Assembly: GCA_023382675.1 (NCBI GenBank) | Contig: JAHDWN010000010.1 | Coordinates: 103,118 to 167,117 of the forward strand | DNA length: 64,000 bases | Source: Anaerolineae bacterium | GTDB lineage: Bacteria; Chloroflexota; Anaerolineae; Aggregatilineales; Phototrophicaceae | Direction of reading: 5' to 3' | In this document: positions 1 through 64,000 of the stretch, piece by piece | Numbering within the stretch: the stretch's first letter is position 1 | Layout of the letters: every line of letters starts with the position of its first letter | Made by a program: the position numbers and the translations under genes | Notes under the pieces: model-generated | What the model saw: the letters and a program-made list of their open reading frames with translations, nothing else | Database searches by the model: none | What the model was told of the DNA's origin: nothing

Positions 1-725
1 TTCCGGACTCGCTGATGACGATGGGGCGCTATCGCGATGGCGAGCTGGTGGTCTTTGCCGAGGGGACGCAAACGCTGGTTGACGCTTTGGCAAGCCGTCT
101 GACTGCGCCGATCATGCAGCGCATGGCTGTCAGCAGCCTGGGCTTGATCGATGATCGGCGTTATGGTGTCTGCCTGGAAAATGGCGTCATGCTCGAAGCG
201 CGGGGCATCGTTGTCGCTGTGCCCGCCCGCTATGCCGATCACATGCTGCGGACGCTCGCGCCGGAAGCCGCGCTCTTGCTCAATGACTACCGTTACGATC
301 CGGTCGCACGTGTGCATCTCGGCTTTCAGGCGCAGGCTGTCCCGCGCGAACTGCCCATTGCTACCGGCGGCCTGTTCAAATTCGCCGAAAGCTACGGGCT
401 GCCCGGACGTGTGCCTGCTGATCACGTGCTGGTGCGCGCCGGGGTGCGCCTGGATGTTGAACCGAGCGTCGCCACGCCCGACCAGGCGTTGGCAGGGGCG
501 CGTATGCATTTCGACGCCGAGCCCGTGTTGGCGCGCGTACACTATTGGCCGGAAGCCGATCCCCTGACGCGCTATCTGCCAGAGCATAGCGCCATCATGG
601 ATGCCATGGATGCCGCCCTGCCGCCCGGTATCGTGCTCGTGGGCAGCGACTACCGTGCCCGACGGCTGCCCGATCAGGTGGCGCAGGGGCGTTTAGCCGC
701 GCGCAAGATCGCAGATGTGCTGTGA
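1..725 (+). CDS. Protoporphyrinogen oxidase-like FAD enzyme, C-terminal part (5' end outside window)
   Basis: The reading frame is open from base 3, so the start lies upstream of the window. The visible C-terminal ~240 residues have the layout of the FAD-dependent amine-oxidase/protoporphyrinogen oxidase family: an F-x-EGTQTLVDAL segment where the family has its 'GGxxxLxxAL' stretch, a VVVAVPA strand, a YDPVARVHLGF strand, and a C-terminal GSDYRARRLPDQVAQGRLAA segment that in the family closes the FAD site. The family oxidises protoporphyrinogen IX in haem synthesis, but related amine or carotenoid oxidases share the fold and the N-terminal dinucleotide-binding motif cannot be seen. Its stop overlaps the GTG start of the next gene by 4 bases, so the two are probably co-translated. 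Confidence 0.6.
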   Translation, partial: PDSLMTMGRYRDGELVVFAEGTQTLVDALASRLTAPIMQRMAVSSLGLIDDRRYGVCLENGVMLEARGIVVAVPARYADHMLRTLAPEAALLLNDYRYDPVARVHLGFQAQAVPRELPIATGGLFKFAESYGLPGRVPADHVLVRAGVRLDVEPSVATPDQALAGARMHFDAEPVLARVHYWPEADPLTRYLPEHSAIMDAMDAALPPGIVLVGSDYRARRLPDQVAQGRLAARKIADVL

Positions 726-1237
726 AGGCGGTTTTACTCACCGGCAGGCCGGGCGTGGGCAAGACGACGACAATCCGCACCATCGTGGCGCAGTTGGGGC
801 TGCCTGCGGGCGGTTTCTACTCGGAGGAGATCATTGAGGCCGGGCAGCGCGTCGGCTTCCGCATCGTCACGCTGGATGGGCGCAGCGGGTTGCTCGCTCG
901 CTTCAAGCTGCCTGGCGCGAAGATCTGCATCGGCAAGTATGGCGTCACGCTGGAGGCGCTCGAAACCATCGGCATCAACAGTATCCGCCAGGGCATCGCC
1001 GCCGGGTTGGTCGTGATCGATGAGATCGGGCCGATGGAGATCAAGTCCGCCGCGTTTTGTGCCGCTGTCGATGTGGCGCTCGCCAGCCCGGCTCGCATTC
1101 TGGGCACGATCGTCAAACGCAGCACGCCCTTTACCGACGCGATCAAAGTTCGTGCGGATGTCGAGGTAATCGAGATCACACCGCAGAACCGGGATGTGTT
1201 GACACAATCATTGTGCCAGCGCTTCAAGAGTGCCTGA
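722..1237 (+). CDS. THEP1-type nucleoside-triphosphatase
   Basis: A 171-residue P-loop protein that starts at GTG and overlaps the previous stop by 4 bases. A Walker A motif, GRPGVGKTT, sits at residues 8-16. The family signature GFYSEE is at about 31-36, and the Walker B segment VVIDEIGPME ends in D100-E101. Length and motif order match the NTPase_1/THEP1 family, small enzymes that hydrolyse ATP, GTP and other NTPs slowly and whose physiological role is unclear. No extra domain is present. Coupling to a haem-oxidase-like gene gives no firm functional hint. Confidence 0.85.
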   Translation: MKAVLLTGRPGVGKTTTIRTIVAQLGLPAGGFYSEEIIEAGQRVGFRIVTLDGRSGLLARFKLPGAKICIGKYGVTLEALETIGINSIRQGIAAGLVVIDEIGPMEIKSAAFCAAVDVALASPARILGTIVKRSTPFTDAIKVRADVEVIEITPQNRDVLTQSLCQRFKSA

Positions 1238-1270
1238 TACAATGGCGGCAACACCACAGACGAGGATGAT

Positions 1271-1900
1271 ATGACCAATCCCCAATGGCTCGATTGGGCG
1301 CAGCGCTTGCAGATGATTGCCCAGGACGGTCTGAGTTACGACCCGCGACCGTTTGATCAGATGCGCTTCGAGCAGATACGCGATATTGCTGCCGAGATCA
1401 TCGCTCACTATGGTGGCGCAGATTTCCAGACTGTCCACGCATTATTTGCCGGTGAAAAAGGTCATGCCACCCCTAAGGTCGATTCGCGCGGCGTCGTCTT
1501 TCGCGGCGACGAAATCCTGCTCGTGCAGGAGAAAGCCGACGGCAACCGCTGGACGCTGCCGGGCGGCTGGGTCGATATTAACGAACCGCCGAGTCTGGCG
1601 GTCGAGCGCGAAGTCTGGGAGGAGAGCGGCTACCGCGTGCGCGCGACGAAGTTGCTGGCACTCTATGACCGCAACCAGCATGATCATCCGCCGCACATCT
1701 ATCATATCTACAAGATCTTTTTTCGCTGTGAACTGCTCAGCGATGAACGCGCCGAGGGCGACAATCTGGAGACGGCGGGCGTTGGCTTCTTCAAACTGGA
1801 CGCGCTTCCAGAGTTGTCCCTCGGTCGTGTAACCCCGGCGCAGATTGCCCGCTTTTTCGAGCATCGCCTGCATCCAGACTGGCCGACGGATTTCGATTAA
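1271..1900 (+). CDS. NUDIX hydrolase with NUDIX_N_2-type N-terminal domain
   Basis: A 209-residue protein. The complete Nudix box (G-x5-E-x7-RE-V-x-EE-x-G) runs from G99 to Y121, with E105, R113, E114, E117 and E118 all present, so the metal site should be active. About 65 residues in front of the Nudix fold resemble the helical N-terminal domain of the YjhB-like subgroup, which acts on ADP-ribose, CDP-choline or related nucleoside diphosphates. The exact substrate cannot be read from the sequence. It starts 33 bases after the THEP1-type NTPase with a GAGGAT element ahead of the ATG, so it probably belongs to the same transcript. Confidence 0.88.
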   Translation: MTNPQWLDWAQRLQMIAQDGLSYDPRPFDQMRFEQIRDIAAEIIAHYGGADFQTVHALFAGEKGHATPKVDSRGVVFRGDEILLVQEKADGNRWTLPGGWVDINEPPSLAVEREVWEESGYRVRATKLLALYDRNQHDHPPHIYHIYKIFFRCELLSDERAEGDNLETAGVGFFKLDALPELSLGRVTPAQIARFFEHRLHPDWPTDFD

Positions 1901-2118
1901 TTGACTCTCTACAAAAGCGAAAACTGCTGTAGAATCTTGAAGGTTTGCATCTACCCCATTTGAAAAGGCTTGCTGGCAAAGATGATGCATGTTCCTCTGT
2001 GCCATCTCCGTCCGATTTGATACCCGTCCAGGTTCACTTGCGCGCTGATTGCGGCGCGCCCGTCATTCGCTTCTCACGTTCTTTGCTGGCGCTCGAAACA
2101 TTCGATATTTGAGGGACA

Positions 2119-2595
2119 ATGAATATCGAGATCACAGAAGCGACCGCTGCCGAAGCGGCCCTGGTCCATCATGTCATGCAGGCTGCCTTTTCACAGTATT
2201 CGCAGGACAGTTTTCCAGCTTTTGCGGCGCATCACGAAACGGTCGATGATGTTGCCGCTGCCATGCACCAGGGCGGCGCAGTGCTCGCATGGCTCTGGGG
2301 TGAGGCGGTTGGTTCTGCGCGTTATCGACTTCAGCCCGAACACTTCATCATCGAGCGCGTCTCTGTCCTGCCTGAGTATCAGGGACGCGGCATCGCTGGG
2401 GCGATGATGTCCTATCTCGAAACCGTGGCTCTGAGTTACGGCTACGCACACGTCGAACTGATGACACGCCATTCGCTGACGAAAAACATCGCCCTCTATC
2501 AGCGACTTGGCTATGAACTCGTGGAAACCGATCCCGCTACGGGGCGCGTCTGGATGACGAAACGGCTCGAAGCGGATACACTCGTGCTGGCCTGA
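2119..2595 (+). CDS. GNAT-family N-acetyltransferase
   Basis: A 158-residue single-domain GNAT protein. The acetyl-CoA pyrophosphate loop appears as EYQGRGIAGAMM (Q88, G89, G91, G94) after the strand FIIERVSVLP, and the last part has the usual NIALYQRLGYELVE strand-helix. GAGGG sits a few bases before the ATG. The family transfers acetyl groups to amines; the acceptor is unknown. The 218 bases upstream hold no convincing gene, so it probably has its own promoter, which I could not identify. Confidence 0.85.
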   Translation: MNIEITEATAAEAALVHHVMQAAFSQYSQDSFPAFAAHHETVDDVAAAMHQGGAVLAWLWGEAVGSARYRLQPEHFIIERVSVLPEYQGRGIAGAMMSYLETVALSYGYAHVELMTRHSLTKNIALYQRLGYELVETDPATGRVWMTKRLEADTLVLA

Positions 2596-2626
2596 CCGTT
2601 CGACCTGCCGATTCAGGAGTCAATCT

Positions 2627-3403
2627 ATGCCACGTCTGGCAATCCGGGAAGATCTGCTGTCCGGGCAGACCACCATGGAAAGATTCGTGTACGCCGCACG
2701 CCTGGGCATCCCCGCCGTCGAGCTTTCAGCGGATGGACTTGGCGAGCGGATCGATGAAGTTGTCGAAGCGATGGCCGCGACCGGCCTGGAGATCGCTGCC
2801 ATCGATCACGGGCCGCGCGGCGGCATCCTGCATGTCGATCCTGGCGAACGTGAGCGCGCGCTCGCGGAACTTCGCCAGTCGATTTGCGACGCGGCGGATC
2901 TGGGTGCAAGCGGCGTTGTCTTTGTCCCGCAGTTCGGCGCGCTCATGCTTCCCGATCTCACACCCTTTCTGAGCGCGGAAGGACTGGCGGCGGAACTGCT
3001 GCTCTCGCATCTACGCACGCTCGAAGACTATGCGGCTGCCATGGGTGTGAGTCTGTTCATCCGCTCGCTGCGCCAGCAGGAAAGCGCTTTTCTCCACCGA
3101 TTCGAGGCTGCGGCTGCCATCGCTCGTAAGCGGAACCATCCCTCCGTGCGTGTGGCAGCCGGCACGTTTGATCTTCATGCCGAGGGGGTGGATATTCCTG
3201 CGACATTACGCCCATGCGCGGATATGCTCGGCTACCTCTATCTAGTGGAGGCGGGTCTCGATGCGGCTGCCATTGCTGCCGTAGCCTCGGCGCTTAAGGC
3301 GAATGACTATAACGGCTGGGTGACGCTCGAAAGCCGCGCACCTCAGGCCGAACACGATCTGTCCGCCGCTGTCGAATCGCTGCGCGCGTCCGGCTTCGCT
3401 TGA
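2627..3403 (+). CDS. Sugar phosphate isomerase/epimerase-like TIM-barrel protein, metal site probably altered
   Basis: A 258-residue protein with a strong AGGAGT ribosome binding site. The pattern of strands and helices (IPAVELSADG, LEIAAIDHGP, GASGVVFVPQFG) fits the AP-endonuclease-2/xylose-isomerase-like barrel family of sugar isomerases and inosose dehydratases. Typical members bind a divalent metal through Glu, Asp, His and Glu. Here the strand that normally reads 'lxlEplNr' is LFIRSLRQQ, with Arg in place of the metal Glu. The terminal strand keeps TLES. Catalysis may be lost or changed. It ends 7 bases before a convergent gene. Confidence 0.65.
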   Translation: MPRLAIREDLLSGQTTMERFVYAARLGIPAVELSADGLGERIDEVVEAMAATGLEIAAIDHGPRGGILHVDPGERERALAELRQSICDAADLGASGVVFVPQFGALMLPDLTPFLSAEGLAAELLLSHLRTLEDYAAAMGVSLFIRSLRQQESAFLHRFEAAAAIARKRNHPSVRVAAGTFDLHAEGVDIPATLRPCADMLGYLYLVEAGLDAAAIAAVASALKANDYNGWVTLESRAPQAEHDLSAAVESLRASGFA

Positions 3404-3410
3404 TGTGTGG

Positions 3411-5174
3411 CTACGACTTCTTGAATTGGGTGTGCTCCCATTCAGCGAAGCGCTCGCGTAGTTTTAGCCGCTGGTATTTGCCGGTGCTCGTCACCGGGAT
3501 CTCTGTGCCAAAGACCACCACCTTCGGACTCTTCTCGAACGTCATCCGTGCCCGGCAGTGTTCGAGAATCTCTGATTCGGTTGCTTCTGTACCCTCGTTG
3601 AGCACGACGTAAGCGCCGACCTCTTCGCCGTAGTAATCGTTCGGGAACGCAACCGCCAGCCCGACTTTGACCCCCGGCACTTCAAGCAGCACTTCCTCGA
3701 TGTCGAACGGGCTGAATTTCACGCCGCCCCGGTTGATCAGCTCCTTGATCCGCCCGGTGATGAAGAAGAAGCTACGTCCATACTCGTCCGTCTGGTAAAA
3801 GCCTTCGTCACCGCTGCGAAACCAGCCAAATTTGAACGTCTCTTGATTGGCGTCGGGGCGCAGGTAGTAGTAGCGCATGACGTTGTGCCCGCGAATGCAG
3901 ATTTCGCCGCGCTCGCCGGGGGGCAGTTCGCGCCCTTCGCCAAGCGGATCGAAGATCGCCATCTCGTTCGGCTCGATGGGGCAGCCGATGCTCGGATAGC
4001 CGTAATCGAACATCCAGTGGCGGTGCTCATCCCACGACAGGTTGATCGGCAAAAAGCAGCTATAGCACGTCGTTTCGCTTAAGCCGTAGCCATGGAGCAC
4101 GGGGACGCCGAAGCGCTCCTCGAACGCCTTCGCCAGCGACATCGCCAGCGTACCCGCGCCGCAAACCAGATGCCGGAAATGCCGCAGTTGGTGCTTCTCC
4201 ACGCCATCGCCCCAGATCGATGCAGCCTGCGCCGCCTGCGCATCCGCAAAATCCAGGCAGAATTGGAGCAGCGTCGGCACGACACTGACGACATGCACCT
4301 TTTCCTCGGCGATCCGCCTCCAGAAGGTAGACGACGAGTAAGCACGGTTGAGCACTGTGGAGCCGCCGACCAACAGCGGCGTCATTATCGTCACGACGAT
4401 GCCATTGACATGATGGATCGGCAGCACACACATCATGCGCTGGTTGCCGGTGATCGCCTGCCATTGGGAAATGCCCTTGGCGTCGATCATCAAATTGTAC
4501 TGCGTCAGCACCACGCCCTTGGGCGCGCCGGTCGTGCCGCTCGTGTAGACCAGCAGCGCCTCGTCGTCCAATTCTGGTCGTTCGTCAGTGCTGACGAAAG
4601 TATTTGGGCGCGAGGCGATCTCTGCCGTGAACTCCGGGTAGGAAGTCGGCGCGCTGCTGCCCATCACGACCATCTGCCGGATGTTGGGCGCTCCCAGCTC
4701 TTCATCCGTGCCAAGAATGATCTGCTCGGCGCGCTCCAGGTATTCGGCGCGCACGAAGCAGACGACAGCTTCACTGTTGCGCAGGATGTAGGCGATGCGC
4801 CGGTCATCCTCGGCGATGTTCTGCGGCGCAACCGCCGCACCGATCAACCAGCACGCAAAATAGAGAATGACCGTGTCGGTATGATTAAAAGCGATGGTTG
4901 CCACCCGGTCGCCACGGCGCACACCCAGATCGTCATACAGATAGCTTGCCGCCTGGTGTACACGCGCGTTGAACGCGGCGTAGGTGTATTCCTCTCGATT
5001 GGCGTCGGCGTCGTAATGGATCAGAAAGACCTTTTCCGGTGTCGCCGTGGCGTGTAACGAGAGTAAATGCCGTAAGTTCCGAAAGGGCACACGATGTGTT
5101 TCTGGCGATATGTTATTGACCGTGCGCGCCGCCCGGATGTTGGCGAGCGTTTGCGCATCGACTGATTGCGTCAT
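3411..5174 (-). CDS. AMP-forming acyl-CoA synthetase (ANL superfamily)
   Basis: A 587-residue adenylate-forming enzyme. It carries the ATP loop TSGTTGAPKG at 211-220, the aromatic/adenine motif GYGLSETTC, the hinge region SGDEGFYQTDEYGRSFFITGR with its ribose-binding Asp and hinge Arg, and the C-terminal catalytic lysine in STGKYQR (K566). The architecture is that of medium-chain or crotonobetaine/carnitine-CoA ligases: a carboxylate is activated to an acyl-AMP and then passed to CoA. The acid is not predictable. The gene lies 18 bases after an unknown gene on the same strand (5193-5708), so they probably form a two-gene unit. Confidence 0.88.
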   Translation of the reverse strand: MTQSVDAQTLANIRAARTVNNISPETHRVPFRNLRHLLSLHATATPEKVFLIHYDADANREEYTYAAFNARVHQAASYLYDDLGVRRGDRVATIAFNHTDTVILYFACWLIGAAVAPQNIAEDDRRIAYILRNSEAVVCFVRAEYLERAEQIILGTDEELGAPNIRQMVVMGSSAPTSYPEFTAEIASRPNTFVSTDERPELDDEALLVYTSGTTGAPKGVVLTQYNLMIDAKGISQWQAITGNQRMMCVLPIHHVNGIVVTIMTPLLVGGSTVLNRAYSSSTFWRRIAEEKVHVVSVVPTLLQFCLDFADAQAAQAASIWGDGVEKHQLRHFRHLVCGAGTLAMSLAKAFEERFGVPVLHGYGLSETTCYSCFLPINLSWDEHRHWMFDYGYPSIGCPIEPNEMAIFDPLGEGRELPPGERGEICIRGHNVMRYYYLRPDANQETFKFGWFRSGDEGFYQTDEYGRSFFFITGRIKELINRGGVKFSPFDIEEVLLEVPGVKVGLAVAFPNDYYGEEVGAYVVLNEGTEATESEILEHCRARMTFEKSPKVVVFGTEIPVTSTGKYQRLKLRERFAEWEHTQFKKS

Positions 5175-5192
5175 AGCGATAGTTGAGATGCA

Positions 5193-5708
5193 CTAATTTC
5201 GCTTAAAACCGAATTTGATGAACGGATCGCTTGTTTCGTGGTTTCTGCCGCTTGCCAGCACGAAGATACGTGTATCGACGCTCTTGAGCTTCAGCAACCG
5301 CTCCTGGTCGGACAAAGGCTGCCAGCGCGAAAAGATTGCGACAAAGGTGCCATCCCGATTCGGGATCACATCGCGTGCATTGATATCTGCATACGAAAGC
5401 ATCCGGATAACCTCCTCCAACGGGATCTGTTCGAATTCCGGGTCTGCGAACCTCCCCGTTTGGGTGGATCGTTTGTCTGTCACGCTGGTCTCGGCCTCTG
5501 TGTCGCCAGCCTGTCCTTTCAGGATGTTCGCCAGTTCGACTGCCGATTTATAATAGCCTTCGGCCAGTCCGCGCAGATATTCTGCCTGGGGATCACCCGG
5601 CGTTTTACGTTTGGCTTCTGCGGCTTGATCGCGTGCTTTGAGCGTCAGCCGGTTCGCCAGGGAGCGTAGCTGCGACATCTGGTCCTTATTGAGGGAATTT
5701 GTGCTCAT
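5193..5708 (-). CDS. Hypothetical protein, 171 aa
   Basis: I do not recognise this protein. It is soluble, with a helical, Lys/Arg/Ala-rich N-terminal half (about residues 1-65, perhaps a helical hairpin), a polar linker, and a C-terminal alpha/beta part from about residue 90 (EQIPLEEVIRMLSYADIN, then GTFVAIFSRWQPLSDQ). There is no signal peptide, membrane span or metal motif. It is separated by only 18 bases from the acyl-CoA synthetase downstream, which suggests co-transcription. Coding bias and good codon structure make it very likely real. Confidence 0.75.
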   Translation of the reverse strand: MSTNSLNKDQMSQLRSLANRLTLKARDQAAEAKRKTPGDPQAEYLRGLAEGYYKSAVELANILKGQAGDTEAETSVTDKRSTQTGRFADPEFEQIPLEEVIRMLSYADINARDVIPNRDGTFVAIFSRWQPLSDQERLLKLKSVDTRIFVLASGRNHETSDPFIKFGFKRN

Positions 5709-5851
5709 CGCTTAGTTCTCGTAACCTATATTGTAGACATATTATGGTCGCAGTTTCATCATCTGTGCAAACAAGTTTGTTGATCTGTAGCTGAGAAATC
5801 GGTACCGGCATCTCTGGCGTGCCAGAGCCGGTGTGCGAAAGACAGGGTTCA

Positions 5852-7102
5852 ATGCAAAACAACATCACATTGCTGCAAAACAGACGTATCCTGCTGGGCA
5901 TTACGGGCAGCATTGCCTGCTATAAAGCCGTCGATCTTGCCAGTAAGCTGACGCAGGCGGGCGCGCTGATCGATGTCATCATGACTCGCGCCGCCCAACA
6001 GTTCGTCACACCGCTCACGTTTCAGGCGGTGACCGGACGTGCGACGTATACCGATATGTGGCAAACAGACTCCGGCGGTGCGCTGCCGACGCACATTGCC
6101 CACGTTGGCCTGGCCGAAGGCGCAGATCTCCTCGCCGTTATCCCGGCGACGGCGCATACCATCGCGCGCCTTGCCCACGGCTTTGCTAACGATTTATTGT
6201 CCGTAACGGCGCTGGCCGCGCGCTGTCCATTGCTCATTGCTCCGGCGATGGATGGCGCGATGTACAGTCATCCTGCCGTCCAGGGCAACCTGGAAATCTT
6301 GCGGTCGCGCGGCGCATGGATTATCGAGCCGGAGGAGGGGCGTTTCGCTTCTGGACTTGTCGGCAAGGGCCGTCTGCCGGAGACGCCCACGCTGATCGGC
6401 GCTATCCGCAGGGCACTGGGCGCGCGTGGGGCGCTGGCCGGTCGCCGCGTGGTCGTTACCGCCGGGGGCACGCGCGAACCGCTCGATCCTGTGCGCTATC
6501 TCACCAACCGTTCCAGCGGCAAGCAGGGCTATGCGCTGGCGCAGGCTGCCGTCGACGCGGGGGCGGCGGTTACGCTGATCACTGCGGCGCGTGGGCTGCC
6601 TGTGCCATATGGCGCGGACGCTGTTCCGGTAGAGACCGCTGCGGAAATGCACGACTCCGTGTTGCAGCACGTGGCAACTGCCGATGCGCTGCTGATGGCA
6701 GCGGCGGTCGCCGACTTCCGTCCGCAGGCGGCAGCGCCGAACAAGATCAAGAAGAGCGAACTCGATCAAGATGCGCCGACGATCCAGCTTGAACGCACGG
6801 CAGACATTCTCGCCGCCGTCAAAGATCGGCGTGCTCAGACAGGCTTCCCGCGTGTAACCGTCGGTTTCGCCGCTGAAAGCCAGGAACTGCTCACCTACGC
6901 GCGTGACAAAATCACACGCAAAGGCGTCGATTTGCTCGTCGCTAACGACATCAGCGCAGCGGATGCCGGTTTCGATGTGGATACCAACCGTGTCATCATC
7001 CTGAACATGGACGGGGAAGCCGAAACTCTGCCCCTGGCGAGCAAAGCCGTCGTCAGCGAAGCCATCCTGGAGCGCGTCGCGAAACTGCTGGAAGGCCGCT
7101 AG
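5852..7102 (+). CDS. coaBC: Bifunctional phosphopantothenoylcysteine decarboxylase / phosphopantothenate-cysteine ligase
   Basis: A 416-residue two-domain enzyme of coenzyme A synthesis. The N-terminal flavoprotein domain (CoaC) has GITGSIACYK and the substrate clamp PAMDGAM, where many homologues have Asn instead of Asp. The C-terminal domain (CoaB) has GGTREPLDPVR, the NRSSGKQG loop, AAVADFRP, the NKIKK lysines and VANDIS. It joins cysteine to 4'-phosphopantothenate with CTP and then decarboxylates the product. I chose the ATG at 5852 because the preceding in-frame GTG at 5819 adds a poor 11-residue extension that overlaps an inverted repeat, CTCTGGC/GCCAGAG. The gene is convergent with the next cluster, overlapping its end by 4 bases. 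Confidence 0.93.
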   Translation: MQNNITLLQNRRILLGITGSIACYKAVDLASKLTQAGALIDVIMTRAAQQFVTPLTFQAVTGRATYTDMWQTDSGGALPTHIAHVGLAEGADLLAVIPATAHTIARLAHGFANDLLSVTALAARCPLLIAPAMDGAMYSHPAVQGNLEILRSRGAWIIEPEEGRFASGLVGKGRLPETPTLIGAIRRALGARGALAGRRVVVTAGGTREPLDPVRYLTNRSSGKQGYALAQAAVDAGAAVTLITAARGLPVPYGADAVPVETAAEMHDSVLQHVATADALLMAAAVADFRPQAAAPNKIKKSELDQDAPTIQLERTADILAAVKDRRAQTGFPRVTVGFAAESQELLTYARDKITRKGVDLLVANDISAADAGFDVDTNRVIILNMDGEAETLPLASKAVVSEAILERVAKLLEGR

Positions 7103-7725
7103 TTCGCCATCTCCAGCAGATCGTTCGCATTCATCCAATCCGCGATCTGCTCGCAGGCGGCGTCAAATTGACCATCAGTTACGTCGATCTCCATCCACGG
7201 CAGCATCGAGTTCTGCACGACGCGGCGGAAATCGGCCTGCTCTTCGATGAAGATTTCCAGATTGTCGTATTGGGACGGATTACCGGAGACTTTCAGGCGT
7301 TCTGCGCGCGCTGCATAGAATGAGTCCGGCTTGCGCGTACAGAGCACGACGCAGAAATTCAGAGGCTTGAGCCGCTGTTCCAGCCAGCGAAAGCTGTACT
7401 CGCGCCCCTCGTGCGCCTGATAGACTTGCGTCGAGATGTGGAAACGGTCGATGATCCACGAATAATAGCGCTGCAATTCGAACAGGCGCGCCCAGGTATG
7501 GTACGTCTCCATCGCCAACGCTTCCTCGTCCGGCTGGAAGTTGATCGGCCCACGCCCCCATGGCTGATTAGAGAATGTACACCACTCGCCGGAGATCAGC
7601 GGCGAGTGATACTGGTATTTGCGGGGACCAACGATCCTGGGATGCTCATTGAGTGCGAAGGCCAGGTCGGTTTTGTGGGTCAGGCGTGTGCCTTCCAGAA
7701 TGATTTTCGGTGTCAGTTTGCTCAT
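7099..7725 (-). CDS. Thymidylate-kinase-like protein with degenerate P-loop
   Basis: A 208-residue protein starting at an ATG that overlaps the stop of the VWA gene (TAATG). The order of elements resembles thymidylate and nucleoside kinases: a first strand and loop KIILEGTRLTHKTDLA, a central IIDRFHISTQVYQ helix equivalent to the 'DRYhxSxxvYq' motif, then a base-binding CVVLCTRKPDSF strand. The P-loop should read GxxGxGK[ST]; here it is EGTRLTHKT, lacking the second and third glycines. It may bind a nucleotide differently or not at all. The terminal 50 residues are helical. Its conserved place behind the VWA protein suggests a role in that cluster. Confidence 0.6.
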   Translation of the reverse strand: MSKLTPKIILEGTRLTHKTDLAFALNEHPRIVGPRKYQYHSPLISGEWCTFSNQPWGRGPINFQPDEEALAMETYHTWARLFELQRYYSWIIDRFHISTQVYQAHEGREYSFRWLEQRLKPLNFCVVLCTRKPDSFYAARAERLKVSGNPSQYDNLEIFIEEQADFRRVVQNSMLPWMEIDVTDGQFDAACEQIADWMNANDLLEMAN

Positions 7726-9107
7726 TATCCATCCGCTAGAATTTTGTCCACTGCCGCGGCCAGTTCGCGCAGATTGCTCACCCGGTAAACGCCATCCGCG
7801 AGCGGCGCATACTCCAACATATCGCTGTCGCCCGTACCCCACTGGCTGGGATGTTCTGGATTGAACCAGAGCAGGCGGCGGCTTTTGCGCTGCATCTCCT
7901 GGACGATGTCACAGCGCGGATTGTTGTAGTTGTTACGTCCGTCGCCGAGGACGATCACGGTCGTTTTGCTCGTCACGGTGCTCATGTGGTCGCGGCGGAA
8001 TGTCGCCAGGCTGTTGCCGAGGTCGGTGTTGTAATAGCCGGGGCGGTTGGCCGCCAGCACGTGTGCGACCGCTGCCTGCGGTTCGTTTTCCTCAAAATCC
8101 ATGCTGATGTCCACAATGTCGCTGATGAAGATGAAGCTGTTCGTGCGCGCGACCTGATCTTGCAGTTCGTAGATCAGCGTCAGCAGGAATTCAGCGCAGT
8201 AGCGCATCGACGTGCTCACGTCGCAGATCACGACCAGGCATGGCTTCACGTGCTTCGTCTTGTAGCGCAGTTCGAGCGGTACACTGTCGTAGCGCATGTT
8301 CGCCCGCATCATCTTGCGCGGATCGAGTGTGCCGGTGTGGGAACGCCGCTGCCGCAGTGATGCGCGGCTGCGCAGCCGTGCCGCCAGCCTGCGGATCTCA
8401 TCACGGATGTGGTCGACATCTTCATCATCCAGTCGTGTGAAGGGGATGTCGAGCAGATCTGGCTTTGGATCGGGTTCGCGATTCGCCATCTGCTCGGCCA
8501 GCGTCGCACCGACGTACTGCGAGATCTGTTCCGCCAGCCCTTCGGCGTTCTGCTGCATCATCTGGCGCAGGTCTTCGCGCGCCTCAGCATCCATGCCCAT
8601 CTGCTCCAACTGCTGCATGATCTGGTCGATCAGTTGCTGCAGTTGGTGCATGTTGAGATGGCGGTTCATGCGCCGTTCCATCCAGTTGCGCATATTCATA
8701 TCGTTGGCCTGGCTTAACCCGGATTGCTGCGCAGCCTGATCCAGTTGTTCGCGGCTGAAGCCCTCGCCCTGCATCATCTGCTGCAAGAGATCGCGGAGTG
8801 CCTCCAGGTTGCCCATCAGCGATTGAAGCGCCTGGCGCAGCATGTCTTGTTGTTCTTGCGTCAGATTATCCGGGATGTTCTGCATGGGTGGCTGTCCGCT
8901 GCCAAAGAACAGCGGGAAAAAATACTCGAACGTGTCCTGATCCTTGGCCTCTTTGACCAGCGTCGTTTTCATCGTGGCGCGGAACAGGTCGCGTTCTTGC
9001 GCGCCAATCGCCTCGACGCCTTTCATGGCATCCACGCTTTCCGCCAGCGAGATCCGAATCCCGGCTGCGCGCAGCGCGCGAATGAATTGCACCATGCGAT
9101 TGTCCAT
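7725..9107 (-). CDS. CoxE-like von Willebrand factor A domain protein
   Basis: A 460-residue protein. I start it at the ATG at 9107, which follows a GAGG box; the frame is open 28 codons further upstream. The N-terminal ~100 residues form a helical domain (VQFIRALRAAGIRISLAES) typical of CoxE-like proteins. A long Gln/Met-rich helical stretch spans about residues 100-200, and a VWA domain begins near residue 290 with the metal motif DVSTS (D296, S298, S300). CoxE-type proteins usually work with a MoxR/CoxD AAA+ ATPase in maturing metalloenzymes or protein complexes. No MoxR gene is visible here, but two other AAA+ proteins lie just upstream on the same strand. Confidence 0.82.
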   Translation of the reverse strand: MDNRMVQFIRALRAAGIRISLAESVDAMKGVEAIGAQERDLFRATMKTTLVKEAKDQDTFEYFFPLFFGSGQPPMQNIPDNLTQEQQDMLRQALQSLMGNLEALRDLLQQMMQGEGFSREQLDQAAQQSGLSQANDMNMRNWMERRMNRHLNMHQLQQLIDQIMQQLEQMGMDAEAREDLRQMMQQNAEGLAEQISQYVGATLAEQMANREPDPKPDLLDIPFTRLDDEDVDHIRDEIRRLAARLRSRASLRQRRSHTGTLDPRKMMRANMRYDSVPLELRYKTKHVKPCLVVICDVSTSMRYCAEFLLTLIYELQDQVARTNSFIFISDIVDISMDFEENEPQAAVAHVLAANRPGYYNTDLGNSLATFRRDHMSTVTSKTTVIVLGDGRNNYNNPRCDIVQEMQRKSRRLLWFNPEHPSQWGTGDSDMLEYAPLADGVYRVSNLRELAAAVDKILADG

Positions 9108-9228
9108 GACGTGACCTCGCTTTGTCGTCATTCCGACGACCTCGGCGACGACTGAGCCGCCTGCGTGCGTTTGACTGACTGCCCCTGGCACACATTATAT
9201 GCCGAGACGTGAGAATTTCCCTGGAACT

Positions 9229-9741
9229 CTATGGCTCTGTTTCGGAAAGTGACTCCATATGCTGTTTGAAACGTTCGAGCGCTGTTGCGACGTCTGCTTC
9301 AAGCTGCTGCTCGAGCGCGGGGCGGTGCGTGGTGCTGCCGAGGAGTGCGCCGGGCAAGGCATAATCGGCGGTTATAGTGAGATGGGTTGCTTCACCGGCG
9401 GCCTCAAAAGCCAGTTCGATCAGCGCGCGAATGCCTGATGTGGTACGTATCAGCAGGTAGCGCGGCGGCTCGTATTGCTGGCGTTCGCCCTCGCCTTTGA
9501 TGCTCACGCCCAGCAGCGCATAGGTATAGGTAAAGCGTGGATTTTCGGCTGTGTGCTCGTCAGATAGATCGAATTGCTCAAGCTGCTCCCACCATTGAAG
9601 CAACAACGATAGACACTCTCTGGCACGACTGAAGATCGTCGCTGGATCAACCTGGATCGTGAGGTCTTGGATCAGGCGCGGCACAAGCGTTTGCCTTGGC
9701 AGAAACGAGAAGGCGGGTGTTATAACCCGCCTCAATCTCAT
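9229..9741 (-). CDS. SRPBCC/polyketide-cyclase-like protein
   Basis: A 170-residue soluble protein whose ATG overlaps the stop of the upstream protease gene (ATGA). The pattern of a first strand and helix (IQVDPATIFSRARECLSLLLQWWEQLE), a central beta sheet (TYTYALLGVSIKGEG, PPRYLLIRTTSGIRALIELAFEA, ATHLTITADYALPG) and a long C-terminal helix (LEQQLEADVATALERFKQHME) fits the START/SRPBCC lipid-binding fold. There is no catalytic motif. The tight coupling to the membrane AAA+ protease suggests a shared task, perhaps at the membrane; this is an inference. Confidence 0.6.
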   Translation of the reverse strand: MRLRRVITPAFSFLPRQTLVPRLIQDLTIQVDPATIFSRARECLSLLLQWWEQLEQFDLSDEHTAENPRFTYTYALLGVSIKGEGERQQYEPPRYLLIRTTSGIRALIELAFEAAGEATHLTITADYALPGALLGSTTHRPALEQQLEADVATALERFKQHMESLSETEP

Positions 9742-11633
9742 TTGCCAGCAGCTTCTGACGTGCCGGCGACGGCCTGTGTGGGTGTTCGGGCAGGCGGTGT
9801 CAGCACTTCATCGGGCAGCAGTCGAACCTCCTCGCCATCCTTGATCAACGTCGGATCGGGTGTCGTCAAGCCATAGCGGTCGAAGAATTCGCGCACTTCG
9901 TCGGCCAGGAGTTCTTCGCGCTCCATGAGCAGCGCCACCAGATCGCGGACGACGTGGCCGTGTTCACGCAGCGCCTTGCGCGTCACCTGCAAAACATCCT
10001 GGAACGTTTCTTCCATGGCCTGCGCCATCTCCGGCGGGATATCCTGCGTCACCCCGAACATGCTGAAACGGAACGAGGCTGCGCCACCCAGCGGCCCCAG
10101 CATCCCTGCCAACGCCATCTGGCGCAGCAGCATCCGAATGTTGAAGAAATCGCCGCCGACGCCGAGGGTCTGGTTCTGCAAACCGCAGAATTCTACCTCT
10201 GCCGCTTTGCCCGCAACCGAGACACACAATCGGTTTCGATACTGCTCGCTGGTATTCAAGCCCTGGTAGGCTTCGCGCGCCGGATAGTGATAGACGTGGC
10301 CGAACGCTGCGCCCTGGCGGATGATCGTGATGCGCGAGATGCGGTGATACGGCATGAAGACGCGCACAGCTACAGCGTGCCCAGCCTCGTGATACGCCAG
10401 GCGCTCTTTCGCCTCTTTCGATAAATTCTTGATCGGTGCGCGCAGCCCCATCTCGTGTTCCGGCTTTGCGATCTGGAAGTCGCGGTAGGTCATATACCGT
10501 CGCCCATCGAAGAGCGCATAGCGCAGCGACTCGTTGAGCAGATATTTGATGTCGGCAGGGGTGTAGCCGGGCGTTTCGCTCGCCAGCACTGCCGGGATCA
10601 TCGTCTCGTCGTGTGACATCTTGGACATGTAGTACTCGAAGATGTCACGCCGCCCGTCCATGTCGGGCACGTCGACGCGCAGCTTCTTGTCAAAACGTCC
10701 GGGGCGCAGCAGCGCCGGGTCAAGCGCGGAGATGCGATTGGTCGCGCCGATGGTGAGCAAGCGTTTGGTCAACGGCGGCGGATTTCTGCGCATGATCACC
10801 TTGTAAAACCAGGTGCGCAGCTTGGCGCGCCAGCCATGTTCCAGGCTAAAACCGCTCATTTCGATCAGCATCGTGCTCAGCAAACCCATATCGCCGCCCA
10901 TGAAGCCGCCCATTGGGTTGTTGTTATTGCCGCCGGTCTGCGCAACGCCGCCGCGCGCGCCTAAGGCGTCAATCTCGTCAAGGAAGATCACCGCCGCGCC
11001 GTATTCCTTGGCGGCTTTGCGCGCTCTGGCATACAGGCGCATCACCTTCATTGGCCCGACGCCCATGAACATCGCTTGCAGTGACGAGGTATCCAGGTAG
11101 AAGAACGGCACGCCGGCCTCGGTGCTGATTGCCTGTGCCAGCCAGGTTTTGCCTGTGCCGGGCGGCCCTTCCAGCAGCAGACCATTGAGCGGTTCGCCGC
11201 CAGATTTCTCGAAGGCCTTGACGCCGCGCAGCAGTGTCACAATCTGTTCGGCCTGTTCGAGGATTTCCGGCTGCCCCCGATAATCCTTGAAGCTCACGCC
11301 CTCCGTGCCCTGGCCGGGCATGATCGTGTACATGCGTGTGCGCGCCAGGAACCAGAACATCACGATGAACTGGAAGAGGATGTAGCCAATCGCGAACATC
11401 AGTTGGAACAGGAAACCGAGGATGTTGACGATGCTGCGCATGACTTCCGCATCCAGCAGCGCCACGACAACGATACCGAGGATCAGCGCAGGCAGCCATA
11501 AGCGGCGGATCATCCGCGCAATACGATAGGGCAGTCGCCGCCTGCGGTCGACCAGGGTTTCTTCTTGCTCCCAATCAAACCGGTGATCGGGTTGCAGATA
11601 GGGTTGACCCGGAGCTTGTTTTACTGTCGTCAT
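9738..11633 (-). CDS. FtsH-like membrane AAA+ metalloprotease (copy 1)
   Basis: A 631-residue protein with two closely spaced membrane spans (about 45-60 and 70-97), an AAA+ domain (Walker A GPPGTGKT 156-163, Walker B VIFLDEID around 215-222, second region of homology GATNR...ALLRPGRFD) and an M41 zinc protease domain (HEAGH at 415-419, third ligand probably D495 in GGDFFNIR). It should extract and degrade membrane or soluble substrates. It differs from standard FtsH in two ways. The ~70-residue extracytoplasmic domain between the spans is missing. About 30 basic residues (near 262-291) are inserted before sensor 1. The next gene upstream is a close paralogue, 22 bases away. Confidence 0.85.
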   Translation of the reverse strand: MTTVKQAPGQPYLQPDHRFDWEQEETLVDRRRRLPYRIARMIRRLWLPALILGIVVVALLDAEVMRSIVNILGFLFQLMFAIGYILFQFIVMFWFLARTRMYTIMPGQGTEGVSFKDYRGQPEILEQAEQIVTLLRGVKAFEKSGGEPLNGLLLEGPPGTGKTWLAQAISTEAGVPFFYLDTSSLQAMFMGVGPMKVMRLYARARKAAKEYGAAVIFLDEIDALGARGGVAQTGGNNNNPMGGFMGGDMGLLSTMLIEMSGFSLEHGWRAKLRTWFYKVIMRRNPPPLTKRLLTIGATNRISALDPALLRPGRFDKKLRVDVPDMDGRRDIFEYYMSKMSHDETMIPAVLASETPGYTPADIKYLLNESLRYALFDGRRYMTYRDFQIAKPEHEMGLRAPIKNLSKEAKERLAYHEAGHAVAVRVFMPYHRISRITIIRQGAAFGHVYHYPAREAYQGLNTSEQYRNRLCVSVAGKAAEVEFCGLQNQTLGVGGDFFNIRMLLRQMALAGMLGPLGGAASFRFSMFGVTQDIPPEMAQAMEETFQDVLQVTRKALREHGHVVRDLVALLMEREELLADEVREFFDRYGLTTPDPTLIKDGEEVRLLPDEVLTPPARTPTQAVAGTSEAAGK

Positions 11634-11655
11634 AAGAATCGATTCCCGAATAGCG

Positions 11656-13515
11656 TTACTGGCTGGGATCAGAGTCGTGGTTCACCGTGATGACCTCGTC
11701 ACCCGGCGGTCCGATCTGAACTTTCGGCGTGAAGAAACCATACTGGTCGAAGAAGGCTTCGACTTCGTCCGCAAGTAGTTCGTTTTTCTCCATCAGCTGT
11801 TTGATGAGTGCTTCGCCCATCTCGCGGTGCGTCCGCAGCGCAAGGCGAACCTCATCGAGCACCATGCGGAACGTTTCTTCCATCGCGTCGCGCATCTCGC
11901 GTGTCGGCGTCAGGTTGGAAATGTCGGTGCCCATATTCGCGCCCAGCGGCCCGAACATACCTGCATTCGCCATCTGCCAGAGCGTGCTGCGGATGTACGC
12001 GAAATCGCCGCCCACGCCGAGCGTCTGCTCGTTGACACCGCAGAACTCCATTTCACCCGCCTTGCCCGCAACGGCGCCGCGCAGCGTGTTCATCATGTTG
12101 TCGTAGGTGTTCATGTAGTCATATTCTTCGAGCGCCGGATAGTGCATCACGTGCCCCAGTGCGCCGCCCTGACGGATGACGGTGATGCGCGAAATGCGGT
12201 GATGCGGCTGGTACAACCGGATAGCGATGGCATGCCCGGTCTCGTGTGCGCACAGCCGGTACTTATCTTCCTTCGCCAGATTCTTGATCGGCGCGCGCAG
12301 ACCCATCTCGTGTTCAGGCTGCGCGAGCCGGATGTCACGGATGGTCATGTAGGTTCTGTCGTCGAACAGGGCATAACGCAGCGCCTCGTTGAGCAGATAC
12401 TTCAGATCTGCCGGCGTGTAGAACGGCGTCTCGCTTGCCAGCACCAGCGGATCGATGCTCTCGTCGTGCGAAATCTTGGATAGGTAATAGGCGATGATGT
12501 CGCGCCGACCTTCCAGATCCGGCGCATCGACACGGATCTTCTTGTCAAAGCGCCCGGGGCGCAGCAGCGCCGGGTCGAGCGCCTGGATGCGATTGGTCGC
12601 GCCGATGGTGAGCACCCGTTTTTGCGGTTTGGGCGGGTTGCGGCGGCGAATGTGTTTGTACCACCAGGCGCGGCGTCGCGCGCCCGCGCCGTATTCCTGG
12701 CTGAAGCCGCTCATCTCCGTCAAGAGTGTGCTCAGCAGTCCCATGTTGCCGCCGCCGCCCATGCCGCCCATCATCATGCCATCGACGCCGTGCGGCGCGA
12801 TCGGCGGTTTCATCGCGCCGTTTTCTTTTGTCGCCACGCCCGGGCGTGCGCCGATGGCGTCAATCTCGTCGATGAAGATGATCGCAGCGCCATATTCCTT
12901 CGCGGCTCGGCGCGCACGCCGGTAGAGATTCATCACTTTGAGCGGCGCAATGCCGAAGAACATCGAAGTCATGCCTGAAGCATCGACGTAGAAGAAAGGC
13001 ACACCCGCCTCGGTGCTGATCGCCTGTGCCAGCCAGGTTTTGCCTGTGCCAGGTGGCCCTTCCAGCAGCAGACCATTGAGCGGTTCGCCGCCCGCCTGCT
13101 CAAAGGCTTTGACACCACGCAGCAGCTTTACGATCTGTCGCGCCTGTTCCAGGAGTTCAGGCTGGCCGCGATAATCATCGAAGCTGATGCCTTCCGCCCC
13201 CGGCCAAATGGTGTACATGCGCGCACGCCCCAGGAAATAGAACAGCGCAATGAACTGCACCATAATGAAGGCGGCGGCGAACGCAAAGCGGAAGATTACA
13301 AACAGCGCATTGGCAATTGCCGTCATCACGGTGGGGTCGAGCAGCGCCGCGAGCACAATGCCCAAGAGGACAACTTTGAACCACCAGAAGCGGATGAAAC
13401 GCCAGATGCGGCGGGGCAGCCGGTTGCGCTCTTCAACTAGCGTCGTCTCGCCTTCCCACGAGTACTTACGACGCGGTTGATCTGGCAAAGGTGAGTTTGT
13501 TTTGACCAGACTCAT
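11656..13515 (-). CDS. FtsH-like membrane AAA+ metalloprotease (copy 2)
   Basis: A 619-residue paralogue of the gene at 9738-11633, with the same order: a polar N-terminus, two spans with almost no loop between them, Walker A at 153-160, Walker B FIDEIDAIGAR, a Met/Gly-rich insertion (near 240-262), a basic insertion before GATNR, and the zinc motif HETGH (H424, E425, H428). Both copies keep the key residues for ATP hydrolysis and peptide cleavage, so they may form a hetero-oligomeric ring. I use the ATG at 13515, which follows AGGAC and makes its N-terminus (MSLVKT) match that of copy 1 (MTTVKQ); the frame is open 6 codons further upstream. Confidence 0.85.
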   Translation of the reverse strand: MSLVKTNSPLPDQPRRKYSWEGETTLVEERNRLPRRIWRFIRFWWFKVVLLGIVLAALLDPTVMTAIANALFVIFRFAFAAAFIMVQFIALFYFLGRARMYTIWPGAEGISFDDYRGQPELLEQARQIVKLLRGVKAFEQAGGEPLNGLLLEGPPGTGKTWLAQAISTEAGVPFFYVDASGMTSMFFGIAPLKVMNLYRRARRAAKEYGAAIIFIDEIDAIGARPGVATKENGAMKPPIAPHGVDGMMMGGMGGGGNMGLLSTLLTEMSGFSQEYGAGARRRAWWYKHIRRRNPPKPQKRVLTIGATNRIQALDPALLRPGRFDKKIRVDAPDLEGRRDIIAYYLSKISHDESIDPLVLASETPFYTPADLKYLLNEALRYALFDDRTYMTIRDIRLAQPEHEMGLRAPIKNLAKEDKYRLCAHETGHAIAIRLYQPHHRISRITVIRQGGALGHVMHYPALEEYDYMNTYDNMMNTLRGAVAGKAGEMEFCGVNEQTLGVGGDFAYIRSTLWQMANAGMFGPLGANMGTDISNLTPTREMRDAMEETFRMVLDEVRLALRTHREMGEALIKQLMEKNELLADEVEAFFDQYGFFTPKVQIGPPGDEVITVNHDSDPSQ

Positions 13516-13560
13516 ACGCGGTGTCCTGTCCAACTCGATTTTCGAAACAATTCGAACCGG

Positions 13561-14214
13561 TTAACCGGCTGCATTGGTGGGGGCCACAAACATCGGGTGA
13601 TTGGGTGTCCCGGAGTAAAGCTCCAGTGCATCGGGCTGCAAATCGCGAAGTTTACCCTCGACCAATAGATCGCCAAACGCCTGTAATGAGCGCTGTCCCT
13701 GCAAGTAGCTCACAGCATCGGCACGGTCGATCTCGAAGCTGCGGTTGATGATACCGACGAAGCTGGGGCCGTTGTCGAGCGTATCGATCTGAGCGGGGTT
13801 AACGATGGTCACACGCAGGAGGTCGGCGTTTTCGCTTTCGGGGAGCACCGCACGCCAAGTGAGTTCGACAGCCTGGCGGAGCGCATCGGCCCAATCGCGC
13901 TGGCCTTGCGGGGTGTTCTGGGGTGCCGCCAGGAACAGCAGGGTTACATTGAATTCGTGGGTCTCGGCCTCTTCACGGATCTCGATAATATCGACCAGGT
14001 TGTCCGCCGCTTCGATGCGATAAGCTGCATTCAGCAGCGATGAATCGGTGTTACCGGATTTGTCGCCCATAACCAGTTCGAAGTTTTGCACAGTGCGTTC
14101 AGCCTCCGAGGAGCCGCTGTCTTCGCCAGTCAATACACGCAAGCCAGGAAAAACACTACAACCGGAAACGGCGACGGCGGCGATCAGACTGAGGAAAAAC
14201 CAACGGGGGCGCAT
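13561..14214 (-). CDS. Predicted lipoprotein, 217 aa
   Basis: The N-terminus RPRWFFLSLIAAVAVSGC is a classical lipoprotein signal with the lipobox V-S-G-C, so the mature protein would begin at Cys19 and be membrane anchored outside the cytoplasm. The rest is a soluble alpha/beta protein without a domain I recognise; it has a DLLRVTIVNPAQI strand and a GIINRSFEIDRADAVSYL segment. It is the first gene of the minus-strand cluster with the two proteases (45 bases to the next start), so it may be a surface partner or substrate adaptor for them. Confidence 0.7.
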   Translation of the reverse strand: MRPRWFFLSLIAAVAVSGCSVFPGLRVLTGEDSGSSEAERTVQNFELVMGDKSGNTDSSLLNAAYRIEAADNLVDIIEIREEAETHEFNVTLLFLAAPQNTPQGQRDWADALRQAVELTWRAVLPESENADLLRVTIVNPAQIDTLDNGPSFVGIINRSFEIDRADAVSYLQGQRSLQAFGDLLVEGKLRDLQPDALELYSGTPNHPMFVAPTNAAG

Positions 14215-14449
14215 AGCGGTTTCCTTAACAACTCAACCATGATCTGAAGAGGTCGCGATAGCAATACATCAATTACCCCTCACATAGCTTAACATAGTAT
14301 TTCACTTCTGCCTGCAATGCCGGATTTCCAGAAAAAGACTCATCCAATTCATAGAAACAGGCGTTGTTTCGATCTATACGTCTTGCGGCCTGCCTGGGTT
14401 CAAGTCAATACTGGTTGATAACTATACGTCTCATTCTGTGCCTTCGGTT

Positions 14450-14458
14450 TGCTATAAT
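14450..14458 (+). promoter_or_regulatory. Extended -10 promoter element (TGCTATAAT)
   Basis: A perfect TATAAT at 14453-14458 is preceded by TGC, which makes an extended -10 box. No good -35 box lies 16-18 bases upstream, as is common for extended -10 promoters. It lies about 37 bases before the likely start codon of the glycosyltransferase gene at 14495 and inside a ~280-base divergent gap, in which I see nothing else. Confidence 0.6.
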
Positions 14459-14494
14459 GGCGCTTTAAGTTTTCATGAACACCAGGTCTCGTAC

Positions 14495-16096
14495 ATGGCA
14501 GCGAAGCAGATAACGGATCACAGCAGACGTTGGAAAATCGATCAGGTCACGCTATTGCTGATAGGTGCAACGCTTCTGGTGCTGATTTTTAGATTTCTCC
14601 TTTTGCCTTTAATCGTTCATCCTGGCATTGCCGATCCCAATCACTACTACAACATGGGGCTGCGGCTGCTTGATGGGCAGGGGTTCACCATCGACTACAT
14701 CTGGCAGTACAACAATCCGCCAGCAGCCATTGTCCACCCAGAAGATCACTGGATGCCGCTCGCCGCACTCATCGCTGCCGGGTCAATGGCGCTCTTCGGG
14801 ACAGGCGTTCATAACGCGTTGCTCCCATTCATGCTTCTAGGAGCATTGCTGGTGCCGCTCGGTTATTTCGCTGCGCGCCAGTTCGGCTGTCATCCGCTCA
14901 CCAGCGTGTTCATCGGTGTTTGTGCCGGGCTGCTGCCAGAGCTGACATTGGCCTCGCTGCGCACTGATACGACCATCGTCGGCACGATTCTTGTCGGCGT
15001 GAGCCTCTTGTTGATGACGTACGGCATCCAGCGCGGTCGCGCGCTTGCCTTCGTGGGCAGCGGTGTGGCCGCTGGCCTGGCCTATCTGACACGCAATGAC
15101 GGCGCACTGCTGCTGCCTGCTTTTCTCGTCACGGTGGTCGTCTACGCGCTCTGGGGTAGGGGAGAGCGGCGTGCAAGCTGGGTGATGTACCTCATTTTGC
15201 CCATCTGTTTTGCGATTGTGATCGCGCCCTGGATCGCGCGGAATCTCCAGGTGTTCGGGTTGGCTACGACACCTGAAGCTGACGACATGTTCTTCTTCAC
15301 CGATCACAGCGACCATTATGCTTATGGCCGCCACTTCACATTGGAGACGATGCTGGCTGCCCAGACGCCGGCGCAAATCATCGGCAAACGCGCCTTCGAA
15401 GCCGCCGCGGCAGTGCAGGTTGCTTACTCGGCCTTCGATCAACTGCTGCCCGTGGCGGTCGTTGGTGGCGGACTGCTCGTGCTCGCTGCCCGTGACCGGC
15501 GGCGGTTGCTGACTCTTGCGCCGGTTTTGATCTTGCTCGTCGGCTTGTTTGTGGTCTATCCGCTGCTGATCCCCTACAAGAGTCAGGCGGGAAGTTTCAA
15601 GAAAGCCTATCTCGCGCTTGTGCCTCTGCTTCTGCCGCTGGCGGGCTATGCGCTTGAACGCGTTATCACAGATCGCCGCCTGCGGATAGGAGTCATGCTC
15701 GTGACGCTCGCATTCCTGGGGGCAAATGCCTTTCAGATGGTACGTCTCGATGCTCGTTTCACAGGCGACTATCTGAAGTCCATCGAACAAGTTGCCGCAT
15801 TCGCCCGAACCCTGCCCGACCGAACCGGCGATGGCGAAGTCACGCTCATGGTAGAGGATCCGTTTATGCTGCGCTTTGTCGGCTTGCGTTCGGTCATGTT
15901 TCCTGCGGAGTCGCGCGACACTGCGATCGAAGTCGTCCGGCGCTATGGCATCGACTACCTACTGATGCCCTCGGCGCGCCCAGCGCTCGATGAACTCCTC
16001 CTGCGCGACGATGTCGATTCCCGGTTCGTTCGTGTAGCAAGCTTACCGGGGACGATTTACGCCTTCTACGCCATCACTGAGGCCGCCGGAACATGA
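14495..16096 (+). CDS. Membrane glycosyltransferase-like protein (GT39/PMT_2 type)
   Basis: A 533-residue protein with about 10-12 hydrophobic spans. The first extracytoplasmic loop after span 1 contains GIADPNHYYNMGLRLLDGQGF and ends near HPEDHWMPL, the place where polyprenyl-phosphate-dependent GT39/ArnT enzymes have their acidic catalytic residue. A soluble C-terminal part (about residue 430 on) faces outside. Such enzymes move sugars from lipid carriers to proteins or lipids outside the membrane. The substrate is unknown. I use the ATG at 14495 because the ORF upstream (from 14438) overlaps the -10 box. The stop overlaps the next start by 4 bases. Confidence 0.7.
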   Translation: MAAKQITDHSRRWKIDQVTLLLIGATLLVLIFRFLLLPLIVHPGIADPNHYYNMGLRLLDGQGFTIDYIWQYNNPPAAIVHPEDHWMPLAALIAAGSMALFGTGVHNALLPFMLLGALLVPLGYFAARQFGCHPLTSVFIGVCAGLLPELTLASLRTDTTIVGTILVGVSLLLMTYGIQRGRALAFVGSGVAAGLAYLTRNDGALLLPAFLVTVVVYALWGRGERRASWVMYLILPICFAIVIAPWIARNLQVFGLATTPEADDMFFFTDHSDHYAYGRHFTLETMLAAQTPAQIIGKRAFEAAAAVQVAYSAFDQLLPVAVVGGGLLVLAARDRRRLLTLAPVLILLVGLFVVYPLLIPYKSQAGSFKKAYLALVPLLLPLAGYALERVITDRRLRIGVMLVTLAFLGANAFQMVRLDARFTGDYLKSIEQVAAFARTLPDRTGDGEVTLMVEDPFMLRFVGLRSVMFPAESRDTAIEVVRRYGIDYLLMPSARPALDELLLRDDVDSRFVRVASLPGTIYAFYAITEAAGT

Positions 16097-17391
16097 CAAC
16101 GCACCGCCGTTGGGTACTCGCTCTGCTGGCAATTGGCCTGATCTTGCGCCTTGCCAATGGTCTTTCGCAGCCCCCCTTTACTTCCTATGCAGGAACAGGT
16201 GGAGACAACGGTTGGTATCTGTTGAACGGACTCGCTCTGCTCGGCGGCAGGCTGCCGGAGGGGATTCAGGTCGATATTTCAAGTTTGCAGCCACCACCAG
16301 GCTATTTGATCTTTGTTGGGATTCCTCAGTTGTTTCTGCCTCTGCCTCAGGCTGTGCAAGTCATTCTCGTGCTGCAAGCCGTCTTGAGCACGGCAACTTG
16401 CTACTTCGCCTACCTTATCGGCAGCGAAATTGCCGGGCAGCGCGCAGGCTTGTTCGCGCTGGCTGTGCTCGCCTTCTCGCCGGCATTCATCCTGGAGAGC
16501 GGGCAGGTTGTCACAGAAACCCTCTACCTCTTTCTAATTGCAGCAGCCTTCATGTTTTACATCGCTGCTATCAAGCAAATGCAAACCACATCCAAGGCCG
16601 ATCCCTTTAAGTTTGCGCTGGTGGGGGCGCTGTTGGGATTGGCGACACTGACGCGCGCTGTGTTGCTTCTGTTTCCACTCGGTCTGATTGTGCATCTCGT
16701 GATCGTGCAGCACCCATCCCGCGCTTTGCGGGCGATCCTTACGCTTATCGTGGTGTTTGCGCTGGTCGTATCAACCTGGACAATCTACAACCTGGCGCGG
16801 TGGCAGCGGTTTGTCCTTGCTGGCGAGGGTTTCGGCGGCTTCTTGTATGCCGGTGTGGTCGGTTGGGAAGGCCCCTATGCGCTGGATGCCCAACTGGAGC
16901 AAGACGCCTCGCCGGACGCGGAGGGCGATGTCTATCTCGACGCTGCTGCCAATGTCATTGGCCGAGACTTGCCTGCCTATGTGCAGAGACGCTTCGGTGA
17001 ATTGATCGGCGCGTATTTGCAGCCGCACAACACACCTTTGTTCCCTGGCGAGAGCTTGCGTGTGCTGGCACAGACCTGGCTGACCCAAGATCGCAGCCTG
17101 GCCGGATTGGGCCGGTTAATCGAAGGCGATGCGTTCCTGCCCAAACTTGCGCTCTATATTGTGCATTTCGGCGCCCTCCTGTTCGGCACATTGGGTATGT
17201 GGACAACACGCCGGAAATGGCGGTTGACGCTGCCACTGATCGGCTTTGTTGCCTATGTCACGCTCGTGCATCTGCTGCTGTATGCCCTGCCCCGTTATGT
17301 CTTTCCTGCGATCATGATCTGGCACATTTTCGCAGGATTGTGGTTAGCTGCACGGTTTCCCGGCAAAACTCGGCTAGAATTCAATCAATAG
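16093..17391 (+). CDS. Membrane glycosyltransferase-like protein (GT39/PMT_2 type), partner of preceding gene
   Basis: A 432-residue polytopic membrane protein with an ATGA overlap to the gene before it. It has about 9-10 spans. The first loop contains YAGTGGDNGWYLLNGLALL followed by PPPGYLIFVGIPQLF, similar to the D-x-x-W/Y...PPLY layout of the PMT_2 superfamily. A single amphipathic, largely extracytoplasmic segment (about residues 235-330) precedes the last spans. It probably acts in the same extracytoplasmic glycosylation step as its partner. Sugar donor and acceptor are unknown. Confidence 0.68.
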   Translation: MTTHRRWVLALLAIGLILRLANGLSQPPFTSYAGTGGDNGWYLLNGLALLGGRLPEGIQVDISSLQPPPGYLIFVGIPQLFLPLPQAVQVILVLQAVLSTATCYFAYLIGSEIAGQRAGLFALAVLAFSPAFILESGQVVTETLYLFLIAAAFMFYIAAIKQMQTTSKADPFKFALVGALLGLATLTRAVLLLFPLGLIVHLVIVQHPSRALRAILTLIVVFALVVSTWTIYNLARWQRFVLAGEGFGGFLYAGVVGWEGPYALDAQLEQDASPDAEGDVYLDAAANVIGRDLPAYVQRRFGELIGAYLQPHNTPLFPGESLRVLAQTWLTQDRSLAGLGRLIEGDAFLPKLALYIVHFGALLFGTLGMWTTRRKWRLTLPLIGFVAYVTLVHLLLYALPRYVFPAIMIWHIFAGLWLAARFPGKTRLEFNQ

Positions 17392-17418
17392 ACAGCATCG
17401 TCATTGTACGGGGGAGCC

Positions 17419-18894
17419 ATGAGCCTGCAGCGCACTATTGCCGGTCGCTTTCGCGTCGAGTCGCTCATTCAGCGTGGCGGCATGGGGGATGTCTACCGGG
17501 GCACTGATCTCGAAACGGAACAATCTATCGCGATCAAGACGCTGAATCGCGAAATGATCCTTGAAGATCCTTTGCTCCTGGAGCGCTTTCGGCGTGAAGC
17601 GGACGTGCTGCGCCGTCTCAATCATCCCAATATTGTCCACATTCTCGCGACCGTCGATGAAGACGCAGCCCACCACATCGTCATGGAATACATGCCAGGG
17701 GGTTCGCTCGGTGACCTGATCGATCAGGAAGGCAAGCTTCCGCTGAAGCGGAGTGTGCAAATCGCGCTCGATCTTGCCGATGCGCTGACGCGCGCCCATC
17801 GATTACAAGTCATTCACCGCGATGTTAAACCGGCCAATGTTCTGCTCGCCGCCGACGGCACGCCCCGGCTCACCGATTTTGGCGTTGCCCAGATGGCCGA
17901 TCACCAGACACGCCTCACGCAGCATGGCGCGCTTCTGGGCACGGTGGCCTATCTGTCTCCAGAGCTATGCACAGGCGGAGCCTACAGCGAAAAAAGCGAT
18001 ATCTGGGCTTTTGGCATCGTGATCTATGAAATGCTTGCTGGCCGTCGCCCGTTTCGCGGAGAGCGTCCTGCAGAATTGGTCGGCGCGATCATGAATGATC
18101 CGGTTTCGGATCTCGACCGCTATCGTGGCGATGTGCCTGCCCGTTTCAACGATCTTGTCCTGCGGATGCTCGCTAAAGATCCGGCGGAACGTTGGGATAG
18201 TGTGCGTGCAGTTGGCACCGAACTGGAGGAAATTGCACGCACGTTGACCTCGGCTCCGGCGGAAATGCCCATCGAACCTGCGCAACCGGCTGCCCAGCCT
18301 GTGCCTGTTGCGCCATCGGTCTCGCTGGACGCGCTTCAATCCCGGCCGGCGACGGCGCCGCGCATTTATCTCTCCTACCGGCGCGGCGACACCGATACGC
18401 TTGTGACTCAACTTGCGGCGCGCCTGGAAAGTGTGTTCGGACATGAAAACGTAGTCCGTGATGTTGATCGACTCGATCTGCGCACGGCGTCGCGCCTAGT
18501 CCTGGTGAACGAAGTCCTCAGCACGTGCTCGCATGTGCTCATTGTGATTGGGCCGCGCTGGCACGGCAATGAGCATATCAGCCTCGACAACTTGCGTGAT
18601 CCGGTGCGCGTTGAGCTTGAAGCCGCGCTCAAGAAAACCGGGCTTACCCTGCTGCCGGTTCTGGTGGACGACGCTCCCATGCCACGGGCACAGGATGTGC
18701 CAGCTTCACTGGCGGCGCTGGGAGGGCTTTCCCCGGTCACTTTTGGCGCAGATCTCGATGCTGGCCTACGTCGTGTGATCGACCTGATTCGCGGGCGGTC
18801 TGCGCACAGCCGAGCATGGCTCTGGCCTGCGCTGGCTGCTGTGATCCTGGTCGCGAGCCTGATTGTGCTGTTGATCGTGCTGACGCGTCCCTGA
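17419..18894 (+). CDS. Ser/Thr protein kinase - TIR domain - transmembrane fusion
   Basis: A 491-residue protein. Residues 10-270 form a Hanks-type kinase with Gly-rich loop QRGGMGDVYRG, lysine K40, HRDVKPAN (D135), DFG (D153) and the GTVAYLSPEL activation segment, so the kinase looks active. A Pro/Ala linker (about 278-312) leads to a TIR domain (315-460) that begins RIYLSYRRGD and has DVDRLDLR, SHVLIVIGPRW and a helix VRVELEAAL; its Glu399 is a candidate for the NAD-hydrolysis residue of bacterial TIR enzymes. One span near 468-488 ends the protein, leaving only LTRP beyond it. GGGGGAG precedes the ATG. Its role is not known; signalling or cell-death control is possible. Confidence 0.85.
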   Translation: MSLQRTIAGRFRVESLIQRGGMGDVYRGTDLETEQSIAIKTLNREMILEDPLLLERFRREADVLRRLNHPNIVHILATVDEDAAHHIVMEYMPGGSLGDLIDQEGKLPLKRSVQIALDLADALTRAHRLQVIHRDVKPANVLLAADGTPRLTDFGVAQMADHQTRLTQHGALLGTVAYLSPELCTGGAYSEKSDIWAFGIVIYEMLAGRRPFRGERPAELVGAIMNDPVSDLDRYRGDVPARFNDLVLRMLAKDPAERWDSVRAVGTELEEIARTLTSAPAEMPIEPAQPAAQPVPVAPSVSLDALQSRPATAPRIYLSYRRGDTDTLVTQLAARLESVFGHENVVRDVDRLDLRTASRLVLVNEVLSTCSHVLIVIGPRWHGNEHISLDNLRDPVRVELEAALKKTGLTLLPVLVDDAPMPRAQDVPASLAALGGLSPVTFGADLDAGLRRVIDLIRGRSAHSRAWLWPALAAVILVASLIVLLIVLTRP

Positions 18895-18897
18895 AGC

Positions 18898-20550
18898 TCA
18901 ATCGCTCACGACTATGTCCCGAATCGCGCGCGCCAGTGCGAGCAAGTCGGCTTCCGTGGCGTTATCCGTGTCGATGATCGTCACGCGCACAACGGCGCTG
19001 TCTTGTACCCACCATGCATCCAGCCCGTCACGCCCTGTGCCAAAAATGTTCGGCTCCGGGAAATCTGCCGGGCTATCGTCGAAACGTTCGATCTGTAGTT
19101 CGGCTTCAGCCGAGTCGATGATCGCTCCCAACGTCTGCGTATCGATGCTATAGATGACGATGATTCCTGCGCGCACGTCTGTATCGATGTCATTGATGCG
19201 CATGGCGGCTGAGGCGAGTTCCGGGCCGTCCAGATCTAGACTCGGTTCGCCCTGCACACGCCAGCGCCGGTCGCCGGCTGCTATCGTCGCGGGCAAGCGC
19301 GCGAGGAAGGCATCACGCGCAACCCGGCTATCTGCCGTCTGTGGTGTGGCAGTTGCGTCTGCTGCGGGAGCCGCCAGTGCCCAGGCACGCAGATTGTCGA
19401 GCCTGACGATGGCTGCGCTGTCTGCCACCAGCGTGAAACCGATTATGCCTTCGGCATACGTGTCGTCGTTGACGCTGCCCAGACGCTGACCGTCCAGATA
19501 TAGCGTAAACGTTGCCCCGCGCGCCTCCACGCTCAGCACGTGCGCTGCGCCAGGGTCAATGTCAGTCAGGGATATTGCCTGAGTCGTCAGCCGCTCGATC
19601 TGCTCCTCGGCGCGTTTGAACACACCCCAGATGTTGTAGGCGCAGTTCACGCCGATGGCATAGCCATTGCTGCCGTTGGTATCATCGCGCACTTCCAGCA
19701 GCAGCAGGCTGCGCTCTGAGCAAGACTCCACTTTAATCTCGATCTCGATCAGCGCATCGGTAATCGTGCCTTGTGTCAAGAGCGTCATTTCTCTTTGTGG
19801 CTGTTCGATAGTCGTCAGGACGAGCTGCCCATCCTCAATGCGGCCTGTACCGGCCTGGGCTATCTCCAAAGGAGGAAGGCTGTCATCGTCGAAATTGTCC
19901 ACGTATAGAAGCTGCCCGGCGGCGACTTCCGCTATCGGGCGCGCCTCAGCGAGGCCTGGCGTTGCTGAAGTGTCTGGCGGTGGCGTGGGTGGGTTGGCTG
20001 CCAACACGGCAACCTGTGTCTGCGCAGCCGCCAGATCTGCTTCCAGGGTCGCACCTGCTGCTTGCTGCGTTGCCACGCTCGCAGCCGTGCCCAGCGCCTG
20101 GGTTGCCGCTGCCGCAATCGCCGTCTGCGCACTTGCCAATTGTTCGGCTTGCGCGGTCGAGGCCGCCGCGAAGGTGCGTTCCGCAGCTTGTGCGTCAGCC
20201 GCCAGCGTTGCGGCATTGGCGTCACCTTGAACGATGGTCGCATCTGCATCGTCCAGCGCACTGAGCAAGCCTGCCCGCGTCGCCAGTGCGCCTGCCTGCA
20301 ACGTCGAAGCAGCGCTGCGCACGCCTGCCAATGCCTCTGCGGCTTGCGTTTCCTGCGCGGCATGTGTTGCTGCGGCCTGGGTGGCGTTATCTGCGACCGC
20401 TTGCATTTGCAGCGCAATCTCGGTTCGCTCGCTCGCGAACTGCGCACGCTGCGAATCGAGCGTGTTATTGCGGTCGTAAGCGATCACGGCCAGAATGCAA
20501 GCCAGGAGGAAAAAGAGCACGGCGAAGAACACGCTTGGGCGCAGTTTCAT
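18898..20550 (-). CDS. Membrane-anchored coiled-coil protein with lectin-like domain
   Basis: A 550-residue protein. One N-terminal span (about 7-25) anchors it with the rest outside. It is followed by ~170 residues of Ala/Gln/Thr-rich coiled coil (about 28-195), a Pro-rich hinge, and from about residue 210 a concanavalin-like jelly roll (DNFDDDSLPPLEIAQAG, LYLDGQRLGSVNDDTYAEGIIGF) of the LamG/3-keto-disaccharide-hydrolase type. A further small alpha/beta domain (about 400-550) ends the protein. It may bind polysaccharide at the cell surface. It converges with the kinase-TIR gene with only 3 bases between them. Confidence 0.7.
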   Translation of the reverse strand: MKLRPSVFFAVLFFLLACILAVIAYDRNNTLDSQRAQFASERTEIALQMQAVADNATQAAATHAAQETQAAEALAGVRSAASTLQAGALATRAGLLSALDDADATIVQGDANAATLAADAQAAERTFAAASTAQAEQLASAQTAIAAAATQALGTAASVATQQAAGATLEADLAAAQTQVAVLAANPPTPPPDTSATPGLAEARPIAEVAAGQLLYVDNFDDDSLPPLEIAQAGTGRIEDGQLVLTTIEQPQREMTLLTQGTITDALIEIEIKVESCSERSLLLLEVRDDTNGSNGYAIGVNCAYNIWGVFKRAEEQIERLTTQAISLTDIDPGAAHVLSVEARGATFTLYLDGQRLGSVNDDTYAEGIIGFTLVADSAAIVRLDNLRAWALAAPAADATATPQTADSRVARDAFLARLPATIAAGDRRWRVQGEPSLDLDGPELASAAMRINDIDTDVRAGIIVIYSIDTQTLGAIIDSAEAELQIERFDDSPADFPEPNIFGTGRDGLDAWWVQDSAVVRVTIIDTDNATEADLLALARAIRDIVVSD

Positions 20551-20609
20551 CGGGGCGGCCTTTCATAGTCAACTTCTGAATGTGAGTATAGCACCTTGAT
20601 CTGCGCGCC

Positions 20610-22226
20610 TCAGCCAGGCAGACACGCATGTCCGGCATTCTGACTGATGATGCTGCCATTGAGTGACAACAGCGACAAGAAGCCGCCGCCTATCAAGATG
20701 TTCTCGGTTTCATCCACCTGGAGCAACCGCGCGCGTGGATGCCGGTTCGAGATGCCGCCCGCGTACAGATGAATCTGGTGCAGCAGGCTGCCGTCTATGG
20801 CGCTGAAAACACTCAGTGTGCCGTCTGCATCCAGGGCGTAGACCAGGCAGCCGCCACCCGTATCCAGTAGCGGCGCTTGCGCGAATACACCGGTCGGGTA
20901 TCGTACCCGCCAACGCAATCCGCCGTCAGCATCCAGTGCCAGCAGCGTCGCATCACGATCCCCGGCAAAGATGTAGATATTGCCCATCACGTCGCTGGTC
21001 AGTTGGACTGTGCGCCCTGTTGCGATACCCGTACTGGCAAACGCACTGGCGCTGCTGCTGTGCGTGCGCAGAACATCCGTGCCGTCGAGCAGCACCCATC
21101 CGCGCGCTGACGGTGTAAATATGGGGGTGCGCGTGAAACGCTGCTCCGCGGTCACGCTGCTCTGGGCATTGACGATGCGCCATGTCGAGCCTTGTTGGCC
21201 GCGTGTCATCAGACCGACTTCGCCTGCGCCGATTTGAAAATTAACCAGACGCTCGCTATCAGGCATTCCATCCACCGTCCACAAGAGTTGACCCGTGGGC
21301 GAGAAGGCCTGGATGCCACCGGCTTGCGTCGGGAACAGCAGCGTGTCCCCGAAGACCGCGAACGAGGCATCGCCGCTGTCAACCTCCCAGACGTGCAGAA
21401 AGCGGCCATTCTGCATGATGACGGCCTGCCCGCCGCGCGTCCGGGCGGCAATGCGCCCTTCGGATAGACCGGCGATGCCTGTGATGGCGCTCTGTAAGTC
21501 AATTTCCCACAGGCGGGTGGTGGGCGGTTGGTAGCTGATCAGGCGTGTGCCGCTGGCGAGGGCGATGCTGCCCGTATCCAGCAGCAGCGGCGGCAGGGTC
21601 GGCAAATCGACAAAGCTGGCGTAGCCGTTGGCCGCCGGGTCGAGTCGCGCACGCCACAGGTTGGTGAAATCGAGCGGATGGAACCAGCCATCCAGCAGGG
21701 GATTGTCCTCGACATAGCCGGGGCCGCCATCGTCAGGTAGAAAGCTGCGCAGCTCGTAATGCAGATGCGGCAGTCCACGTGACGGCCAACCAATCGTCCC
21801 CAGGATCGTGCCGCGCTCGACACACGTCCCGACTACCGGGAAGAAAATCGAGTCGGTCTGCTCCATGTGGCCGTAGACAGAGTAGATGGTGCTGCCATCC
21901 GGGAACAGGTGCTCGACGATGACCACACCCTTTTCGGTGTCCCAGCCATTGACATCCGAGTACGTGACGCGCCCACGGGCAACGGCGTGTACCGGCTCAC
22001 CGCGGCGGTTGAAGCCGATGTCGATGGCGGTGTGCATACCGTTAAAGCGCGCGCGAAAGAGCCCGAAGTCGTCGTAACCCTGGTCGAGGGTATCGCTGAT
22101 GTCGATAGGATAGTCGATGCCGTCAACAATGTCACAGTCCGCTTGTGCTTGCGCCATCGTCTGTCCGAAGCCGAGCAGCAGCGGCAGAACACACAGCAGG
22201 CATGTGTAGAATGCGTTCAATTTCAT
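20610..22226 (-). CDS. Secreted M23-family peptidase with C-terminal beta-propeller-like repeats
   Basis: A 538-residue exported protein. MKLNAFYTCLLCVLPLLLGF is a signal peptide, which favours the ATG at 22226 over the upstream GTG at 22253. Residues ~35-175 carry an M23 (LytM-like) zinc endopeptidase with H65/D69 in HTAIDIG, YGHM, and H154-L-H156 in LPHLHYELR; all ligands are present, so it could cut peptidoglycan or another Gly-rich substrate. The remaining ~330 residues show repeated strands of the type seen in PQQ/WD-like propellers (LLWTVDGM, LLALDADGGLRWRV, LVYALDADGTLSVFSAIDGSLL). The fusion of M23 with a propeller is uncommon. Confidence 0.78.
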   Translation of the reverse strand: MKLNAFYTCLLCVLPLLLGFGQTMAQAQADCDIVDGIDYPIDISDTLDQGYDDFGLFRARFNGMHTAIDIGFNRRGEPVHAVARGRVTYSDVNGWDTEKGVVIVEHLFPDGSTIYSVYGHMEQTDSIFFPVVGTCVERGTILGTIGWPSRGLPHLHYELRSFLPDDGGPGYVEDNPLLDGWFHPLDFTNLWRARLDPAANGYASFVDLPTLPPLLLDTGSIALASGTRLISYQPPTTRLWEIDLQSAITGIAGLSEGRIAARTRGGQAVIMQNGRFLHVWEVDSGDASFAVFGDTLLFPTQAGGIQAFSPTGQLLWTVDGMPDSERLVNFQIGAGEVGLMTRGQQGSTWRIVNAQSSVTAEQRFTRTPIFTPSARGWVLLDGTDVLRTHSSSASAFASTGIATGRTVQLTSDVMGNIYIFAGDRDATLLALDADGGLRWRVRYPTGVFAQAPLLDTGGGCLVYALDADGTLSVFSAIDGSLLHQIHLYAGGISNRHPRARLLQVDETENILIGGGFLSLLSLNGSIISQNAGHACLPG

Positions 22227-22260
22227 TGCGCAGCTGGCGTGGCGACGAGCCACCGCTGTT

Positions 22261-22491
22261 TCACAGACCGAGTTTGCTCTCGTACATGGCGCGGTGCTTG
22301 ACGGCTTCGCCGAAAATCGCGATGCCTGAGTTAAAAACGATCAGGCTGATCGTGCCCATGATGAACCACTGCCAGAAGGGCTTGCGGCGCGTTTTCAAGC
22401 TTGACGAATGAGCGAGCAAAGTCGCTCCTAAACCGATGATCATCAGACCGCGAGGAGCCAGGGTGCTCCATTGTTCGTAATGTTGATCCAT
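22261..22491 (-). CDS. Small membrane protein, 76 aa
   Basis: An unknown protein with two hydrophobic helices (LMIIGLGATLLAHS and WFIMGTISLIVFNSGIAIFG) separated by a short basic loop, KTRRK, which should face the cytoplasm. The ATG at 22491 is preferred to an in-frame GTG 15 bases upstream. It sits between the M23 gene and a phosphatase on the same strand. No function can be given. Confidence 0.6.
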   Translation of the reverse strand: MDQHYEQWSTLAPRGLMIIGLGATLLAHSSSLKTRRKPFWQWFIMGTISLIVFNSGIAIFGEAVKHRAMYESKLGL

Positions 22492-22563
22492 GAACTGCAA
22501 TCTCACCGCTACGTCTATATCACTAGTCGTCGATCATAGCGTACTGCTCGGTAGCCGCCAACC

Positions 22564-23292
22564 TCACGATACCATGTCTTCTGGCAGATGATCGATGCGG
22601 TTGATGTAGCGCACCAGGATGCGAGCTTCATCCAGAAAATCGAGCCGCGTGATCGATGCGTTATAGAGCATGTAGTAAAAGCCACGCATGTCGTTCTGGC
22701 CGAGAAGCACCTTGAGCAGCCTGTCGCTGAATGTGCCGTGCGTGATCAGGCCAATCGTATCGTCTGTCAGCGCACGCTCACGCAATTTCTGCGCGACACT
22801 CTGTACCCGTGCCAGCGCCATGTCCTGTGCCTCATAGCCGCGTGCGGCGCCCCACCAACCGTCTGGCGCAAACGCTTCTGGAATGCCGAAACCGGCAAAT
22901 TCGCGTACGACCTCCAGGCGAGTCTTCCCTGGTAGCCCTTCGCGTCCATTGCCATTGTCGAGGTAAATGCCGCCGACTTCGTGAAGTTCGAGCCAGATTT
23001 CCGGCATCAGCCCGACGGCCTGCGCCACCGGGAGCGCTGTTTGCAACGCGCGGTGCATGGCACTGCAATACAGATGCGTAAAGCCGAAACTCCTCACACC
23101 GCGCCGCTCGGAATAGCCACTGCGGTAATCGACATCCATGTCTCGTGAGTCGCCGGTTTTCAGATGCTGCGCCAGATACTGCGCCTGTTGGACGCCAAGT
23201 TCGGTCAACTGTGGGTCGGCCACACGCTGCCCTTGATCCGCCAGCGCATTGTTGGCGGACTGGGCATGGCGGATGATGTAAACTTTGAGCAT
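22564..23292 (-). CDS. Histidine phosphatase (phosphoglycerate-mutase-like)
   Basis: A 242-residue protein that opens with the catalytic motif RHAQSANN (His8 of YIIRHAQS). It keeps the second conserved His in LITHGTFSD and an acidic residue in WLELHEVGGIY, so the phosphohistidine site seems complete. The large branch 1 family includes phosphoglycerate mutases, sugar phosphatases and others. The middle segment is longer than in small SixA-like members. The specific substrate cannot be told. It ends just 6 bases upstream of, or within, the transcript that enters the gene at 22261. Confidence 0.85.
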   Translation of the reverse strand: MLKVYIIRHAQSANNALADQGQRVADPQLTELGVQQAQYLAQHLKTGDSRDMDVDYRSGYSERRGVRSFGFTHLYCSAMHRALQTALPVAQAVGLMPEIWLELHEVGGIYLDNGNGREGLPGKTRLEVVREFAGFGIPEAFAPDGWWGAARGYEAQDMALARVQSVAQKLRERALTDDTIGLITHGTFSDRLLKVLLGQNDMRGFYYMLYNASITRLDFLDEARILVRYINRIDHLPEDMVS

Positions 23293-23298
23293 AGAGAC

Positions 23299-24363
23299 TT
23301 ATTCGCTATAGGTATCGCTGTTCAGATTCCACATCGGGCGGGCGTCGAAGTCAAGTGGCGTTCGCAAACCGGCTATGAAACGGTAGTGACCCGCTGCCGC
23401 AATCATCGCGGCATTATCCGTACACAGATTCAGCGGTGGATAACGGAGCGGCAAGTCAGTGGCTTTACGCATGGTCTCGCGCAGCAGCGTATTCGCGCTC
23501 ACCCCGCCGGCGATCAAGATTTCCGAGACATCATAAGCCTGGGCTGCTTTGGCCGTCTTGTCAACCAGGGCATCGACCAGGGCGTGCTGAAAGCTCGCAG
23601 CAACGTCTTTGACGGAGACATCGGAACGCAGCATCGCTGTTTTTCTTTGCGAGTCAGATGTTCCGCGACGATCCGCTGCTGGTGCCACCGTCGTTTCACG
23701 CATCACCGCCGTTTTCAGGCCGGAAAAGCTGAAATCGAAGGGGCCATCGGTCTTTGCACGCGGAAAAGTGTAGGCTTCAGCATTGCCCTCGCTTGCCACC
23801 CGTTCGATGTTTGGCCCGCCGGGAAACGGCAGGTTGAGCAGCCGTCCCACCTTGTCGAAGGCTTCGCCTGCCGCGTCGTCGGTCGTGCCGCCAAGTCGTT
23901 CATAGTCGCCATGATCGCGCATCAAGAGCAGTTCTGTATGCCCGCCGGACACGATCAGGACAAGGAGCGGGAATTGAGGGGCCTCATCCTCTTCGGTCAG
24001 CCACAGCGAATAGACATGCCCTTCCAGGTGATTGATGCCCAGCAGCGGCTTGTCTGTCGCCAGTGCCAACCCTTTCGCGAAATTGATGCCGACGAGCAAC
24101 GACCCGACCAGCCCTGGCCCGCGTGTCACCGCGATCGCATCAAGCGCATCATAATCGATTCCTGCTTCGCTCATCGCCTGATCGACAACGGCGCTGATCG
24201 CTTCGGCATGTGCGCGCGAGGCAATCTCCGGGAATACGCCGCCATATTGTGCATGAAGATCGATCTGTGAGGCGACGACGTTCGAAGCTATCGTCTTTCC
24301 CTCGATGATAACCGCTGCGGCGGTTTCATCGCACGACGATTCGATGCCGAGAATATGGGTCAT
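23299..24363 (-). CDS. tsaD: tRNA N6-adenosine threonylcarbamoyltransferase
   Basis: A 354-residue ASKHA-fold enzyme. Family signatures are present: ILGIESSCDETAAAVI at the start, NHLEGHVYSLWL with the metal histidines, VSGGHTELLLM, the loop GTTDDAAGEAFDKVGRLL, and SGGHxE/ GGVSANTLLR with CTDNAAM near the end. It transfers the threonylcarbamoyl group to A37 of ANN-decoding tRNAs together with TsaB and TsaE, which are not in this window. I use the ATG at 24363 (MTHILGIE), as in most homologues; the frame opens 4 codons earlier. It lies 6 bases ahead of the histidine phosphatase. Confidence 0.95.
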   Translation of the reverse strand: MTHILGIESSCDETAAAVIIEGKTIASNVVASQIDLHAQYGGVFPEIASRAHAEAISAVVDQAMSEAGIDYDALDAIAVTRGPGLVGSLLVGINFAKGLALATDKPLLGINHLEGHVYSLWLTEEDEAPQFPLLVLIVSGGHTELLLMRDHGDYERLGGTTDDAAGEAFDKVGRLLNLPFPGGPNIERVASEGNAEAYTFPRAKTDGPFDFSFSGLKTAVMRETTVAPAADRRGTSDSQRKTAMLRSDVSVKDVAASFQHALVDALVDKTAKAAQAYDVSEILIAGGVSANTLLRETMRKATDLPLRYPPLNLCTDNAAMIAAAGHYRFIAGLRTPLDFDARPMWNLNSDTYSE

Positions 24364-24448
24364 CTGGTTTCTCAAAAAACGCCGTGAAACATATTGTCAT
24401 TATCGAACAGGGCTGGGAGGCTGTCAACGCAAGGTACGGCGCAATTCG

Positions 24449-25591
24449 CTATCCGGCCGCGTCGCGATTCGCGATCAGCATGGGCGCAGCGCTTGCGCTA
24501 TTGCTGGTCACAGTCAACATGTATTCGACGTAGCTCTGTGGACTGTTCGGTTCAAAGACAATCGACAGGGGCTGCTGGCTGATCTCGTAGAGAAACGGCA
24601 GTTCGACTGAATCCCCACAGCGCAGCACCGGCTCGTAGGGCGACCCCCAGCGCAGATGTTCCGCGCCGATGCCTGTGCAGTTCAGCGTCACCGAAAAGAC
24701 ACGGTAATTATTGGGCGACTGGTTTTACATAAAGATAGCGCGCAGCCACACCAGATCGATCGCATCGCCGTTGGGCAGCGAAACGACGTCATGGAGCTGG
24801 TTGCTGCCGTCGCGGTCGACATCCAACAGAAAGATGTCCGGGTCGGCGGGCGCAGTCGGGATGACAGGATTGAGCAAATGCGGAATTGGTTCACACTGTC
24901 CCGCAAGTATAGAAACATCCTCAGTCAGCCAGCCCTGGCGCTCACCGTAATTCACCGCGAACCAGCCGTCGTCCGTATGACCGAGTACCGGCAGATACGC
25001 CCCCGGCTGGAGGGTGCCGATGACCTCGTAATCCCGGCTGGGCGCGCCACGCACCAGCGCTGCCGCACCGCTCCCCGTCGTCAACTGGCAGGGGGGAGCC
25101 GCCTTGTTGAGGATCGCTGACGGAGGGCTGGAGCGCGCTGCCGCCGCCGCACCAATGGCGACGACCACCGTACCCGCGCTGTCTTTTTCGGTGGCTTGCA
25201 CTGTGAGTTGAAAGCTGCCTGTGCTCGGCGCAAGGGCAAGCGCCGCTACCTGCAATGGCTGATCGAAGTTCGCGACGGTGTCCCCTTTGTCATCTTTGAT
25301 CTGGGCTGCGAAAGCGAAGGTCGGCACAGTGGTTTGCAGTGTCAGCAGAGTGGGTTGCGAAGGGCGACCATGAAACGCATACGTGCGCGATTGCACGCCC
25401 GGCAGCAGACTGATCGGGATTTCGCCGTCATCGGGCAGCCAGTTGAGCGGGGGAGTTGTTTGCGGCGTCGTGACATTTGGGCGCAGCAGCAGCAGCCCGA
25501 TGAAGACGACAAAAGCCAGCAGCGCCAGCAGGACGGGGATCACCAGCACCATTAATCTGTTTGGGCTTTGCGCGCGGGAAAGGGTTGTCAT
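24449..25591 (-). pseudogene. Membrane-anchored SH3-like surface protein gene split by one in-frame TAA
   Basis: Two open segments lie in the same reading frame: 25591-24725 (288 aa, N-terminal) and about 24721-24449 (C-terminal, ~90 aa). They are separated only by a TAA at 24725-24727. Reading across it gives a smooth sequence, WLRAIFM-stop-NQSPNNYRVFSVTLNCTG, ending in a beta-rich domain with two more Cys. No indel is needed. The N-terminus has a strong AGGAGG site, one span (about 14-36) and extracytoplasmic beta domains, including an SH3-like part (YEVIGTLQPGAYLPVLGHTDDGWFAV). Either the gene is a recent nonsense pseudogene, or a shortened protein is made. Confidence 0.7.
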
Positions 25592-25786
25592 CGCGCCGCC
25601 TCCTGTCTGGTCACTACAAAGTCTGTTCGAATTAAACTTATGCTTTCCTTGTGTCCTAACCATACCCCGTCAGGTTTGAAACTGGTTGACGCCAGCCCTC
25701 TGCTAACCTGACTACAAGACAACGCACTTTTGTGCTAGGATCGGCGGCGCTTTCTATGCTTGTGGCGTATGGTGGAAGGATCGACC

Positions 25787-26428
25787 ATGGCAGAAGATCG
25801 CGCGGCTGCGCTGGCAGAAATCGCCGCTCAGGTGCGCCCATGCACGAAATGTGAGCTTCATCGCGGGCGGACTCATGCTGTGCCCGGCGCTGGCAATCCG
25901 AATGCCGAGATCATGTTTATCGGCGAAGGGCCGGGATACCACGAAGACCAGCAAGGCTTGCCCTTCGTCGGTCGGTCAGGGGATTATCTCGTGCAGTTGC
26001 TCAAACTCATCGGCCTGACGCGCGACCAGGTTTTCATCGGCAATGTCGTCAAGTGCCGCCCGTCGGGCAATCGCGATCCGCTGCCCGATGAAATCCTGGC
26101 TTGCAAGCCCTACCTGGATGCTCAGATCGCGGCCATCGATCCGCTCGTGATCGTCACCCTGGGGCGCTTCAGCATGGCGCGTTACTTTCCGGGAGCCAAG
26201 ATCACGCAGATCCACGGCAAGCCCAAGTATGACAATGGCCGTGCCTACTATCCTATGTTCCACCCGGCAGCAGCATTGCGCGCACAGGCGCTGATGCCGC
26301 AGATGGAAGCGGACATGCGGCGCGTCCTGGAAGTGCTGGCGCAGGTTAAAAAGATGCGCGCCGCTGGTGCTTCACCGTCCGAACCGCCCAAAGATGAACC
26401 GCCACCCACCCAGCTATCGTTGTTCTAG
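25787..26428 (+). CDS. Family 4 uracil-DNA glycosylase with C-terminal clamp-binding motif
   Basis: A 213-residue 4Fe-4S uracil-DNA glycosylase. Cluster ligands are C19, C22, C90 and C106. The active-site loop is [20 protein letters not shown], and the second motif is FHPAAALR with its conserved His. It removes uracil from DNA and starts base excision repair. AAGGA precedes the ATG at 25787. The last ~30 residues form a Pro-rich tail that ends exactly in QLSLF, which fits the consensus peptide that binds the DNA polymerase sliding clamp (DnaN). The tail would recruit the enzyme to replication forks. Confidence 0.92.
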
Positions 26429-26431
26429 GTA

Positions 26432-27160
26432 TCAGACTGCGCTGTCAATTCCGAGGTGCGCCGCGAGCCAATTGAGAATGACCGGGATGACCGGCGCGCC
26501 AGCCTCTCTAAAAAGATCGGTGCCGTGTGCCCGACCAGAGTAAAGCTGTAGGCCAAGTTCACCGCTGGCCTGGGTTGCCAGTGTTTTGACGCTGTCTGCG
26601 CTGTAGGTATCGCGCTGGGAGGCCACCAGCAGCGCCGAGCGCTCGGTCAAGCCCTCGTTGATCGCTGGCTCGGTTACGACACCGCGATAATCCAGGCCGG
26701 GCGACAGCGCCACGGCGGTGACGCAGCGTTCGTCGAACGCGCAGCCACTCAGCGCCAGATTCGCGCCAATGCTCGCGCCAACAATCGCAATCTGATCGGG
26801 TATGACTGAGGGTTGTTCGCCCAGCCAATTCAGCCAGGTTTCGACATCGCGTTCGGCTGCCGGCCAATCTTGCGCGCCCTGAGTCTCGCCGTGCCCGCGC
26901 AGATCGACCGCCAGTACGTTGTAGCCTGCGTCGCTCAGCGAGGGGATCAGCGGCTGCCAGGCATTGCGGCGGCTGCCGAGCATATGCAGCAGCAGCACCG
27001 TCGGGGCAGGCTCACTGGCCGATGGGTAAAACTCACCGACCAGTGTCAAGCCATCGTACGCTTCTACCGTGACGATCTCTGCGTCGGCATCACGTTGGGC
27101 ATGGACGGCGCTCGTCCATGTCAGTATCAATCCGATGAGCAACCATATTCGTAGCCGCAT
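26432..27160 (-). CDS. Secreted alpha/beta hydrolase
   Basis: A 242-residue protein with a signal peptide (RLRIWLLIGLILTWTSAVHA) and a strong AGGAGG site before the ATG at 27160. The fold has the oxyanion region LLHMLGSRRNAWQPL, the nucleophile elbow GASIG, an acid residue in ASQRDTYS and the catalytic His in GRAHGTDLF; all three triad residues are in place. It resembles dienelactone-hydrolase-like and small serine esterases. The substrate is unknown, and the protein should act outside the cytoplasm. It ends 3 bases from the convergent glycosylase gene. Confidence 0.83.
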   Translation of the reverse strand: MRLRIWLLIGLILTWTSAVHAQRDADAEIVTVEAYDGLTLVGEFYPSASEPAPTVLLLHMLGSRRNAWQPLIPSLSDAGYNVLAVDLRGHGETQGAQDWPAAERDVETWLNWLGEQPSVIPDQIAIVGASIGANLALSGCAFDERCVTAVALSPGLDYRGVVTEPAINEGLTERSALLVASQRDTYSADSVKTLATQASGELGLQLYSGRAHGTDLFREAGAPVIPVILNWLAAHLGIDSAV

Positions 27161-27215
27161 AGGATACCTCCTGTTCCACAAGCCTCTTGTTCGCGCCGAC
27201 TGTAATTCCTGACGG

Positions 27216-27983
27216 TCATTTGCCGGCCATTTGTACGGGTTTTAAGAGTGCGCGATCAAACTTGTCCATCCCCTGTGCGCCGACTCGCTCCAGTTCGGCG
27301 CGCACGGCGGCGGCGTCCTGGCGCAGTTGCGCCACGTCCACACCACGGCACACATCCGGCAGCATTGCCAGCCACTGCACGCTCCGCAACAGCATCTTGA
27401 GGGCGCCGCGATGATTGCCGCGCGTGATCTGGTAGTAGGCGATGCCGACCTGCAGGATAGCGCGATAGAGTTCGCGCACCGGCCCCGACTCTGCCATCCA
27501 CATCGCTTCAAATTGATCGTGCTGTTTATAGTATTCGCCTGCGTTGAACAGCGCGATCGATTTCAGACCTTCTGGCGGCATCGGTTCGTCGCACTGGCAA
27601 TCTAGCTGCGCCACCAATGCTGCATCCGGGACACGTGCCACATCTTGCAGCAGGGTCGGCAGCTTGCTTGCCAATCGAGGCGCCGCGATGGCGAAGTCTG
27701 CTCCGGCTGTAAGGGCATGGGCGCGCCGTTCGGCATTATCGCTCACCAGGATGATCGGGATCCGCCGTGTTGCGGGGCTGGCTTTTGGCGTTGCCGTCCA
27801 GAAGCGCCAATCGGCTGCGTCGCCATCGACCAGGATCATGGCCGCGCGTGCGTCCGCCAGCCACGTGACGTAGCCGGTGCTGTCTGTCTGCTGCAAAGAC
27901 TCGTACTGCGCGCCCTCGATAATCTCGGCGGCGGTTTTGATCCAACTCGGCTTGCCTGCAATCACGATTACCGCTTTTGCCAT
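27216..27983 (-). CDS. Receiver-like domain fused to DUF309
   Basis: A 255-residue protein. The first ~125 residues look like a response-regulator receiver fold (KAVIVIAGKPSW, AAMILVDGD, RRIPIILVSDNAERRAHALTAGADFAIAAP). The phosphoryl-acceptor strand ends in VDGDAAD, and the N-terminal acidic pair is missing, so phosphorylation is doubtful. From about residue 140 a DUF309 domain follows (ALFNAGEYYKQHDQFEAMW...AILQVGIAYYQITRGNHRGALKML), a small all-helical family of unknown function with a conserved H-[DE]-x-x-E-x-x-W core, which is intact. This domain pairing is unusual. Confidence 0.75.
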   Translation of the reverse strand: MAKAVIVIAGKPSWIKTAAEIIEGAQYESLQQTDSTGYVTWLADARAAMILVDGDAADWRFWTATPKASPATRRIPIILVSDNAERRAHALTAGADFAIAAPRLASKLPTLLQDVARVPDAALVAQLDCQCDEPMPPEGLKSIALFNAGEYYKQHDQFEAMWMAESGPVRELYRAILQVGIAYYQITRGNHRGALKMLLRSVQWLAMLPDVCRGVDVAQLRQDAAAVRAELERVGAQGMDKFDRALLKPVQMAGK

Positions 27984-28004
27984 AATGGCACGTCCTTGGC
28001 TGTG

Positions 28005-28802
28005 TCAAACTTCTGGCTCAATCGCGATCTGATCGAGCCAGAGACTTTGATCGCGTTCGATTGGGATGATGCCGCCGCCGAAGCGCCCCTGCGGCGTGAC
28101 GATGGCGTACTGGTTGTCTAGCCACGCGATAAACCCGCATGGGCCGCGCGGCGTGACGGGAGTCTTCAACACAATCTGATCATCCACGAAAAACGTTGCA
28201 CCATTCGCTCGCCATTCAATCGTGTACTTGTGTGGCTCGATCAGCAGCCTGTCGTCCAGCTTTGCTTCGTGGATCGCCAGCGCGCGCTGGATATCTGGAT
28301 AAAAGCGTTGGTAAAACGGTGGGAAACGCAGCAGCAGTAGCGCAGGCAGCGCCAGGGGAATCAGCGTCAGGGCGTGGGGGCGTCCGGCATCGATCTGCGC
28401 GGCTTTCCAACCGTGACCCGGCACGTCATAGGCAAGCCGCATATCGTTGGGCGGCGACCCGAAGAAGAACCAGATTGCCTGGGGCAGACGTGGCCACCGG
28501 TGCGCGCCTACATCCGGCGAGAACGGATGATTCCAGAAGCCGAATCCCGCCGTGCCGCGCAGTTGATCGCCTGCGGCTGACGCGCGTGCATTCATCGTCA
28601 TACGCACGGGAGGCCGCCAGCGAAACTGGAAACTCTGGTAGTTGTAATCGCTGATCTGCGCGTTAGAGTACTGCTGGCTGGACGAGCGCCCAATGCTCAG
28701 TTGCAGCGCCTGCCCGCTTGCTTGGATGTGCCCTGTGCCAATTTCGGTCTGCACCCACGAGGTAGGTGGGGAGAGGTTCTGCAAAGCAGCTTTCTTACTC
28801 AT
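28005..28802 (-). CDS. Concanavalin-like (glycoside-hydrolase-like) beta-sandwich protein
   Basis: A 265-residue protein without a signal peptide. A jelly-roll pattern is visible in YQSFQFRWRPPVRMTMNARAS, LRGTAGFGFWNHPF, HKYTIEWRANGATFFVDDQIV and GFIAWLDNQYAIV, which resembles lectin/GH16-like sandwiches. A hydrophobic stretch (LTLIPLALPALLLLRFPPFYQRFYP, near residue 145) interrupts it, as in some membrane-associated members. I see no clear GH16 catalytic E-[ILV]-D-x-x-E motif, so enzyme activity is doubtful. The role is unknown. Confidence 0.55.
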   Translation of the reverse strand: MSKKAALQNLSPPTSWVQTEIGTGHIQASGQALQLSIGRSSSQQYSNAQISDYNYQSFQFRWRPPVRMTMNARASAAGDQLRGTAGFGFWNHPFSPDVGAHRWPRLPQAIWFFFGSPPNDMRLAYDVPGHGWKAAQIDAGRPHALTLIPLALPALLLLRFPPFYQRFYPDIQRALAIHEAKLDDRLLIEPHKYTIEWRANGATFFVDDQIVLKTPVTPRGPCGFIAWLDNQYAIVTPQGRFGGGIIPIERDQSLWLDQIAIEPEV

Positions 28803-28831
28803 TGGAATAGACCATGTGTTCTAATTTCCAA

Positions 28832-28860
28832 TTGAAGCCTTGGGGATTGTGGAGTATAAT
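28832..28860 (+). promoter_or_regulatory. Sigma-70-type promoter
   Basis: TTGAAG at 28832-28837 and TATAAT at 28855-28860 are separated by exactly 17 bases. Transcription would start near 28867, about 37 bases before the GTG start of the metallo-beta-lactamase-fold gene. This is one of the clearest vegetative promoters in the window. Confidence 0.75.
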
Positions 28861-28903
28861 TTGAACCTGAAGATGCAAGACGTTGGCCTAAGGAACAAAA
28901 TCT

Positions 28904-29566
28904 GTGGATATTACCTGGTACGGACATAGCTGCTTCCGTATAAGCGACCGTGGGCAAATATCGATTGTAACTGATCCGTTTGCGGAGGACATCGGACTTC
29001 CACCGCTGAAGGTTAAGGGCGAGGTGGTGACGGTGAGCCATAATGTGCCGGGTCACAACTTTGTCGAAGGTGTGCGCGGTTATCAGTACGTGGTCTATCG
29101 CGCCGGTGAATACGAAATCGGCGACGTGTTTATCACTGGTCTGGCGCTCGATTACCTCGATGATACCGTATCGCGGCCCAATGTAGGCTACCTACTGGAT
29201 TATGGAACGCTGACAGTGCTGCACCTGGGCGACCTGGGGCACGTGCCGGACCAGTCTTCCATTGAACGCATGGGGCAGGTGAACGTCTTGCTCGTTCCAG
29301 TGGGCGGTGGCAACGGGCTGAAGGCCGCAGAGGCCGCCGAAGTCGTTGCTCTGTTCGAACCGAATTTCGTCGTTCCCATGCACTATGGATTGCCTGGGCT
29401 GAAATTTTCGCTCGACGGCGTCGAGAAATTTCTCAAAGCGATGGGCGTCAGCAAACCGCATGAAATGGAAACACTGCGTGTTAGCCCATCGGATTTGCCA
29501 GAGCAAACCCAGGTAGTCGTGTTGACGCCGATGGCACTAAGTCGAAATACGGAGAATGGCGGATGA
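28904..29566 (+). CDS. Metallo-beta-lactamase-fold hydrolase (Lactamase_B_3 type), atypical metal motif
   Basis: A 220-residue protein with GTG start after AAGGA. The opening strand ITWYGHSCFRI and the later HLGDLGH and PMHYG segments are typical of the UPF0173/Lactamase_B_3 group. The standard H-x-H-x-D-H metal motif is replaced by SHNVPGHN, so only some zinc ligands remain and the activity may differ or be lost. The stop overlaps the ATG of the next gene by 4 bases. The substrate is unknown. Confidence 0.75.
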   Translation: MDITWYGHSCFRISDRGQISIVTDPFAEDIGLPPLKVKGEVVTVSHNVPGHNFVEGVRGYQYVVYRAGEYEIGDVFITGLALDYLDDTVSRPNVGYLLDYGTLTVLHLGDLGHVPDQSSIERMGQVNVLLVPVGGGNGLKAAEAAEVVALFEPNFVVPMHYGLPGLKFSLDGVEKFLKAMGVSKPHEMETLRVSPSDLPEQTQVVVLTPMALSRNTENGG

Positions 29567-29874
29567 CGGTCAAACTGTTAATGAACTGGGACATCAAGCC
29601 TGGGCGCGATCAGGAGTATTTCGAGTTTGTAGTTCGCGAGTGGGTGCCGGGTATCCAGCGCCTGGGATTGAAGCCGACTGGGGCCTGGTACACGGTCTAC
29701 AGCCGCGAAAAAGATCTGCCGCAGATTATGACGGAAGGCATCACCGAAGACCTGGATACCATGCACGATATTCTGCGCAGCGATGAGTGGCATACCCTCT
29801 TCGACAAATTATCCGAGTATGTGAGCAACTACCAGCAAAAAATCGTCCGCGCCAGCGGTGGATTTCAGGTCTGA
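29563..29874 (+). CDS. Small dimeric alpha-beta-barrel (NIPSNAP/ABM-like) protein
   Basis: A 103-residue protein coupled to the gene before it. The arrangement of strand (KLLMNWDIKPGRDQEYFEF), helix, strand (GAWYTVYS), helix and C-terminal helix is that of ferredoxin-like dimeric barrels such as NIPSNAP or antibiotic monooxygenase-like families. I see no haem or metal ligand set. It is followed by a strong bidirectional terminator hairpin. Confidence 0.65.
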   Translation: MTVKLLMNWDIKPGRDQEYFEFVVREWVPGIQRLGLKPTGAWYTVYSREKDLPQIMTEGITEDLDTMHDILRSDEWHTLFDKLSEYVSNYQQKIVRASGGFQV

Positions 29875-29882
29875 GCCAACGC

Positions 29883-29908
29883 AAAAACGCCCATCTCTGA
29901 TGGGCGTT
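29883..29908. terminator. Bidirectional intrinsic terminator
   Basis: A perfect 10-bp stem (AACGCCCATC / GATGGGCGTT) with a 3-base loop occupies 29886-29908. On the minus strand the stem is followed by five T residues, so it best ends the convergent FmdB-like gene. It can also stop transcripts that leave the NIPSNAP-like gene on the plus strand, where the T tract is weaker. Confidence 0.8.
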
Positions 29909-29935
29909 GCTTTGGATTCCAATGTAGTGGAAAAG

Positions 29936-30238
29936 CTAATCAGCGGCGGCTGCGGTGGTCGTTGCCGCGGGTTTCGTCGCTTCTTTGCTGCTGCTGGAGA
30001 CGTCTGCGGCACCTTTGTCGCTGGACTCGGCCTTGGGCGCGCTCGTCAGGGAAGATTTGGACTTGCCCTGGTGATCATTGACGTAAAAGCCGGAACCCTT
30101 GAAGATGACCGGCGCGGCCTGGACGACGCGCACCACTGCTTGCCCCGTTTCCGGGTCCTTAGTCAGCGGATCATCAGAAAAGCTTTGACGAAGGTCGAAG
30201 GTTGTTCCGTCTTCGCGACGATATGTATAGAGCGGCAT
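29936..30238 (-). CDS. FmdB-like regulatory protein without zinc-ribbon cysteines
   Basis: A 100-residue protein that starts MPLYTY and contains QSFSDDPLT and the diagnostic strand VIFKGSGFYVND, as in FmdB/'zinc ribbon' proteins. In typical members the segments 'YxCxxCG' and 'CPxCG' bind zinc. Here they read YRREDGTTF and DPETGQ, so all four cysteines are gone. The last ~40 residues are a low-complexity Ser/Lys/Ala/Thr tail. Regulation by FmdB is poorly defined; this version cannot bind zinc in the usual way. Confidence 0.75.
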   Translation of the reverse strand: MPLYTYRREDGTTFDLRQSFSDDPLTKDPETGQAVVRVVQAAPVIFKGSGFYVNDHQGKSKSSLTSAPKAESSDKGAADVSSSSKEATKPAATTTAAAAD

Positions 30239-30378
30239 TCTGCCCACCTCTAGCCAACAATATGCTATTTATTAGACGCAGTTGCATTCGATATATTACA
30301 GCAGTTTTGCTGAAAATGTCGAGTACCGCCGCAGAATTCTGATGGAGCTTTTACGATCTGCCCTATTTTTGCAGGGGC

Positions 30379-30410
30379 AAGGGCGCATCTTGTTTGAATG
30401 CGCCCTTTTC
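30379..30410. terminator. Hairpin downstream of tal-pgi
   Basis: A 10-bp stem, AAGGGCGCAT (30379-30388) with ATGCGCCCTT (30398-30407), has a 9-base loop. It lies 12 bases past the stop of the minus-strand tal-pgi gene. The better T run (TTTT) is on the plus strand side, so as a terminator of tal-pgi it is imperfect; it may stabilise the mRNA end or stop plus-strand transcripts. The rest of 30248-30419 shows no gene. Confidence 0.55.
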
Positions 30411-30419
30411 TCTATCACA

Positions 30420-33284
30420 CTAGGGTCGGCGTTCACCTGCCAGGTCAGCTGCTGCGCGCAGCTTATCCAGACCGGCTAGCAGGTCGCTGCTGATGTGCAG
30501 CCGAACCGCGCGCCGATTTTTCGCTACCAGGGCTTCCATGTCTCCGGCTGCCTGCGCTGCTTTCAAAACACTGAAGGTATATGGCTCACCGGGGATCGGG
30601 ACGTCAGCCGCATCATCGCAGGTGATCTGGATGAAAACGCCGTTGTTAGGGCCGCCTTTGTGCAACTGTCCTGTGCTGTGCAAGAAGCGGGGGCCATAGC
30701 CGACGGTCGTTGCGCGCCGGGTGACGTGGCGAATGCGCCTGCGAATATCGCTCAGCGCCGCTTCGACTTCCGGGTGCATCGGCAGATAGGCCAGCAGCGC
30801 GAAGTAATCGCCAGCGTGAGTATTATTGATCAGAGTCGCCAGCAAACCGCTCAAATCAGGCTCATATTGCTGCTGCTGTGCCATGTCGTGCAGCGTCGTG
30901 GCTGTCGCCGAGTCTGCATATAGACTCACGCCATCAGCACGCAGAATCGGCTCGGTTGCTGGCAGTGTGCCATGCGCTTTGAAATGGGCTAGCAGTCGTG
31001 CAGTGTTCTCTTTGCTTTCGGTCACGTTCGGCTCGTCGAACGGGTTGATGTCGAGCAGCCGCCCGGCAACTGCCGTGGCGAATTCCCAGCGCATGAACTC
31101 GCCACCCACGGCGGCCTTGCCCGGCAGATTGATCACCACAGTGGGCTGTGCGGCCTGCTGGAGCATCTTGATGCCCTCGTCCAGGGCTTCGTTGTCGTCG
31201 CCGTCCACACGCAGGAAGACAAACAGGCGGTCGGTTGCATAATCGTGCGGCATGCCAATCGTCGCGCCGACGACAGGCAGCAGGCCTTTGCCTTCCTTGC
31301 CCGTACTCTCAGCAATCAGTTGTTCGATCCAGTTGCCCAGGCTGTCTATTGACGGGCTGGTGAAGATGCTCACCTTGTCGCGGCCATCCTTGCCAAGCAC
31401 GCCCATGATCACGCCGAGCGTGATCCCCGGATGATCATTGCCGGAGATGTTCTTCCCACACGCTTTCGCCATTTGCCTGGCGCTTGCCCACAGGGCGTCG
31501 AGATCGAGACCGATGAGCGCCGCCGGAACCATGCCGAAGTAGCTCAAAGCACTGTAGCGACCGCCAATGTCAGCAGGATTGCTGAAAATGTCGCGGAAAC
31601 CCTTCTCGTGCGCTTCCGCTTCAAGCTGCGTCCCGCCGTCGGTGATGGCGATGAATTGTGCGCCGTTCTTGCCTGTGCGCTCGTAGAAGTACTTGAAGAA
31701 CGATGCCGTTTCGATGGTGCCGCCGGACTTGCTGGCAACAATGAACACAGTCTTCGGTAAATCGATCTCGCTCTCAATCTGACGGATGTAGGTGGGATCG
31801 GTGCTATCGAGCATATGCAGGCGCGGATAACCCACCTGAGGCCCAAACGTCTGGCTCAGTACCTCTGGCGCGAGGCTGCTGCCGCCCATGCCCAGCAGCA
31901 CGACATGATCGAAGTCGCCATTCTTGGCGCTTGCTTGCAGAGCCTTCAGGCGTGGCAGGTCAATCGTCTCGAAAACATCGAGCCAGCCAAGCCGATTCTT
32001 GATCTTGCTCACGACCGAGGGATTATCTTTCCAGACCGTGCCATCGTGCTCCCAGATGCGGGTGTTGAGGTGGTGCCCCTCAAGTTCCTGGATGATGCGC
32101 TGAACTTCCTGTTGATATGCACCGATTGTGATCATCTGCCGCTTGATCACGCCGGTGGCGAGCACATTGCGCTTGGCATCTACCTGATCGAGTAAATTGT
32201 GGAAGGACTCAGAGAATGATTCGACGCCGTCCATCTGGAGCTGGTCAGTAATCTGGTCGATGTTCACGCCGACTTCGGCCAGCATATCCATCGTCTGGAG
32301 GGCTTCGTCAATGTCTGTTTCCAAGGTGGCTGCTACCTGCCCATGATCCTTAAAAGCCTTCAAAGTTGCCGGCGGGACAGTATTGACCGTGTCCCGCCCG
32401 ATCAGGCTGTCAATATACAGGGTATCGGAATAGGCGGGATTCTTGGTGCCGGTCGAGGCCCAAAGTGGACGCTGCACACGCGCGCCCGCATCTCGCAGCT
32501 CCTGAAAGCGTGGGCTGTTGAATATCTCTTTGAAACGGCGATAAGCCAGCTTCGCGTTGGCGATGGCGGCTTTGCCTTTCAGACGGTTATTGAGGGACAC
32601 CCGTCCGAGGTCGCGCCCCTGCGCCGCCCGGATGTTGTTGTCCAGGACGCGGTCAACAGCGCTGTCAATGCGGCTGACGAAGAAGCTGGCAACCGACGCG
32701 ATGTGACCCATGTCCTGGCCCGCAGCTTTGCGCCGTTCCAACCCACGAATGTAAGCCTCCATCACCTTTTCGTAATTCTGGATGCTGAAGATCAGGGTCA
32801 CATTGATGTTCAATCCAGATGCAATGGCCTCTTCGATGGCGGGAATGCCTGCTTCCGTGGCCGGAATCTTGATCATGGTGTTCGGGCGATCCACCCGCGC
32901 GAACAAGCGTCGCGCTTCTGAAATCGTAGACGCTGTGTCATTGGCAATCAGAGGAGAAACTTCCAGGCTGACGTAACCATCCCGACCGCCGGTACGATCA
33001 TACACAGGCCGGAGGATGTCCAGTGCGCGTTGAATATCCTGGACGGCAAGATGCTCGTAGATGTCATAAGGATCTAATTCCAGGACGTGCATCATTTCGT
33101 CATCATAGTCTTCGGAGTCGCCGATGGCTTTCTGGAAGATAGTCGGATTGGAGGTGACGCCGAGGACGCCATCTTCGTCGATCATCCGTTGGAGTTCACC
33201 GCTCTCGATGATGCTGCGGCGGATGTTGTCATACCAGATGCTCTGACCGAATTCTTGGACATCCACAGGGGGATTGGCAGCCAT
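30420..33284 (-). CDS. Bifunctional transaldolase / glucose-6-phosphate isomerase
   Basis: A 954-residue fusion. Residues 1-370 are a transaldolase (GVTSNPTIFQKAI, VSLEVSPLIANDT, Schiff-base lysine K139 in MIKIPAT, SVASFFVSRID). After a linker, residues ~400-930 form a phosphoglucose isomerase (LLGMGGSSLAPEVL, VASKSGGTIET, GGRYSALSYFG, and a C-terminal GGEFMRWEFATA segment). It links the non-oxidative pentose phosphate pathway with glycolysis in one polypeptide. This fusion is known in several bacterial groups, including Chloroflexota and Actinomycetota relatives. rpiB lies directly upstream on the same strand, which makes a pentose phosphate operon. Confidence 0.94.
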   Translation of the reverse strand: MAANPPVDVQEFGQSIWYDNIRRSIIESGELQRMIDEDGVLGVTSNPTIFQKAIGDSEDYDDEMMHVLELDPYDIYEHLAVQDIQRALDILRPVYDRTGGRDGYVSLEVSPLIANDTASTISEARRLFARVDRPNTMIKIPATEAGIPAIEEAIASGLNINVTLIFSIQNYEKVMEAYIRGLERRKAAGQDMGHIASVASFFVSRIDSAVDRVLDNNIRAAQGRDLGRVSLNNRLKGKAAIANAKLAYRRFKEIFNSPRFQELRDAGARVQRPLWASTGTKNPAYSDTLYIDSLIGRDTVNTVPPATLKAFKDHGQVAATLETDIDEALQTMDMLAEVGVNIDQITDQLQMDGVESFSESFHNLLDQVDAKRNVLATGVIKRQMITIGAYQQEVQRIIQELEGHHLNTRIWEHDGTVWKDNPSVVSKIKNRLGWLDVFETIDLPRLKALQASAKNGDFDHVVLLGMGGSSLAPEVLSQTFGPQVGYPRLHMLDSTDPTYIRQIESEIDLPKTVFIVASKSGGTIETASFFKYFYERTGKNGAQFIAITDGGTQLEAEAHEKGFRDIFSNPADIGGRYSALSYFGMVPAALIGLDLDALWASARQMAKACGKNISGNDHPGITLGVIMGVLGKDGRDKVSIFTSPSIDSLGNWIEQLIAESTGKEGKGLLPVVGATIGMPHDYATDRLFVFLRVDGDDNEALDEGIKMLQQAAQPTVVINLPGKAAVGGEFMRWEFATAVAGRLLDINPFDEPNVTESKENTARLLAHFKAHGTLPATEPILRADGVSLYADSATATTLHDMAQQQQYEPDLSGLLATLINNTHAGDYFALLAYLPMHPEVEAALSDIRRRIRHVTRRATTVGYGPRFLHSTGQLHKGGPNNGVFIQITCDDAADVPIPGEPYTFSVLKAAQAAGDMEALVAKNRRAVRLHISSDLLAGLDKLRAAADLAGERRP

Positions 33285-33382
33285 GATTACCTCTCAAATG
33301 TGATGCAATATCTACACGTTGAAACAAGCGGCAGTAAAAACTATTCTGATTGTCGCCCACATTCAAACTTGTATGACGTCTC

Positions 33383-33853
33383 TTATGAAGTCGTGGACGT
33401 GTTGAGTGTCGAATTCTCAATGGCGACGATTTTTCCAAAGCGGCGCTGATGGCGTTCTGCTTCGCTGGGTTCTGCCTTCAGGAATGCCAACGACAATTCT
33501 TCCGCGACAGCTTCGCCCACAATACGCGCGCCCAGACACAGCACATTCATGCGGTCGTGTTCCACACCCTGGTGGGCGCTGTAGATGTCATGGCACACAC
33601 ACGCATAGATCCCTTTGAACTTGTTGGCGGCGATACTCGCACCCACTCCACTGCCGCAGATCAATATCCCGCGTTCAGCGCGGCCATCCAGCAGCGTGTG
33701 AGCCACAGCCGCAGCAGCGTCAGGGTAGTCAGAAGGGACGGCATCGGTCTCGACGCCAAGGTCGATGGTCTCATAGCCCAGATCAGTGAGTACTTTGAGG
33801 ATATGCTGCTTGAGGGGGTAGCCGGCATGGTCAGCAGCGAGTGCAATCTTCAT
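33383..33853 (-). CDS. rpiB: Ribose-5-phosphate isomerase B
   Basis: A 156-residue RpiB/LacAB-family enzyme that interconverts ribose 5-phosphate and ribulose 5-phosphate. It has MKIALAADHAGYPLK, the catalytic Cys in GILICGSGVGASIAANK and the HDRMNVLCLGARIVG phosphate-binding segment. About 10-15 extra residues end the chain (VAIENSTLNTSTTS). It is followed after 98 bases by the transaldolase-isomerase fusion, so both probably share a promoter. Confidence 0.93.
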   Translation of the reverse strand: MKIALAADHAGYPLKQHILKVLTDLGYETIDLGVETDAVPSDYPDAAAAVAHTLLDGRAERGILICGSGVGASIAANKFKGIYACVCHDIYSAHQGVEHDRMNVLCLGARIVGEAVAEELSLAFLKAEPSEAERHQRRFGKIVAIENSTLNTSTTS

Positions 33854-33998
33854 GCGTGCGCGTCTCCATGTTCGCGTGGTTGATCGTCTGTCAGTTTACC
33901 ACAAGATGAGGTCAATGCTGATACCAGTGGCTTGCACATTGGCCCATTAGTTTCACAGGTGTGATTATTAGACTGTACACTTTGTATCAAAATTGGTG

Positions 33999-34004
33999 TA
34001 TAAT
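33999..34004 (+). promoter_or_regulatory. -10 box (TATAAT)
   Basis: A perfect TATAAT lies 36 bases ahead of the start of the small SH3-like gene, in an AT-rich divergent region. A -35 box is weak (TGTACA at 33974-33979 with a 19-base gap). Confidence 0.45.
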
Positions 34005-34040
34005 TTACTACAATCTGCACAACTACAACAAGGCAACCCC

Positions 34041-34313
34041 ATGCAGTTCATGCGCAGGAAGAAACACGTCGAAGCCGAGACTATCACCGCTCATGCCCGC
34101 GTCCAGGTGGCTAACTACCGGGAAGCACCGGCCACAATCGCACCCGTTATTCGGTCAATCGCCAAAGATGAATTGTTGATCTTGCGCGGTCGCAGCCCGG
34201 ACGCTCAGTGGGTGACGCCAGCGGAAGACGGGCATCTGTGGGTGCATGTCTCTCACTTGTCAGTTGACGGCGAAATCGAGACGCTGCCGGTGATCGCTTA
34301 CTCACTATCCTGA
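34041..34313 (+). CDS. Small SH3-like protein, 90 aa
   Basis: The protein starts at ATG 34041 after AAGGC. A basic start (MQFMRRKKH) is followed by one compact beta domain with the bacterial SH3 pattern: ARVQVANYREAPATIAPVI, then AKDELLILRGRSPDAQWVTPAEDGHLWVHVSHL. It lacks a signal peptide and may act in the cytoplasm. No partner is suggested by its neighbours. A short hairpin (GCCACA/TGTGGC, 34343-34359) follows without a T run. Confidence 0.6.
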   Translation: MQFMRRKKHVEAETITAHARVQVANYREAPATIAPVIRSIAKDELLILRGRSPDAQWVTPAEDGHLWVHVSHLSVDGEIETLPVIAYSLS

Positions 34314-34387
34314 AATAACTTTGCCTCGCCGTAAAAGGCTGAGCCACATTCACTGTGGCGGAATTGATTCATACTGCTGTGCCAGTT

Positions 34388-35686
34388 TCACATGCGATCA
34401 ATAGCCCGCAGCTCACGTTGCAGTTCGTGCAGATGTTTGTGGTATTCGACCTCGATGGTGTGCCGCGCCGAACGCAGAAACTGGCGGTTGCGTGCTGATA
34501 CTTCGTGTGCAATCTGGTCGCGCATGTCATCTGGCGGATCATAGCGTCCAGTGATGAATGCGGCTGCGAGCTGACTGTGAAGATCCGCCAGCGGCCAGAT
34601 GCAGCCGAGCGGCTGCACCAGCCCCACGAAAAACAGGCTGGGGTGGTCGGGATGAAACATCCGCTTGTACAGCGGTACGTCACCGTCTGAGTAGTCGATA
34701 AATGCCTTATCGAAGAATGGATGGCTGATGCGAAAGCCTGTTGCGGCCACCACCACGTCATAATCTTCGACGGTGCCATCCACGAAATGTACAGTTTTGC
34801 CGTCGAAGCGTGCGATATCCTTGCGTGGATGAATCTTGCCGTGGCGCAGAAAATAGAGCAGTTCCGAATTCATCGTCAGGTGCTGTGACAGAATGCCGTG
34901 TTTGGGGCGCACCAATCCGTAGTCCGCGTAGTCACCCACAGCGATCCACAGCGACAGTTTCAGCAGCGGTTTGCGTACAAAATCAGGCAGCCAGATCGCG
35001 AAACTGTTCAATACGTCCGCAGGTTTGCCGATGAGCAGCTTAGGGACAATGTACTGGCCGTGACGCATACTGATCGCCGTGAAGGCTGAGATGCGGCTGG
35101 TTTCGACCGCAATATCACACCCGGAATTGCCCGCGCCTATCACCAACACCCGCCTGTTCCGAAACGGTTCTGCCGTTTTGTAAGCATGTGAGTGAAGCAT
35201 GTCACCGGTGAACTCGCCCGGATAATGCGGGTAGCGCGGATCCCAGTGATGCCCATTGGCGACGATCAAATAGTCGAAGTATTCGACGCTGCCGTCATTC
35301 AGTGTGATCTTCCAGGTTTCGTCCGCTTGTTTCTCGGCATGGGTCACTTCAGTGTTGAAGCGAATGAATTGGATCACGCCAAAGTGTTCGGCATATCCCT
35401 GGAAGTATGCCAGCATTTGCTTGTGTGATGGATAGTCCGGGTAATCATCGGGCAGCGGGTAATCTTCGTACTGCGAGAGCGCCTTTGACGAAATGATATG
35501 CGTCGTCTCGTACACGCTCGAATGGCTCAGGTGGGGCGAAAACACCCAGTTCCCACCCACCTGATCGCCTCGCTCGTAGACGACGACATTGCGCAACCCG
35601 GCCTGGAGCAAATTCTTTGCTGCTGTGATGCCGGACGGCCCGGCACCGATCACACATGCACGGGCGGTTACATCGCGTTTCATCAT
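34388..35686 (-). CDS. Flavin-containing monooxygenase
   Basis: A 432-residue protein with an FAD dinucleotide motif at the start (VIGAGPSGITAAKNL), the group B monooxygenase fingerprint near residue 165 (EFTGDMLHSHAYK), an NADPH motif (VLVIGAGNSGCDIA) and the C-terminal ATGFRISHPFF segment. Such enzymes oxygenate S or N atoms, or ketones in Baeyer-Villiger reactions. The substrate is not evident. It appears to be transcribed alone, separated by 45 bases from the transglutaminase operon end. Confidence 0.88.
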   Translation of the reverse strand: MMKRDVTARACVIGAGPSGITAAKNLLQAGLRNVVVYERGDQVGGNWVFSPHLSHSSVYETTHIISSKALSQYEDYPLPDDYPDYPSHKQMLAYFQGYAEHFGVIQFIRFNTEVTHAEKQADETWKITLNDGSVEYFDYLIVANGHHWDPRYPHYPGEFTGDMLHSHAYKTAEPFRNRRVLVIGAGNSGCDIAVETSRISAFTAISMRHGQYIVPKLLIGKPADVLNSFAIWLPDFVRKPLLKLSLWIAVGDYADYGLVRPKHGILSQHLTMNSELLYFLRHGKIHPRKDIARFDGKTVHFVDGTVEDYDVVVAATGFRISHPFFDKAFIDYSDGDVPLYKRMFHPDHPSLFFVGLVQPLGCIWPLADLHSQLAAAFITGRYDPPDDMRDQIAHEVSARNRQFLRSARHTIEVEYHKHLHELQRELRAIDRM

Positions 35687-35731
35687 CCGTCTCTAAACTG
35701 ATACACCAACGGGTATCGCCGTCCGAGAATG

Positions 35732-38185
35732 TTATTTCCGCCGTCGCCACGGCATCAGACTGCGCAGCCAGCGTCCCAGGATGCTGCCCCGCACTTCTTG
35801 CCAGGCGTGATTCGCAACGTCATAGCGCGATTCTTCCAGTTCCTCGGCAATCGGCGGCGCGTACTTCTCGGTCACGTAGAGCCGGGTAATCGCGTTGATT
35901 GGTGGCTCAGCCGCCGGTAAATCGCGCACGATCCGGTTGCGCCTCTCTTCCGGTGTTTCCTCCGGGCCGAGATTGATGCCGATCAATCTCAAATACCGCT
36001 CAACCCGTGCATAAGCCCGAACAATCGGATTCATCCCGCGCATTCCGCGCCATTCCCAGTACCAGTAGATGAACAGGATCGCGGCGGCGATAATCGCCAG
36101 GAGCAGCAGTCCCAACAAGGCAGCGCCAATCGCTGAGACGATGAAGCCCAGCGGATCGCGCGGCTGTGGCCGCAGGGGCGGTGGCAGCGTCGGCACGATC
36201 GCAGGTGTCGGCGTCGGTGTCGGCGCGTTCGTCGGTGCAGTCGTCGCCGTGAGCTGCAATTGCTGCTGCGGCGTCTGTTCCGGTGAGCCGGGGGTCGGTG
36301 TCGAAGTCGGCGTTGGGGTCGGCGAAGGTGTGGGGGTGGCACTCGGCAGCGCGCGCGTCGGCGTCGGTTGCTGTTCGACGTAATCGGCATCACCCCGGTT
36401 GATTTCGGCTTGGGCTGAAGTTGGCTCGAACTCGACCCAACCATAGCCGGGGAAGTACGCCTCGACCCAGGTGTGGGCATCTCTCTCGCGGACGACGAAC
36501 GCTTGTTGTTCTGTGTCCCATTGTCCCTGAGCGAAGCCTGCCACCATCCGCGCGGGTACCCCCAGATGTCGCAGCATTACGACCATGGCCGATGCGTAAT
36601 AGTTGCAGTATCCCTGGCGCAGATCGAACAGCATCCAATCGACCGAGTCCTGACCCACCGGGGGGGTCGGGATGGCTTCGTTGTAGGTGATATTCTGCCG
36701 CAGCCACTTTTCGACCGCGCGCGCCTTATCATACGGTGTGAGTGCATTGGCGTCTGCCACAATCTGATCGGCCAGCGCCAGCGTGCGCTCGGTCGCGCTC
36801 CCCGGCACATGCAGATAGAAGCGCGCTATTTCGTCGGGATATATGTCCGGCGCAGCCCGCAGTTGATCTGCATTTGCGTTGTTCATCAAGCTGACGACGG
36901 CGTACGACTCGCCGCGATAGAGCACGTGATACGGACGGATCACCGAAATGAACATCGTGTCGGCGAGATCCCCGTCTACGCCATAGCGCAGGTCAGTCCG
37001 TGTCGCCAGATCCACGCGCAGAGGTTGAGGCGCGGTGTATACCAGGCGCGACGCGTTCAAGGCGATGGTGTAGGTCTGCTGCACCGGTACGCGTGCGCCA
37101 TCGACGTATGGCTCGTTCACGATATCCAGCGGTGCTTCCGGATCGGTCAGGCGGGTTGTCGCCGCCGATGTCCAGACGCCGCCTTCGTAGTTGTCAAATA
37201 CCCGCGACCGCCAGTAGTAACGCCGGTTCGGAGGTGCGTTGACCAGCATGACAAGCTGTTCGCCCAGCCGGATCGCGCCGCCGAGCTGTAACGAGTCGCC
37301 GCCATAATAGTCGGTCGTCGCAGGCCCTTGCAGATCGCCGGTCACGAACAGACGGCTCCACATCTCCGCCAGTTGCCGCATCGAGTCTTGCTGCAAGAAC
37401 TGCTGGAAGCTGTTCAGGCGCTCCTGCAAATTGCCGGTCGGAATCAGCCAGGCGAAGATCAAGGTCAGCAGCGCCAGCACACCACCCACACGCAGGAATT
37501 CGCGTCGCAGCCGCTTGGGCACGCGAATGCCGTTGACGTACCAGTCCCATTCCCGCGCTTCAAGGTGCGAGCGCACCAGCAGCAGCAGCGACAGAAAAAC
37601 GAAGGCGAGCAGGTAGATATTGACGTCGCGTTCGCCCTGATAATAGATGTTGTTGGCGACCAGGATCAGACCTGGCGGCAGCACTGCCCGCCACACGCGG
37701 TCGATCCTGAATACGTGCCACGAAATGTTGTAGCCGAGGAACCAGAACAGACTCGCGACCAGCAGCGTGAACACCAGATCGTCGGGGTTGACCCCACCCG
37801 AAAAGATGTCGATGACCCACTGCGAGAAACGCTGAAAGATGGAAGATAACCCCTGCGCGAAACTGCCGGGTTGATTCAGCGCCGCCACCAGCAGCACCGT
37901 GCCAAAGCCGTACAGCCCGCCGATCAGAAGCGAGAAGAACTCGTTGTACTGGCTGCGCGCCAGCAAAAAGCCGAACAGCACACTCAGCGCAGACACCGGG
38001 ATCATGATCCGGATGGAGAGATTCCAGCCGGTCGCGTCCAGCGCCAGCGCTGGCACGATCAAGAGTGCGACACAGGCGATCAATGACGTCAGATCGCCGG
38101 GCGAAAACAAAGTTCGCCAATAATTCAGAATTCGTTGTCGCCAACTCGGAGATGAAGTCGCAGCACGTTTGCTGATTGTCGCCAT
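35732..38185 (-). CDS. TgpA-like membrane transglutaminase-domain protein
   Basis: An 817-residue protein. Several N-terminal spans (DUF3488-like, to about residue 260) are followed by an extracytoplasmic region with a transglutaminase core: Cys in LRQGYCNYYASAMV, His in RERDAHTWVEAYF and Asp/Glu in GWVEFEPTS, so the triad is intact. A Thr/Pro-rich linker (about 615-690) leads to one more span and a C-terminal DUF4129-like cytoplasmic part. The start at 38185 follows GAGG. Related proteins are often next to MoxR and DUF58 genes, but these are missing here. It may cross-link or cut proteins outside the membrane. Confidence 0.85.
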   Translation of the reverse strand: MATISKRAATSSPSWRQRILNYWRTLFSPGDLTSLIACVALLIVPALALDATGWNLSIRIMIPVSALSVLFGFLLARSQYNEFFSLLIGGLYGFGTVLLVAALNQPGSFAQGLSSIFQRFSQWVIDIFSGGVNPDDLVFTLLVASLFWFLGYNISWHVFRIDRVWRAVLPPGLILVANNIYYQGERDVNIYLLAFVFLSLLLLVRSHLEAREWDWYVNGIRVPKRLRREFLRVGGVLALLTLIFAWLIPTGNLQERLNSFQQFLQQDSMRQLAEMWSRLFVTGDLQGPATTDYYGGDSLQLGGAIRLGEQLVMLVNAPPNRRYYWRSRVFDNYEGGVWTSAATTRLTDPEAPLDIVNEPYVDGARVPVQQTYTIALNASRLVYTAPQPLRVDLATRTDLRYGVDGDLADTMFISVIRPYHVLYRGESYAVVSLMNNANADQLRAAPDIYPDEIARFYLHVPGSATERTLALADQIVADANALTPYDKARAVEKWLRQNITYNEAIPTPPVGQDSVDWMLFDLRQGYCNYYASAMVVMLRHLGVPARMVAGFAQGQWDTEQQAFVVRERDAHTWVEAYFPGYGWVEFEPTSAQAEINRGDADYVEQQPTPTRALPSATPTPSPTPTPTSTPTPGSPEQTPQQQLQLTATTAPTNAPTPTPTPAIVPTLPPPLRPQPRDPLGFIVSAIGAALLGLLLLAIIAAAILFIYWYWEWRGMRGMNPIVRAYARVERYLRLIGINLGPEETPEERRNRIVRDLPAAEPPINAITRLYVTEKYAPPIAEELEESRYDVANHAWQEVRGSILGRWLRSLMPWRRRK

Positions 38186-38287
38186 GCATACCTCGCGTAA
38201 AAGCGGACGGGGCGCTTGCAACGCCCTGTCCCCTTTCGTCATTGTAAAAGCGAACCGAACCCCTGGCAACCCACGTTCAGCGAACGC

Positions 38288-38725
38288 TCAGACAGGCTTG
38301 TGAAGCATGTGACCGGTTGCACTTTGCCCGCGCATACGCCGTATAGCCAGGAACTGCCAGGTGGCGAATAGATCAACGATCACTGCTATCGCGATCACGA
38401 GCGCGCGCCCTTCTGCGGTCAGCGGGAACGGATCGGCGAGCAGCAGCAAGATGCTCATGACGATCCAGGCGAGATTGAGCATCATGGTCGTCACCGGCAG
38501 CCTGCGCGTGACCGGGCGTGTCGAAGCAATGCCAAACAATCCCGCGCCATAGATGATCAGGCCGACGGCTACGAACGTGAGCAACTCAACCGGTTTGATG
38601 CCCGTCCATTGGGACAGGCTTCCCGCCGCAAGCACGCCGATCAACCCGCTCGCCGCGCAAAACAAACCATCTGCCTGTGCAGCAAGCCGTGCGAAACTAC
38701 CTTCGTTCGTCATCTGCTGTGTCAT
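38288..38725 (-). CDS. Four-span membrane protein, 145 aa
   Basis: Hydrophobic segments lie near residues 22-38, 46-68, 80-97 and 107-125, separated by short loops (TRPVTRR is cytoplasmic by the positive-inside rule). The protein resembles small integral membrane proteins of unknown function; the pattern of LLTFVAVGLIIYGAGLF and RALVIAIAVIVDLFATWQ fits a DoxX-like or SPW-like bundle, but I cannot assign a family. It follows the long membrane gene at 38819 on the same strand. Confidence 0.6.
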   Translation of the reverse strand: MTQQMTNEGSFARLAAQADGLFCAASGLIGVLAAGSLSQWTGIKPVELLTFVAVGLIIYGAGLFGIASTRPVTRRLPVTTMMLNLAWIVMSILLLLADPFPLTAEGRALVIAIAVIVDLFATWQFLAIRRMRGQSATGHMLHKPV

Positions 38726-38818
38726 GCGATTCTCTCCAGAATGCAGCCCAAACGATGACCGTATCCTGGCCGAAAACCTGCTGCCATGACCACGAAAAAG
38801 ACTGCCAAAGACTGCCAG

Positions 38819-40204
38819 TTAGCCGCCGCGCTCGCGCAGATCCTGTGCGATCAACCGGGCAGCGGCGGTCTGCCAGTTGTGGAGTGTGCGTTCCGGCACG
38901 GAGGTGCGAAACCAATCGAGCGCTGCGCGATCACTTTCGCTCAACTCGTCGTCGTGATAACGGCTGAAGGGTTTTAGGCCGCGCACATACGGATAATAGA
39001 CGGCGTTGAAGTGACGCCAGGCATCGCTCGTGCCGGACGCGCCATCTCCCGTGGGTTTCAGTCGCTCAATGCTCTCGATCAGCAGCTTTCGTAGTTCCAG
39101 TGCGCGGTCGAGGCTGTTGTTATGCGCGCCGCGCGCGTTCAGCCGCTGCTCGATGATCGGCAGGCGAGTCAGCGGGCTGGTAGTCAACCGGCTCAGGCTG
39201 CTCATGTGACTCAGGGCCCGGCGAGTCAACCGCGCGAATGTTTCGTCATCCAAGGCTGCCAGGTTGGTGCGTGTGTCGATGCGGGTGAATGCGTCTGCAG
39301 CATCACGCAGCGAGTCGTTGGCGCTGCGTTCAACGCGATCCCCTACCAGTCTGTCGAACAGTTTCTGCAGAGGAGTCACGAACATCTGGAACGCAATCGC
39401 TGCGGCAGTGACACCGTGGAGCAGGAGCGTCATAGCCGATCTCCATGCCTCCGCGCTATCAGAGACGGAGTGCAGCATCACCAGCATCACCTGCCCGGCG
39501 ATCAGCACCACCGCCACGACCGAGGCAGCGAGCGAACGCCGCAAATCCGGCGGTAGCGTTTCGCCTTCCTCAAAAGCATCCAGCCAGGCAACCGCCCACC
39601 CCAGCAGCAGCAGGTCGAAACCGATGGCCGCCAGCGCCAGGTCTGAATCGCTGTCAATCAAATTGGTGGTTTGCAGGAGCAGCCAACCTGTGCTCAGCCC
39701 GAAGAACAGGCAGACAACCAGGATCGCGCTCCACGGGCGCTTATGGGCACTTGCCCGACAGACACGCCAAACGAGCACCAGCGCCGCGGCTTGTGCCAAT
39801 ATGCTCAGCGCAAGTGAAAGGTTGATCGTCCGGGTGGCTCCGCCGCTTCTCAAGATGGCGTTGCCGAACGCGACCAACACTGCGCCACCGAGCACATAGG
39901 GGGTATATGACTGCAATCGTCGGCTGATTAGATCGTCTTCTGGCAACAGATATGCTGCTGCAAAGCACCAGAAGATACCGGGCAGTGGCAGCAAGGCCGC
40001 CGTCAATGGCGTAATGCCTGTGCCAGGCGCGGCTGTCTCCAGTCTGGGTAGGGCCAGGCTGATGGCGTAGGCAATCAGTCCGAGACCCGTGAGCGATAAA
40101 CCCCATTTGGCTGTGCCGCCTCGCCGGATCAAGGCCATGCCCAGCCACAGCGTTAGCGCATACAACACGTATGAAAGTAGGAGTCCGCTCAAACAGCACC
40201 CCAT
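38819..40204 (-). CDS. Multi-span membrane protein with helical cytoplasmic tail
   Basis: A 461-residue protein with about eight spans in the first 285 residues, in a layout like the sensor part of membrane-bound signalling proteins. About 175 cytoplasmic, mostly helical residues follow (DRLVGDRVERSANDSLRDAADAF...). I see no kinase, cyclase or HTH motif in the tail. It is transcribed divergently from rnpB, with 34 bases between its start and the first base of the RNA. The role is unknown. Confidence 0.65.
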   Translation of the reverse strand: MGCCLSGLLLSYVLYALTLWLGMALIRRGGTAKWGLSLTGLGLIAYAISLALPRLETAAPGTGITPLTAALLPLPGIFWCFAAAYLLPEDDLISRRLQSYTPYVLGGAVLVAFGNAILRSGGATRTINLSLALSILAQAAALVLVWRVCRASAHKRPWSAILVVCLFFGLSTGWLLLQTTNLIDSDSDLALAAIGFDLLLLGWAVAWLDAFEEGETLPPDLRRSLAASVVAVVLIAGQVMLVMLHSVSDSAEAWRSAMTLLLHGVTAAAIAFQMFVTPLQKLFDRLVGDRVERSANDSLRDAADAFTRIDTRTNLAALDDETFARLTRRALSHMSSLSRLTTSPLTRLPIIEQRLNARGAHNNSLDRALELRKLLIESIERLKPTGDGASGTSDAWRHFNAVYYPYVRGLKPFSRYHDDELSESDRAALDWFRTSVPERTLHNWQTAAARLIAQDLRERGG

Positions 40205-40223
40205 CCGAACATCTGACCTGATC

Positions 40224-40232
40224 TGCTATAAT
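40224..40232 (+). promoter_or_regulatory. Extended -10 promoter of rnpB
   Basis: TGC directly precedes a perfect TATAAT (40227-40232). The predicted transcription start seven bases after the -10 box is G40239, which is exactly the first base of the RNase P P1 helix. There is no good -35 box, as is common for extended -10 promoters. Confidence 0.8.
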
Positions 40233-40238
40233 GATAAC

Positions 40239-40608
40239 GTGTCTAAGCAGACCGGGTGATCGCGGCTCGGCTTTGTCCGGGCTGAGGAAAGTCCGCTCTC
40301 CACAGGGCAACGGTGCCGGCTAACGGCCGGGCGGGGCGACCCGACGGATAGTGCAACAGAGAAGGACATTGCCTCGCGCAAGCGGGGCGAGGGTGAAACG
40401 GTGGTGTAAGAGACCACCAGCGCCGGCAGTAATGTCGGCGGCTTGGCAAACCCCACCGGGAGCAAGGCAAAGCAGGCGCATTGGGGCGGCCCGTCCCGCA
40501 AAAAGCGCCGGGTATGCCGCATGACCGCCGGAGCAATCCGCGCGGCTAGAGAGATGATCGCCGCCTCGCAAGAGGCACAGAAAGCGGCTTACAGGTTCGC
40601 TTAGGCAC
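40239..40608 (+). ncRNA. rnpB: RNase P RNA (type A)
   Basis: The catalytic RNA that removes 5' leaders from tRNA precursors. The universal core is clear: GAGGAAAGTCCG (CR-I, 40290-40301), the GTGCAACAGAGA segment, GGGTGAAACGGTGGTGTAAGAGACCACC, ACCCCACCGGGAGCAAGGC and the terminal GCGGCTTACAG (P4 partner). The P1 helix closes between GTGTCTAAGC at 40239-40248 and GCTTAGGCAC at 40599-40608, with a G-U pair at its fourth step. The length of about 370 bases is normal. The last 28 or so bases belong to the attachment site of the element that follows, so the mobile element supplies part of the mature 3' end. Confidence 0.95.
40581..40604 (+). repeat. attL core: rnpB 3' end, left copy of 24-bp direct repeat
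   Basis: The 24-bp block starts AAAGCGGCTTACAG and ends GCTTAG. It is identical at 62083-62106. Similarity goes on after the core with single mismatches: G then CACACC, then G at this end; T then CACACC, then A at the other end. Lying within rnpB, the left copy completes the functional RNA. The short palindrome TACACTGTGTA (40619-40629) between the core and the integrase stop may be an arm site. Confidence 0.92.
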
Positions 40609-40629
40609 ACCGACATTCTACACTGTGTA

Positions 40630-41502
40630 CTACTCACTCAGGATGTGTTTTTCAGCAGCTCCCCGGAGATGATCCGGGGAGACGTGCAAATAGACCAACG
40701 TCGTCTTGATGTCTTTGTGTCCGAGCATCTTTTGCACGTCAAAGATGCTCACACCGCGTTTCACCAGATGAGTCGCGTAGCTGTGCCGGATCGTGTGCGG
40801 TGTTACCCACGTCGGCAAGCCACAGCACCGGGCGTGATGATTGAACTGAATGCGAAACGCCTTAGGCGACCATTGCCCGCTAGGAATGCCAGGCAATACC
40901 AGATCAGCAGCCGCCCTCCCTTCCATCTGAGCCTTGAGAAGCCCGTGCAAAGCATCAGGCAGCGGCAACACACGCTCGCCGTCTGCTTTGCTGCCACGGA
41001 TCGCGATCAGACGATCCTGCAGCATAACATCTCTCACACGTAAATTCAGTACCTCAGACCGACGCAAGCCCAACAGCGCCAGCAACCGCCAGGCGCATTC
41101 GTTGCGCTGCCTCATAGCCATGAAGCGGCTAGAATCTGGCGTTTCGGCGAACTTGCGAAGATCCGACTCCTCTAACCACTTGGGCAGCGGCGGCGGGCGC
41201 TTGGGGAGCTGCAGGAATTCGACCGGGTTATCAGTAACGATCTTTTCCAGGCGTAGCCAGCGCCAGAATGTTGACCAGGCGGCCCGGTGTCGTTCAATCG
41301 TGCGGTATTTCAGCCCGCGCATGTGCAGGTGTCTGATGTAGTGGCGAAGTTGTTCAAGTGTGATGTCCGAGACATCCAACGGATACCGTTGATAGAGCAA
41401 TCGCAGGTCACTGAGATAACCTGCGATTGTCATATCTTTCAGCCCACGCTCATGGCGTAGATAGGTTTCGAACCGCGCCAGGCAGTCATTGATCGTCGGC
41501 AC
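40630..41502 (-). CDS. Tyrosine recombinase (integrase) of the element
   Basis: A 290-residue XerC/D-like site-specific recombinase with a SAM-like N-terminal DNA-binding domain (1-100) and a catalytic domain. All active-site residues are visible: R147 in GLRRSE, K172, H236 and R239 in HTIRH, H262 in LGHKDIKTT, and the nucleophile Y271. It should carry out integration and, with a helper, excision between the 24-bp att copies. Location at the element edge, pointing into attL, supports this. No separate excisionase is obvious; one of the small basic genes could serve. Its start lies 3 bases after the stop of the 176-aa gene. Confidence 0.95.
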   Translation of the reverse strand: MPTINDCLARFETYLRHERGLKDMTIAGYLSDLRLLYQRYPLDVSDITLEQLRHYIRHLHMRGLKYRTIERHRAAWSTFWRWLRLEKIVTDNPVEFLQLPKRPPPLPKWLEESDLRKFAETPDSSRFMAMRQRNECAWRLLALLGLRRSEVLNLRVRDVMLQDRLIAIRGSKADGERVLPLPDALHGLLKAQMEGRAAADLVLPGIPSGQWSPKAFRIQFNHHARCCGLPTWVTPHTIRHSYATHLVKRGVSIFDVQKMLGHKDIKTTLVYLHVSPDHLRGAAEKHILSE

Positions 41503-41505
41503 CGG

Positions 41506-42036
41506 TCAATCCTCGACGATTACGCCCTCGACGACATCGCCGACGCGAGCAGGCAGCGACGGATTCAGGTTGGGCACGTCATTGGATATCAACACCAGCT
41601 CCCCAACTGTCTTACCCGTGCCTGGGACAAGCAAGAATTGCACCAATGGCTCATAGCCAGGGGACATGATCCGCGCGGCTATTTGCGTCTTCAATTGCTC
41701 GACAATCGTGTAAAGGGCATGACGTAGGGCTTGTATCTTCTTTTGATACGTTTCACGGCGAATAGGCAAAGCAGCAACCTGCATGACGGCGGGCCTACCG
41801 CCAAACGTGAAAGTAACCTCATAGCCATAGCGTTTTTCACGGCCACTGCCGAAACTGCCCTGCAGAAATGTGGGGCCTGAGCCGCCCAAGCGGATGATGA
41901 GTTGTGCAATGTCTGTTTGTAACCTTTCGGCTGATTTTGTCGTCGCATAGCCCGGCGTAAGGTCTGCCCTGGCATCTTCAAAGTATGGAACCTTGATGCT
42001 ATTGGCTTGCATTTCCGGGGTGAAACTTGCTGGCAT
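41506..42036 (-). CDS. Hypothetical protein of the element, 176 aa
   Basis: A soluble alpha/beta protein that I do not recognise. It includes SAERLQTDIAQLIIRLGGSGPTFLQ, the strand YGYEVTFTFGGRPAVMQVAALP, and a long helix RRETYQKKIQALRHALYTIVEQLKTQ. It is positioned just upstream of the integrase (3-base gap) and is probably co-expressed with it. The shape recalls small DNA-metabolism accessory proteins, but this is not a claim of homology. Confidence 0.7.
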   Translation of the reverse strand: MPASFTPEMQANSIKVPYFEDARADLTPGYATTKSAERLQTDIAQLIIRLGGSGPTFLQGSFGSGREKRYGYEVTFTFGGRPAVMQVAALPIRRETYQKKIQALRHALYTIVEQLKTQIAARIMSPGYEPLVQFLLVPGTGKTVGELVLISNDVPNLNPSLPARVGDVVEGVIVED

Positions 42037-42084
42037 GGTTAAGCCTCATTCCTCGAATTTCGTTAGGTTTGTTGATTCTTCGCT

Positions 42085-42164
42085 CGCCAGTAAAAAGCGC
42101 GCTGGCGGGCTGCATTGTCGTCATAAATCCGGGGCCGCCCGATGTTCTCAGGCACAACCCCGGA
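42085..42164. other. Intergenic region with two inverted repeats
   Basis: The 142-base gap 42037-42178 between two minus-strand genes holds two potential hairpins: CGCCAG/CTGGCG (42085-42090 with 42102-42107) and TCCGGGG/CCCCGGA (42128-42134 with 42158-42164). Neither is followed by a T run on the minus strand. They may be processing or attenuation structures ahead of the integrase unit. Confidence 0.4.
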
Positions 42165-42178
42165 TAGCTGCCACGGCA

Positions 42179-43096
42179 CTAATTGACCACGACCGCCGCC
42201 CCGCTCACCACTGGATTGTTTAACGGGCTTGGGGCCGTCCCATGCCCGTTCACTGATAAAGGGAGCACCGCCGAATCGTCATAGGCCCATGTTTCGCGTT
42301 CCAGCTCTCGGAGCACAGCCGCTCGGCGAATATCCGTAGGCGCGTCCTCCCAACCGCGGTTTTTCTTGACGATGGCTTGCCACAATTCTGAGCGCAGCAA
42401 GGGCATAAACTCAGGATGTTTCGCCGGGTCTTTGCTGGCAACCTCCCAGACTTTCAACGCCTCAAGATAGCGATGGCTGATGTCATCCCGCCGCCGTAGA
42501 TAGGACGCGATCAGCGCCTCAAGGCGCACGGCAATGCCCAGAGTAAACACGGGCGGCATAAGTGCTACCAGCGGATCAATGCCACTTTCGAGATTCGCCT
42601 TCACAACGAATGCAGCGGCCAATGTTGCCAACAGCAGCGGGATTGAAAACCAGCGGATAACAGGTTTCCGATGGGCACGTGAAAGCGCCGTCATGGTGTG
42701 CATGGTCATGAATAGGAGCGCGGCGCTCTCAGCAAGCAAAATTGCCCCGCCTTGATGTATGCGCGCCCATGCGTCCAAGTCGATTTGAAACCCAGGCATT
42801 GCGGGTGGTTCATTCATCATCGGTTGTTCATCCGGGCGCGTGATCGAATGCGTGTAGCCTGTCTGTGCCTGGCGCGTCATGTAGGCAATAATGTGTGTGC
42901 TCGAAATCGCCAGCGCCGCCAGGAATACCACCAGGGCGATGTAATCCAGCGGCGTAGCAAGCGGCCCCATCTCACGCTTGAAGTGCTTACGCTCTGGCTT
43001 TTCGCCGATGCGCGCCTGCACGCGCTGCAGCGCCGCCGCCCGCGCCTGATCGTATTGGTTGCTAGTCAGTGGCCTTAGGTCGGTTAGGTTAGTCAT
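42179..43096 (-). CDS. Multi-span membrane protein of the element, 305 aa
   Basis: A cytoplasmic, basic N-terminus (about 1-45) is followed by hydrophobic spans near 50-75, 115-138, 148-167 and 172-193, then a soluble, charged C-terminus (about 195-305: RRRDDISHRYLEALKVWEVASKDPAKH...). It could be a replication-membrane anchor or a transfer/assembly factor like the multi-span proteins seen near FtsK-type transfer genes; neither is proven. Its start overlaps the 81-aa gene upstream by 4 bases (ATGA). Confidence 0.7.
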   Translation of the reverse strand: MTNLTDLRPLTSNQYDQARAAALQRVQARIGEKPERKHFKREMGPLATPLDYIALVVFLAALAISSTHIIAYMTRQAQTGYTHSITRPDEQPMMNEPPAMPGFQIDLDAWARIHQGGAILLAESAALLFMTMHTMTALSRAHRKPVIRWFSIPLLLATLAAAFVVKANLESGIDPLVALMPPVFTLGIAVRLEALIASYLRRRDDISHRYLEALKVWEVASKDPAKHPEFMPLLRSELWQAIVKKNRGWEDAPTDIRRAAVLRELERETWAYDDSAVLPLSVNGHGTAPSPLNNPVVSGAAVVVN

Positions 43097-43338
43097 ACTG
43101 TCACCTCATTCACAACGACTGTCCACGCCTGCGATCTTTGCTGGCGTCCATAGATCCTGCATTCCTCGTGATAGCGCCTTTTCAGTTCGTGGAGCGCCCG
43201 CATTTCGGCGTCGGCACAATCATCAGCCCACAGAAGCAACCGCCCGCTTTTGCCCGTGCTGAGGCTATGCCAAAGAACAACATAGCGCTTCACTTCGCCG
43301 ATCACCTCATAATCCGAACTTGTGTTAATATCGATCAT
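43093..43338 (-). CDS. Hypothetical protein of the element, 81 aa
   Basis: A small soluble alpha/beta protein (YEVIGEVKRYVVLWHSLSTG, then ALHELKRRYHEECR). The ATG at 43338 is chosen because GGAGG lies 8 bases before it; the frame extends 5 codons upstream. Translationally coupled to the membrane protein that follows. No family recognised. Confidence 0.65.
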   Translation of the reverse strand: MIDINTSSDYEVIGEVKRYVVLWHSLSTGKSGRLLLWADDCADAEMRALHELKRRYHEECRIYGRQQRSQAWTVVVNEVTV

Positions 43339-43407
43339 GGTAGAGACCTCCAAATTTCTACCTGGCGGGCGGATCGGTTCCAGCGATCCGCCCGTGCTTT
43401 TGAATAT

Positions 43408-43968
43408 CTATTCAGCCATGGCCTTGCAGACGGCCAATGTCATCAGGCAGTCACCCAACGCTGAATGCGCGCCGTTGACCGGGATGTTGTAGTACGCGGC
43501 TGCTGTTGAAAGGCGCTGCCAGCGATAGGAGCCGTGATAGTCGTTCCAGTCGCCGTAGATCTCTGCGAATGCTTCCATCGCACACCACCAGGTGCTGAAA
43601 GTCTTCCAGTCAACCTTGGGCAGTCCAACAGCTTCCGCGCTTTGATGCATCATCTTGCGGTCATAGACCGCGTTGTAGACCACCACATGCTGATTGCGTA
43701 GGATCGTTTCAACCTCAGATGAAATGTCTCCCCATCCGCGAGCGCTTTTCACGTCATCGTCAAAGATTCCGTGAATGCGGCTGGCCTCTGGTGGAATGCG
43801 CCGAATAGGTTTCACCAACGTATCGAGCAACACGTCACCACCGTGATTGATAATGGCGATCTGACAGATCTCGCCTTGATGCAAGCCAGTGGTTTCGGTG
43901 TCTAAAACGACGTAGCGCTTCTCCCGTAACATCTCACAAAACCTATCAAGGTAGTGGCTCATCTGCAT
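43408..43968 (-). CDS. DnaQ-like 3'-5' exonuclease of the element
   Basis: A 186-residue DEDDh exonuclease. ExoI is VVLDTETTG (D23, E25), ExoII is VYNAVYDRKMM, and ExoIII is HSALGDCLMT with the general-base His. It resembles the proofreading subunit of DNA polymerase III and stand-alone exonucleases. It is closely related along its whole length to the chromosomal gene at 62169-62747 just outside the element, sharing KMMH, LPKxDWK and WWCAMEAFAE. It may serve element replication or repair. Confidence 0.9.
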   Translation of the reverse strand: MQMSHYLDRFCEMLREKRYVVLDTETTGLHQGEICQIAIINHGGDVLLDTLVKPIRRIPPEASRIHGIFDDDVKSARGWGDISSEVETILRNQHVVVYNAVYDRKMMHQSAEAVGLPKVDWKTFSTWWCAMEAFAEIYGDWNDYHGSYRWQRLSTAAAYYNIPVNGAHSALGDCLMTLAVCKAMAE

Positions 43969-43986
43969 TCCTCACTTTCTGCTGTG
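43959..43986. repeat. 28-bp leader repeat, copy 1
   Basis: An exact 28-base copy of 44329-44356. On the minus strand each copy contains a GAGG ribosome binding site, a short spacer and the ATG of the gene that follows (exonuclease here, 113-aa gene at the other copy). The duplicated unit is thus a translation-initiation leader, and the two proteins both begin MQM. Confidence 0.85.
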
Positions 43987-43996
43987 CTCTTAGAAC

Positions 43997-44338
43997 TCAA
44001 TTGGTGACAAAATCATCCACGTCGCTGTTTGAGAAGTCGTCAATTTCTTCGACAGTGACATTAATCTTGCCCATTGACGCCTGAATGCCGGGGATCTGAT
44101 TCACGTCCTCTACATACTTTTCGAGACGCATCACCCAAACGACTAATGAGCCGATGGCTGTTAGCCTAATCTCCCATGCCTTGCGGTCAATAACCTGAAT
44201 CAGTCCAAGATCTTCCAGTGCCTTACGAGTAGCTGCGTTCTTGACTGGCTTCTGATTCGCTGATGCCAGCGCCCACAAGAATTCTTTCTGGCGCTTGGGC
44301 AGCCCTTGGGGATCGATAGTCCATCTATTCATCTGCAT
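43997..44338 (-). CDS. Hypothetical, possibly winged-helix protein, 113 aa
   Basis: The central part (KEFLWALASANQKPVKNAATRKALEDLGLIQVIDRKAWEIRLTAIGSLV) has the helix-helix-wing pattern of small winged-helix DNA-binding domains, with a Trp/Leu-rich core. The C-terminal ~25 residues are acidic (VEEIDDFSNSDVDDFV). It may bind DNA, but I cannot name a family. It uses the same 28-base leader as the exonuclease gene after it. Confidence 0.6.
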   Translation of the reverse strand: MQMNRWTIDPQGLPKRQKEFLWALASANQKPVKNAATRKALEDLGLIQVIDRKAWEIRLTAIGSLVVWVMRLEKYVEDVNQIPGIQASMGKINVTVEEIDDFSNSDVDDFVTN

Positions 44339-44356
44339 TCCTCACTTTCTGCTGTG
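44329..44356. repeat. 28-bp leader repeat, copy 2
   Basis: Identical to 43959-43986. It provides the ribosome binding site and start codon of the 113-aa gene. The copies lie 370 bases apart, so they probably arose by a small duplication or by recombination between genes. Confidence 0.85.
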
Positions 44357-44359
44357 TCA

Positions 44360-44668
44360 TTATGGCTGCAAGTGCTCCCTGGCTATGTCTCTTATCTCTC
44401 TGAGTAGTTTTATGCGCCAGGGCACATACAACGGGTCAACTGAGATCCACTCACCACAGGCTTCAGTGGTAAGTTGATCGATTCTGTCAAGCTGATCAAG
44501 CAGCTTCTGCAACTGTTCTTCGACTGTCAGCGGCTTCTCATCTAGCCAGCTTGAACAACCGCAACCTGTGCAACCGTACCGAGACTCACCAAAGGTTAGG
44601 ATTGCGTTACACTGAGGGCAAAACAGCGGTTCATAGACCGATTCAAAAGGATGACCTTTACAGGACAT
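44360..44668 (-). CDS. Small zinc-ribbon protein, 102 aa
   Basis: An N-terminal Cys-rich part (MSCKG, FCPQCNA, YGCTGCGCSS) has two CxxC-type knuckles that fit a zinc ribbon, followed by a helical region (LTVEEQLQKLLDQLDRIDQL) and a C-terminal helix. The ATG at 44668 follows GGAGG and overlaps the primase stop (TAATG), so it is coupled to the primase. It may be a primase or polymerase accessory that touches nucleic acid. No family named. Confidence 0.65.
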   Translation of the reverse strand: MSCKGHPFESVYEPLFCPQCNAILTFGESRYGCTGCGCSSWLDEKPLTVEEQLQKLLDQLDRIDQLTTEACGEWISVDPLYVPWRIKLLREIRDIAREHLQP

Positions 44669-45711
44669 TAGGACACCTCCATTAACCAACATCGAATTGG
44701 ATCACGTCGAAACTCACTCATCACGTAGAACTCATTGACATCCTTTCCTGCAGGCACCTGGCATGGCACCACACACGAACTCAGGGCGGCCAGCTTGGGG
44801 AGATATTTCCCGCCAGCCGCGTCAGCATCGAACCGCGCCAGGATGCGCGGCGCTGCCATCAACTTGGGGAACCAATACGGATTGACATCGGCATTGCTGG
44901 CGCTGGCGATTGCGACCGGGGACACCAGATCCGCCGCGCATTGCCAGGCGATCAGCGCGTCAAATTCGCCCTCGACAACCAGCACGGGGAGACCGGGCTG
45001 AATCGTGTCCGACCAATAGAGCGCCTTGCTGCCGCCAGCTACGCCCATGTACTTGGGATCGCCCACGGCCCGCCGCACACGCAGCGCCCACAGGTGATCA
45101 TCGGCGAAGTGCGGAATGACGATGCCACACGCGATTCTCACGGGATTGCCGTCTGGCTTGCGCCAGTCATCGAACAACACGCGGCCATACGTGCGCTCAC
45201 GATCATCCCGCGCCGGGATGTAGCCAAGCTGGGCCGCCTGTATGGTGTGATCGTGAATGCCGCGCGCATTCAGATAGCCCAGCGCCTTTTCGCCTGGCGC
45301 GGTCTCCCAGAGTTGTTCGTCGGCAAAATCCACGACGGCGCGGGCGAAGCGCTGCCATTCAGCGGGCGGCGGCTCAGAGAGAAATACCGGGCGCGCGGGC
45401 GCGGGCGCTGGACGGCGTTTCGACTTCACGCCGGGGATCTGATCGCCGCGTAAGAAGCGGATCGCCTCAGCCTTGCTCATGTGATAGCGCATCTCGTGCC
45501 AGGTGATGACATCCCCGGTTACGCCACATTTCGCGCCGTAGCATTTGAAGCCATCAGCCCACACCTGCAGGCTGTAGCCGTGATGCTCGTTATGGAATGG
45601 GCAGCGGTACACGTCGTAACGGGCTGTTGAAGTGCGCGGATTTCCCAGCTCCGAACGGGCGATACTTCGTAAATCGTGCTGAGCCTTTATGGTCTCTAAA
45701 TCGCTGTACAT
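44668..45711 (-). CDS. DnaG-like primase (CHC2 zinc finger + TOPRIM)
   Basis: A 347-residue protein. The zinc finger ligands are C37, H40, C57 and C62 (CPFH...CYGAKC). A proline-rich linker (about 98-115) leads to the catalytic TOPRIM domain with LVVEGEFDALIA (E247, E249, D251) and FDADAAGGK (D295, D297). All catalytic acids are present. It would make RNA primers on element DNA. It is shorter than a cellular DnaG (about 600 aa) because the helicase-interaction domain is missing, as in many phage and plasmid primases. The gene after the TGACAC repeats on the other side is the likely helicase partner. Confidence 0.92.
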   Translation of the reverse strand: MYSDLETIKAQHDLRSIARSELGNPRTSTARYDVYRCPFHNEHHGYSLQVWADGFKCYGAKCGVTGDVITWHEMRYHMSKAEAIRFLRGDQIPGVKSKRRPAPAPARPVFLSEPPPAEWQRFARAVVDFADEQLWETAPGEKALGYLNARGIHDHTIQAAQLGYIPARDDRERTYGRVLFDDWRKPDGNPVRIACGIVIPHFADDHLWALRVRRAVGDPKYMGVAGGSKALYWSDTIQPGLPVLVVEGEFDALIAWQCAADLVSPVAIASASNADVNPYWFPKLMAAPRILARFDADAAGGKYLPKLAALSSCVVPCQVPAGKDVNEFYVMSEFRRDPIRCWLMEVS

Positions 45712-45730
45712 GCCTTAGACCTCTCTTATA

Positions 45731-45799
45731 GTTGTGTCAGTAAAACTGACACTTTGACACTTGACACAACTTTTTTTTCTGTCAATTTGCTGACACAAC
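45731..45799. promoter_or_regulatory. TGACAC/GTGTCA repeat cluster, possible origin or operator
   Basis: Five TGACAC units (one inverted) lie in 69 bases: GTTGTGTCAG at 45731-45740, CTGACAC at 45746-45752, TTGACAC at 45754-45760, TTGACACAAC at 45761-45770 and CTGACACAAC at 45790-45799. The outer members form a 10-bp inverted repeat (45730s with 45760s). A run of eight T lies between. The cluster sits between the primase and the helicase-like gene, the last copy inside the latter's end. Iteron-like origin or a repressor site are the options. Confidence 0.55.
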
Positions 45800-47377
45800 T
45801 CTCTGATAGAGTCTCGTTTTATGACCACCATTCGGGTTCTGATGATCGATGGCTTGCACGTCGCCAGACTCGATCAGCACACCCATGGCGTCTTCAATCT
45901 CTTTGCTTCTCAGGCCCGTGGATCGGGAGAGATCACGGATCGTTAGCCCGGTCGGGCTGTACTTAAGCAGCACAAGAATGCGATCCTGAGCGCGGCTATC
46001 CCGTGTCTGGGCCAGCGCGTCTAATAGCCGGTGCAATGAGCCGCGCCAGCTTTCGACAATCATCTGTGCCCGCGCCCAATGTCCGATCTGGATCGTGGGC
46101 GGGTTGCCTTTGGCTTGCTGTGCCCAGTCGATCAGCGCCAAGCTCAGGGCAACCTTGACGGCCATGATCGGCAAGCGGCCATAGTTCCCATGCAGCCGCA
46201 CGTCAAGATCCCGATCCACCGCCTCGACCATGGCCTTACGGTATTTGCGGAAAGCAGCGCGGGCCGACTCATCCATCTGCAGCGCGATTGTCTCAGGCGT
46301 GGGCGGTGTATCAACCTCATAGAGATCTTCGCTGGGCGGCGTGGGCAGTCGGTTGTGCAGCGCCTTGACTTGCTCGACAACATCCATCGGCGGTAAGTAA
46401 TCGCCGATGTCATCGGTATAGGGCATCGGCCCCTCAGGAAACAGCAGCGCGTAGCGGGCCATGTCGCCATCTTCCCAACGATCAGGCCCAACGTAGCGCG
46501 CCATCGCCGCGGGTGTCGTCGCCCCCAGGATCGACAACCCCAGGTTGTAAACCGCCGCATAGCCGCCGCTTTTGGTTGCCCGTGTCAGGCGCGCCGGGGC
46601 GTCATAGCCTAAGAGCAGCATTTCGGCTAGCCCTTGCATGTAGTCTTTCTTGCTGGCCCCAAGCAGGGAGCTGGCTTCATCGATCATCATGCCGCGCTGG
46701 GCGGCATAAGACCGTGATGCTTCTAACAGACGCTTTTCGAACTTGGGCAGATCGTTGAAATTGTCGGGCATCTTGCCAGCCAGCGAACTCATGAGCGCTT
46801 CAGGCGTTGATTCACTGGGCATGATCAGGTAGGGGAAGGCGTGCATAGCCACGGCTTGCACGGCATGAAAGCCCGTGCTTTTGGCGTAGCGGGTAGTCAT
46901 GGCTACCCACATGATATACAGGTGGGGGTAGATCCGTTCGTGCATCTGCACGTAGGCCCGCCGCGCGGTTGCCAGGCCGATCAGCCAGATCCCGCCCGCC
47001 TCTAACATGATCGGCGGTGTCATCGGCGAACGCTTGATCGCCCACGCTGAAAACTCGGAGAGCCAGCGGCCCGATGTCTCCGCAGCCTGGCGCGCCTCAT
47101 CTGTCAGCACGGCGCTCTTGTGCAGCGGCGGCACGAACACCTCAGGCAGCGCGGCTTTTTGCGGCGCGGGCTTGTGCGGATCGGCGGCTAAGACGAGCTG
47201 AGAGATTGACGGATCGGAGGCGGCGATCTTCTGCAGCAGCTTGAAACCGTCAGGTGTCGTCGTGTCGATGGATGAAAGCAGGGCGCTCACCATGGGGGAG
47301 AGCAGATCGGCGCTGCCATTCAGATCCAGCCCGACCATGCGCCGCTTGATTGCCCACGCATCTTGCAGGGTGATCAT
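45782..47377 (-). CDS. DUF3987-like replication protein
   Basis: A 531-residue protein. The central region matches the pattern of DUF3987 proteins, primase-associated ATPase/helicase-like factors of phages and mobile elements: LYIMWVAMTTRYAKSTGFHAV takes the place of the P-loop strand, ESTPEALMSSLAG, then RGMMIDEASSLLGASKK as a Walker-B-like strand, then YNLGLSILGATTPAAM as sensor. The P-loop lacks the normal GxxxxGK, though K-S-T remains. The C-terminal ~70 residues are a winged helix (ILVLLKYSPTGLTIRDLSRSTGLRSKEIEDAM). It probably unwinds DNA or loads replication proteins together with the primase. Confidence 0.72.
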   Translation of the reverse strand: MITLQDAWAIKRRMVGLDLNGSADLLSPMVSALLSSIDTTTPDGFKLLQKIAASDPSISQLVLAADPHKPAPQKAALPEVFVPPLHKSAVLTDEARQAAETSGRWLSEFSAWAIKRSPMTPPIMLEAGGIWLIGLATARRAYVQMHERIYPHLYIMWVAMTTRYAKSTGFHAVQAVAMHAFPYLIMPSESTPEALMSSLAGKMPDNFNDLPKFEKRLLEASRSYAAQRGMMIDEASSLLGASKKDYMQGLAEMLLLGYDAPARLTRATKSGGYAAVYNLGLSILGATTPAAMARYVGPDRWEDGDMARYALLFPEGPMPYTDDIGDYLPPMDVVEQVKALHNRLPTPPSEDLYEVDTPPTPETIALQMDESARAAFRKYRKAMVEAVDRDLDVRLHGNYGRLPIMAVKVALSLALIDWAQQAKGNPPTIQIGHWARAQMIVESWRGSLHRLLDALAQTRDSRAQDRILVLLKYSPTGLTIRDLSRSTGLRSKEIEDAMGVLIESGDVQAIDHQNPNGGHKTRLYQRVVSAN

Positions 47378-47382
47378 AGGTG

Positions 47383-47478
47383 CCCCCCTGACTCTGGGGG
47401 GATCATCCCACGCTCATTTAGTCGTGTTATCATGAAGTTAGGCCCCTATAGGGGGTGAGAGGGCGGCACCTCTCACCC
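47383..47478. other. Leader region with three hairpins before the helicase-like gene
   Basis: Three inverted repeats lie in the ~100-base gap: CCCCCC/GGGGGG (47383-47388 with 47396-47401), a CCCCTATAGGGG palindrome (about 47443-47454), and GGGTGAGAGG/CCTCTCACCC (47453-47462 with 47469-47478). On the minus strand they lie in the leader of the helicase-like gene. They could be attenuators, terminators for the small genes upstream, or part of a replication region. Confidence 0.5.
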
Positions 47479-47485
47479 GCCGTCT

Positions 47486-47677
47486 TTAGCGTGAGACCTG
47501 CGCACAGCGGGTCTTTTTTGTTTGTGGCACAAATACCGTTTGTTCTGCGGAAACATAGCCCTCTTGCATCGGGCGAATGTATCCGAGTACAACCAGCTCC
47601 TCACATGTCACCCACGTCTCGTAATCCTGCGGGATGAACACAATCCAGCCCGTGCGTGTGTGTCGTATCTTGAACAT
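47486..47677 (-). CDS. Hypothetical small protein, 63 aa
   Basis: Beta-rich and soluble (MFKIRHTRTGWIVFIPQ, TWVTCEELVVLGYIRP). The ATG at 47677 has AAGG upstream; an extended start to 47725 would overlap the next gene by 41 bases. No family is recognised. It is the last of five small genes in a row. Confidence 0.55.
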   Translation of the reverse strand: MFKIRHTRTGWIVFIPQDYETWVTCEELVVLGYIRPMQEGYVSAEQTVFVPQTKKTRCAQVSR

Positions 47678-47684
47678 AGACTCT

Positions 47685-47879
47685 CTACCTTTCACTGATT
47701 GCGTCCTCAGGCTCTGGATAAACAATCGCGATGTTTGGGTGTTTCACCTCCCTCATGTGCTGGCGGGCGCATTCAAGCGCTGCTGTGAAAGACGTTTCTT
47801 TGATCTGCAGCTCGATAATCAAGTCATCGGTGCCCTTGACCGGCGGCGGCAGTAACAACCAGAATCGAAACAGCTTCAT
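47685..47879 (-). CDS. Hypothetical small protein, 64 aa
   Basis: A protein with an alpha/beta pattern (LIIELQIKETSFTAALECARQHMREV). Its ATG overlaps the stop of the 70-aa gene upstream (ATGA), so it is translationally coupled. No function known. Confidence 0.6.
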   Translation of the reverse strand: MKLFRFWLLLPPPVKGTDDLIIELQIKETSFTAALECARQHMREVKHPNIAIVYPEPEDAISER

Positions 47880-48088
47880 CGGGCTTGCTCCCCCGGATAG
47901 ATGATGTCGATCAGCTCGAAATTGAAGCGCCAGTTGGCGTAGCCTGCGGTGGTCAGTTCGACCATGAGCTTGTCAACAGCTTCTGACAGGCGGTCGGCAA
48001 GAATGCCGTACATCCAATTGATCTTGATCCGCTGATCGCCGCACTCCATTTGCGACACGCGGAAGGTGTAGGTGTTTTGCTGTGTCAT
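47876..48088 (-). CDS. Hypothetical small protein, 70 aa
   Basis: A soluble protein, beta strand (TYTFRVSQMECGDQRIKINWMYG), helix (ADRLSEAVDKLMVELTTAG) and strand (NWRFNFELIDIIY), suggesting a small ferredoxin-like fold. Coupled at both ends by 4-base overlaps. No function known. Confidence 0.6.
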   Translation of the reverse strand: MTQQNTYTFRVSQMECGDQRIKINWMYGILADRLSEAVDKLMVELTTAGYANWRFNFELIDIIYPGEQAR

Positions 48089-48336
48089 AGCTGGTGATCC
48101 GGGCTGAAGACCCGCTCAAGCCTGCGTAGTCGTTCGTCAACGCCAGGCTTTACTTCAATGACGTTCATTCCGGGTGGGAAACACGCGGCTTCAAGAATCT
48201 CAATCCGCTTTTCAAGGCGGTTGATGGCTTCGCCGATTTCACGGTACTTGATCGCCCGGTTGCGATTGTCGATGTAGAGCGCCGCCAGGTTGACGACGGT
48301 CAAGAGTGCGAGCGTGAGAAGCGTCATGCCGTCCAT
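48085..48336 (-). CDS. Small membrane protein with coiled coil, 83 aa
   Basis: One N-terminal span (MTLLTLALLTVVNLAALYI) is followed by a coiled coil (EIGEAINRLEKRIEILEAA) and a short acidic/basic tail. The layout resembles holin-like or assembly-helper proteins, though nothing identifies it. It overlaps its neighbours by 1-4 bases. Confidence 0.6.
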   Translation of the reverse strand: MDGMTLLTLALLTVVNLAALYIDNRNRAIKYREIGEAINRLEKRIEILEAACFPPGMNVIEVKPGVDERLRRLERVFSPDHQL

Positions 48337-48581
48337 CAGCTCACATCCTCCCCGATCATCACGGCGATGAATTCGTCGGTTGCCTTCTTATCCTTCGGGC
48401 GCACCCAGATCCGCCGCACAACATAGCCGTGCTCTTTGAGCCACAGGCTGATCGTCGTCGTGCTCAGTCCAAGCTCTTTGGCCGCAGCCGCCTGGTTGCC
48501 ATAGCGGTTCACAGCGGCGGGAATCAGCTTGGCTGGATCGCCGCGCTTGGCAAGAGCTTTCATCTTTCCCGGTGCTGGCAT
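48336..48581 (-). CDS. Helix-turn-helix protein, 81 aa
   Basis: The ATG at 48581 (MPAPGKMKALAKRGDP) follows AAGGATGG and is preferred to a long upstream extension that would cross the divergent operator region. A Fis/transposase-like helix-turn-helix is visible: NRYGNQAAAAKELGLSTTTISLWLKEHG. A basic C-terminal part follows (RIWVRPKDKK). It could be a Cro-like or excisionase-like partner for the divergent XRE repressor. Confidence 0.65.
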   Translation of the reverse strand: MPAPGKMKALAKRGDPAKLIPAAVNRYGNQAAAAKELGLSTTTISLWLKEHGYVVRRIWVRPKDKKATDEFIAVMIGEDVS

Positions 48582-48650
48582 TTGTCCATCCTTGCCAATA
48601 CCTATGGGCAACTTTGCCCAAGTTCGAGATAAAAAAAGAGTTAGGCTTCT

Positions 48651-48716
48651 TTGCCAATATCCTATGTCTTTTATGCCAATGAAGTCAAGACAAATTTGTC
48701 TTAAGCTATTGGCATA
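48651..48716. promoter_or_regulatory. Divergent control region with palindromic operators
   Basis: The perfect 16-bp palindrome AAGACAAATTTGTCTT lies at 48687-48702. It is framed by an inverted repeat TATGCCAAT (48672-48680) and ATTGGCATA (48708-48716). Further TTGCCAATA half-sites lie at 48651-48659 and 48592-48600. On the minus strand, TTGACT (48683-48688) and TAGGAT (48659-48664) with an 18-base gap form a promoter for the small-gene operon, overlapped by the palindrome. The XRE regulator gene reads to the right. This is a lysogeny-like switch layout. Confidence 0.65.
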
Positions 48717-48732
48717 GTTGGAGAACTCTAAC

Positions 48733-49059
48733 ATGCGGAATGATCGGCTTAGAGAACTCCGAAAAGGCAAAGGTTTGTCACAGGAAGCCTTGGCAGAGCA
48801 GTTGGGGCTGAGTGGTGCTAAAGAGATTTGGCGCTATGAAAATGGAGAGACAGAACCTCTGGGGGAGAAGGTTCGCTTGTTGGCTATGGCGCTCGAAACA
48901 AGCGCGGATTATTTGTTGGGATTGACAGATGATCCTGAGCCATACGCGCATGAAGACATGCGAGCTGACGAACTGAGTACCAGGGAACGCCGGGTAATAT
49001 CTGCCCTGCGCAGAGGTGAGAAACTAGAAGCCATTCGGGTGATAGCAGAAGCAGACTGA
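48733..49059 (+). CDS. XRE-family transcriptional regulator
   Basis: A 108-residue protein with an N-terminal helix-turn-helix of the Cro/CI type (LRELRKGKGLSQEALAEQLGLSGAKEIWRYENGETEPL), then a LAMALETSADYLLGL helix as in Xre/SinR relatives, and a charged C-terminal helix. GGAG precedes the ATG at 48733. It lies beside palindromic operators and is transcribed away from the small-gene operon, so it probably represses that operon and itself, and so keeps the element quiet. Confidence 0.88.
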   Translation: MRNDRLRELRKGKGLSQEALAEQLGLSGAKEIWRYENGETEPLGEKVRLLAMALETSADYLLGLTDDPEPYAHEDMRADELSTRERRVISALRRGEKLEAIRVIAEAD

Positions 49060-49142
49060 TTTGAATCTATGGCATTTTTGCCACGTCTCTTTATGCGCCC
49101 CGATGATTATTAAGTGAGAATATTGTAACTAAAGACTCGCTT

Positions 49143-49664
49143 ATGAAAGAACAAAACCTATTCCACGTGCCGCCAACGTTGGTCAAACTGATCGCCATTT
49201 CGGTGCTGATCGGCGTGGGCGGCGTTGGGTCTGCGTTCGCCTGGCGCGCCGGGCGTATCGATCTGATCCCGCTGGCTTTGGCGCTCGGTCTGGCGGCGAT
49301 GCCGCTGCTGTTGATCGTGCTGATTGTGGGCCGGGTACTGTTGTGGTTGTATCTGGTTTTGTACTGGTATCTCTGGGCGTTCGTTGCCGTCATCGGACTG
49401 TTGTGTGCGCTGCCATTAATCCTGTTGCGTGAGGATGACAGCTACACGTCTGCGCTGGCCGGTCTACAGTTGCGTGGGGATAGCATCGGCGCGCTCGTAT
49501 TTGGGGCGCTGGCGGGCGTTGTGGCGCTGGTGTGGGTGTTTGGCCGTCTAGGGCGCAAAACACGCGCCAGCGAGCCACCTGACGCAAATCCGCCCGATCC
49601 GGTGTCTGGAGCGCGGGATCTGCGAGACCTGGCGGCATACGTTGACAGGAAGACAAGGAAATAG
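49143..49664 (+). CDS. Membrane protein of the element, 173 aa
   Basis: Four spans are visible: about 14-34, 43-62, 65-97 (a long one, perhaps two) and 110-132. A polar, Pro-rich C-terminus is probably cytoplasmic (KTRASEPPDANPPDPVSG...). No family is recognised. It may be expressed together with the small gene that follows, 1 base after its stop. Confidence 0.65.
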   Translation: MKEQNLFHVPPTLVKLIAISVLIGVGGVGSAFAWRAGRIDLIPLALALGLAAMPLLLIVLIVGRVLLWLYLVLYWYLWAFVAVIGLLCALPLILLREDDSYTSALAGLQLRGDSIGALVFGALAGVVALVWVFGRLGRKTRASEPPDANPPDPVSGARDLRDLAAYVDRKTRK

Positions 49665-49665
49665 A

Positions 49666-49833
49666 ATGATGCGGTTAGCCCGCGTGCTCATGGCCGCGCC
49701 GGTGGCCTATGCCGTGCTTGTGGTAATCACGGTCATTACCACTCAACGATTCTTCATCAGCTTTAGTGATGTCTACATCAGCCTGATCGCCTACGCGCTG
49801 GGCCGCATGATCGCCCGCCGTGAGCGCCGCTAA
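49666..49833 (+). CDS. Small membrane protein, 55 aa
   Basis: AAGGAAAT precedes the ATG at 49666. A basic start (MMRLAR), a long hydrophobic helix (VLMAAPVAYAVLVVITVI), a second weaker one (DVYISLIAYALG) and a basic end (RMIARRERR). It overlaps a minus-strand ORF at its 3' end, so one of the two may be spurious; this one has the better ribosome binding site. Confidence 0.5.
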   Translation: MMRLARVLMAAPVAYAVLVVITVITTQRFFISFSDVYISLIAYALGRMIARRERR

Positions 49834-49950
49834 TGCAGCCTGGCGGGTGAGATACCAGGCGAGCGGCCCCCAGCCGATCAGAAACACAACCAGGATGATG
49901 TTGACCATGGCCTGCAGGCCGGGGATGTCAGCGGCGGTGATCGTCGTCAC
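49675..49950 (-). CDS. Possible small membrane protein ending the structural operon, 91 aa
   Basis: A GTG start at 49950 follows GAGAGGAA and overlaps the stop of the 52-aa gene, which fits the coupled operon. The first ~45 residues include one span (MVNIILVVFLIGWGPLAWYL). The rest is highly polar and may only be the antisense of the plus-strand gene at 49666-49833. The protein may in reality be shorter; the 3' overlap lowers confidence. Confidence 0.4.
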   Translation of the reverse strand: MTTITAADIPGLQAMVNIILVVFLIGWGPLAWYLTRQAALAALTAGDHAAQRVGDQADVDITKADEESLSGNDRDYHKHGIGHRRGHEHAG

Positions 49951-50086
49951 GGCGTTCCTCTCTGTTCATCCAGGACTCGACACCCACGCCGATCATGTAG
50001 CCCGCTACCAACAGCGCCACGATCCAGACGATGACTTTGATCGCATCAGGCACAGTGTTCAGTGCCGCTAAATCCTGACCTACCAT
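49928..50086 (-). CDS. Small single-span membrane protein, 52 aa
   Basis: The ATG at 50086 lies inside the last codons of the gene upstream, with GGAG before it. A short N-terminus (MVGQDLAALNTVPD), one span (AIKVIVWIVALLVAGYMIGV) and a strongly charged end (NREERRDDDHRR). Its size and topology are like minor coat proteins of filamentous phages, but homology cannot be claimed. Confidence 0.6.
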   Translation of the reverse strand: MVGQDLAALNTVPDAIKVIVWIVALLVAGYMIGVGVESWMNREERRDDDHRR

Positions 50087-50433
50087 AATCTGCGCTCTCC
50101 ATTCTTGATCGACTGCCATTCCCGCCGGAATGGATCGGATACCTCGCTGCCTTCCACGTACAGAAGCCAGCGGCGGAAGCGCCGCCGCCAGTTGACGCCC
50201 TTACGCTTGGGCAGCATCTCCAGTAGCTCATAGACATCCGCCGCGCCGTACTTGTGCAGCATACCGACGACGTGCCACGGGTCACGAAAGCGCCCGCTGC
50301 CCAACGCGACCTGCATATCCGCGTCGTCAATGTCGATGGCTTCATACTCACGATGGAAGCCACGGACGAACCGGGGCAATCGTGAGCGCCGGTGCTGGCG
50401 AAACAGAATGCGGTAGAGCTGGCGAATGAACAT
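50080..50433 (-). CDS. Hypothetical basic protein, 117 aa
   Basis: A soluble, very basic N-terminus (FIRQLYRILFRQHRRSRLPRFVRG) is followed by an acidic middle (YEAIDIDDADMQ) and a helical/WH-like part (DPWHVVGMLHKYGAADVYELLEMLP). A second basic patch (RRRFRRWLL) lies near the end. It may bind nucleic acid or membrane phospholipid on the inner face. Coupled by TGATG to the gene upstream. Confidence 0.6.
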   Translation of the reverse strand: MFIRQLYRILFRQHRRSRLPRFVRGFHREYEAIDIDDADMQVALGSGRFRDPWHVVGMLHKYGAADVYELLEMLPKRKGVNWRRRFRRWLLYVEGSEVSDPFRREWQSIKNGERRLW

Positions 50434-51164
50434 CACGCCCCCTCAATTGTGGGTGTCTCAGTCGGTGTCTCTGTCGCTGTGGGCGTCGGTGTCATGGTGG
50501 GTGTTTCTGTCAGCGTCGGTGACGGCGTGATCGTCGGGCTTGGTGTCCACGTCGGTGTTGTGGGCAGTGTCGCTGTTTCCGTGGGCGTGGGTGATTCGGT
50601 CGGTGTGACGACGATGATCTCAGGCGGTGACGTGAGCACCACGGGCGGCCCGACGCGGATCACCTCTGGCCCTGGCACTACCTGAGTGACGACGCGCGGC
50701 GCTGCAGCCGGGGCGGGCTGTACCTGCACATCCCGCACGACGACAGTCACCGGCACCTCGACAGTGATCACCACCAGCGCAACCGTCGGCACATCGGTGG
50801 GCGTGCCGGGCGTGAGCGTCGGTGTGGGCGGCGGCGCGGTCAGGCTGGGCGTGTCGGTGGGCGTCGGTTGGGGCGTGAGTGTCGTCGTTTCGGTGGGCGT
50901 CATGCTGGGCGTGAGCGTGGGCGAGGCGGGCGGCTCAGCCGGTGTCATCGTTTCGACCACCAGCGCGCCCGCTTCTGGCGGCGTCGGTGTCGTCTCAGGC
51001 TGGCCGGTGATCTTGCTCAGGATGAAGGCACTGCCGCCGCCGCAGACAAACACCATGAGCAGGATCACAACCGCCGTGACGATGATCGGTGTCCACTCTG
51101 CCGACTGCGGCGGGATGTAATCGAGTGTGGCGTTATAGCCAGCGGGCATGAAGTGCTTCTTCAT
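50433..51164 (-). CDS. Membrane-anchored Pro/Thr-rich stalk protein
   Basis: A 243-residue protein with a short cytoplasmic N-terminus, one span (about 27-50: IIVTAVVILLMVFVCGGGSAF) and an extracytoplasmic region made of two Pro/Thr/Ser-rich mucin-like tracts (about 58-125 and 190-240). A Val-rich, beta-like segment (TDVPTVALVVITVEVPVTVVV) lies between them. Such tracts form rigid extended stalks and are typical O-glycosylation targets. The element itself carries a GT39-type glycosyltransferase. The DNA of the tracts is repetitive for this reason. Confidence 0.75.
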   Translation of the reverse strand: MKKHFMPAGYNATLDYIPPQSAEWTPIIVTAVVILLMVFVCGGGSAFILSKITGQPETTPTPPEAGALVVETMTPAEPPASPTLTPSMTPTETTTLTPQPTPTDTPSLTAPPPTPTLTPGTPTDVPTVALVVITVEVPVTVVVRDVQVQPAPAAAPRVVTQVVPGPEVIRVGPPVVLTSPPEIIVVTPTESPTPTETATLPTTPTWTPSPTITPSPTLTETPTMTPTPTATETPTETPTIEGA

Positions 51165-51391
51165 CAATCGCCCTCAGTCACCTGGCGTAAATGAATGGCG
51201 ATGGAGAGCAGGCCAAAGACAATCAGCACCAGAATGGCAATCGCGAGCAGCGGATCGATCAGGTTGTTTTGCTGCAGCCACGTCCAACCGCCCACGATGT
51301 TACGCGCCAGGTCATAGTCAGCAGTGCCCAGATCAATGACAGGCGCGCCCGGTGTGACAATCGGCGGCGGCGTTGGGGTTAACCACTGCAT
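51164..51391 (-). CDS. Small single-span membrane protein, 75 aa
   Basis: A polar, Pro-rich N-terminal half (QWLTPTPPPIVTPGAPVIDLG) faces outside, then one span (LLAIAILVLIVFGLLSIAI) and a short cytoplasmic tail, HLRQVTEGD. GAGG sits 7 bases before the ATG. It lies between the 501-aa surface protein (9-base gap) and the stalk protein (TGATG overlap). Confidence 0.65.
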   Translation of the reverse strand: MQWLTPTPPPIVTPGAPVIDLGTADYDLARNIVGGWTWLQQNNLIDPLLAIAILVLIVFGLLSIAIHLRQVTEGD

Positions 51392-51400
51392 GACATCACC

Positions 51401-52906
51401 TCACAGCGGTAAGAACTCAAGAACGAGCTGGGCCACACGGCGGATCACGCCAAACGCCGTGGCAATGATGGGCAGCAGAAACTGTGTAGCAGTCAGCGCC
51501 AGGATGATCGACACCGTGAGCATGGCGAACTGAATGAACGTCGTGACGCTGCCCAGATTGATTTCAGACAGGCCGCGCGCATAGCCAAAGAACAACCCCG
51601 CTGGCGTGGCAAGTTCGGCGAACTGCGCTTCAAGGTCTACGGGCGTGCCCTGCAGATCCATGATCTGGAAGGGCGTTCCATTTGCCATCGCTCCCAACGT
51701 CGCCAGTTGATCGCTCAGGCCAGAGGTGTCAATCTGCGGGCTAATAACAGGAATGGTTGTGCCGGGGATCGCCGTGGCGGGCCAAACCACAGATGAGGCC
51801 CTAAGCATTGACGGCGTAACCGATGTGCTATAGACAGCCCTCATGCCTGTATTCGTTGCGTGTGTTGAATTTGTTATAGGCGATCCGCGCTGTGTCCAGC
51901 TTTGACCGCCGTCTGATGATGTATATGCAGTGTGTGTATTGCCGCTCGCAACTACACGTATGCCGTTAACCGTTCCCACATTGGTTACGGTTATTTGATT
52001 TGTAGCGGTGCCTGATGAAACACTATCAAGAAGAAAGTCCCATGCAGTATTGCCAACATTCCGAACAACTTGTGCACGCCAATAATTAGCTGTGCCGGAT
52101 GCCCGATACCACATACGAGCTGATTCATAAGCATACGGCGATCCGGGTAGCGTAAAGAATAAATCGAATGTTGCATCTGAAATTGTTGTGTGCTCGTTGT
52201 TGAGAGTAATTGACTTAACGCTGACATCATCAACAACCATTGATGCGGGAGGATTAGCCGTCAATAACTGCCATATTGTGTGAGATGAATTATCAATCCA
52301 AGAATAATAACCCGCTGCTGTAATGACTTTTGATAATGAGCCGCCAAACGCCTGAGCAATTAGTTGCCCTGAGGTATAGGCTGAAACGTTTAATCTGATT
52401 TCATACCAATTGCCAGAGGTGAGAGTAGTTTGACGGATTATTGGCGCGGTTACCGTCGCACTTGAATAGAATTTAGCCGCACCTGTGCCAGCGCTCCCAT
52501 CAGGTGCAGTTTGTGATACTGCCGGATCGCTACCGACTTCACCGGACACTGACCAGCCAACCGGGTTATCACTAGACCAATTGCTAAAGCTACCATTATT
52601 GAGCAGCTCAGCGCTGGCGGATTGCTGAAATGTCGTAACCGTAAGCCCAAGGTCGTAAGGCGTGGGCGTCGGGGCCGTCGTCGCCGTCATCGTTGCCGTG
52701 GGTGACGGCGTGAGCGTGTTCTGATTAGGCAGCGGTGTTGTGGCTATCGTCGCCATAGGCGACGGCGAAACGAGCGGCGGCAAATAGGGCAGCGACCATG
52801 GCACCTGACCACAGGGCTTATTGCGCGTACAGTCGTTTTGCTGCGCAAAAGCTGGCGCGGCGATCAGAAGCGCCGCCAGGATCGAAATAAAAACGGCGCG
52901 GCGCAT
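51401..52906 (-). CDS. Exported surface protein with C-terminal membrane spans, 501 aa
   Basis: A signal peptide (AVFISILAALLIAAPAFA), a Pro/Thr-rich linker (about 48-80), then two beta-sandwich-like domains: a carbohydrate-binding-module-like one (LLNNGSFSNWSSDNPVGWS...) and one resembling exosialidase/lectin repeats (SDGGQSWTQRGSP). Two hydrophobic helices end the chain (about 450-495). It would stand on the cell or virion surface and contact glycans. The ATG overlaps the stop of the 1063-aa gene (TAATG). The middle of the gene (about 51.95-52.65 kb) is clearly richer in A+T than its surroundings, which hints at a swapped receptor-binding module. Confidence 0.72.
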   Translation of the reverse strand: MRRAVFISILAALLIAAPAFAQQNDCTRNKPCGQVPWSLPYLPPLVSPSPMATIATTPLPNQNTLTPSPTATMTATTAPTPTPYDLGLTVTTFQQSASAELLNNGSFSNWSSDNPVGWSVSGEVGSDPAVSQTAPDGSAGTGAAKFYSSATVTAPIIRQTTLTSGNWYEIRLNVSAYTSGQLIAQAFGGSLSKVITAAGYYSWIDNSSHTIWQLLTANPPASMVVDDVSVKSITLNNEHTTISDATFDLFFTLPGSPYAYESARMWYRASGTANYWRAQVVRNVGNTAWDFLLDSVSSGTATNQITVTNVGTVNGIRVVASGNTHTAYTSSDGGQSWTQRGSPITNSTHATNTGMRAVYSTSVTPSMLRASSVVWPATAIPGTTIPVISPQIDTSGLSDQLATLGAMANGTPFQIMDLQGTPVDLEAQFAELATPAGLFFGYARGLSEINLGSVTTFIQFAMLTVSIILALTATQFLLPIIATAFGVIRRVAQLVLEFLPL

Positions 52907-55900
52907 TACACCGACCTCCCCACGCTCATGATGATGTGACGAATACGGGCCACAACAAAGATCGTCAGGTGAATGGACAGAAAGGCCGTGAGCAGCGTCG
53001 GGATGATCGCGCCAGCGGTGCCCTCAGAGAAGATTGTGTTATCGACAACCCATATGCCTTTACAAATGCCCTCAGGCGGATTGACGCCACAATCAGGAAT
53101 GCCGGGGATAGGCAGCGCCGGGCTGCTGTTGTAGGCAGTCAGCAGCGACCCCAACATGTTCTGTCCAAGTATGCCCAGCTCGAGCATTCGGTTGATCAGG
53201 ATCAACGCCAGCGCCAGCAAGGTAGATACCACTGCCAAAAGCAGTGTCGATACTTGCTCGATGATGCCAAGCAGCGTATCCACAATCCTGGTGATCGACC
53301 CGATCAACGGGCCAAAGACTTGATCGATCAGCGACCCCAAAACACACCAGATGTCAGTACACCCGCCCGACTCGCCCTGAATGACGGTTGTCACCTGTCC
53401 GAGTGCCATGTTTCGGAAATGGCCTTCAAGCCAGGGGAACAACACATTCCCAAACCAGCGCCCGGTTTTGTCCATACTCGCCTGGCCGTAGAGAAAGCCC
53501 CATTGGATCGTGCGGTAGGTGTTAAACATCGTGTTCCACATGCGGTTCATCAGGATCATCAAGTCGCACTGAAAGAACCGATCCAGATTTGACCAATGAT
53601 AGAAGATCCACTCCCCCACGCCGTCGCCTGCAGGCACGGCGATACGCTCACAGTTGATCGGGAAGGGCAGCGTTTCGCCGCCGGTTGTGTCGGGGTGATG
53701 CGCAAATGGATCGTTGATACACACCCGTGTGACCGTCACACCGACATCGGCGGGCGCGTCGTTGATATGGGCGTTGATGACAAATGGCCCGCTGCTTGGT
53801 GTGGCGATTGTCACCAGCGCCTCGAATGTCACCAGCGATGACCATGACGGCGTTGATCCAGCGCGGGCGAAGAAAGATGCAAAGCTGAAAGTTGTGGTCG
53901 ATGCTGGCGAAATAAAGTCACCGCTGCCGCCGTCATACTCCCATGAGAAGGCCACGGTGCCGGTGATTTCGGCGTAGTCTGCAGGCAAGCGCGCCTCTAC
54001 CGTGATGTCATAGGCGTAGCTTTGCGCGCCGTTCGGATACAAGTTGATCGCCTGGCTGATGTCGGTGTCGTCTTCCATCCAGATTTCGCCGTCGGTCAGA
54101 CCTAAGAAGACATCCCCGGTGTGATCCCAGTTCGTCAGGCCATAGTCAAAGCTGGGGTTACTAAAGCCGCACGTGCCCAGCGCCTCCCCGCCGTTGCCAT
54201 CGGATACGCACGCGCTCAGGATCTCCATCGGCGAATTGCCGAGGTTGCTGATGGCAACCGTGTAGAGCTGCCCGGCGTCGGGATCGTGGGCGGCGGCTGG
54301 AATAACATAGGTATCCAGCTCGTAACGAACCTCATCCTCTTGCACCGTCTCCCCAAGCTGCAGGATCAAGGTTGTGGCAAATGTGCCCAGCCGCCTGGCA
54401 CGAACATTGAACTCGTATTCGCCGCTGCCCAGCGCCAGCGTTTGGGCGATCCGCGCGCCCGGCTGCAGGATCGCGCCGCTGCCGTCCGTGTCCCACTGCA
54501 CAAGGCCCGTGCTTTGCCAGGCGGATGGATCGCGCAGTTGGCCGTCGCCCATGCACGAACTGTAGAGCGGATTGACATTGCACGCCTGCAGCGGATCATG
54601 ATCTTCTGTGAGATGAGGCAATAGCCGGTCGGTGCCGCCGTTCAAATCGAGCGCAGTGAAGCTGATGCCAGTCTCACTCTCAAGGCCGATCCCCACGCCC
54701 GCGCCTATGCCTCCCTCCCCGCCAATGCCAGCGTTGATCGTGTTGATTTCAGCGGCCACCAGATTCAGCAATTGTAAGGTGTCCCCGATGATGCAACCTT
54801 TAGCGATGACATCCCCGACGCTCACCATAGGCGACTTGACATAGTAGCGGATCAAGTCGTCCGTTTGTGTAGAAACCATAACCTCATAGGCATCGGCCCG
54901 ATCCACGCGGAACATAGCCCCGCTGATAAAATCAGGAGCAACGCCTTGAGAAACAAACAGGTAGCACTCAGAGAAGAAAAACAGCCACTCAGATGATTGT
55001 CCTGTATAGACACCACATTCAGTAACACTGCTGGCTTGTTGGACGCTGATCACCTGCCCCTCACCGATTGAGAGCACCTGCGCCTGTGGTTTATTCGCAA
55101 CAGCAAAGACGCGGTTTGAGCTGTTGGCATAAATCGGCGGTCTATCCACGCCGGGCGGCAAGCCCGAATAATCCCACATGCCCTCATAGGCCCCCTCCCA
55201 GTCAATCCGATCATACGGCCCCAGCGGTCTCCCTGCCTGCCCTGTCAGGCCGAATGGCGAAGTGGCGTGGATCTCGATTTCGCACGTGTCGCTGCCGATG
55301 CTGTTCGTGGCAGTCAGCACCACGGTGTAGAAGCCGGGATCATCGAACGTGTGGACAGGCTCAGCATCTGTGCTCGTTTCACCGTCGTCAAAATCCCAGG
55401 AATAAGATGTGGCATTGGTCGAGGTGTTGGTGAATGTGACTTCTAGGGGAATATCTCCCACAACCACCCCGTATATGTCTGGCTCTGGATCGGCGCTGCA
55501 ACCCGCCGTAGGCGGCGGCGTGCCATAATACAGGTAGCGGATCGCAAACACGCCGTTGTTGGCAACGTAAGTTGATCCCCAGTGAAACACAAAGTTAGCG
55601 CGGGCGGCACCGCTGACGGCGGCTGACGTTCCCAGGTTAGTGTAGGTCTCATCCCCCGCGCCGTAGGCTGCGCAGATCGTCTCATGATCCGCCGTCCAGT
55701 CTGGCAGCCCAGAGAAGGCACGCACACTATACAACAGGCAGGCTGAATAGTTATGGACAGTCCAGGTGAATGTACCGTAGTTATTGAAGCTGCCGACGAT
55801 TTGCGGATACGGGGCCTGATCGCGAAAGTCAATGCCCATGAGCTGGCTACCATTCGCGTGCTCACTTGTGGCAACCACGTCATAGTAACGGGCAATTACA

Positions 55901-56097
55901 CCGATGAACTCCCCTGACGATGGGTGATTGCCCATCGACTGCCCATCGGCGTAGGTCATTGTCCCACTGATATTCATGTCCCATCTGCGGATGATCCAGT
56001 CAGTGGCCCAGACCTCGCTTGTCTGCGCGCCTGCAGTCGTCGGGCGTAAGGCCACAATGAGGATGAAGATTCCGAACGCGATCAGTAGTTTACGCAT
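52906..56097 (-). CDS. Large exported PKD-domain protein with multi-span C-terminus, 1063 aa
   Basis: A signal peptide (LLIAFGIFILIVALRPTTAGA) leads into beta-rich domains. A PKD repeat is clear near residues 210-285 (VTFTNTSTNATSYSWDFDDG ... HTFDDPGFYTVVLTAT). A segment near 340-445 resembles the beta core of M23/LytM domains (VSVGDVIAKGCIIGD) but lacks the His ligands. Jelly-roll domains follow, with many Cys. The last ~200 residues have several spans, similar in outline to VirB6/TrbL-like or viral membrane proteins. It is the largest gene of the element and a likely adsorption or assembly factor. Confidence 0.75.
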   Translation of the reverse strand: MRKLLIAFGIFILIVALRPTTAGAQTSEVWATDWIIRRWDMNISGTMTYADGQSMGNHPSSGEFIGVIARYYDVVATSEHANGSQLMGIDFRDQAPYPQIVGSFNNYGTFTWTVHNYSACLLYSVRAFSGLPDWTADHETICAAYGAGDETYTNLGTSAAVSGAARANFVFHWGSTYVANNGVFAIRYLYYGTPPPTAGCSADPEPDIYGVVVGDIPLEVTFTNTSTNATSYSWDFDDGETSTDAEPVHTFDDPGFYTVVLTATNSIGSDTCEIEIHATSPFGLTGQAGRPLGPYDRIDWEGAYEGMWDYSGLPPGVDRPPIYANSSNRVFAVANKPQAQVLSIGEGQVISVQQASSVTECGVYTGQSSEWLFFFSECYLFVSQGVAPDFISGAMFRVDRADAYEVMVSTQTDDLIRYYVKSPMVSVGDVIAKGCIIGDTLQLLNLVAAEINTINAGIGGEGGIGAGVGIGLESETGISFTALDLNGGTDRLLPHLTEDHDPLQACNVNPLYSSCMGDGQLRDPSAWQSTGLVQWDTDGSGAILQPGARIAQTLALGSGEYEFNVRARRLGTFATTLILQLGETVQEDEVRYELDTYVIPAAAHDPDAGQLYTVAISNLGNSPMEILSACVSDGNGGEALGTCGFSNPSFDYGLTNWDHTGDVFLGLTDGEIWMEDDTDISQAINLYPNGAQSYAYDITVEARLPADYAEITGTVAFSWEYDGGSGDFISPASTTTFSFASFFARAGSTPSWSSLVTFEALVTIATPSSGPFVINAHINDAPADVGVTVTRVCINDPFAHHPDTTGGETLPFPINCERIAVPAGDGVGEWIFYHWSNLDRFFQCDLMILMNRMWNTMFNTYRTIQWGFLYGQASMDKTGRWFGNVLFPWLEGHFRNMALGQVTTVIQGESGGCTDIWCVLGSLIDQVFGPLIGSITRIVDTLLGIIEQVSTLLLAVVSTLLALALILINRMLELGILGQNMLGSLLTAYNSSPALPIPGIPDCGVNPPEGICKGIWVVDNTIFSEGTAGAIIPTLLTAFLSIHLTIFVVARIRHIIMSVGRSV

Positions 56098-56115
56098 GTG
56101 TCACCTGAAAGGAAT

Positions 56116-56138
56116 GTGGGCGGTTCCAACCCGCCCAC
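56116..56138. terminator. Hairpin between the coat-like gene and the large surface gene
   Basis: An 8-bp GC-rich stem (GTGGGCGG 56116-56123 with CCGCCCAC 56131-56138) and a 7-base loop lie in the 52-base gap after the 59-aa gene. On the minus strand it is followed by ATTCCTTTC, a poor T tract, so it would act as a leaky terminator or as an mRNA 3'-end stabiliser. Filamentous phages have a terminator in the same place, right after the major coat gene. Confidence 0.55.
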
Positions 56139-56149
56139 CGAACTGAGGA

Positions 56150-56329
56150 TCACTTGCCGCCGCCCAGCGCGCCCTTGAGCGCGTTGACGATGGTATTGAT
56201 CAGGCCACGGGAAACGACGACGGCGATAGCGATACCGCCACCGATGGCGAAGACTCCCAGGAATGTAGGGAGCTGTGTGTTCACACCGTCCCATAGAGGG
56301 GTGAGCGTTTCGCTGGTGATGCTCAACAT
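56150..56329 (-). CDS. 59-aa coat-protein-like single-span protein
   Basis: A short gene with the best ribosome binding site of the structural operon: AAAGGAGGT, 8 bases before the ATG. The 59 residues have an acidic N-terminal part (E7, D14: SETLTPLWDG), one glycine-rich span (about 21-40: FLGVFAIGGGIAIAVVV) and a basic end (R41, K52, K59: ALKGALGGGK). It has no cleavable signal peptide. Size, charge order and topology match major coat proteins of filamentous phages such as Pf3. This is a structural analogy, not proven homology. The gap to the large surface gene contains a hairpin. Confidence 0.72.
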   Translation of the reverse strand: MLSITSETLTPLWDGVNTQLPTFLGVFAIGGGIAIAVVVSRGLINTIVNALKGALGGGK

Positions 56330-56350
56330 CTGCGTGTTACCTCCTTTCCT

Positions 56351-56494
56351 TTAGATTTGCTCGCCCACGGCCCCGCGCAAAAAGTCGATGATTGCCAGGC
56401 CCGTGATAAAAGCCAACATAGTCCCCGCCACTCCCAGCAGTGGCGGCAAGAAGATCGTCATGACGTAGATTCCGAGTGCTTCAAAGTCGATCAC
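56351..56494 (-). CDS. 47-aa small hydrophobic protein
   Basis: A GTG start that overlaps the stop of the 39-aa gene (GTGA), with GAGG six bases before it. After MIDFEALGIY, hydrophobic helices fill almost the whole chain (VMTIFLPPLLGVAGTMLAFITGLAI written here in two parts: a first helix up to PPLL and a second from GVAG to LAII), ending DFLRGAVGEQI. It is similar in size to the minor coat proteins of filamentous phages. Confidence 0.65.
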   Translation of the reverse strand: MIDFEALGIYVMTIFLPPLLGVAGTMLAFITGLAIIDFLRGAVGEQI

Positions 56495-56610
56495 TCAGCA
56501 CCTCGAAACATTGCCATGAACTGATTGAAGCCCCACAGTAGCGCGTCGGCGATAAAGCCCAGAAGCGATGGCAGCAGCACGATTGCCGCCAGGAATGCGA
56601 AGGCAGCCAT
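56491..56610 (-). CDS. 39-aa small hydrophobic protein
   Basis: The ATG overlaps the stop of the collar-domain gene (TGATG), with GGGGG just before it. One hydrophobic helix (MAAFAFLAAIVLLPSLLGFI) is followed by an amphipathic end (ADALLWGFNQFMAMFRGAE). It is coupled to genes on both sides, so its translation is very probable although it is tiny. It is comparable to pVII/pIX-sized proteins. Confidence 0.65.
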   Translation of the reverse strand: MAAFAFLAAIVLLPSLLGFIADALLWGFNQFMAMFRGAE

Positions 56611-57332
56611 CACGCCCCCTGCCTATTTCTGGTGTACATCATGCCGATCAGCATAGCGTTCGCCCCAAGTACGGTAACAATCGCCACGTCGCCCGCGCTG
56701 GCTTCAAACTTGAATGCGACCTCCTGAGCACTAGGCCCCATGACCGTGGTTACGGTTGTGCCCTGCACAGTCACGCCCTCAGGCGGCAAGAGCGGCAAGA
56801 CGTTGATCGCCATGACGCAGTAATTGACGGCGATCCACGGCGGCATGATGTCAATCGGATCGCCGTTGCCCACGCTGGTGGATGTTATGTCCGTGGTGCC
56901 CCCGGTCGGTGATAGGACGCTCAGGCTCCCCGGCTCAGTTGCCGTGCCTACGGAGGTTGCGCCTATCGTGATGTCATGGTCGTGAGCTGGGAGCTGATCG
57001 GTTGTCAGGGTGAAACTTTCTTCTCCGCCAGTTTCAGCTAGAACACGGCTCGTAAGCCCGACGCCCTCACCAGCTCCCACGCTCACGCGGCCTCTCAGAT
57101 CCGGTGTCTTGAAATACTCGCTATCAACGATAAAGGCCGGATCGAGCGCCGCATACAAATCGGGATAATCAGCTTCAAGGTACATGCTGCCATTGGCGGG
57201 TAGACATCCTGTAGGGGCGTCAACAGTGACATAGGGGATGATCCAGCCCAAGGTATTAGGCGCTGGATCTTGCGCCAGAGCATGGGGAGCCACGAAAGCC
57301 AACAGCAGCATGAGCAGGATTACAGAACGCAC
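56610..57332 (-). CDS. Signal-peptide, phage collar-domain, membrane-anchored fibre protein
   Basis: I start it at the GTG at 57332, which has GGGGA 8 bases before it; the frame is open 5 codons further to a TTG. The 240-residue product has a signal peptide (RSVILLMLLLAFVAPHALA) and then a phage tail-collar/microcystin-type fibre domain, with its classical marks PDLRGRV, the HDHDI segment and PPWIAVNYCVMAI. A beta-rich spacer and one C-terminal span (VAIVTVLGANAMLIGMMY) end the chain. Normal collar proteins of tailed phages are cytoplasmic and lack both ends. A receptor-binding protein that is exported and anchored fits a membrane-budding virion or a surface adhesin. Confidence 0.78.
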   Translation of the reverse strand: MRSVILLMLLLAFVAPHALAQDPAPNTLGWIIPYVTVDAPTGCLPANGSMYLEADYPDLYAALDPAFIVDSEYFKTPDLRGRVSVGAGEGVGLTSRVLAETGGEESFTLTTDQLPAHDHDITIGATSVGTATEPGSLSVLSPTGGTTDITSTSVGNGDPIDIMPPWIAVNYCVMAINVLPLLPPEGVTVQGTTVTTVMGPSAQEVAFKFEASAGDVAIVTVLGANAMLIGMMYTRNRQGA

Positions 57333-57394
57333 AGGATAGATCCCCAACAGAATGTCATCCTGATCAATATCATGCTATTGGATGATTTGTATTG

Positions 57395-57473
57395 TTGTGG
57401 ACACTATGTCCATTACTGTACAATGCAAACAATATTAGAACATCTGTCTAACGAGCAATGGACACTTTGTCCA
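57395..57473. promoter_or_regulatory. Two TGGACA-n3-TGTCCA operators and a plus-strand promoter
   Basis: Two near-identical 15-bp palindromes, TGGACA-CTA-TGTCCA (57398-57412) and TGGACA-CTT-TGTCCA (57459-57473), lie with centres 61 bases apart in the divergent gap. TTGTGG (57395-57400) and TACAAT (57419-57424) form a plus-strand promoter with an 18-base gap; the first palindrome covers its -35 box and spacer. The second lies in the leader of the winged-helix gene. The winged-helix protein is the natural candidate to bind them and control the structural operon. Confidence 0.7.
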
Positions 57474-57496
57474 CTAAGATACAGACAGGGGGTTAT

Positions 57497-57733
57497 ATGT
57501 GGATTATGCCAATTAGCGATCACTTCGTATACAAAGCGCTTGAACAAATGTTGGCCGACGATCCGAATGCCCGTATCACCTATGGGCAGCTCCAAAGCAA
57601 TCTCGAATATCCGTGGTCAACAAAAACAGTCCAACGCTGTGTCGAGCGATTAGAAGTCACAGGGAACATTCGGCGGCTGGGCGGCGGGCAAGGATATGGC
57701 TATCGGTATGAACTCATTCTTAGACGCGATTAG
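57497..57733 (+). CDS. Winged-helix DNA-binding regulator, 78 aa
   Basis: The start at 57497 follows CAGGGGG; an open frame extends 13 codons upstream into the operator. The product has one winged helix: HFVYKALEQMLADDPNARITYGQLQSNLE, recognition helix STKTVQRCVERLEVTG, and a wing NIRRLGGGQGYGYRYELI. It overlaps the start of the glycosyltransferase gene. Given the two palindromes upstream, it probably regulates itself and the divergent structural operon. Confidence 0.75.
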   Translation: MWIMPISDHFVYKALEQMLADDPNARITYGQLQSNLEYPWSTKTVQRCVERLEVTGNIRRLGGGQGYGYRYELILRRD

Positions 57734-59342
57734 AAGTCAGCAGGCGATCACCGCCAATTACATGCTGCTAATTCTGGTGGGCGCGGTTGTGGCGATTGTG
57801 CTTTACCGGGCGATCCCACGGCGGCACCGCTGGCGGGCGCGCCTGGCCGGTGTCACGGCGTTTGTTGTGCTCTTTGCAGGCGCGGCCCGCCAGGATTTGA
57901 AGTATCTCCCCGCAATGGTTGTGGCCGGTGCCGTCGTCGTCATGTGGATCAACCACTTTCGGCGCGCCGGGATCCGCCTTCCCCACTGGCTGATCATCAC
58001 GCTCCCCGCGCTGATCGTCAGACTGCCGGGGATGTTCGAACCGCTGTGGTATGACGAAACGTTTACAGCGGCGCTGGCCCGCCTTCCATTCGACCGCATG
58101 ACGATTGTCAATCTCTACGATGTACACCCGCCGCTGTGGTACCTGATCGAATGGATCAATGTGCGGATCTTCGGATCGTCAGAATTTGCGCTCAGGCTTC
58201 CCGCGCTCGCTTTCGGTATCCTGTCGTGCGTGCTGCTCTATAACCTGGCGCGCCGGTTCGTGCGCCCACGGGCGGCGCTGGGCGCTGGCATGATCATGGC
58301 GCTGTTGCCCGCCCAGATTTACTACAGCCATGAGGCGCGTGGGTATTCCTTGCTGGTGTGTGTCGTGCTCTACCTGATCACCGCCGCGCTGGATCGACGC
58401 TCACGCGATTTCGTGCTGTTGTCTTACGTTGTGCCTGCTGTGCATTCGCTAGGATTGATTTATGTCGGGCTGATCGGAGTCTGGGCGCTGCTGTCGGGCC
58501 GCCTCAAATGGCAAACCGTCATGCTGGGCGCGGGCGCGTCATTGCCCGGTGTGGCCCTGGCGCTGATTCAGGCGCGTGATGTTGCCGATGGCTTTTGGCT
58601 GCAGAACTTCTTATCGCCCGCCGCGCTGCTTGAACCGCTCTACCGCATGACGCTCTACTACACACAAGAGCCTTACATTCTTTTAGGGCTGGCCGTCGTC
58701 GTCGGTGTGACTGCCCTATCGTTGTACAGCAACCGCCGCCGCTGGCGTCGGGCTGATCATGCTCTCTTGCTGGTGATGCTGTTTGGCGTACCTGGCATGC
58801 TGGGCTTTATATCGTTCGCCTGGCGGAATGTCTATCTTGACCGGGCGATGCTGCCTGCCTTTTCGATGCTGCCTATCCTCTGGGCAATGCTGTTCAATCG
58901 CACGAACAAAGGCGAGCGTAACGCCGCCCGCTGGATCTTACTGCCGATGATTGCAGCCGTGGCGGTGATGCCAAAGACAATCCGTGAGGGCGGCACCACT
59001 CTGGCCGCTGCCTGTCGTGGCACCGACATGGCCTTTACTACATCGATCAGTATGGCATTCGTCACCAATTATTATGTCGCCCAGCCGATCGTATGGACAC
59101 ATGCGGGCGACACGAATCAATCCTTGCCGCCAGAGGCAATCGCCGCGCTGGGATGGCAGCGCGCCGATTTTGAAGATCTGCCGGGCGGCAGTGTCTGTGC
59201 CATCGACGGCCAAACGGTTCTAAGCCGCCAGGACGAACGGGATTATATGGCAGCGATCCGCGCTCAGGCTGATCATGTCGTGACTGTCGATGTCTATGAA
59301 GCCGGGTTTGTAAAGGCGTATATCTATGAGGGCAGCTCATGA
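57696..59342 (+). CDS. GT39-type membrane glycosyltransferase of the element
   Basis: A 548-residue protein with about 11-12 spans. The first large extracytoplasmic loop holds the acidic catalytic motif WYDETFTAALA, followed by DVHPPLWYLIEW, as in ArnT/PMT-like enzymes that use polyprenyl-phosphate sugars. A small soluble domain (about 435-548) faces outside. It should attach sugars to exported proteins; the Pro/Thr-rich stalk and surface proteins of the element are obvious targets. ATG at 57708 is another possible start. The stop overlaps the FtsK-like start (ATGA), tying glycosylation to the ATPase. Confidence 0.8.
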   Translation: MAIGMNSFLDAIRSQQAITANYMLLILVGAVVAIVLYRAIPRRHRWRARLAGVTAFVVLFAGAARQDLKYLPAMVVAGAVVVMWINHFRRAGIRLPHWLIITLPALIVRLPGMFEPLWYDETFTAALARLPFDRMTIVNLYDVHPPLWYLIEWINVRIFGSSEFALRLPALAFGILSCVLLYNLARRFVRPRAALGAGMIMALLPAQIYYSHEARGYSLLVCVVLYLITAALDRRSRDFVLLSYVVPAVHSLGLIYVGLIGVWALLSGRLKWQTVMLGAGASLPGVALALIQARDVADGFWLQNFLSPAALLEPLYRMTLYYTQEPYILLGLAVVVGVTALSLYSNRRRWRRADHALLLVMLFGVPGMLGFISFAWRNVYLDRAMLPAFSMLPILWAMLFNRTNKGERNAARWILLPMIAAVAVMPKTIREGGTTLAAACRGTDMAFTTSISMAFVTNYYVAQPIVWTHAGDTNQSLPPEAIAALGWQRADFEDLPGGSVCAIDGQTVLSRQDERDYMAAIRAQADHVVTVDVYEAGFVKAYIYEGSS

Positions 59343-61288
59343 CTGACCTAGCCCTCCCCCAGATCCCCGGCCAGAATGCGCCCGCGCCGCTCCAACTGCA
59401 GCATGTGGTCATTAGCCCGCGTAACATCGAACTGCAAAAGCGGGCCGCAGTCGCCAAACCCCTGGCGAAAGCTGAAAAGCGCCAGCGAGAAAAACGACTG
59501 AAACAGCTTGAACAGCTTCTACAGCACGAAAGCTATGACGAGCTGATCGCCGCCCGTGAGCAGATCGCCCAGATTGATCTTGACGCTGTAATCGAGCTGC
59601 AGGCCGCCGCCCGTGATGAGCTGGCAATCTTAGAAGACCTCACAGCGCGCGATAGCGTTGATCGTGGCGACGACATGCAGCCGCTGTTAGACATCCTGGC
59701 CGATTGCGCCGCCAAAATCGATCTGGCGAATGAGCAGCACAAGGTCAATGATGCGATTGCCCTCTTTGAAGAAAGACGGCTGATCGTTGATCGTCTGAGA
59801 GAACACTCGTTAGCCGTCAAACGTCAGGCCCAGCTCGATAAGCAAACTAAGCTCATGGCTCAGGAAGTCGATGACTACCGGGCGCTGATCATTGACCGCT
59901 GGACACGGCTCGGCTACTGCCATCGTTACCAGAAAGGCACACGGACGTATGTCGAGAAGGTCAGCTTCTCGGATGTGTTCATTACGCCCGACGCCATTTA
60001 CTACAAGATCAACACCAGCCGCAAAACCCTATTCGGCGGCTGGAAAACCTGTCTCCCCTACGGCGTCCGTGTGGGCGATCACCTCTTGAATGAAAGCACA
60101 TTGGTAGAGCTTTCGACCACATGCCAGCGCCAGGTGACTGGCCTTGTCAGTCCTACAGGCGCGTGGGTTGTCGTGCATCGTCTGGACACGATAGACGGCC
60201 TCATGAGCTATGTCACCTATCGGGCGATCATGCAGTATTACCCGACAGACCAACACGACAAGATCCCGATCCCCATTGGCGTGGGCATCTCGAAAACCAT
60301 GCAGTGGATCAACCTGAGCGAATTTCCGCACGGGCTGATCGCCGGTTATACCGGATCGGGCAAGAGCAACGCCGCCAACGTCGTGCTGTGTAGCATCATC
60401 AGCCGTCAATCGCCTCAGGATGTCAGGTTGTGCCTGATCGACCTCAAGGGCGGGCTGGAATTCGACTATTACGAGCAAGTGCCCCACGTCCACAAAATGG
60501 TCACTTCTATAGAAGCCGTGCGTGACACCCTGGCGGAAATAGAAGGGCTGATCGTTGAACGTTTCGAGATCATGCGCGGAATCGCCAAAAACGTTGATGT
60601 CTACAATGCCCGCTGCCCAGAGAACCGCCTACCGCGTGTTCTCATCTTCTTTGATGAAGTCGCTTCCATTATGGATCACGGGGAGACCACAAAAACGATC
60701 CTCGCCAGTATGCGCGAGATCTCGCGGCTGGGCCGCGCCGTGGGCGTGCATTTGTGGCTTGCGACCCAACGCCCGGACATCAAAGCGATTGAAGGCGCGA
60801 TCAAGGTCAATCTGGCCGTGCGCCTTTCCGGGCGTATGCCCAGTTCGTCAGACTCCATCACTGTGCTTGGTACGGGTGATGCGTCCAAGCTGGCCGCTGT
60901 GCCAGGGCGCATGGTGCTGCAGCTTGGCCCAGACCCGACGCCCGTACAAACGCCTCACATCGTTGATCAAGATGTGGAGGATGCCATTCTGCAGGCCATG
61001 ACCTGGCGAGCACCCGCCCCGCTGCCCATTCCAGAAGCAGCGCGCGTTATCCATCAGGAATGGACACCCGAAAGGATCGCACGACTGGCTATCACTCACT
61101 TGGATGGCAACATTTCAGCTCACGCCGTCTGGAATGAAACCAATGAAAGTCTCTCCCAGCGCCAGGCGCGTGAGCTTGTCGAAAAAGTATGGCAGCTTGC
61201 CGAGGAAGGGATAGAGATAGATGAAGTGACATACGTCTTGAAACGTGGCAAGGGCAAAAACCGCCGCCTCGTACCTTTGATTTCTTGA
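59339..61288 (+). CDS. FtsK/SpoIIIE-HerA-family ATPase of the element
   Basis: A 649-residue protein without membrane spans. Residues ~35-185 are a charged coiled coil. The motor domain has Walker A GYTGSGKSN (336-344), the FtsK-typical LCLIDLKGGLEFDYYEQ, Walker B RVLIFFDEVASI (D439, E440), the arginine-rich REISRLGRAVGVHLWLATQRPD, and KVNLAVRLSGR. A C-terminal ~100 residues (TPERIARLAITHLDG ...) may be a winged helix. Related motors pump double-stranded DNA (TraB of actinomycete ICEs, TcpA) or drive virion assembly (relatives of filamentous phage pI/Zot and PRD1-type packaging ATPases). Confidence 0.9.
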   Translation: MTDLALPQIPGQNAPAPLQLQHVVISPRNIELQKRAAVAKPLAKAEKRQREKRLKQLEQLLQHESYDELIAAREQIAQIDLDAVIELQAAARDELAILEDLTARDSVDRGDDMQPLLDILADCAAKIDLANEQHKVNDAIALFEERRLIVDRLREHSLAVKRQAQLDKQTKLMAQEVDDYRALIIDRWTRLGYCHRYQKGTRTYVEKVSFSDVFITPDAIYYKINTSRKTLFGGWKTCLPYGVRVGDHLLNESTLVELSTTCQRQVTGLVSPTGAWVVVHRLDTIDGLMSYVTYRAIMQYYPTDQHDKIPIPIGVGISKTMQWINLSEFPHGLIAGYTGSGKSNAANVVLCSIISRQSPQDVRLCLIDLKGGLEFDYYEQVPHVHKMVTSIEAVRDTLAEIEGLIVERFEIMRGIAKNVDVYNARCPENRLPRVLIFFDEVASIMDHGETTKTILASMREISRLGRAVGVHLWLATQRPDIKAIEGAIKVNLAVRLSGRMPSSSDSITVLGTGDASKLAAVPGRMVLQLGPDPTPVQTPHIVDQDVEDAILQAMTWRAPAPLPIPEAARVIHQEWTPERIARLAITHLDGNISAHAVWNETNESLSQRQARELVEKVWQLAEEGIEIDEVTYVLKRGKGKNRRLVPLIS

Positions 61289-61314
61289 TTTCTTGATTCT
61301 ATGAGGGTCTCTAT

Positions 61315-61815
61315 ATGCGTAAACAACCGCAAAATCAACTGCTAAATCAAAATCGGGCCATACTTGGCATCATGTTCATTGTGTTTGTTGCGTTTTGTGG
61401 CGTTTTGCCTGTCAGCGCCGAAACTGCCGAAAGGTGCGACTTTTCCGCCGCCGATTCGGTGTTGATCGACAATTTCCGCAGCGGCCAGGCATACAAAAGC
61501 ACGACATTGGCCGATCCTGACATCATGCGAGCGCCGGAAAGCTGGCAAGGCGCGTCATTCTGGCAAGGCTACGGATCGCCCGATCCGCTCGATAGCTTCT
61601 TAGACCTGAAACCGCTTTACACCGCGATCTACTATCGCCAGGATGGAGAGCGCCAGCGCCTGATCGGGATTGTGTGGGTGTCGCATTATGGGCCGGATAC
61701 CGTGCGGGCGCTGCTGTTAGATCCGCCGAATTTGCCTCACGGCTGCGCAGCGCTCGAAATGCCGCGCCAGGTTGCCGATGAATGGTTCAATTCTGCTTTT
61801 GAGGGGGGATCATGA
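61315..61815 (+). CDS. Exported protein of the element, 166 aa
   Basis: A signal peptide or anchor (AILGIMFIVFVAFCGVLPVSA, about 16-36) after a polar N-terminus, then a soluble alpha/beta domain with two Cys (C41 and C145-like in PHGCAALEMP) that may form a disulphide. GAGGG precedes the ATG. No family is recognised. It is co-transcribed with the ATPase (26-base gap). Confidence 0.65.
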   Translation: MRKQPQNQLLNQNRAILGIMFIVFVAFCGVLPVSAETAERCDFSAADSVLIDNFRSGQAYKSTTLADPDIMRAPESWQGASFWQGYGSPDPLDSFLDLKPLYTAIYYRQDGERQRLIGIVWVSHYGPDTVRALLLDPPNLPHGCAALEMPRQVADEWFNSAFEGGS

Positions 61816-62063
61816 GGCGATTGATCGTCTTTGCCGTGGTGTTGGCCGTCGCCAGTGCGCTTCTGATCGGCGTCGGGCTGGGCAGTAATGCCCCTGGCTT
61901 GCTGATCATGCCCTTGTGTATCACCGGGCCTGCATTTTTCATGATTCTGGGCGCGCTGATCAGCCGCGTAAGCCTCGATTACCAGCTCGTACCAAAATCC
62001 GCAGCTCACACCCCGCGCCAGCGCGCCCGCGCCGTCACTGGTGACGGCTACAGCGATGTCTAG
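61812..62063 (+). CDS. Two-span membrane protein, 83 aa
   Basis: Two hydrophobic helices (LIVFAVVLAVASALLIGVGL and LLIMPLCITGPAFFMILGAL) and a basic C-terminus (PRQRARAVTGDGYSDV). The start overlaps the gene before it by 4 bases (ATGA). It is the last gene of the element, 19 bases before the right attachment core. Confidence 0.65.
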   Translation: MRRLIVFAVVLAVASALLIGVGLGSNAPGLLIMPLCITGPAFFMILGALISRVSLDYQLVPKSAAHTPRQRARAVTGDGYSDV

Positions 62064-62082
62064 TGACTACAGAATCGCAAGC

Positions 62083-62106
62083 AAAGCGGCTTACAGGTTC
62101 GCTTAG
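62083..62106 (+). repeat. attR core: orphan copy of rnpB 3' end
   Basis: An exact copy of 40581-40604. No other part of RNase P RNA lies beside it, so it is the displaced original end of the gene or the element's own copy. The next bases (T, CACACC, A, AC) match the left side with two substitutions. With this copy the P1 helix would have a U-U mismatch at the step where the left copy gives U-G. Confidence 0.92.
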
Positions 62107-62168
62107 TCACACCAACTGAAAGCTCTGTAGACCAGGACTTTCACACATTTTGTACAGATAAAAAGTGC

Positions 62169-62747
62169 TCACACCAGCCCGGCCATCGCCCGCGCGAGCG
62201 CCAGCGTCGTCCGGCAGTCATCGATGGCTGTATGCTCCGCCACAACCGGAATGCTGTAATACTGCGCCGCCATTGACAGCTTTTGCCAACGGAATTTCCC
62301 GGTGTAGCGGTCGGCCTTGCCATAGACCTCGGCAAATGCTTCCATCGCGCACCACCAGCGGCTGAACTGCTTCCAGTCTGTCTTGGGCAGCCCGGCAGCT
62401 TCAGAGCTTTTGTGCATCATTTTGCGGTCGAATAAGGCGTTATAAGCGATCACGTCACGCCCGTCCAGCAGCGGCACAAGTCCGGGCACGACTTCGCTCC
62501 AACCGGGCGAATTCGCCACCATCGCGTTCGTGATCCCGTGAATTGCTGTTGCTGACGATGGAATACGTCCGATGGGCTTGACCAACGAGTCGATCAATAT
62601 TTCCCCCTGATTATCGATGATCGCGATCTGGCAGATCTCGCTGCCATGATCAATACCGGTCGTCTCTGTATCCAGGATCACGAATTCGCCACGCCGGATC
62701 ATCGTCTTGAAAGATTGCAGTTTGTAGCTTTCCATTGTTGCGCCCAT
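62169..62747 (-). CDS. DnaQ-like 3'-5' exonuclease (chromosomal, beside attR)
   Basis: A 192-residue DEDDh exonuclease: FVILDTETTG, NALFDRKMM, and HTAIDDC with the final His and Asp. It has the same length and domain as the element-encoded enzyme at 43408-43968 and shares several identical blocks (LPK-x-DWK, WWCAMEAFAE, SLVKPI/TLVKPI). It lies 62 bases outside the right attachment core. Such enzymes proofread or trim DNA ends; the partner polymerase is not in the window. Confidence 0.88.
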   Translation of the reverse strand: MGATMESYKLQSFKTMIRRGEFVILDTETTGIDHGSEICQIAIIDNQGEILIDSLVKPIGRIPSSATAIHGITNAMVANSPGWSEVVPGLVPLLDGRDVIAYNALFDRKMMHKSSEAAGLPKTDWKQFSRWWCAMEAFAEVYGKADRYTGKFRWQKLSMAAQYYSIPVVAEHTAIDDCRTTLALARAMAGLV

Positions 62748-62862
62748 TTTGTCGGGTGATCATCTATACGATTATCGTCCAGTGACTGATCATTTCAACT
62801 GTTTTGTCTTAGTTGGCTTAAGATTGAAGCAGTATATCGATAAATTTGGGCAGCCTACGATC

Positions 62863-63192
62863 ATGCAAAGTGAAAGCTTTCTCGATTGGGTTCAGATGCA
62901 CGAACGCGCCTGGGGCGAAGAATTTTATACGGGGCGGCCAGGCTTGCAGCAAATCATGGAGGCGCGCTGTGTCACCTTCTGGCGTCCGATGGACAAAGAC
63001 GACAAGCATCTCCGCTACAAGATCCGCCTCTATGATCGCCAGGCGGACATCGAACACGATCTGCTGCGCATTTTGTTACGGTCCCATCTCGACGCGCCCA
63101 GGGAAAAAATCGCGCGTATTTTCGTCAATCAGGAACCCTATCGCATAAAATCTGTGCGTATTACCCTGGAGAAGGTCGATCCCAGCACGTGA
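62863..63192 (+). CDS. Hypothetical protein, 109 aa
   Basis: A soluble alpha/beta protein: MQSESFLDWVQMHERAWGEEF, a strand CVTFWRPMD, then KIRLYDRQADIEHDLLRILLRSHL and RIKSVRITLEKVD. The frame extends upstream to a TTG at 62749, but the ATG at 62863 looks better. The stop overlaps the GTG of the RNA methyltransferase gene by 4 bases, so they are coupled. The function is unknown. Confidence 0.6.
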   Translation: MQSESFLDWVQMHERAWGEEFYTGRPGLQQIMEARCVTFWRPMDKDDKHLRYKIRLYDRQADIEHDLLRILLRSHLDAPREKIARIFVNQEPYRIKSVRITLEKVDPST

Positions 63193-64000
63193 ACGTACCG
63201 CAGCCAATCGAACTCGACCTGGACGCGCCAGCCTATGGCGGCAGCGCCATCGCTCGTCATCAAGGACGCGCGATCTTCGTACCCTATGGCGTTCCCGGCG
63301 AAACCGTCCGGGCACACATTGTCAGCGACAAAGGCAGCTACGCTTTTGCCGAAATCGATGCAGTTCTCGCGCCATCACCGGCGCGTGTCCTGCCGCCCTG
63401 TCCCTATTTTGGCGCGGGGCGCTGCGGCGGCTGCCATTACCAGCATATCGATTACACCGCCCAGCTTGCTTACAAGCAGCAGATCGTGGCCGAGCAGTCC
63501 GCACGCGTCGGCAAGCTGACGGATGCGCCCGTTCAGCCAACGCTGGCCGCGCCTGATCCCTGGCATTATCGCACCCACGCCACCTTTCGCGTCACAGCCA
63601 CAGGCAAGCTCGGCTACGTCATGACCGACGACCGCACCCTATTGCCGGTCGAAAGCTGCCATCTCTTGCATCCGGCGCTCGGCGCGCTGTTCGATGTCCT
63701 TCGCAATCATGATTTCACCGGTGCGGAGCAGGTGCGCCTGCAAGTCGGCAGCGATGACGATGAGCGGCTGGTCGCCATCAAACCGCGTCCGGGGCGTTAT
63801 GTCGATCTCGATCTTCCGGGAGATGCCAGTGTGGCGCTGCTCTTGTCAAATGACCGCGTACGCATTGTCCGGAGGAGTCCTGCCGTCCATTATTATCTGA
63901 TGGGGAAGTCATTCCAGGTCACAGCGGGCAGTTTCTTTCAGGTCAATCTTGCCCAGGCCGAGCGGTTGGTTGCCCTGACGCTGGATTTCATTCAGCCGCA
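63189..64000 (+). CDS. RlmD/TrmA-family RNA (uracil-5-)methyltransferase, N-terminal part
   Basis: It begins with GTG at 63189 and is open to the end of the window (270 codons). An N-terminal TRAM domain (about 5-60: IELDLDAPAYGGSAIARHQG ... PYGVPGETVRAHI) is followed by the iron-sulphur cysteines of the family (PPCPYFG, RCGGCHYQ) and the HYRTHATFRV / SCHLLHPAL segments. The final residues, GSFFQVN, belong to the conserved motif that touches the target base; the SAM-binding core lies outside. Members methylate a uracil of 23S rRNA or tRNA. The gene is missing from simple start-stop lists because its stop is beyond the window. Confidence 0.9.
   Translation, partial: MNVPQPIELDLDAPAYGGSAIARHQGRAIFVPYGVPGETVRAHIVSDKGSYAFAEIDAVLAPSPARVLPPCPYFGAGRCGGCHYQHIDYTAQLAYKQQIVAEQSARVGKLTDAPVQPTLAAPDPWHYRTHATFRVTATGKLGYVMTDDRTLLPVESCHLLHPALGALFDVLRNHDFTGAEQVRLQVGSDDDERLVAIKPRPGRYVDLDLPGDASVALLLSNDRVRIVRRSPAVHYYLMGKSFQVTAGSFFQVNLAQAERLVALTLDFIQP

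What the first reader, a model, noticed from the sequence alone, without database searches (positions are those of the whole stretch)
56150..56329. 59-aa candidate major coat protein with the best ribosome binding site of the structural operon
Seen: AAAGGAGGT eight bases before the start, acidic N-terminus, single Gly-rich span, basic C-terminus with Lys at the very end, and a hairpin right after the gene. Known: major coat proteins of filamentous phages have this charge order, are made in thousands of copies and are followed by a terminator. Inference: this is the main structural subunit. The gene is too short for common gene callers and is easily missed.
Basis: partly seen in the sequence, partly recalled or inferred. 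Interest (0 to 1): 0.75.

Follow-up and report, generated by a model that had tools for sequence, protein, structure and literature searches.

The report
Likely coat protein of filament-like prophage
A tiny, conserved membrane protein looks like the main building block of filament-like particles made by a little-noticed family of mobile DNA elements in Chloroflexota bacteria, which seem to combine a filamentous-phage style structural gene set with a different DNA-pumping motor.

Summary
The 59-aa gene is real: minus strand, 56329..56150, AAAGGAGGT before the ATG, acidic N-terminus, one Gly-rich span, basic C-terminus, 8-bp hairpin after the stop. It lies in a 21.5-kb integrated element (40581-62116) bounded by a 34-bp direct repeat whose 24-bp core occurs only there in the genome. 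I compared 18 related elements from Chloroflexota, one in Bellilinea caldifistulae GOMI-1. In 15 of 17 with intact upstream DNA a script found two tiny membrane-protein genes directly before the coat-like gene; in 12 of 18 a long exported, membrane-anchored protein directly follows: the order VII-IX-VIII-III of M13 and phage B5. A perfect stem of 8 bp or more follows 11 of 19 coat genes versus 4 of 96 neighbouring genes. A related element in the same genome assembled through an att-to-att junction (18,066-bp circle or tandem copies). Against membership in Inoviridae: no Zot/pI ATPase, no significant match to known coats, no rolling-circle initiator found; the only DNA pump seen is FtsK-type, with primase/helicase-type replication genes. 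Best reading: major subunit of a filament-like particle built at the membrane, perhaps extruding the element's DNA by FtsK. A conjugation apparatus is the main rival. No particle has been shown.

The parts
56150..56329 (-). 59-aa coat-like protein; single predicted helix, acidic N-terminus, Gly-rich span, basic C-terminus
56339..56347 (-). AAAGGAGGT ribosome binding site, 9 nt before ATG; strongest of the 10 operon genes compared
56116..56138 (-). 8-bp GC-rich hairpin after the coat gene; a stem of 8 bp or more is at the same place for 11 of 19 coat genes
56351..56494 (-). 47-aa one-span membrane protein (pIX-like by position)
56491..56613 (-). 40-aa membrane protein (pVII-like by position), overlaps the next gene by 4 nt
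56610..57347 (-). 245-aa exported protein with phage tail-collar domain and C-terminal span
   Evidence: Pfam PF07484 2.6e-8; PHROG tail families; similar C-terminal spans in relatives, by eye
52906..56097 (-). 1063-aa exported protein with PKD domain and several C-terminal hydrophobic segments; pIII-like by position (adsorption protein, inferred)
   Evidence: AlphaFold2 model unusable, pLDDT 39
51401..52906 (-). 501-aa exported protein, two C-terminal spans; shorter homologues lack its middle domain; pVI-like by position
51164..51391 (-). 75-aa one-span protein
50433..51167 (-). 244-aa protein, N-terminal span and Pro/Thr-rich repeats
   Evidence: similar genes in relatives by eye
50080..50436 (-). 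118-aa protein near the operon end
   Evidence: similar genes in relatives by eye
57458..57733 (+). 91-aa protein with weak helix-turn-helix matches, divergent from the structural operon
   Evidence: below cut-off
57696..59342 (+). 548-aa PMT_2-type glycosyltransferase
   Evidence: PF13231 1.2e-11
59339..61288 (+). 649-aa FtsK/SpoIIIE-type ATPase; candidate DNA pump
   Evidence: PF01580 2e-31
48718..49059 (+). HTH_3 repressor-like protein
45782..47377 (-). DUF3987 protein (often primase-helicase like; that function is recalled)
   Evidence: PF13148 7e-14
44668..45711 (-). DnaG-type primase-like (Toprim_2)
   Evidence: PF13155 7e-6
43408..43968 (-). RNase_T-type exonuclease
   Evidence: PF00929 1e-17
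40630..41502 (-). tyrosine integrase
   Evidence: PF00589 7e-31
40581..40614 (.). att-like direct repeat, left end
   Evidence: 24-nt core twice in the genome
62083..62116 (.). att-like direct repeat, right end (32 of 34 identical)

Best explanation
The 59-aa protein is the major subunit of a filament-like particle assembled at the host membrane by a 21.5-kb integrated element. It enters the membrane N-out/C-in (as Pf3 coat does without a signal peptide; several relatives seem to have one, as M13 pVIII does). Two neighbouring tiny span proteins and the large exported, membrane-anchored proteins (collar, PKD, 501 aa) form the tips and the host-binding end. A very strong ribosome site, and a hairpin that ends or stabilises the short upstream transcript, give it in excess over the tip proteins. 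The element's DNA, replicated by its primase/helicase-type genes as a circle, is driven into the growing particle by the FtsK-type ATPase, which takes the place of pI/Zot. Shown: gene, conservation, gene order, RBS and hairpin statistics, att repeats, and an att-to-att junction in a relative. Inferred: topology, particle formation, DNA packaging, role of FtsK.
For: 20 coat-like sequences from 18 elements: mature length 50-67 aa, net negative N-side in 20 of 20, net positive C-side in 17 of 20 (0 in the other 3), like M13, Pf3 and B5 coats. Two 30-62 aa span ORFs between the anchor gene and the coat in 15 of 17 elements by script (L148's second was seen by eye). Coat directly followed by a long exported anchored protein in 12 of 18 (my count). 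Same order in M13 VII-IX-VIII-III-VI, B5 orf3-orf7 and phiOH3 (passages of PMC4763002). Stem of 8 bp or more after 11 of 19 coats versus 4 of 96 other genes; M13 has a 9-bp stem there, Pf3 a 7-bp one, Pf1 an annotated terminator about 100 nt on. Coat SD strongest in 10 of 17 operons. AlphaFold2: one helix 6-56, pLDDT 73, 8 sequences. The coat HMM's top three of 24 proteins from four filamentous phages are three of their four major coats. A collar-domain protein in the operon of 6 of 8 elements scanned. att repeats; att-to-att junction in a relative.
Against: No Zot/pI gene: PF05707 over cut-off in 0 of 11 carrier genomes searched (3 sub-cut-off matches on other contigs), although that model recognises M13 pI and divergent B5 orf8. 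No significant sequence match to known coats; E 0.008-0.04 over 24 proteins, and PH75 coat at E 0.56 below unrelated proteins, are not homology. No rolling-circle initiator among the proteins scanned; primase-type replication and FtsK (a dsDNA pump) also fit a conjugative element. FtsK shows no hydrophobic span by my simple scan (relatives). Virus-contig scans found no relative of the element. The coat is not the best SD in 7 of 17 operons, nor in M13, Pf1 or Pf3; B5's coat has no stem after it. Two of 8 scanned elements lack a collar match. Charge order follows the positive-inside rule for any N-out span. Part of the set was found with the coat profile itself, so 'every element has a coat' is partly by construction. 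No expression, particle or DNA-form data.
Confidence: 0.6

Rival explanations
1. The element is an AICE-like conjugative element: FtsK moves double-stranded DNA directly between cells, and the operon builds a surface or septum-crossing mating apparatus; the 59-aa protein is its abundant subunit or a spread (Spd-like) membrane protein.
For: Tyr integrase + replication gene + FtsK is the AICE set (passages of PMC3218068); the related circular/tandem element carries Prim-Pol, integrase and FtsK; a tRNA gene lies beside the element in 4 of 18 loci scanned.
Against: AICEs are described there as confined to Actinomycetales; tail-collar and PKD exported proteins or a VII-IX-VIII-III-like order are not part of the AICE definition in the passages I saw; the window element has DUF3987 + primase, not RepSA/RepAM/Prim-Pol.
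Confidence: 0.25
2. A type IV secretion-like pilus with the 59-aa protein as a VirB2/TrbC-like pilin.
For: Weak TrbC/VirB2 Pfam hits in 3 of 17 members, best 0.00078.
Against: M13 pVIII gives the same weak hit (0.00018); one continuous predicted helix, not a two-span hairpin (the two-span fold of VirB2 is recalled); no VirB4-type family among the hits of 30 window proteins scanned, 29 of them in the element.
Confidence: 0.05
3. A small membrane toxin, holin or regulator that merely resembles a coat.
For: Weak PHROG holin hits in 3 of 17 members, best 0.0017.
Against: Conserved position in a structural-type operon across the elements compared, tandem copies in L154 and L062, no lysis enzyme among the 30 window proteins scanned, no hit for the window protein itself.
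Confidence: 0.05

Closest known systems
Propionibacterium phage B5 (Paulinoviridae, Tubulavirales)
   Same: A 219-aa gene, two tiny span proteins (32, 27 aa), 57-aa coat with the strongest SD of 9 genes compared, 485-aa anchored protein, 90-aa two-span protein, in that order
   Different: 5.8 kb; Zot-type ATPase (PF05707 1.5e-5) and a putative replication protein; no stem after the coat; the 219-aa gene gave no Pfam hit, so its likeness to the collar protein is of place and length only; no significant coat sequence match
M13 / Ff phages (Inoviridae)
   Same: VII-IX-VIII-III-VI order, coat charge order, 9-bp stem right after gene VIII
   Different: pI Zot ATPase, pIV secretin, pII initiator, 6.4 kb; coat family PF19199 not matched by the window protein; coat SD is weak
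Pseudomonas phages Pf3 and Pf1
   Same: Pf3: 44-aa coat followed by a 7-bp stem and a 483-aa virion protein; Pf1: terminator annotated after the coat gene
   Different: 5.8 and 7.3 kb; coat SD not the strongest; no significant coat match
AICEs (actinomycete integrative conjugative elements)
   Same: Tyr integrase, replication gene, FtsK; tRNA gene beside 4 of 18 loci
   Different: Host phylum; the phage-like structural operon with collar and PKD exported proteins

Membership tests
Inoviridae / Tubulavirales | pI/Zot morphogenesis ATPase (only universal marker per PMC6813254, passages) | tested here: not met
   PF05707 over cut-off in 0 of 11 genomes; not among the hits of 30 window proteins. 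An FtsK is present; pI is described as an FtsK-HerA superfamily ATPase.
Inoviridae / Tubulavirales | Short structural proteins (30-90 aa) with one span | tested here: met
Inoviridae / Tubulavirales | Gene order minor-minor-major coat-adsorption | tested here: met
   window: yes; 15 of 17 (two small genes by script), 12 of 18 (large gene directly after; my count); yardsticks
Inoviridae / Tubulavirales | Sequence homology to a known major coat family | tested here: not met
Inoviridae / Tubulavirales | Rolling-circle replication initiator | tested here: not met
   No such Pfam hit in 30 window proteins; primase and DUF3987 instead. Some small ORFs were not scanned.
Inoviridae / Tubulavirales | Filamentous ssDNA virion released without lysis | not testable with these tools
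   needs culture, microscopy, nuclease tests
AICE | Tyr/Ser integrase + FtsK-domain Tra | tested here: met
AICE | RepSA, RepAM or Prim-Pol replication protein | tested here: inconclusive
   Window: none, but primase + DUF3987; relative on G000:C65: Prim-Pol 3e-24
AICE | Actinomycetales host | tested here: not met
Type IV secretion pilin (VirB2/TrbC) | VirB4 ATPase in the same system | tested here: not met
   no VirB4-type family among the hits of 30 window proteins
Type IV secretion pilin (VirB2/TrbC) | Two spans in the mature protein | tested here: not met
   one predicted helix 6-56; one hydrophobic span

The most novel reading that the evidence does not exclude
A separate class of membrane-extruded filamentous viruses of Chloroflexota that evolved (or swapped in) an FtsK-type pump in place of pI/Zot and replicate by primase/helicase, so that they may package double-stranded DNA in a pVIII-like single-helix coat; they would have been missed by virus searches keyed to pI/Zot.
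Probability: 0.25. Interest if true: 0.88.

Novelty: new variant of a known kind. Interest (0 to 1): 0.7.

Why it matters
The large inovirus survey used pI as the only universal marker (PMC6813254, passages). A family with the filamentous structural cassette but an FtsK pump would be invisible to such a search. It would extend filamentous-phage-like particles to Chloroflexota: my searches of an open paper library gave no paper with both Tubulavirales and Chloroflexota, 'chloroflex' does not occur in the survey's main text (supplements not seen), and searches listed nothing on the point by title (not opened). It would make testable whether FtsK, normally a double-stranded DNA translocase, can load a pVIII-like filament. 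A named strain that carries one, Bellilinea caldifistulae GOMI-1, makes the test practical.

Tried and rejected
Single-sequence search of 400 genomes with the 59-aa protein: 57 genomes at E<=0.1, where about 40 are expected by chance; apart from the self hit I judged these chance matches to spans (the better ones lie in frames of 140-520 aa) and did not follow each. Single queries in IMG/VR and the first FtsK and large-protein alignments: no relatives. Deep FtsK alignment in IMG/VR: 114 relatives, best 80 kept, all within query residues 224-582 (ATPase core and surroundings). Coat profile on 10,675 ORFs of 40-140 aa from L063-L133 and L158-L237: only L072, an Anaerolineales element already in the set, and one weak hit in L124 (E 0.022). 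Named phages: FtsK matches none covering 80%; 1063-aa protein none. AlphaFold2 on the 1063-aa protein: pLDDT 39, so no fold search was run. PHROG scan of proteins on contig G000:C86: nothing.

Co-occurrence in the phylum is weak evidence: a coat at E<=0.001 was found in 2 of 400 genomes and the same two are the only ones with an element-type FtsK at E<=1e-180, but both profiles contain the window and L060 sequences, and the second genome (G104) is the L060 contig by length; only the hits on G000:C65 are independent. Genomes G222, G246, G267 and G309 have an intermediate FtsK (1e-85 to 1e-92) and no coat at that threshold; I did not examine them. FtsK loci L056 and L059 were left out of the counts because their contigs end at FtsK on the operon side.

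Counting: 18 elements = window, L051, L052, L146-L154, L057, L060, L061, L062, L072, G000:C65; L055, L058, L054 and G104:C26 are second views of L147, L051, L052, L060. The coats of L057, L060 and L062 were recognised by position and look, not by the coat profile at a safe E-value; L061 and L072 scored 0.19 and 0.048 with the first profile. L154 and L062 give two rows each. G000:C65 is not. Start codons of signal-peptide members are uncertain and L153 is cut at its contig end.

Full report
WHAT IS THERE. The ORF is on the minus strand, 56329..56150: MLSITSETLTPLWDGVNTQLPTFLGVFAIGGGIAIAVVVSRGLINTIVNALKGALGGGK. AAAGGAGGT ends nine bases before the ATG and a GC-rich 8-bp hairpin follows the stop. 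As single-sequence signals these are modest: the 8-mer is expected once per window and seen twice, and the folded downstream stretch has z -1.05. The case rests on comparison.

THE ELEMENT. The gene is in an operon running leftwards from 57347 to about 50 kb: collar-domain exported protein (PF07484, 2.6e-8; PHROG tail families), 40-aa and 47-aa span proteins, the 59-aa protein, a 1063-aa exported PKD protein, a 501-aa exported protein with two C-terminal spans, a 75-aa span protein, a Pro/Thr-rich span protein, a 118-aa protein. Divergently lie a small protein with weak helix-turn-helix matches, a PMT_2 glycosyltransferase and an FtsK/SpoIIIE ATPase. Further left: repressor, DUF3987, primase, exonuclease, tyrosine integrase. 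A 34-bp direct repeat (32 of 34) at 40581 and 62083 brackets all this, next to the integrase; its 24-bp core occurs exactly twice in the 6.4-Mb genome, allowing two mismatches. So the window holds a 21.5-kb integrated element. 'Exported' is by eye (signal-peptide-like N-termini); no predictor was run.

RELATIVES. Searching with the 1063-aa and 501-aa proteins, then with FtsK and coat alignments, gave homologous elements: G412 (L052), G408 (L051), nine loci L146-L154 found with the coat profile (two of them, L146 and L148, in one genome), L057, L060, L061, L062, L072 found with FtsK, and contig G000:C65. Titles place the named ones in Chloroflexota, five of ten as 'Anaerolineae bacterium' (L054-L056, L058, L059); L060 is Bellilinea caldifistulae GOMI-1. 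Coat identity to the window is 64% for L052 and 46% for L051 (same genus), and 13-48% for the others. Six loci (L149-L154) and G000:C65 have a coat with what looks like a signal peptide; the others have none. This recalls M13 and Pf1 versus Pf3.

ANATOMY OF THE CASSETTE. In 15 of 17 elements with intact upstream DNA a script found two 30-62 aa span ORFs between the C-terminal span of the anchor protein and the coat; the exceptions were L148, whose second small gene is visible, and G000:C65, where one was found; L153 is cut by its contig end. The coat is directly followed by a long exported anchored protein in 12 of 18 (my count: window, L051, L146-L149, L153, L057, L060, L061, L062, L072); in L052, L150, L151, L152, L154 and C65 another gene, most often the Pro/Thr-rich one, comes first. 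A collar-domain protein is in the operon of 6 of 8 elements scanned (window, L052, L146-L149; not found in L152 and G000:C65); in L149 it is not the gene before the small ones. Yardsticks: M13 VII-IX-VIII-III-VI with 4-nt overlaps of the small genes and B5 orf2-orf7.

STATISTICS. Perfect stems of 8 bp or more within 70 nt after the stop: 11 of 19 coat genes, 4 of 96 other operon genes (hand-listed), 2.1% of 5100 random windows (Mann-Whitney p 4.6e-6 on stem length; sequences are related, so p is optimistic). SD energy: median -9.3 versus -6.3 (p 0.008); the coat ranks first in 10 of 17 operons; five of the seven others are members with a signal peptide, where the start codon is uncertain. Charge: net negative before the span in 20 of 20, net positive after it in 17 of 20 and zero in 3. 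dN/dS 0.23 and 0.06 for two pairs, with near-saturated synonymous sites. The same measures on known phages are mixed: coat SD is the strongest of the genes compared only in B5 (not in M13, Pf1, Pf3); a perfect stem of 8 bp or more within 70 nt follows the coat only in M13 (Pf3 7 bp, Pf1 4 bp with an annotated terminator about 100 nt on, B5 none).

LIKENESS TO KNOWN COATS. No Pfam or PHROG family for the window protein. Of 24 proteins of M13, Pf3, B5 and Pf1 the coat profile ranks M13 pVIII, B5 coat and Pf3 coat first (E 0.008, 0.036, 0.038) and Pf1 coat seventh: suggestive of likeness, not proof of homology. Among 14 PDB sequences at E<=10 the only phage coat is PH75 at E 0.56, tenth, below unrelated proteins. 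Weak TrbC/VirB2 hits in 3 of 17 members are reproduced by M13 pVIII itself. AlphaFold2 predicts one helix, residues 6-56, pLDDT 73, pTM 0.29, from 8 sequences.

WHAT IS MISSING. No Zot: 0 of 11 carrier genomes over cut-off, three sub-cut-off matches (E 0.003-0.004) on other contigs, while the model finds M13 pI (3e-53) and B5 orf8 (1.5e-5). The FtsK-type ATPase is the only pump candidate among the proteins scanned; pI is itself described as an FtsK-HerA superfamily ATPase (passages of PMC6813254). Virus-contig scans found no relative of the element; these are pattern-based and capped.

MOBILITY. Contig G000:C65 of the same assembly, 23,275 bp, carries a related element; bases 12-5209 recur 18,066 bp later without a mismatch. 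Contig C22 ends, and contigs C43 and C65 begin (after 11 bases), at the same 44-bp att core. This is the signature of an att-to-att junction, from a free circle or tandem copies. The element carries Prim-Pol, a D5-type protein, integrase, FtsK and YdjM.

MECHANISM. See best explanation, where shown and inferred steps are split. The AICE-like reading remains the serious rival because the chassis (integrase, primase or Prim-Pol, FtsK) is close to the AICE set (passages of PMC3218068); the structural cassette is what that reading does not explain well.

LITERATURE. Searches (open PMC library only) listed no paper that by title or shown abstract describes these elements; I saw search listings, and passages of PMC6813254, PMC4763002 and PMC3218068. 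One search used an either-or rule and is uninformative; one search (Bellilinea with prophage) listed two papers, neither opened.

Noticed in passing
G000:C65 (L242, L243): A second, related element in the same genome assembled through an att-to-att junction with an 18,066-bp period: free circle or tandem copies. Contigs C22 and C43 break at the same 44-bp att core.
   Followed up: partly
window 62169-62747: A second RNase_T exonuclease gene, 77% identical over 135 nt to the element's own (43408-43968), lies just outside the right att repeat; possibly the remnant of another element.
   Followed up: no
window 51401-52906 and L053 2731-3801 (G000:C86): The middle part of the 501-aa protein (residues 86-371) is absent from its shorter homologues but has a 52% identical copy on another small contig of the same genome: a swapped module, perhaps for host binding.
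   Followed up: partly
window 57696-59342: A PMT_2-type glycosyltransferase sits next to FtsK here; multi-span genes in the same place in several relatives look alike but were not family-tested. It might glycosylate the exported particle proteins.
   Followed up: no
L154 4100-5273; L062 1778-2179: Two coat-like genes in one element.
   Followed up: no
L242 63-539 and similar genes beside FtsK in L057, L059, L146, L148, L149, L151, L154: YdjM-like membrane protein (PF04307, tested for L242 only) travels with the FtsK gene in many relatives; role unknown.
   Followed up: no
window 50443-50606: 18-bp period repeats encode the Pro/Thr-rich tract of the 244-aa protein.
   Followed up: no
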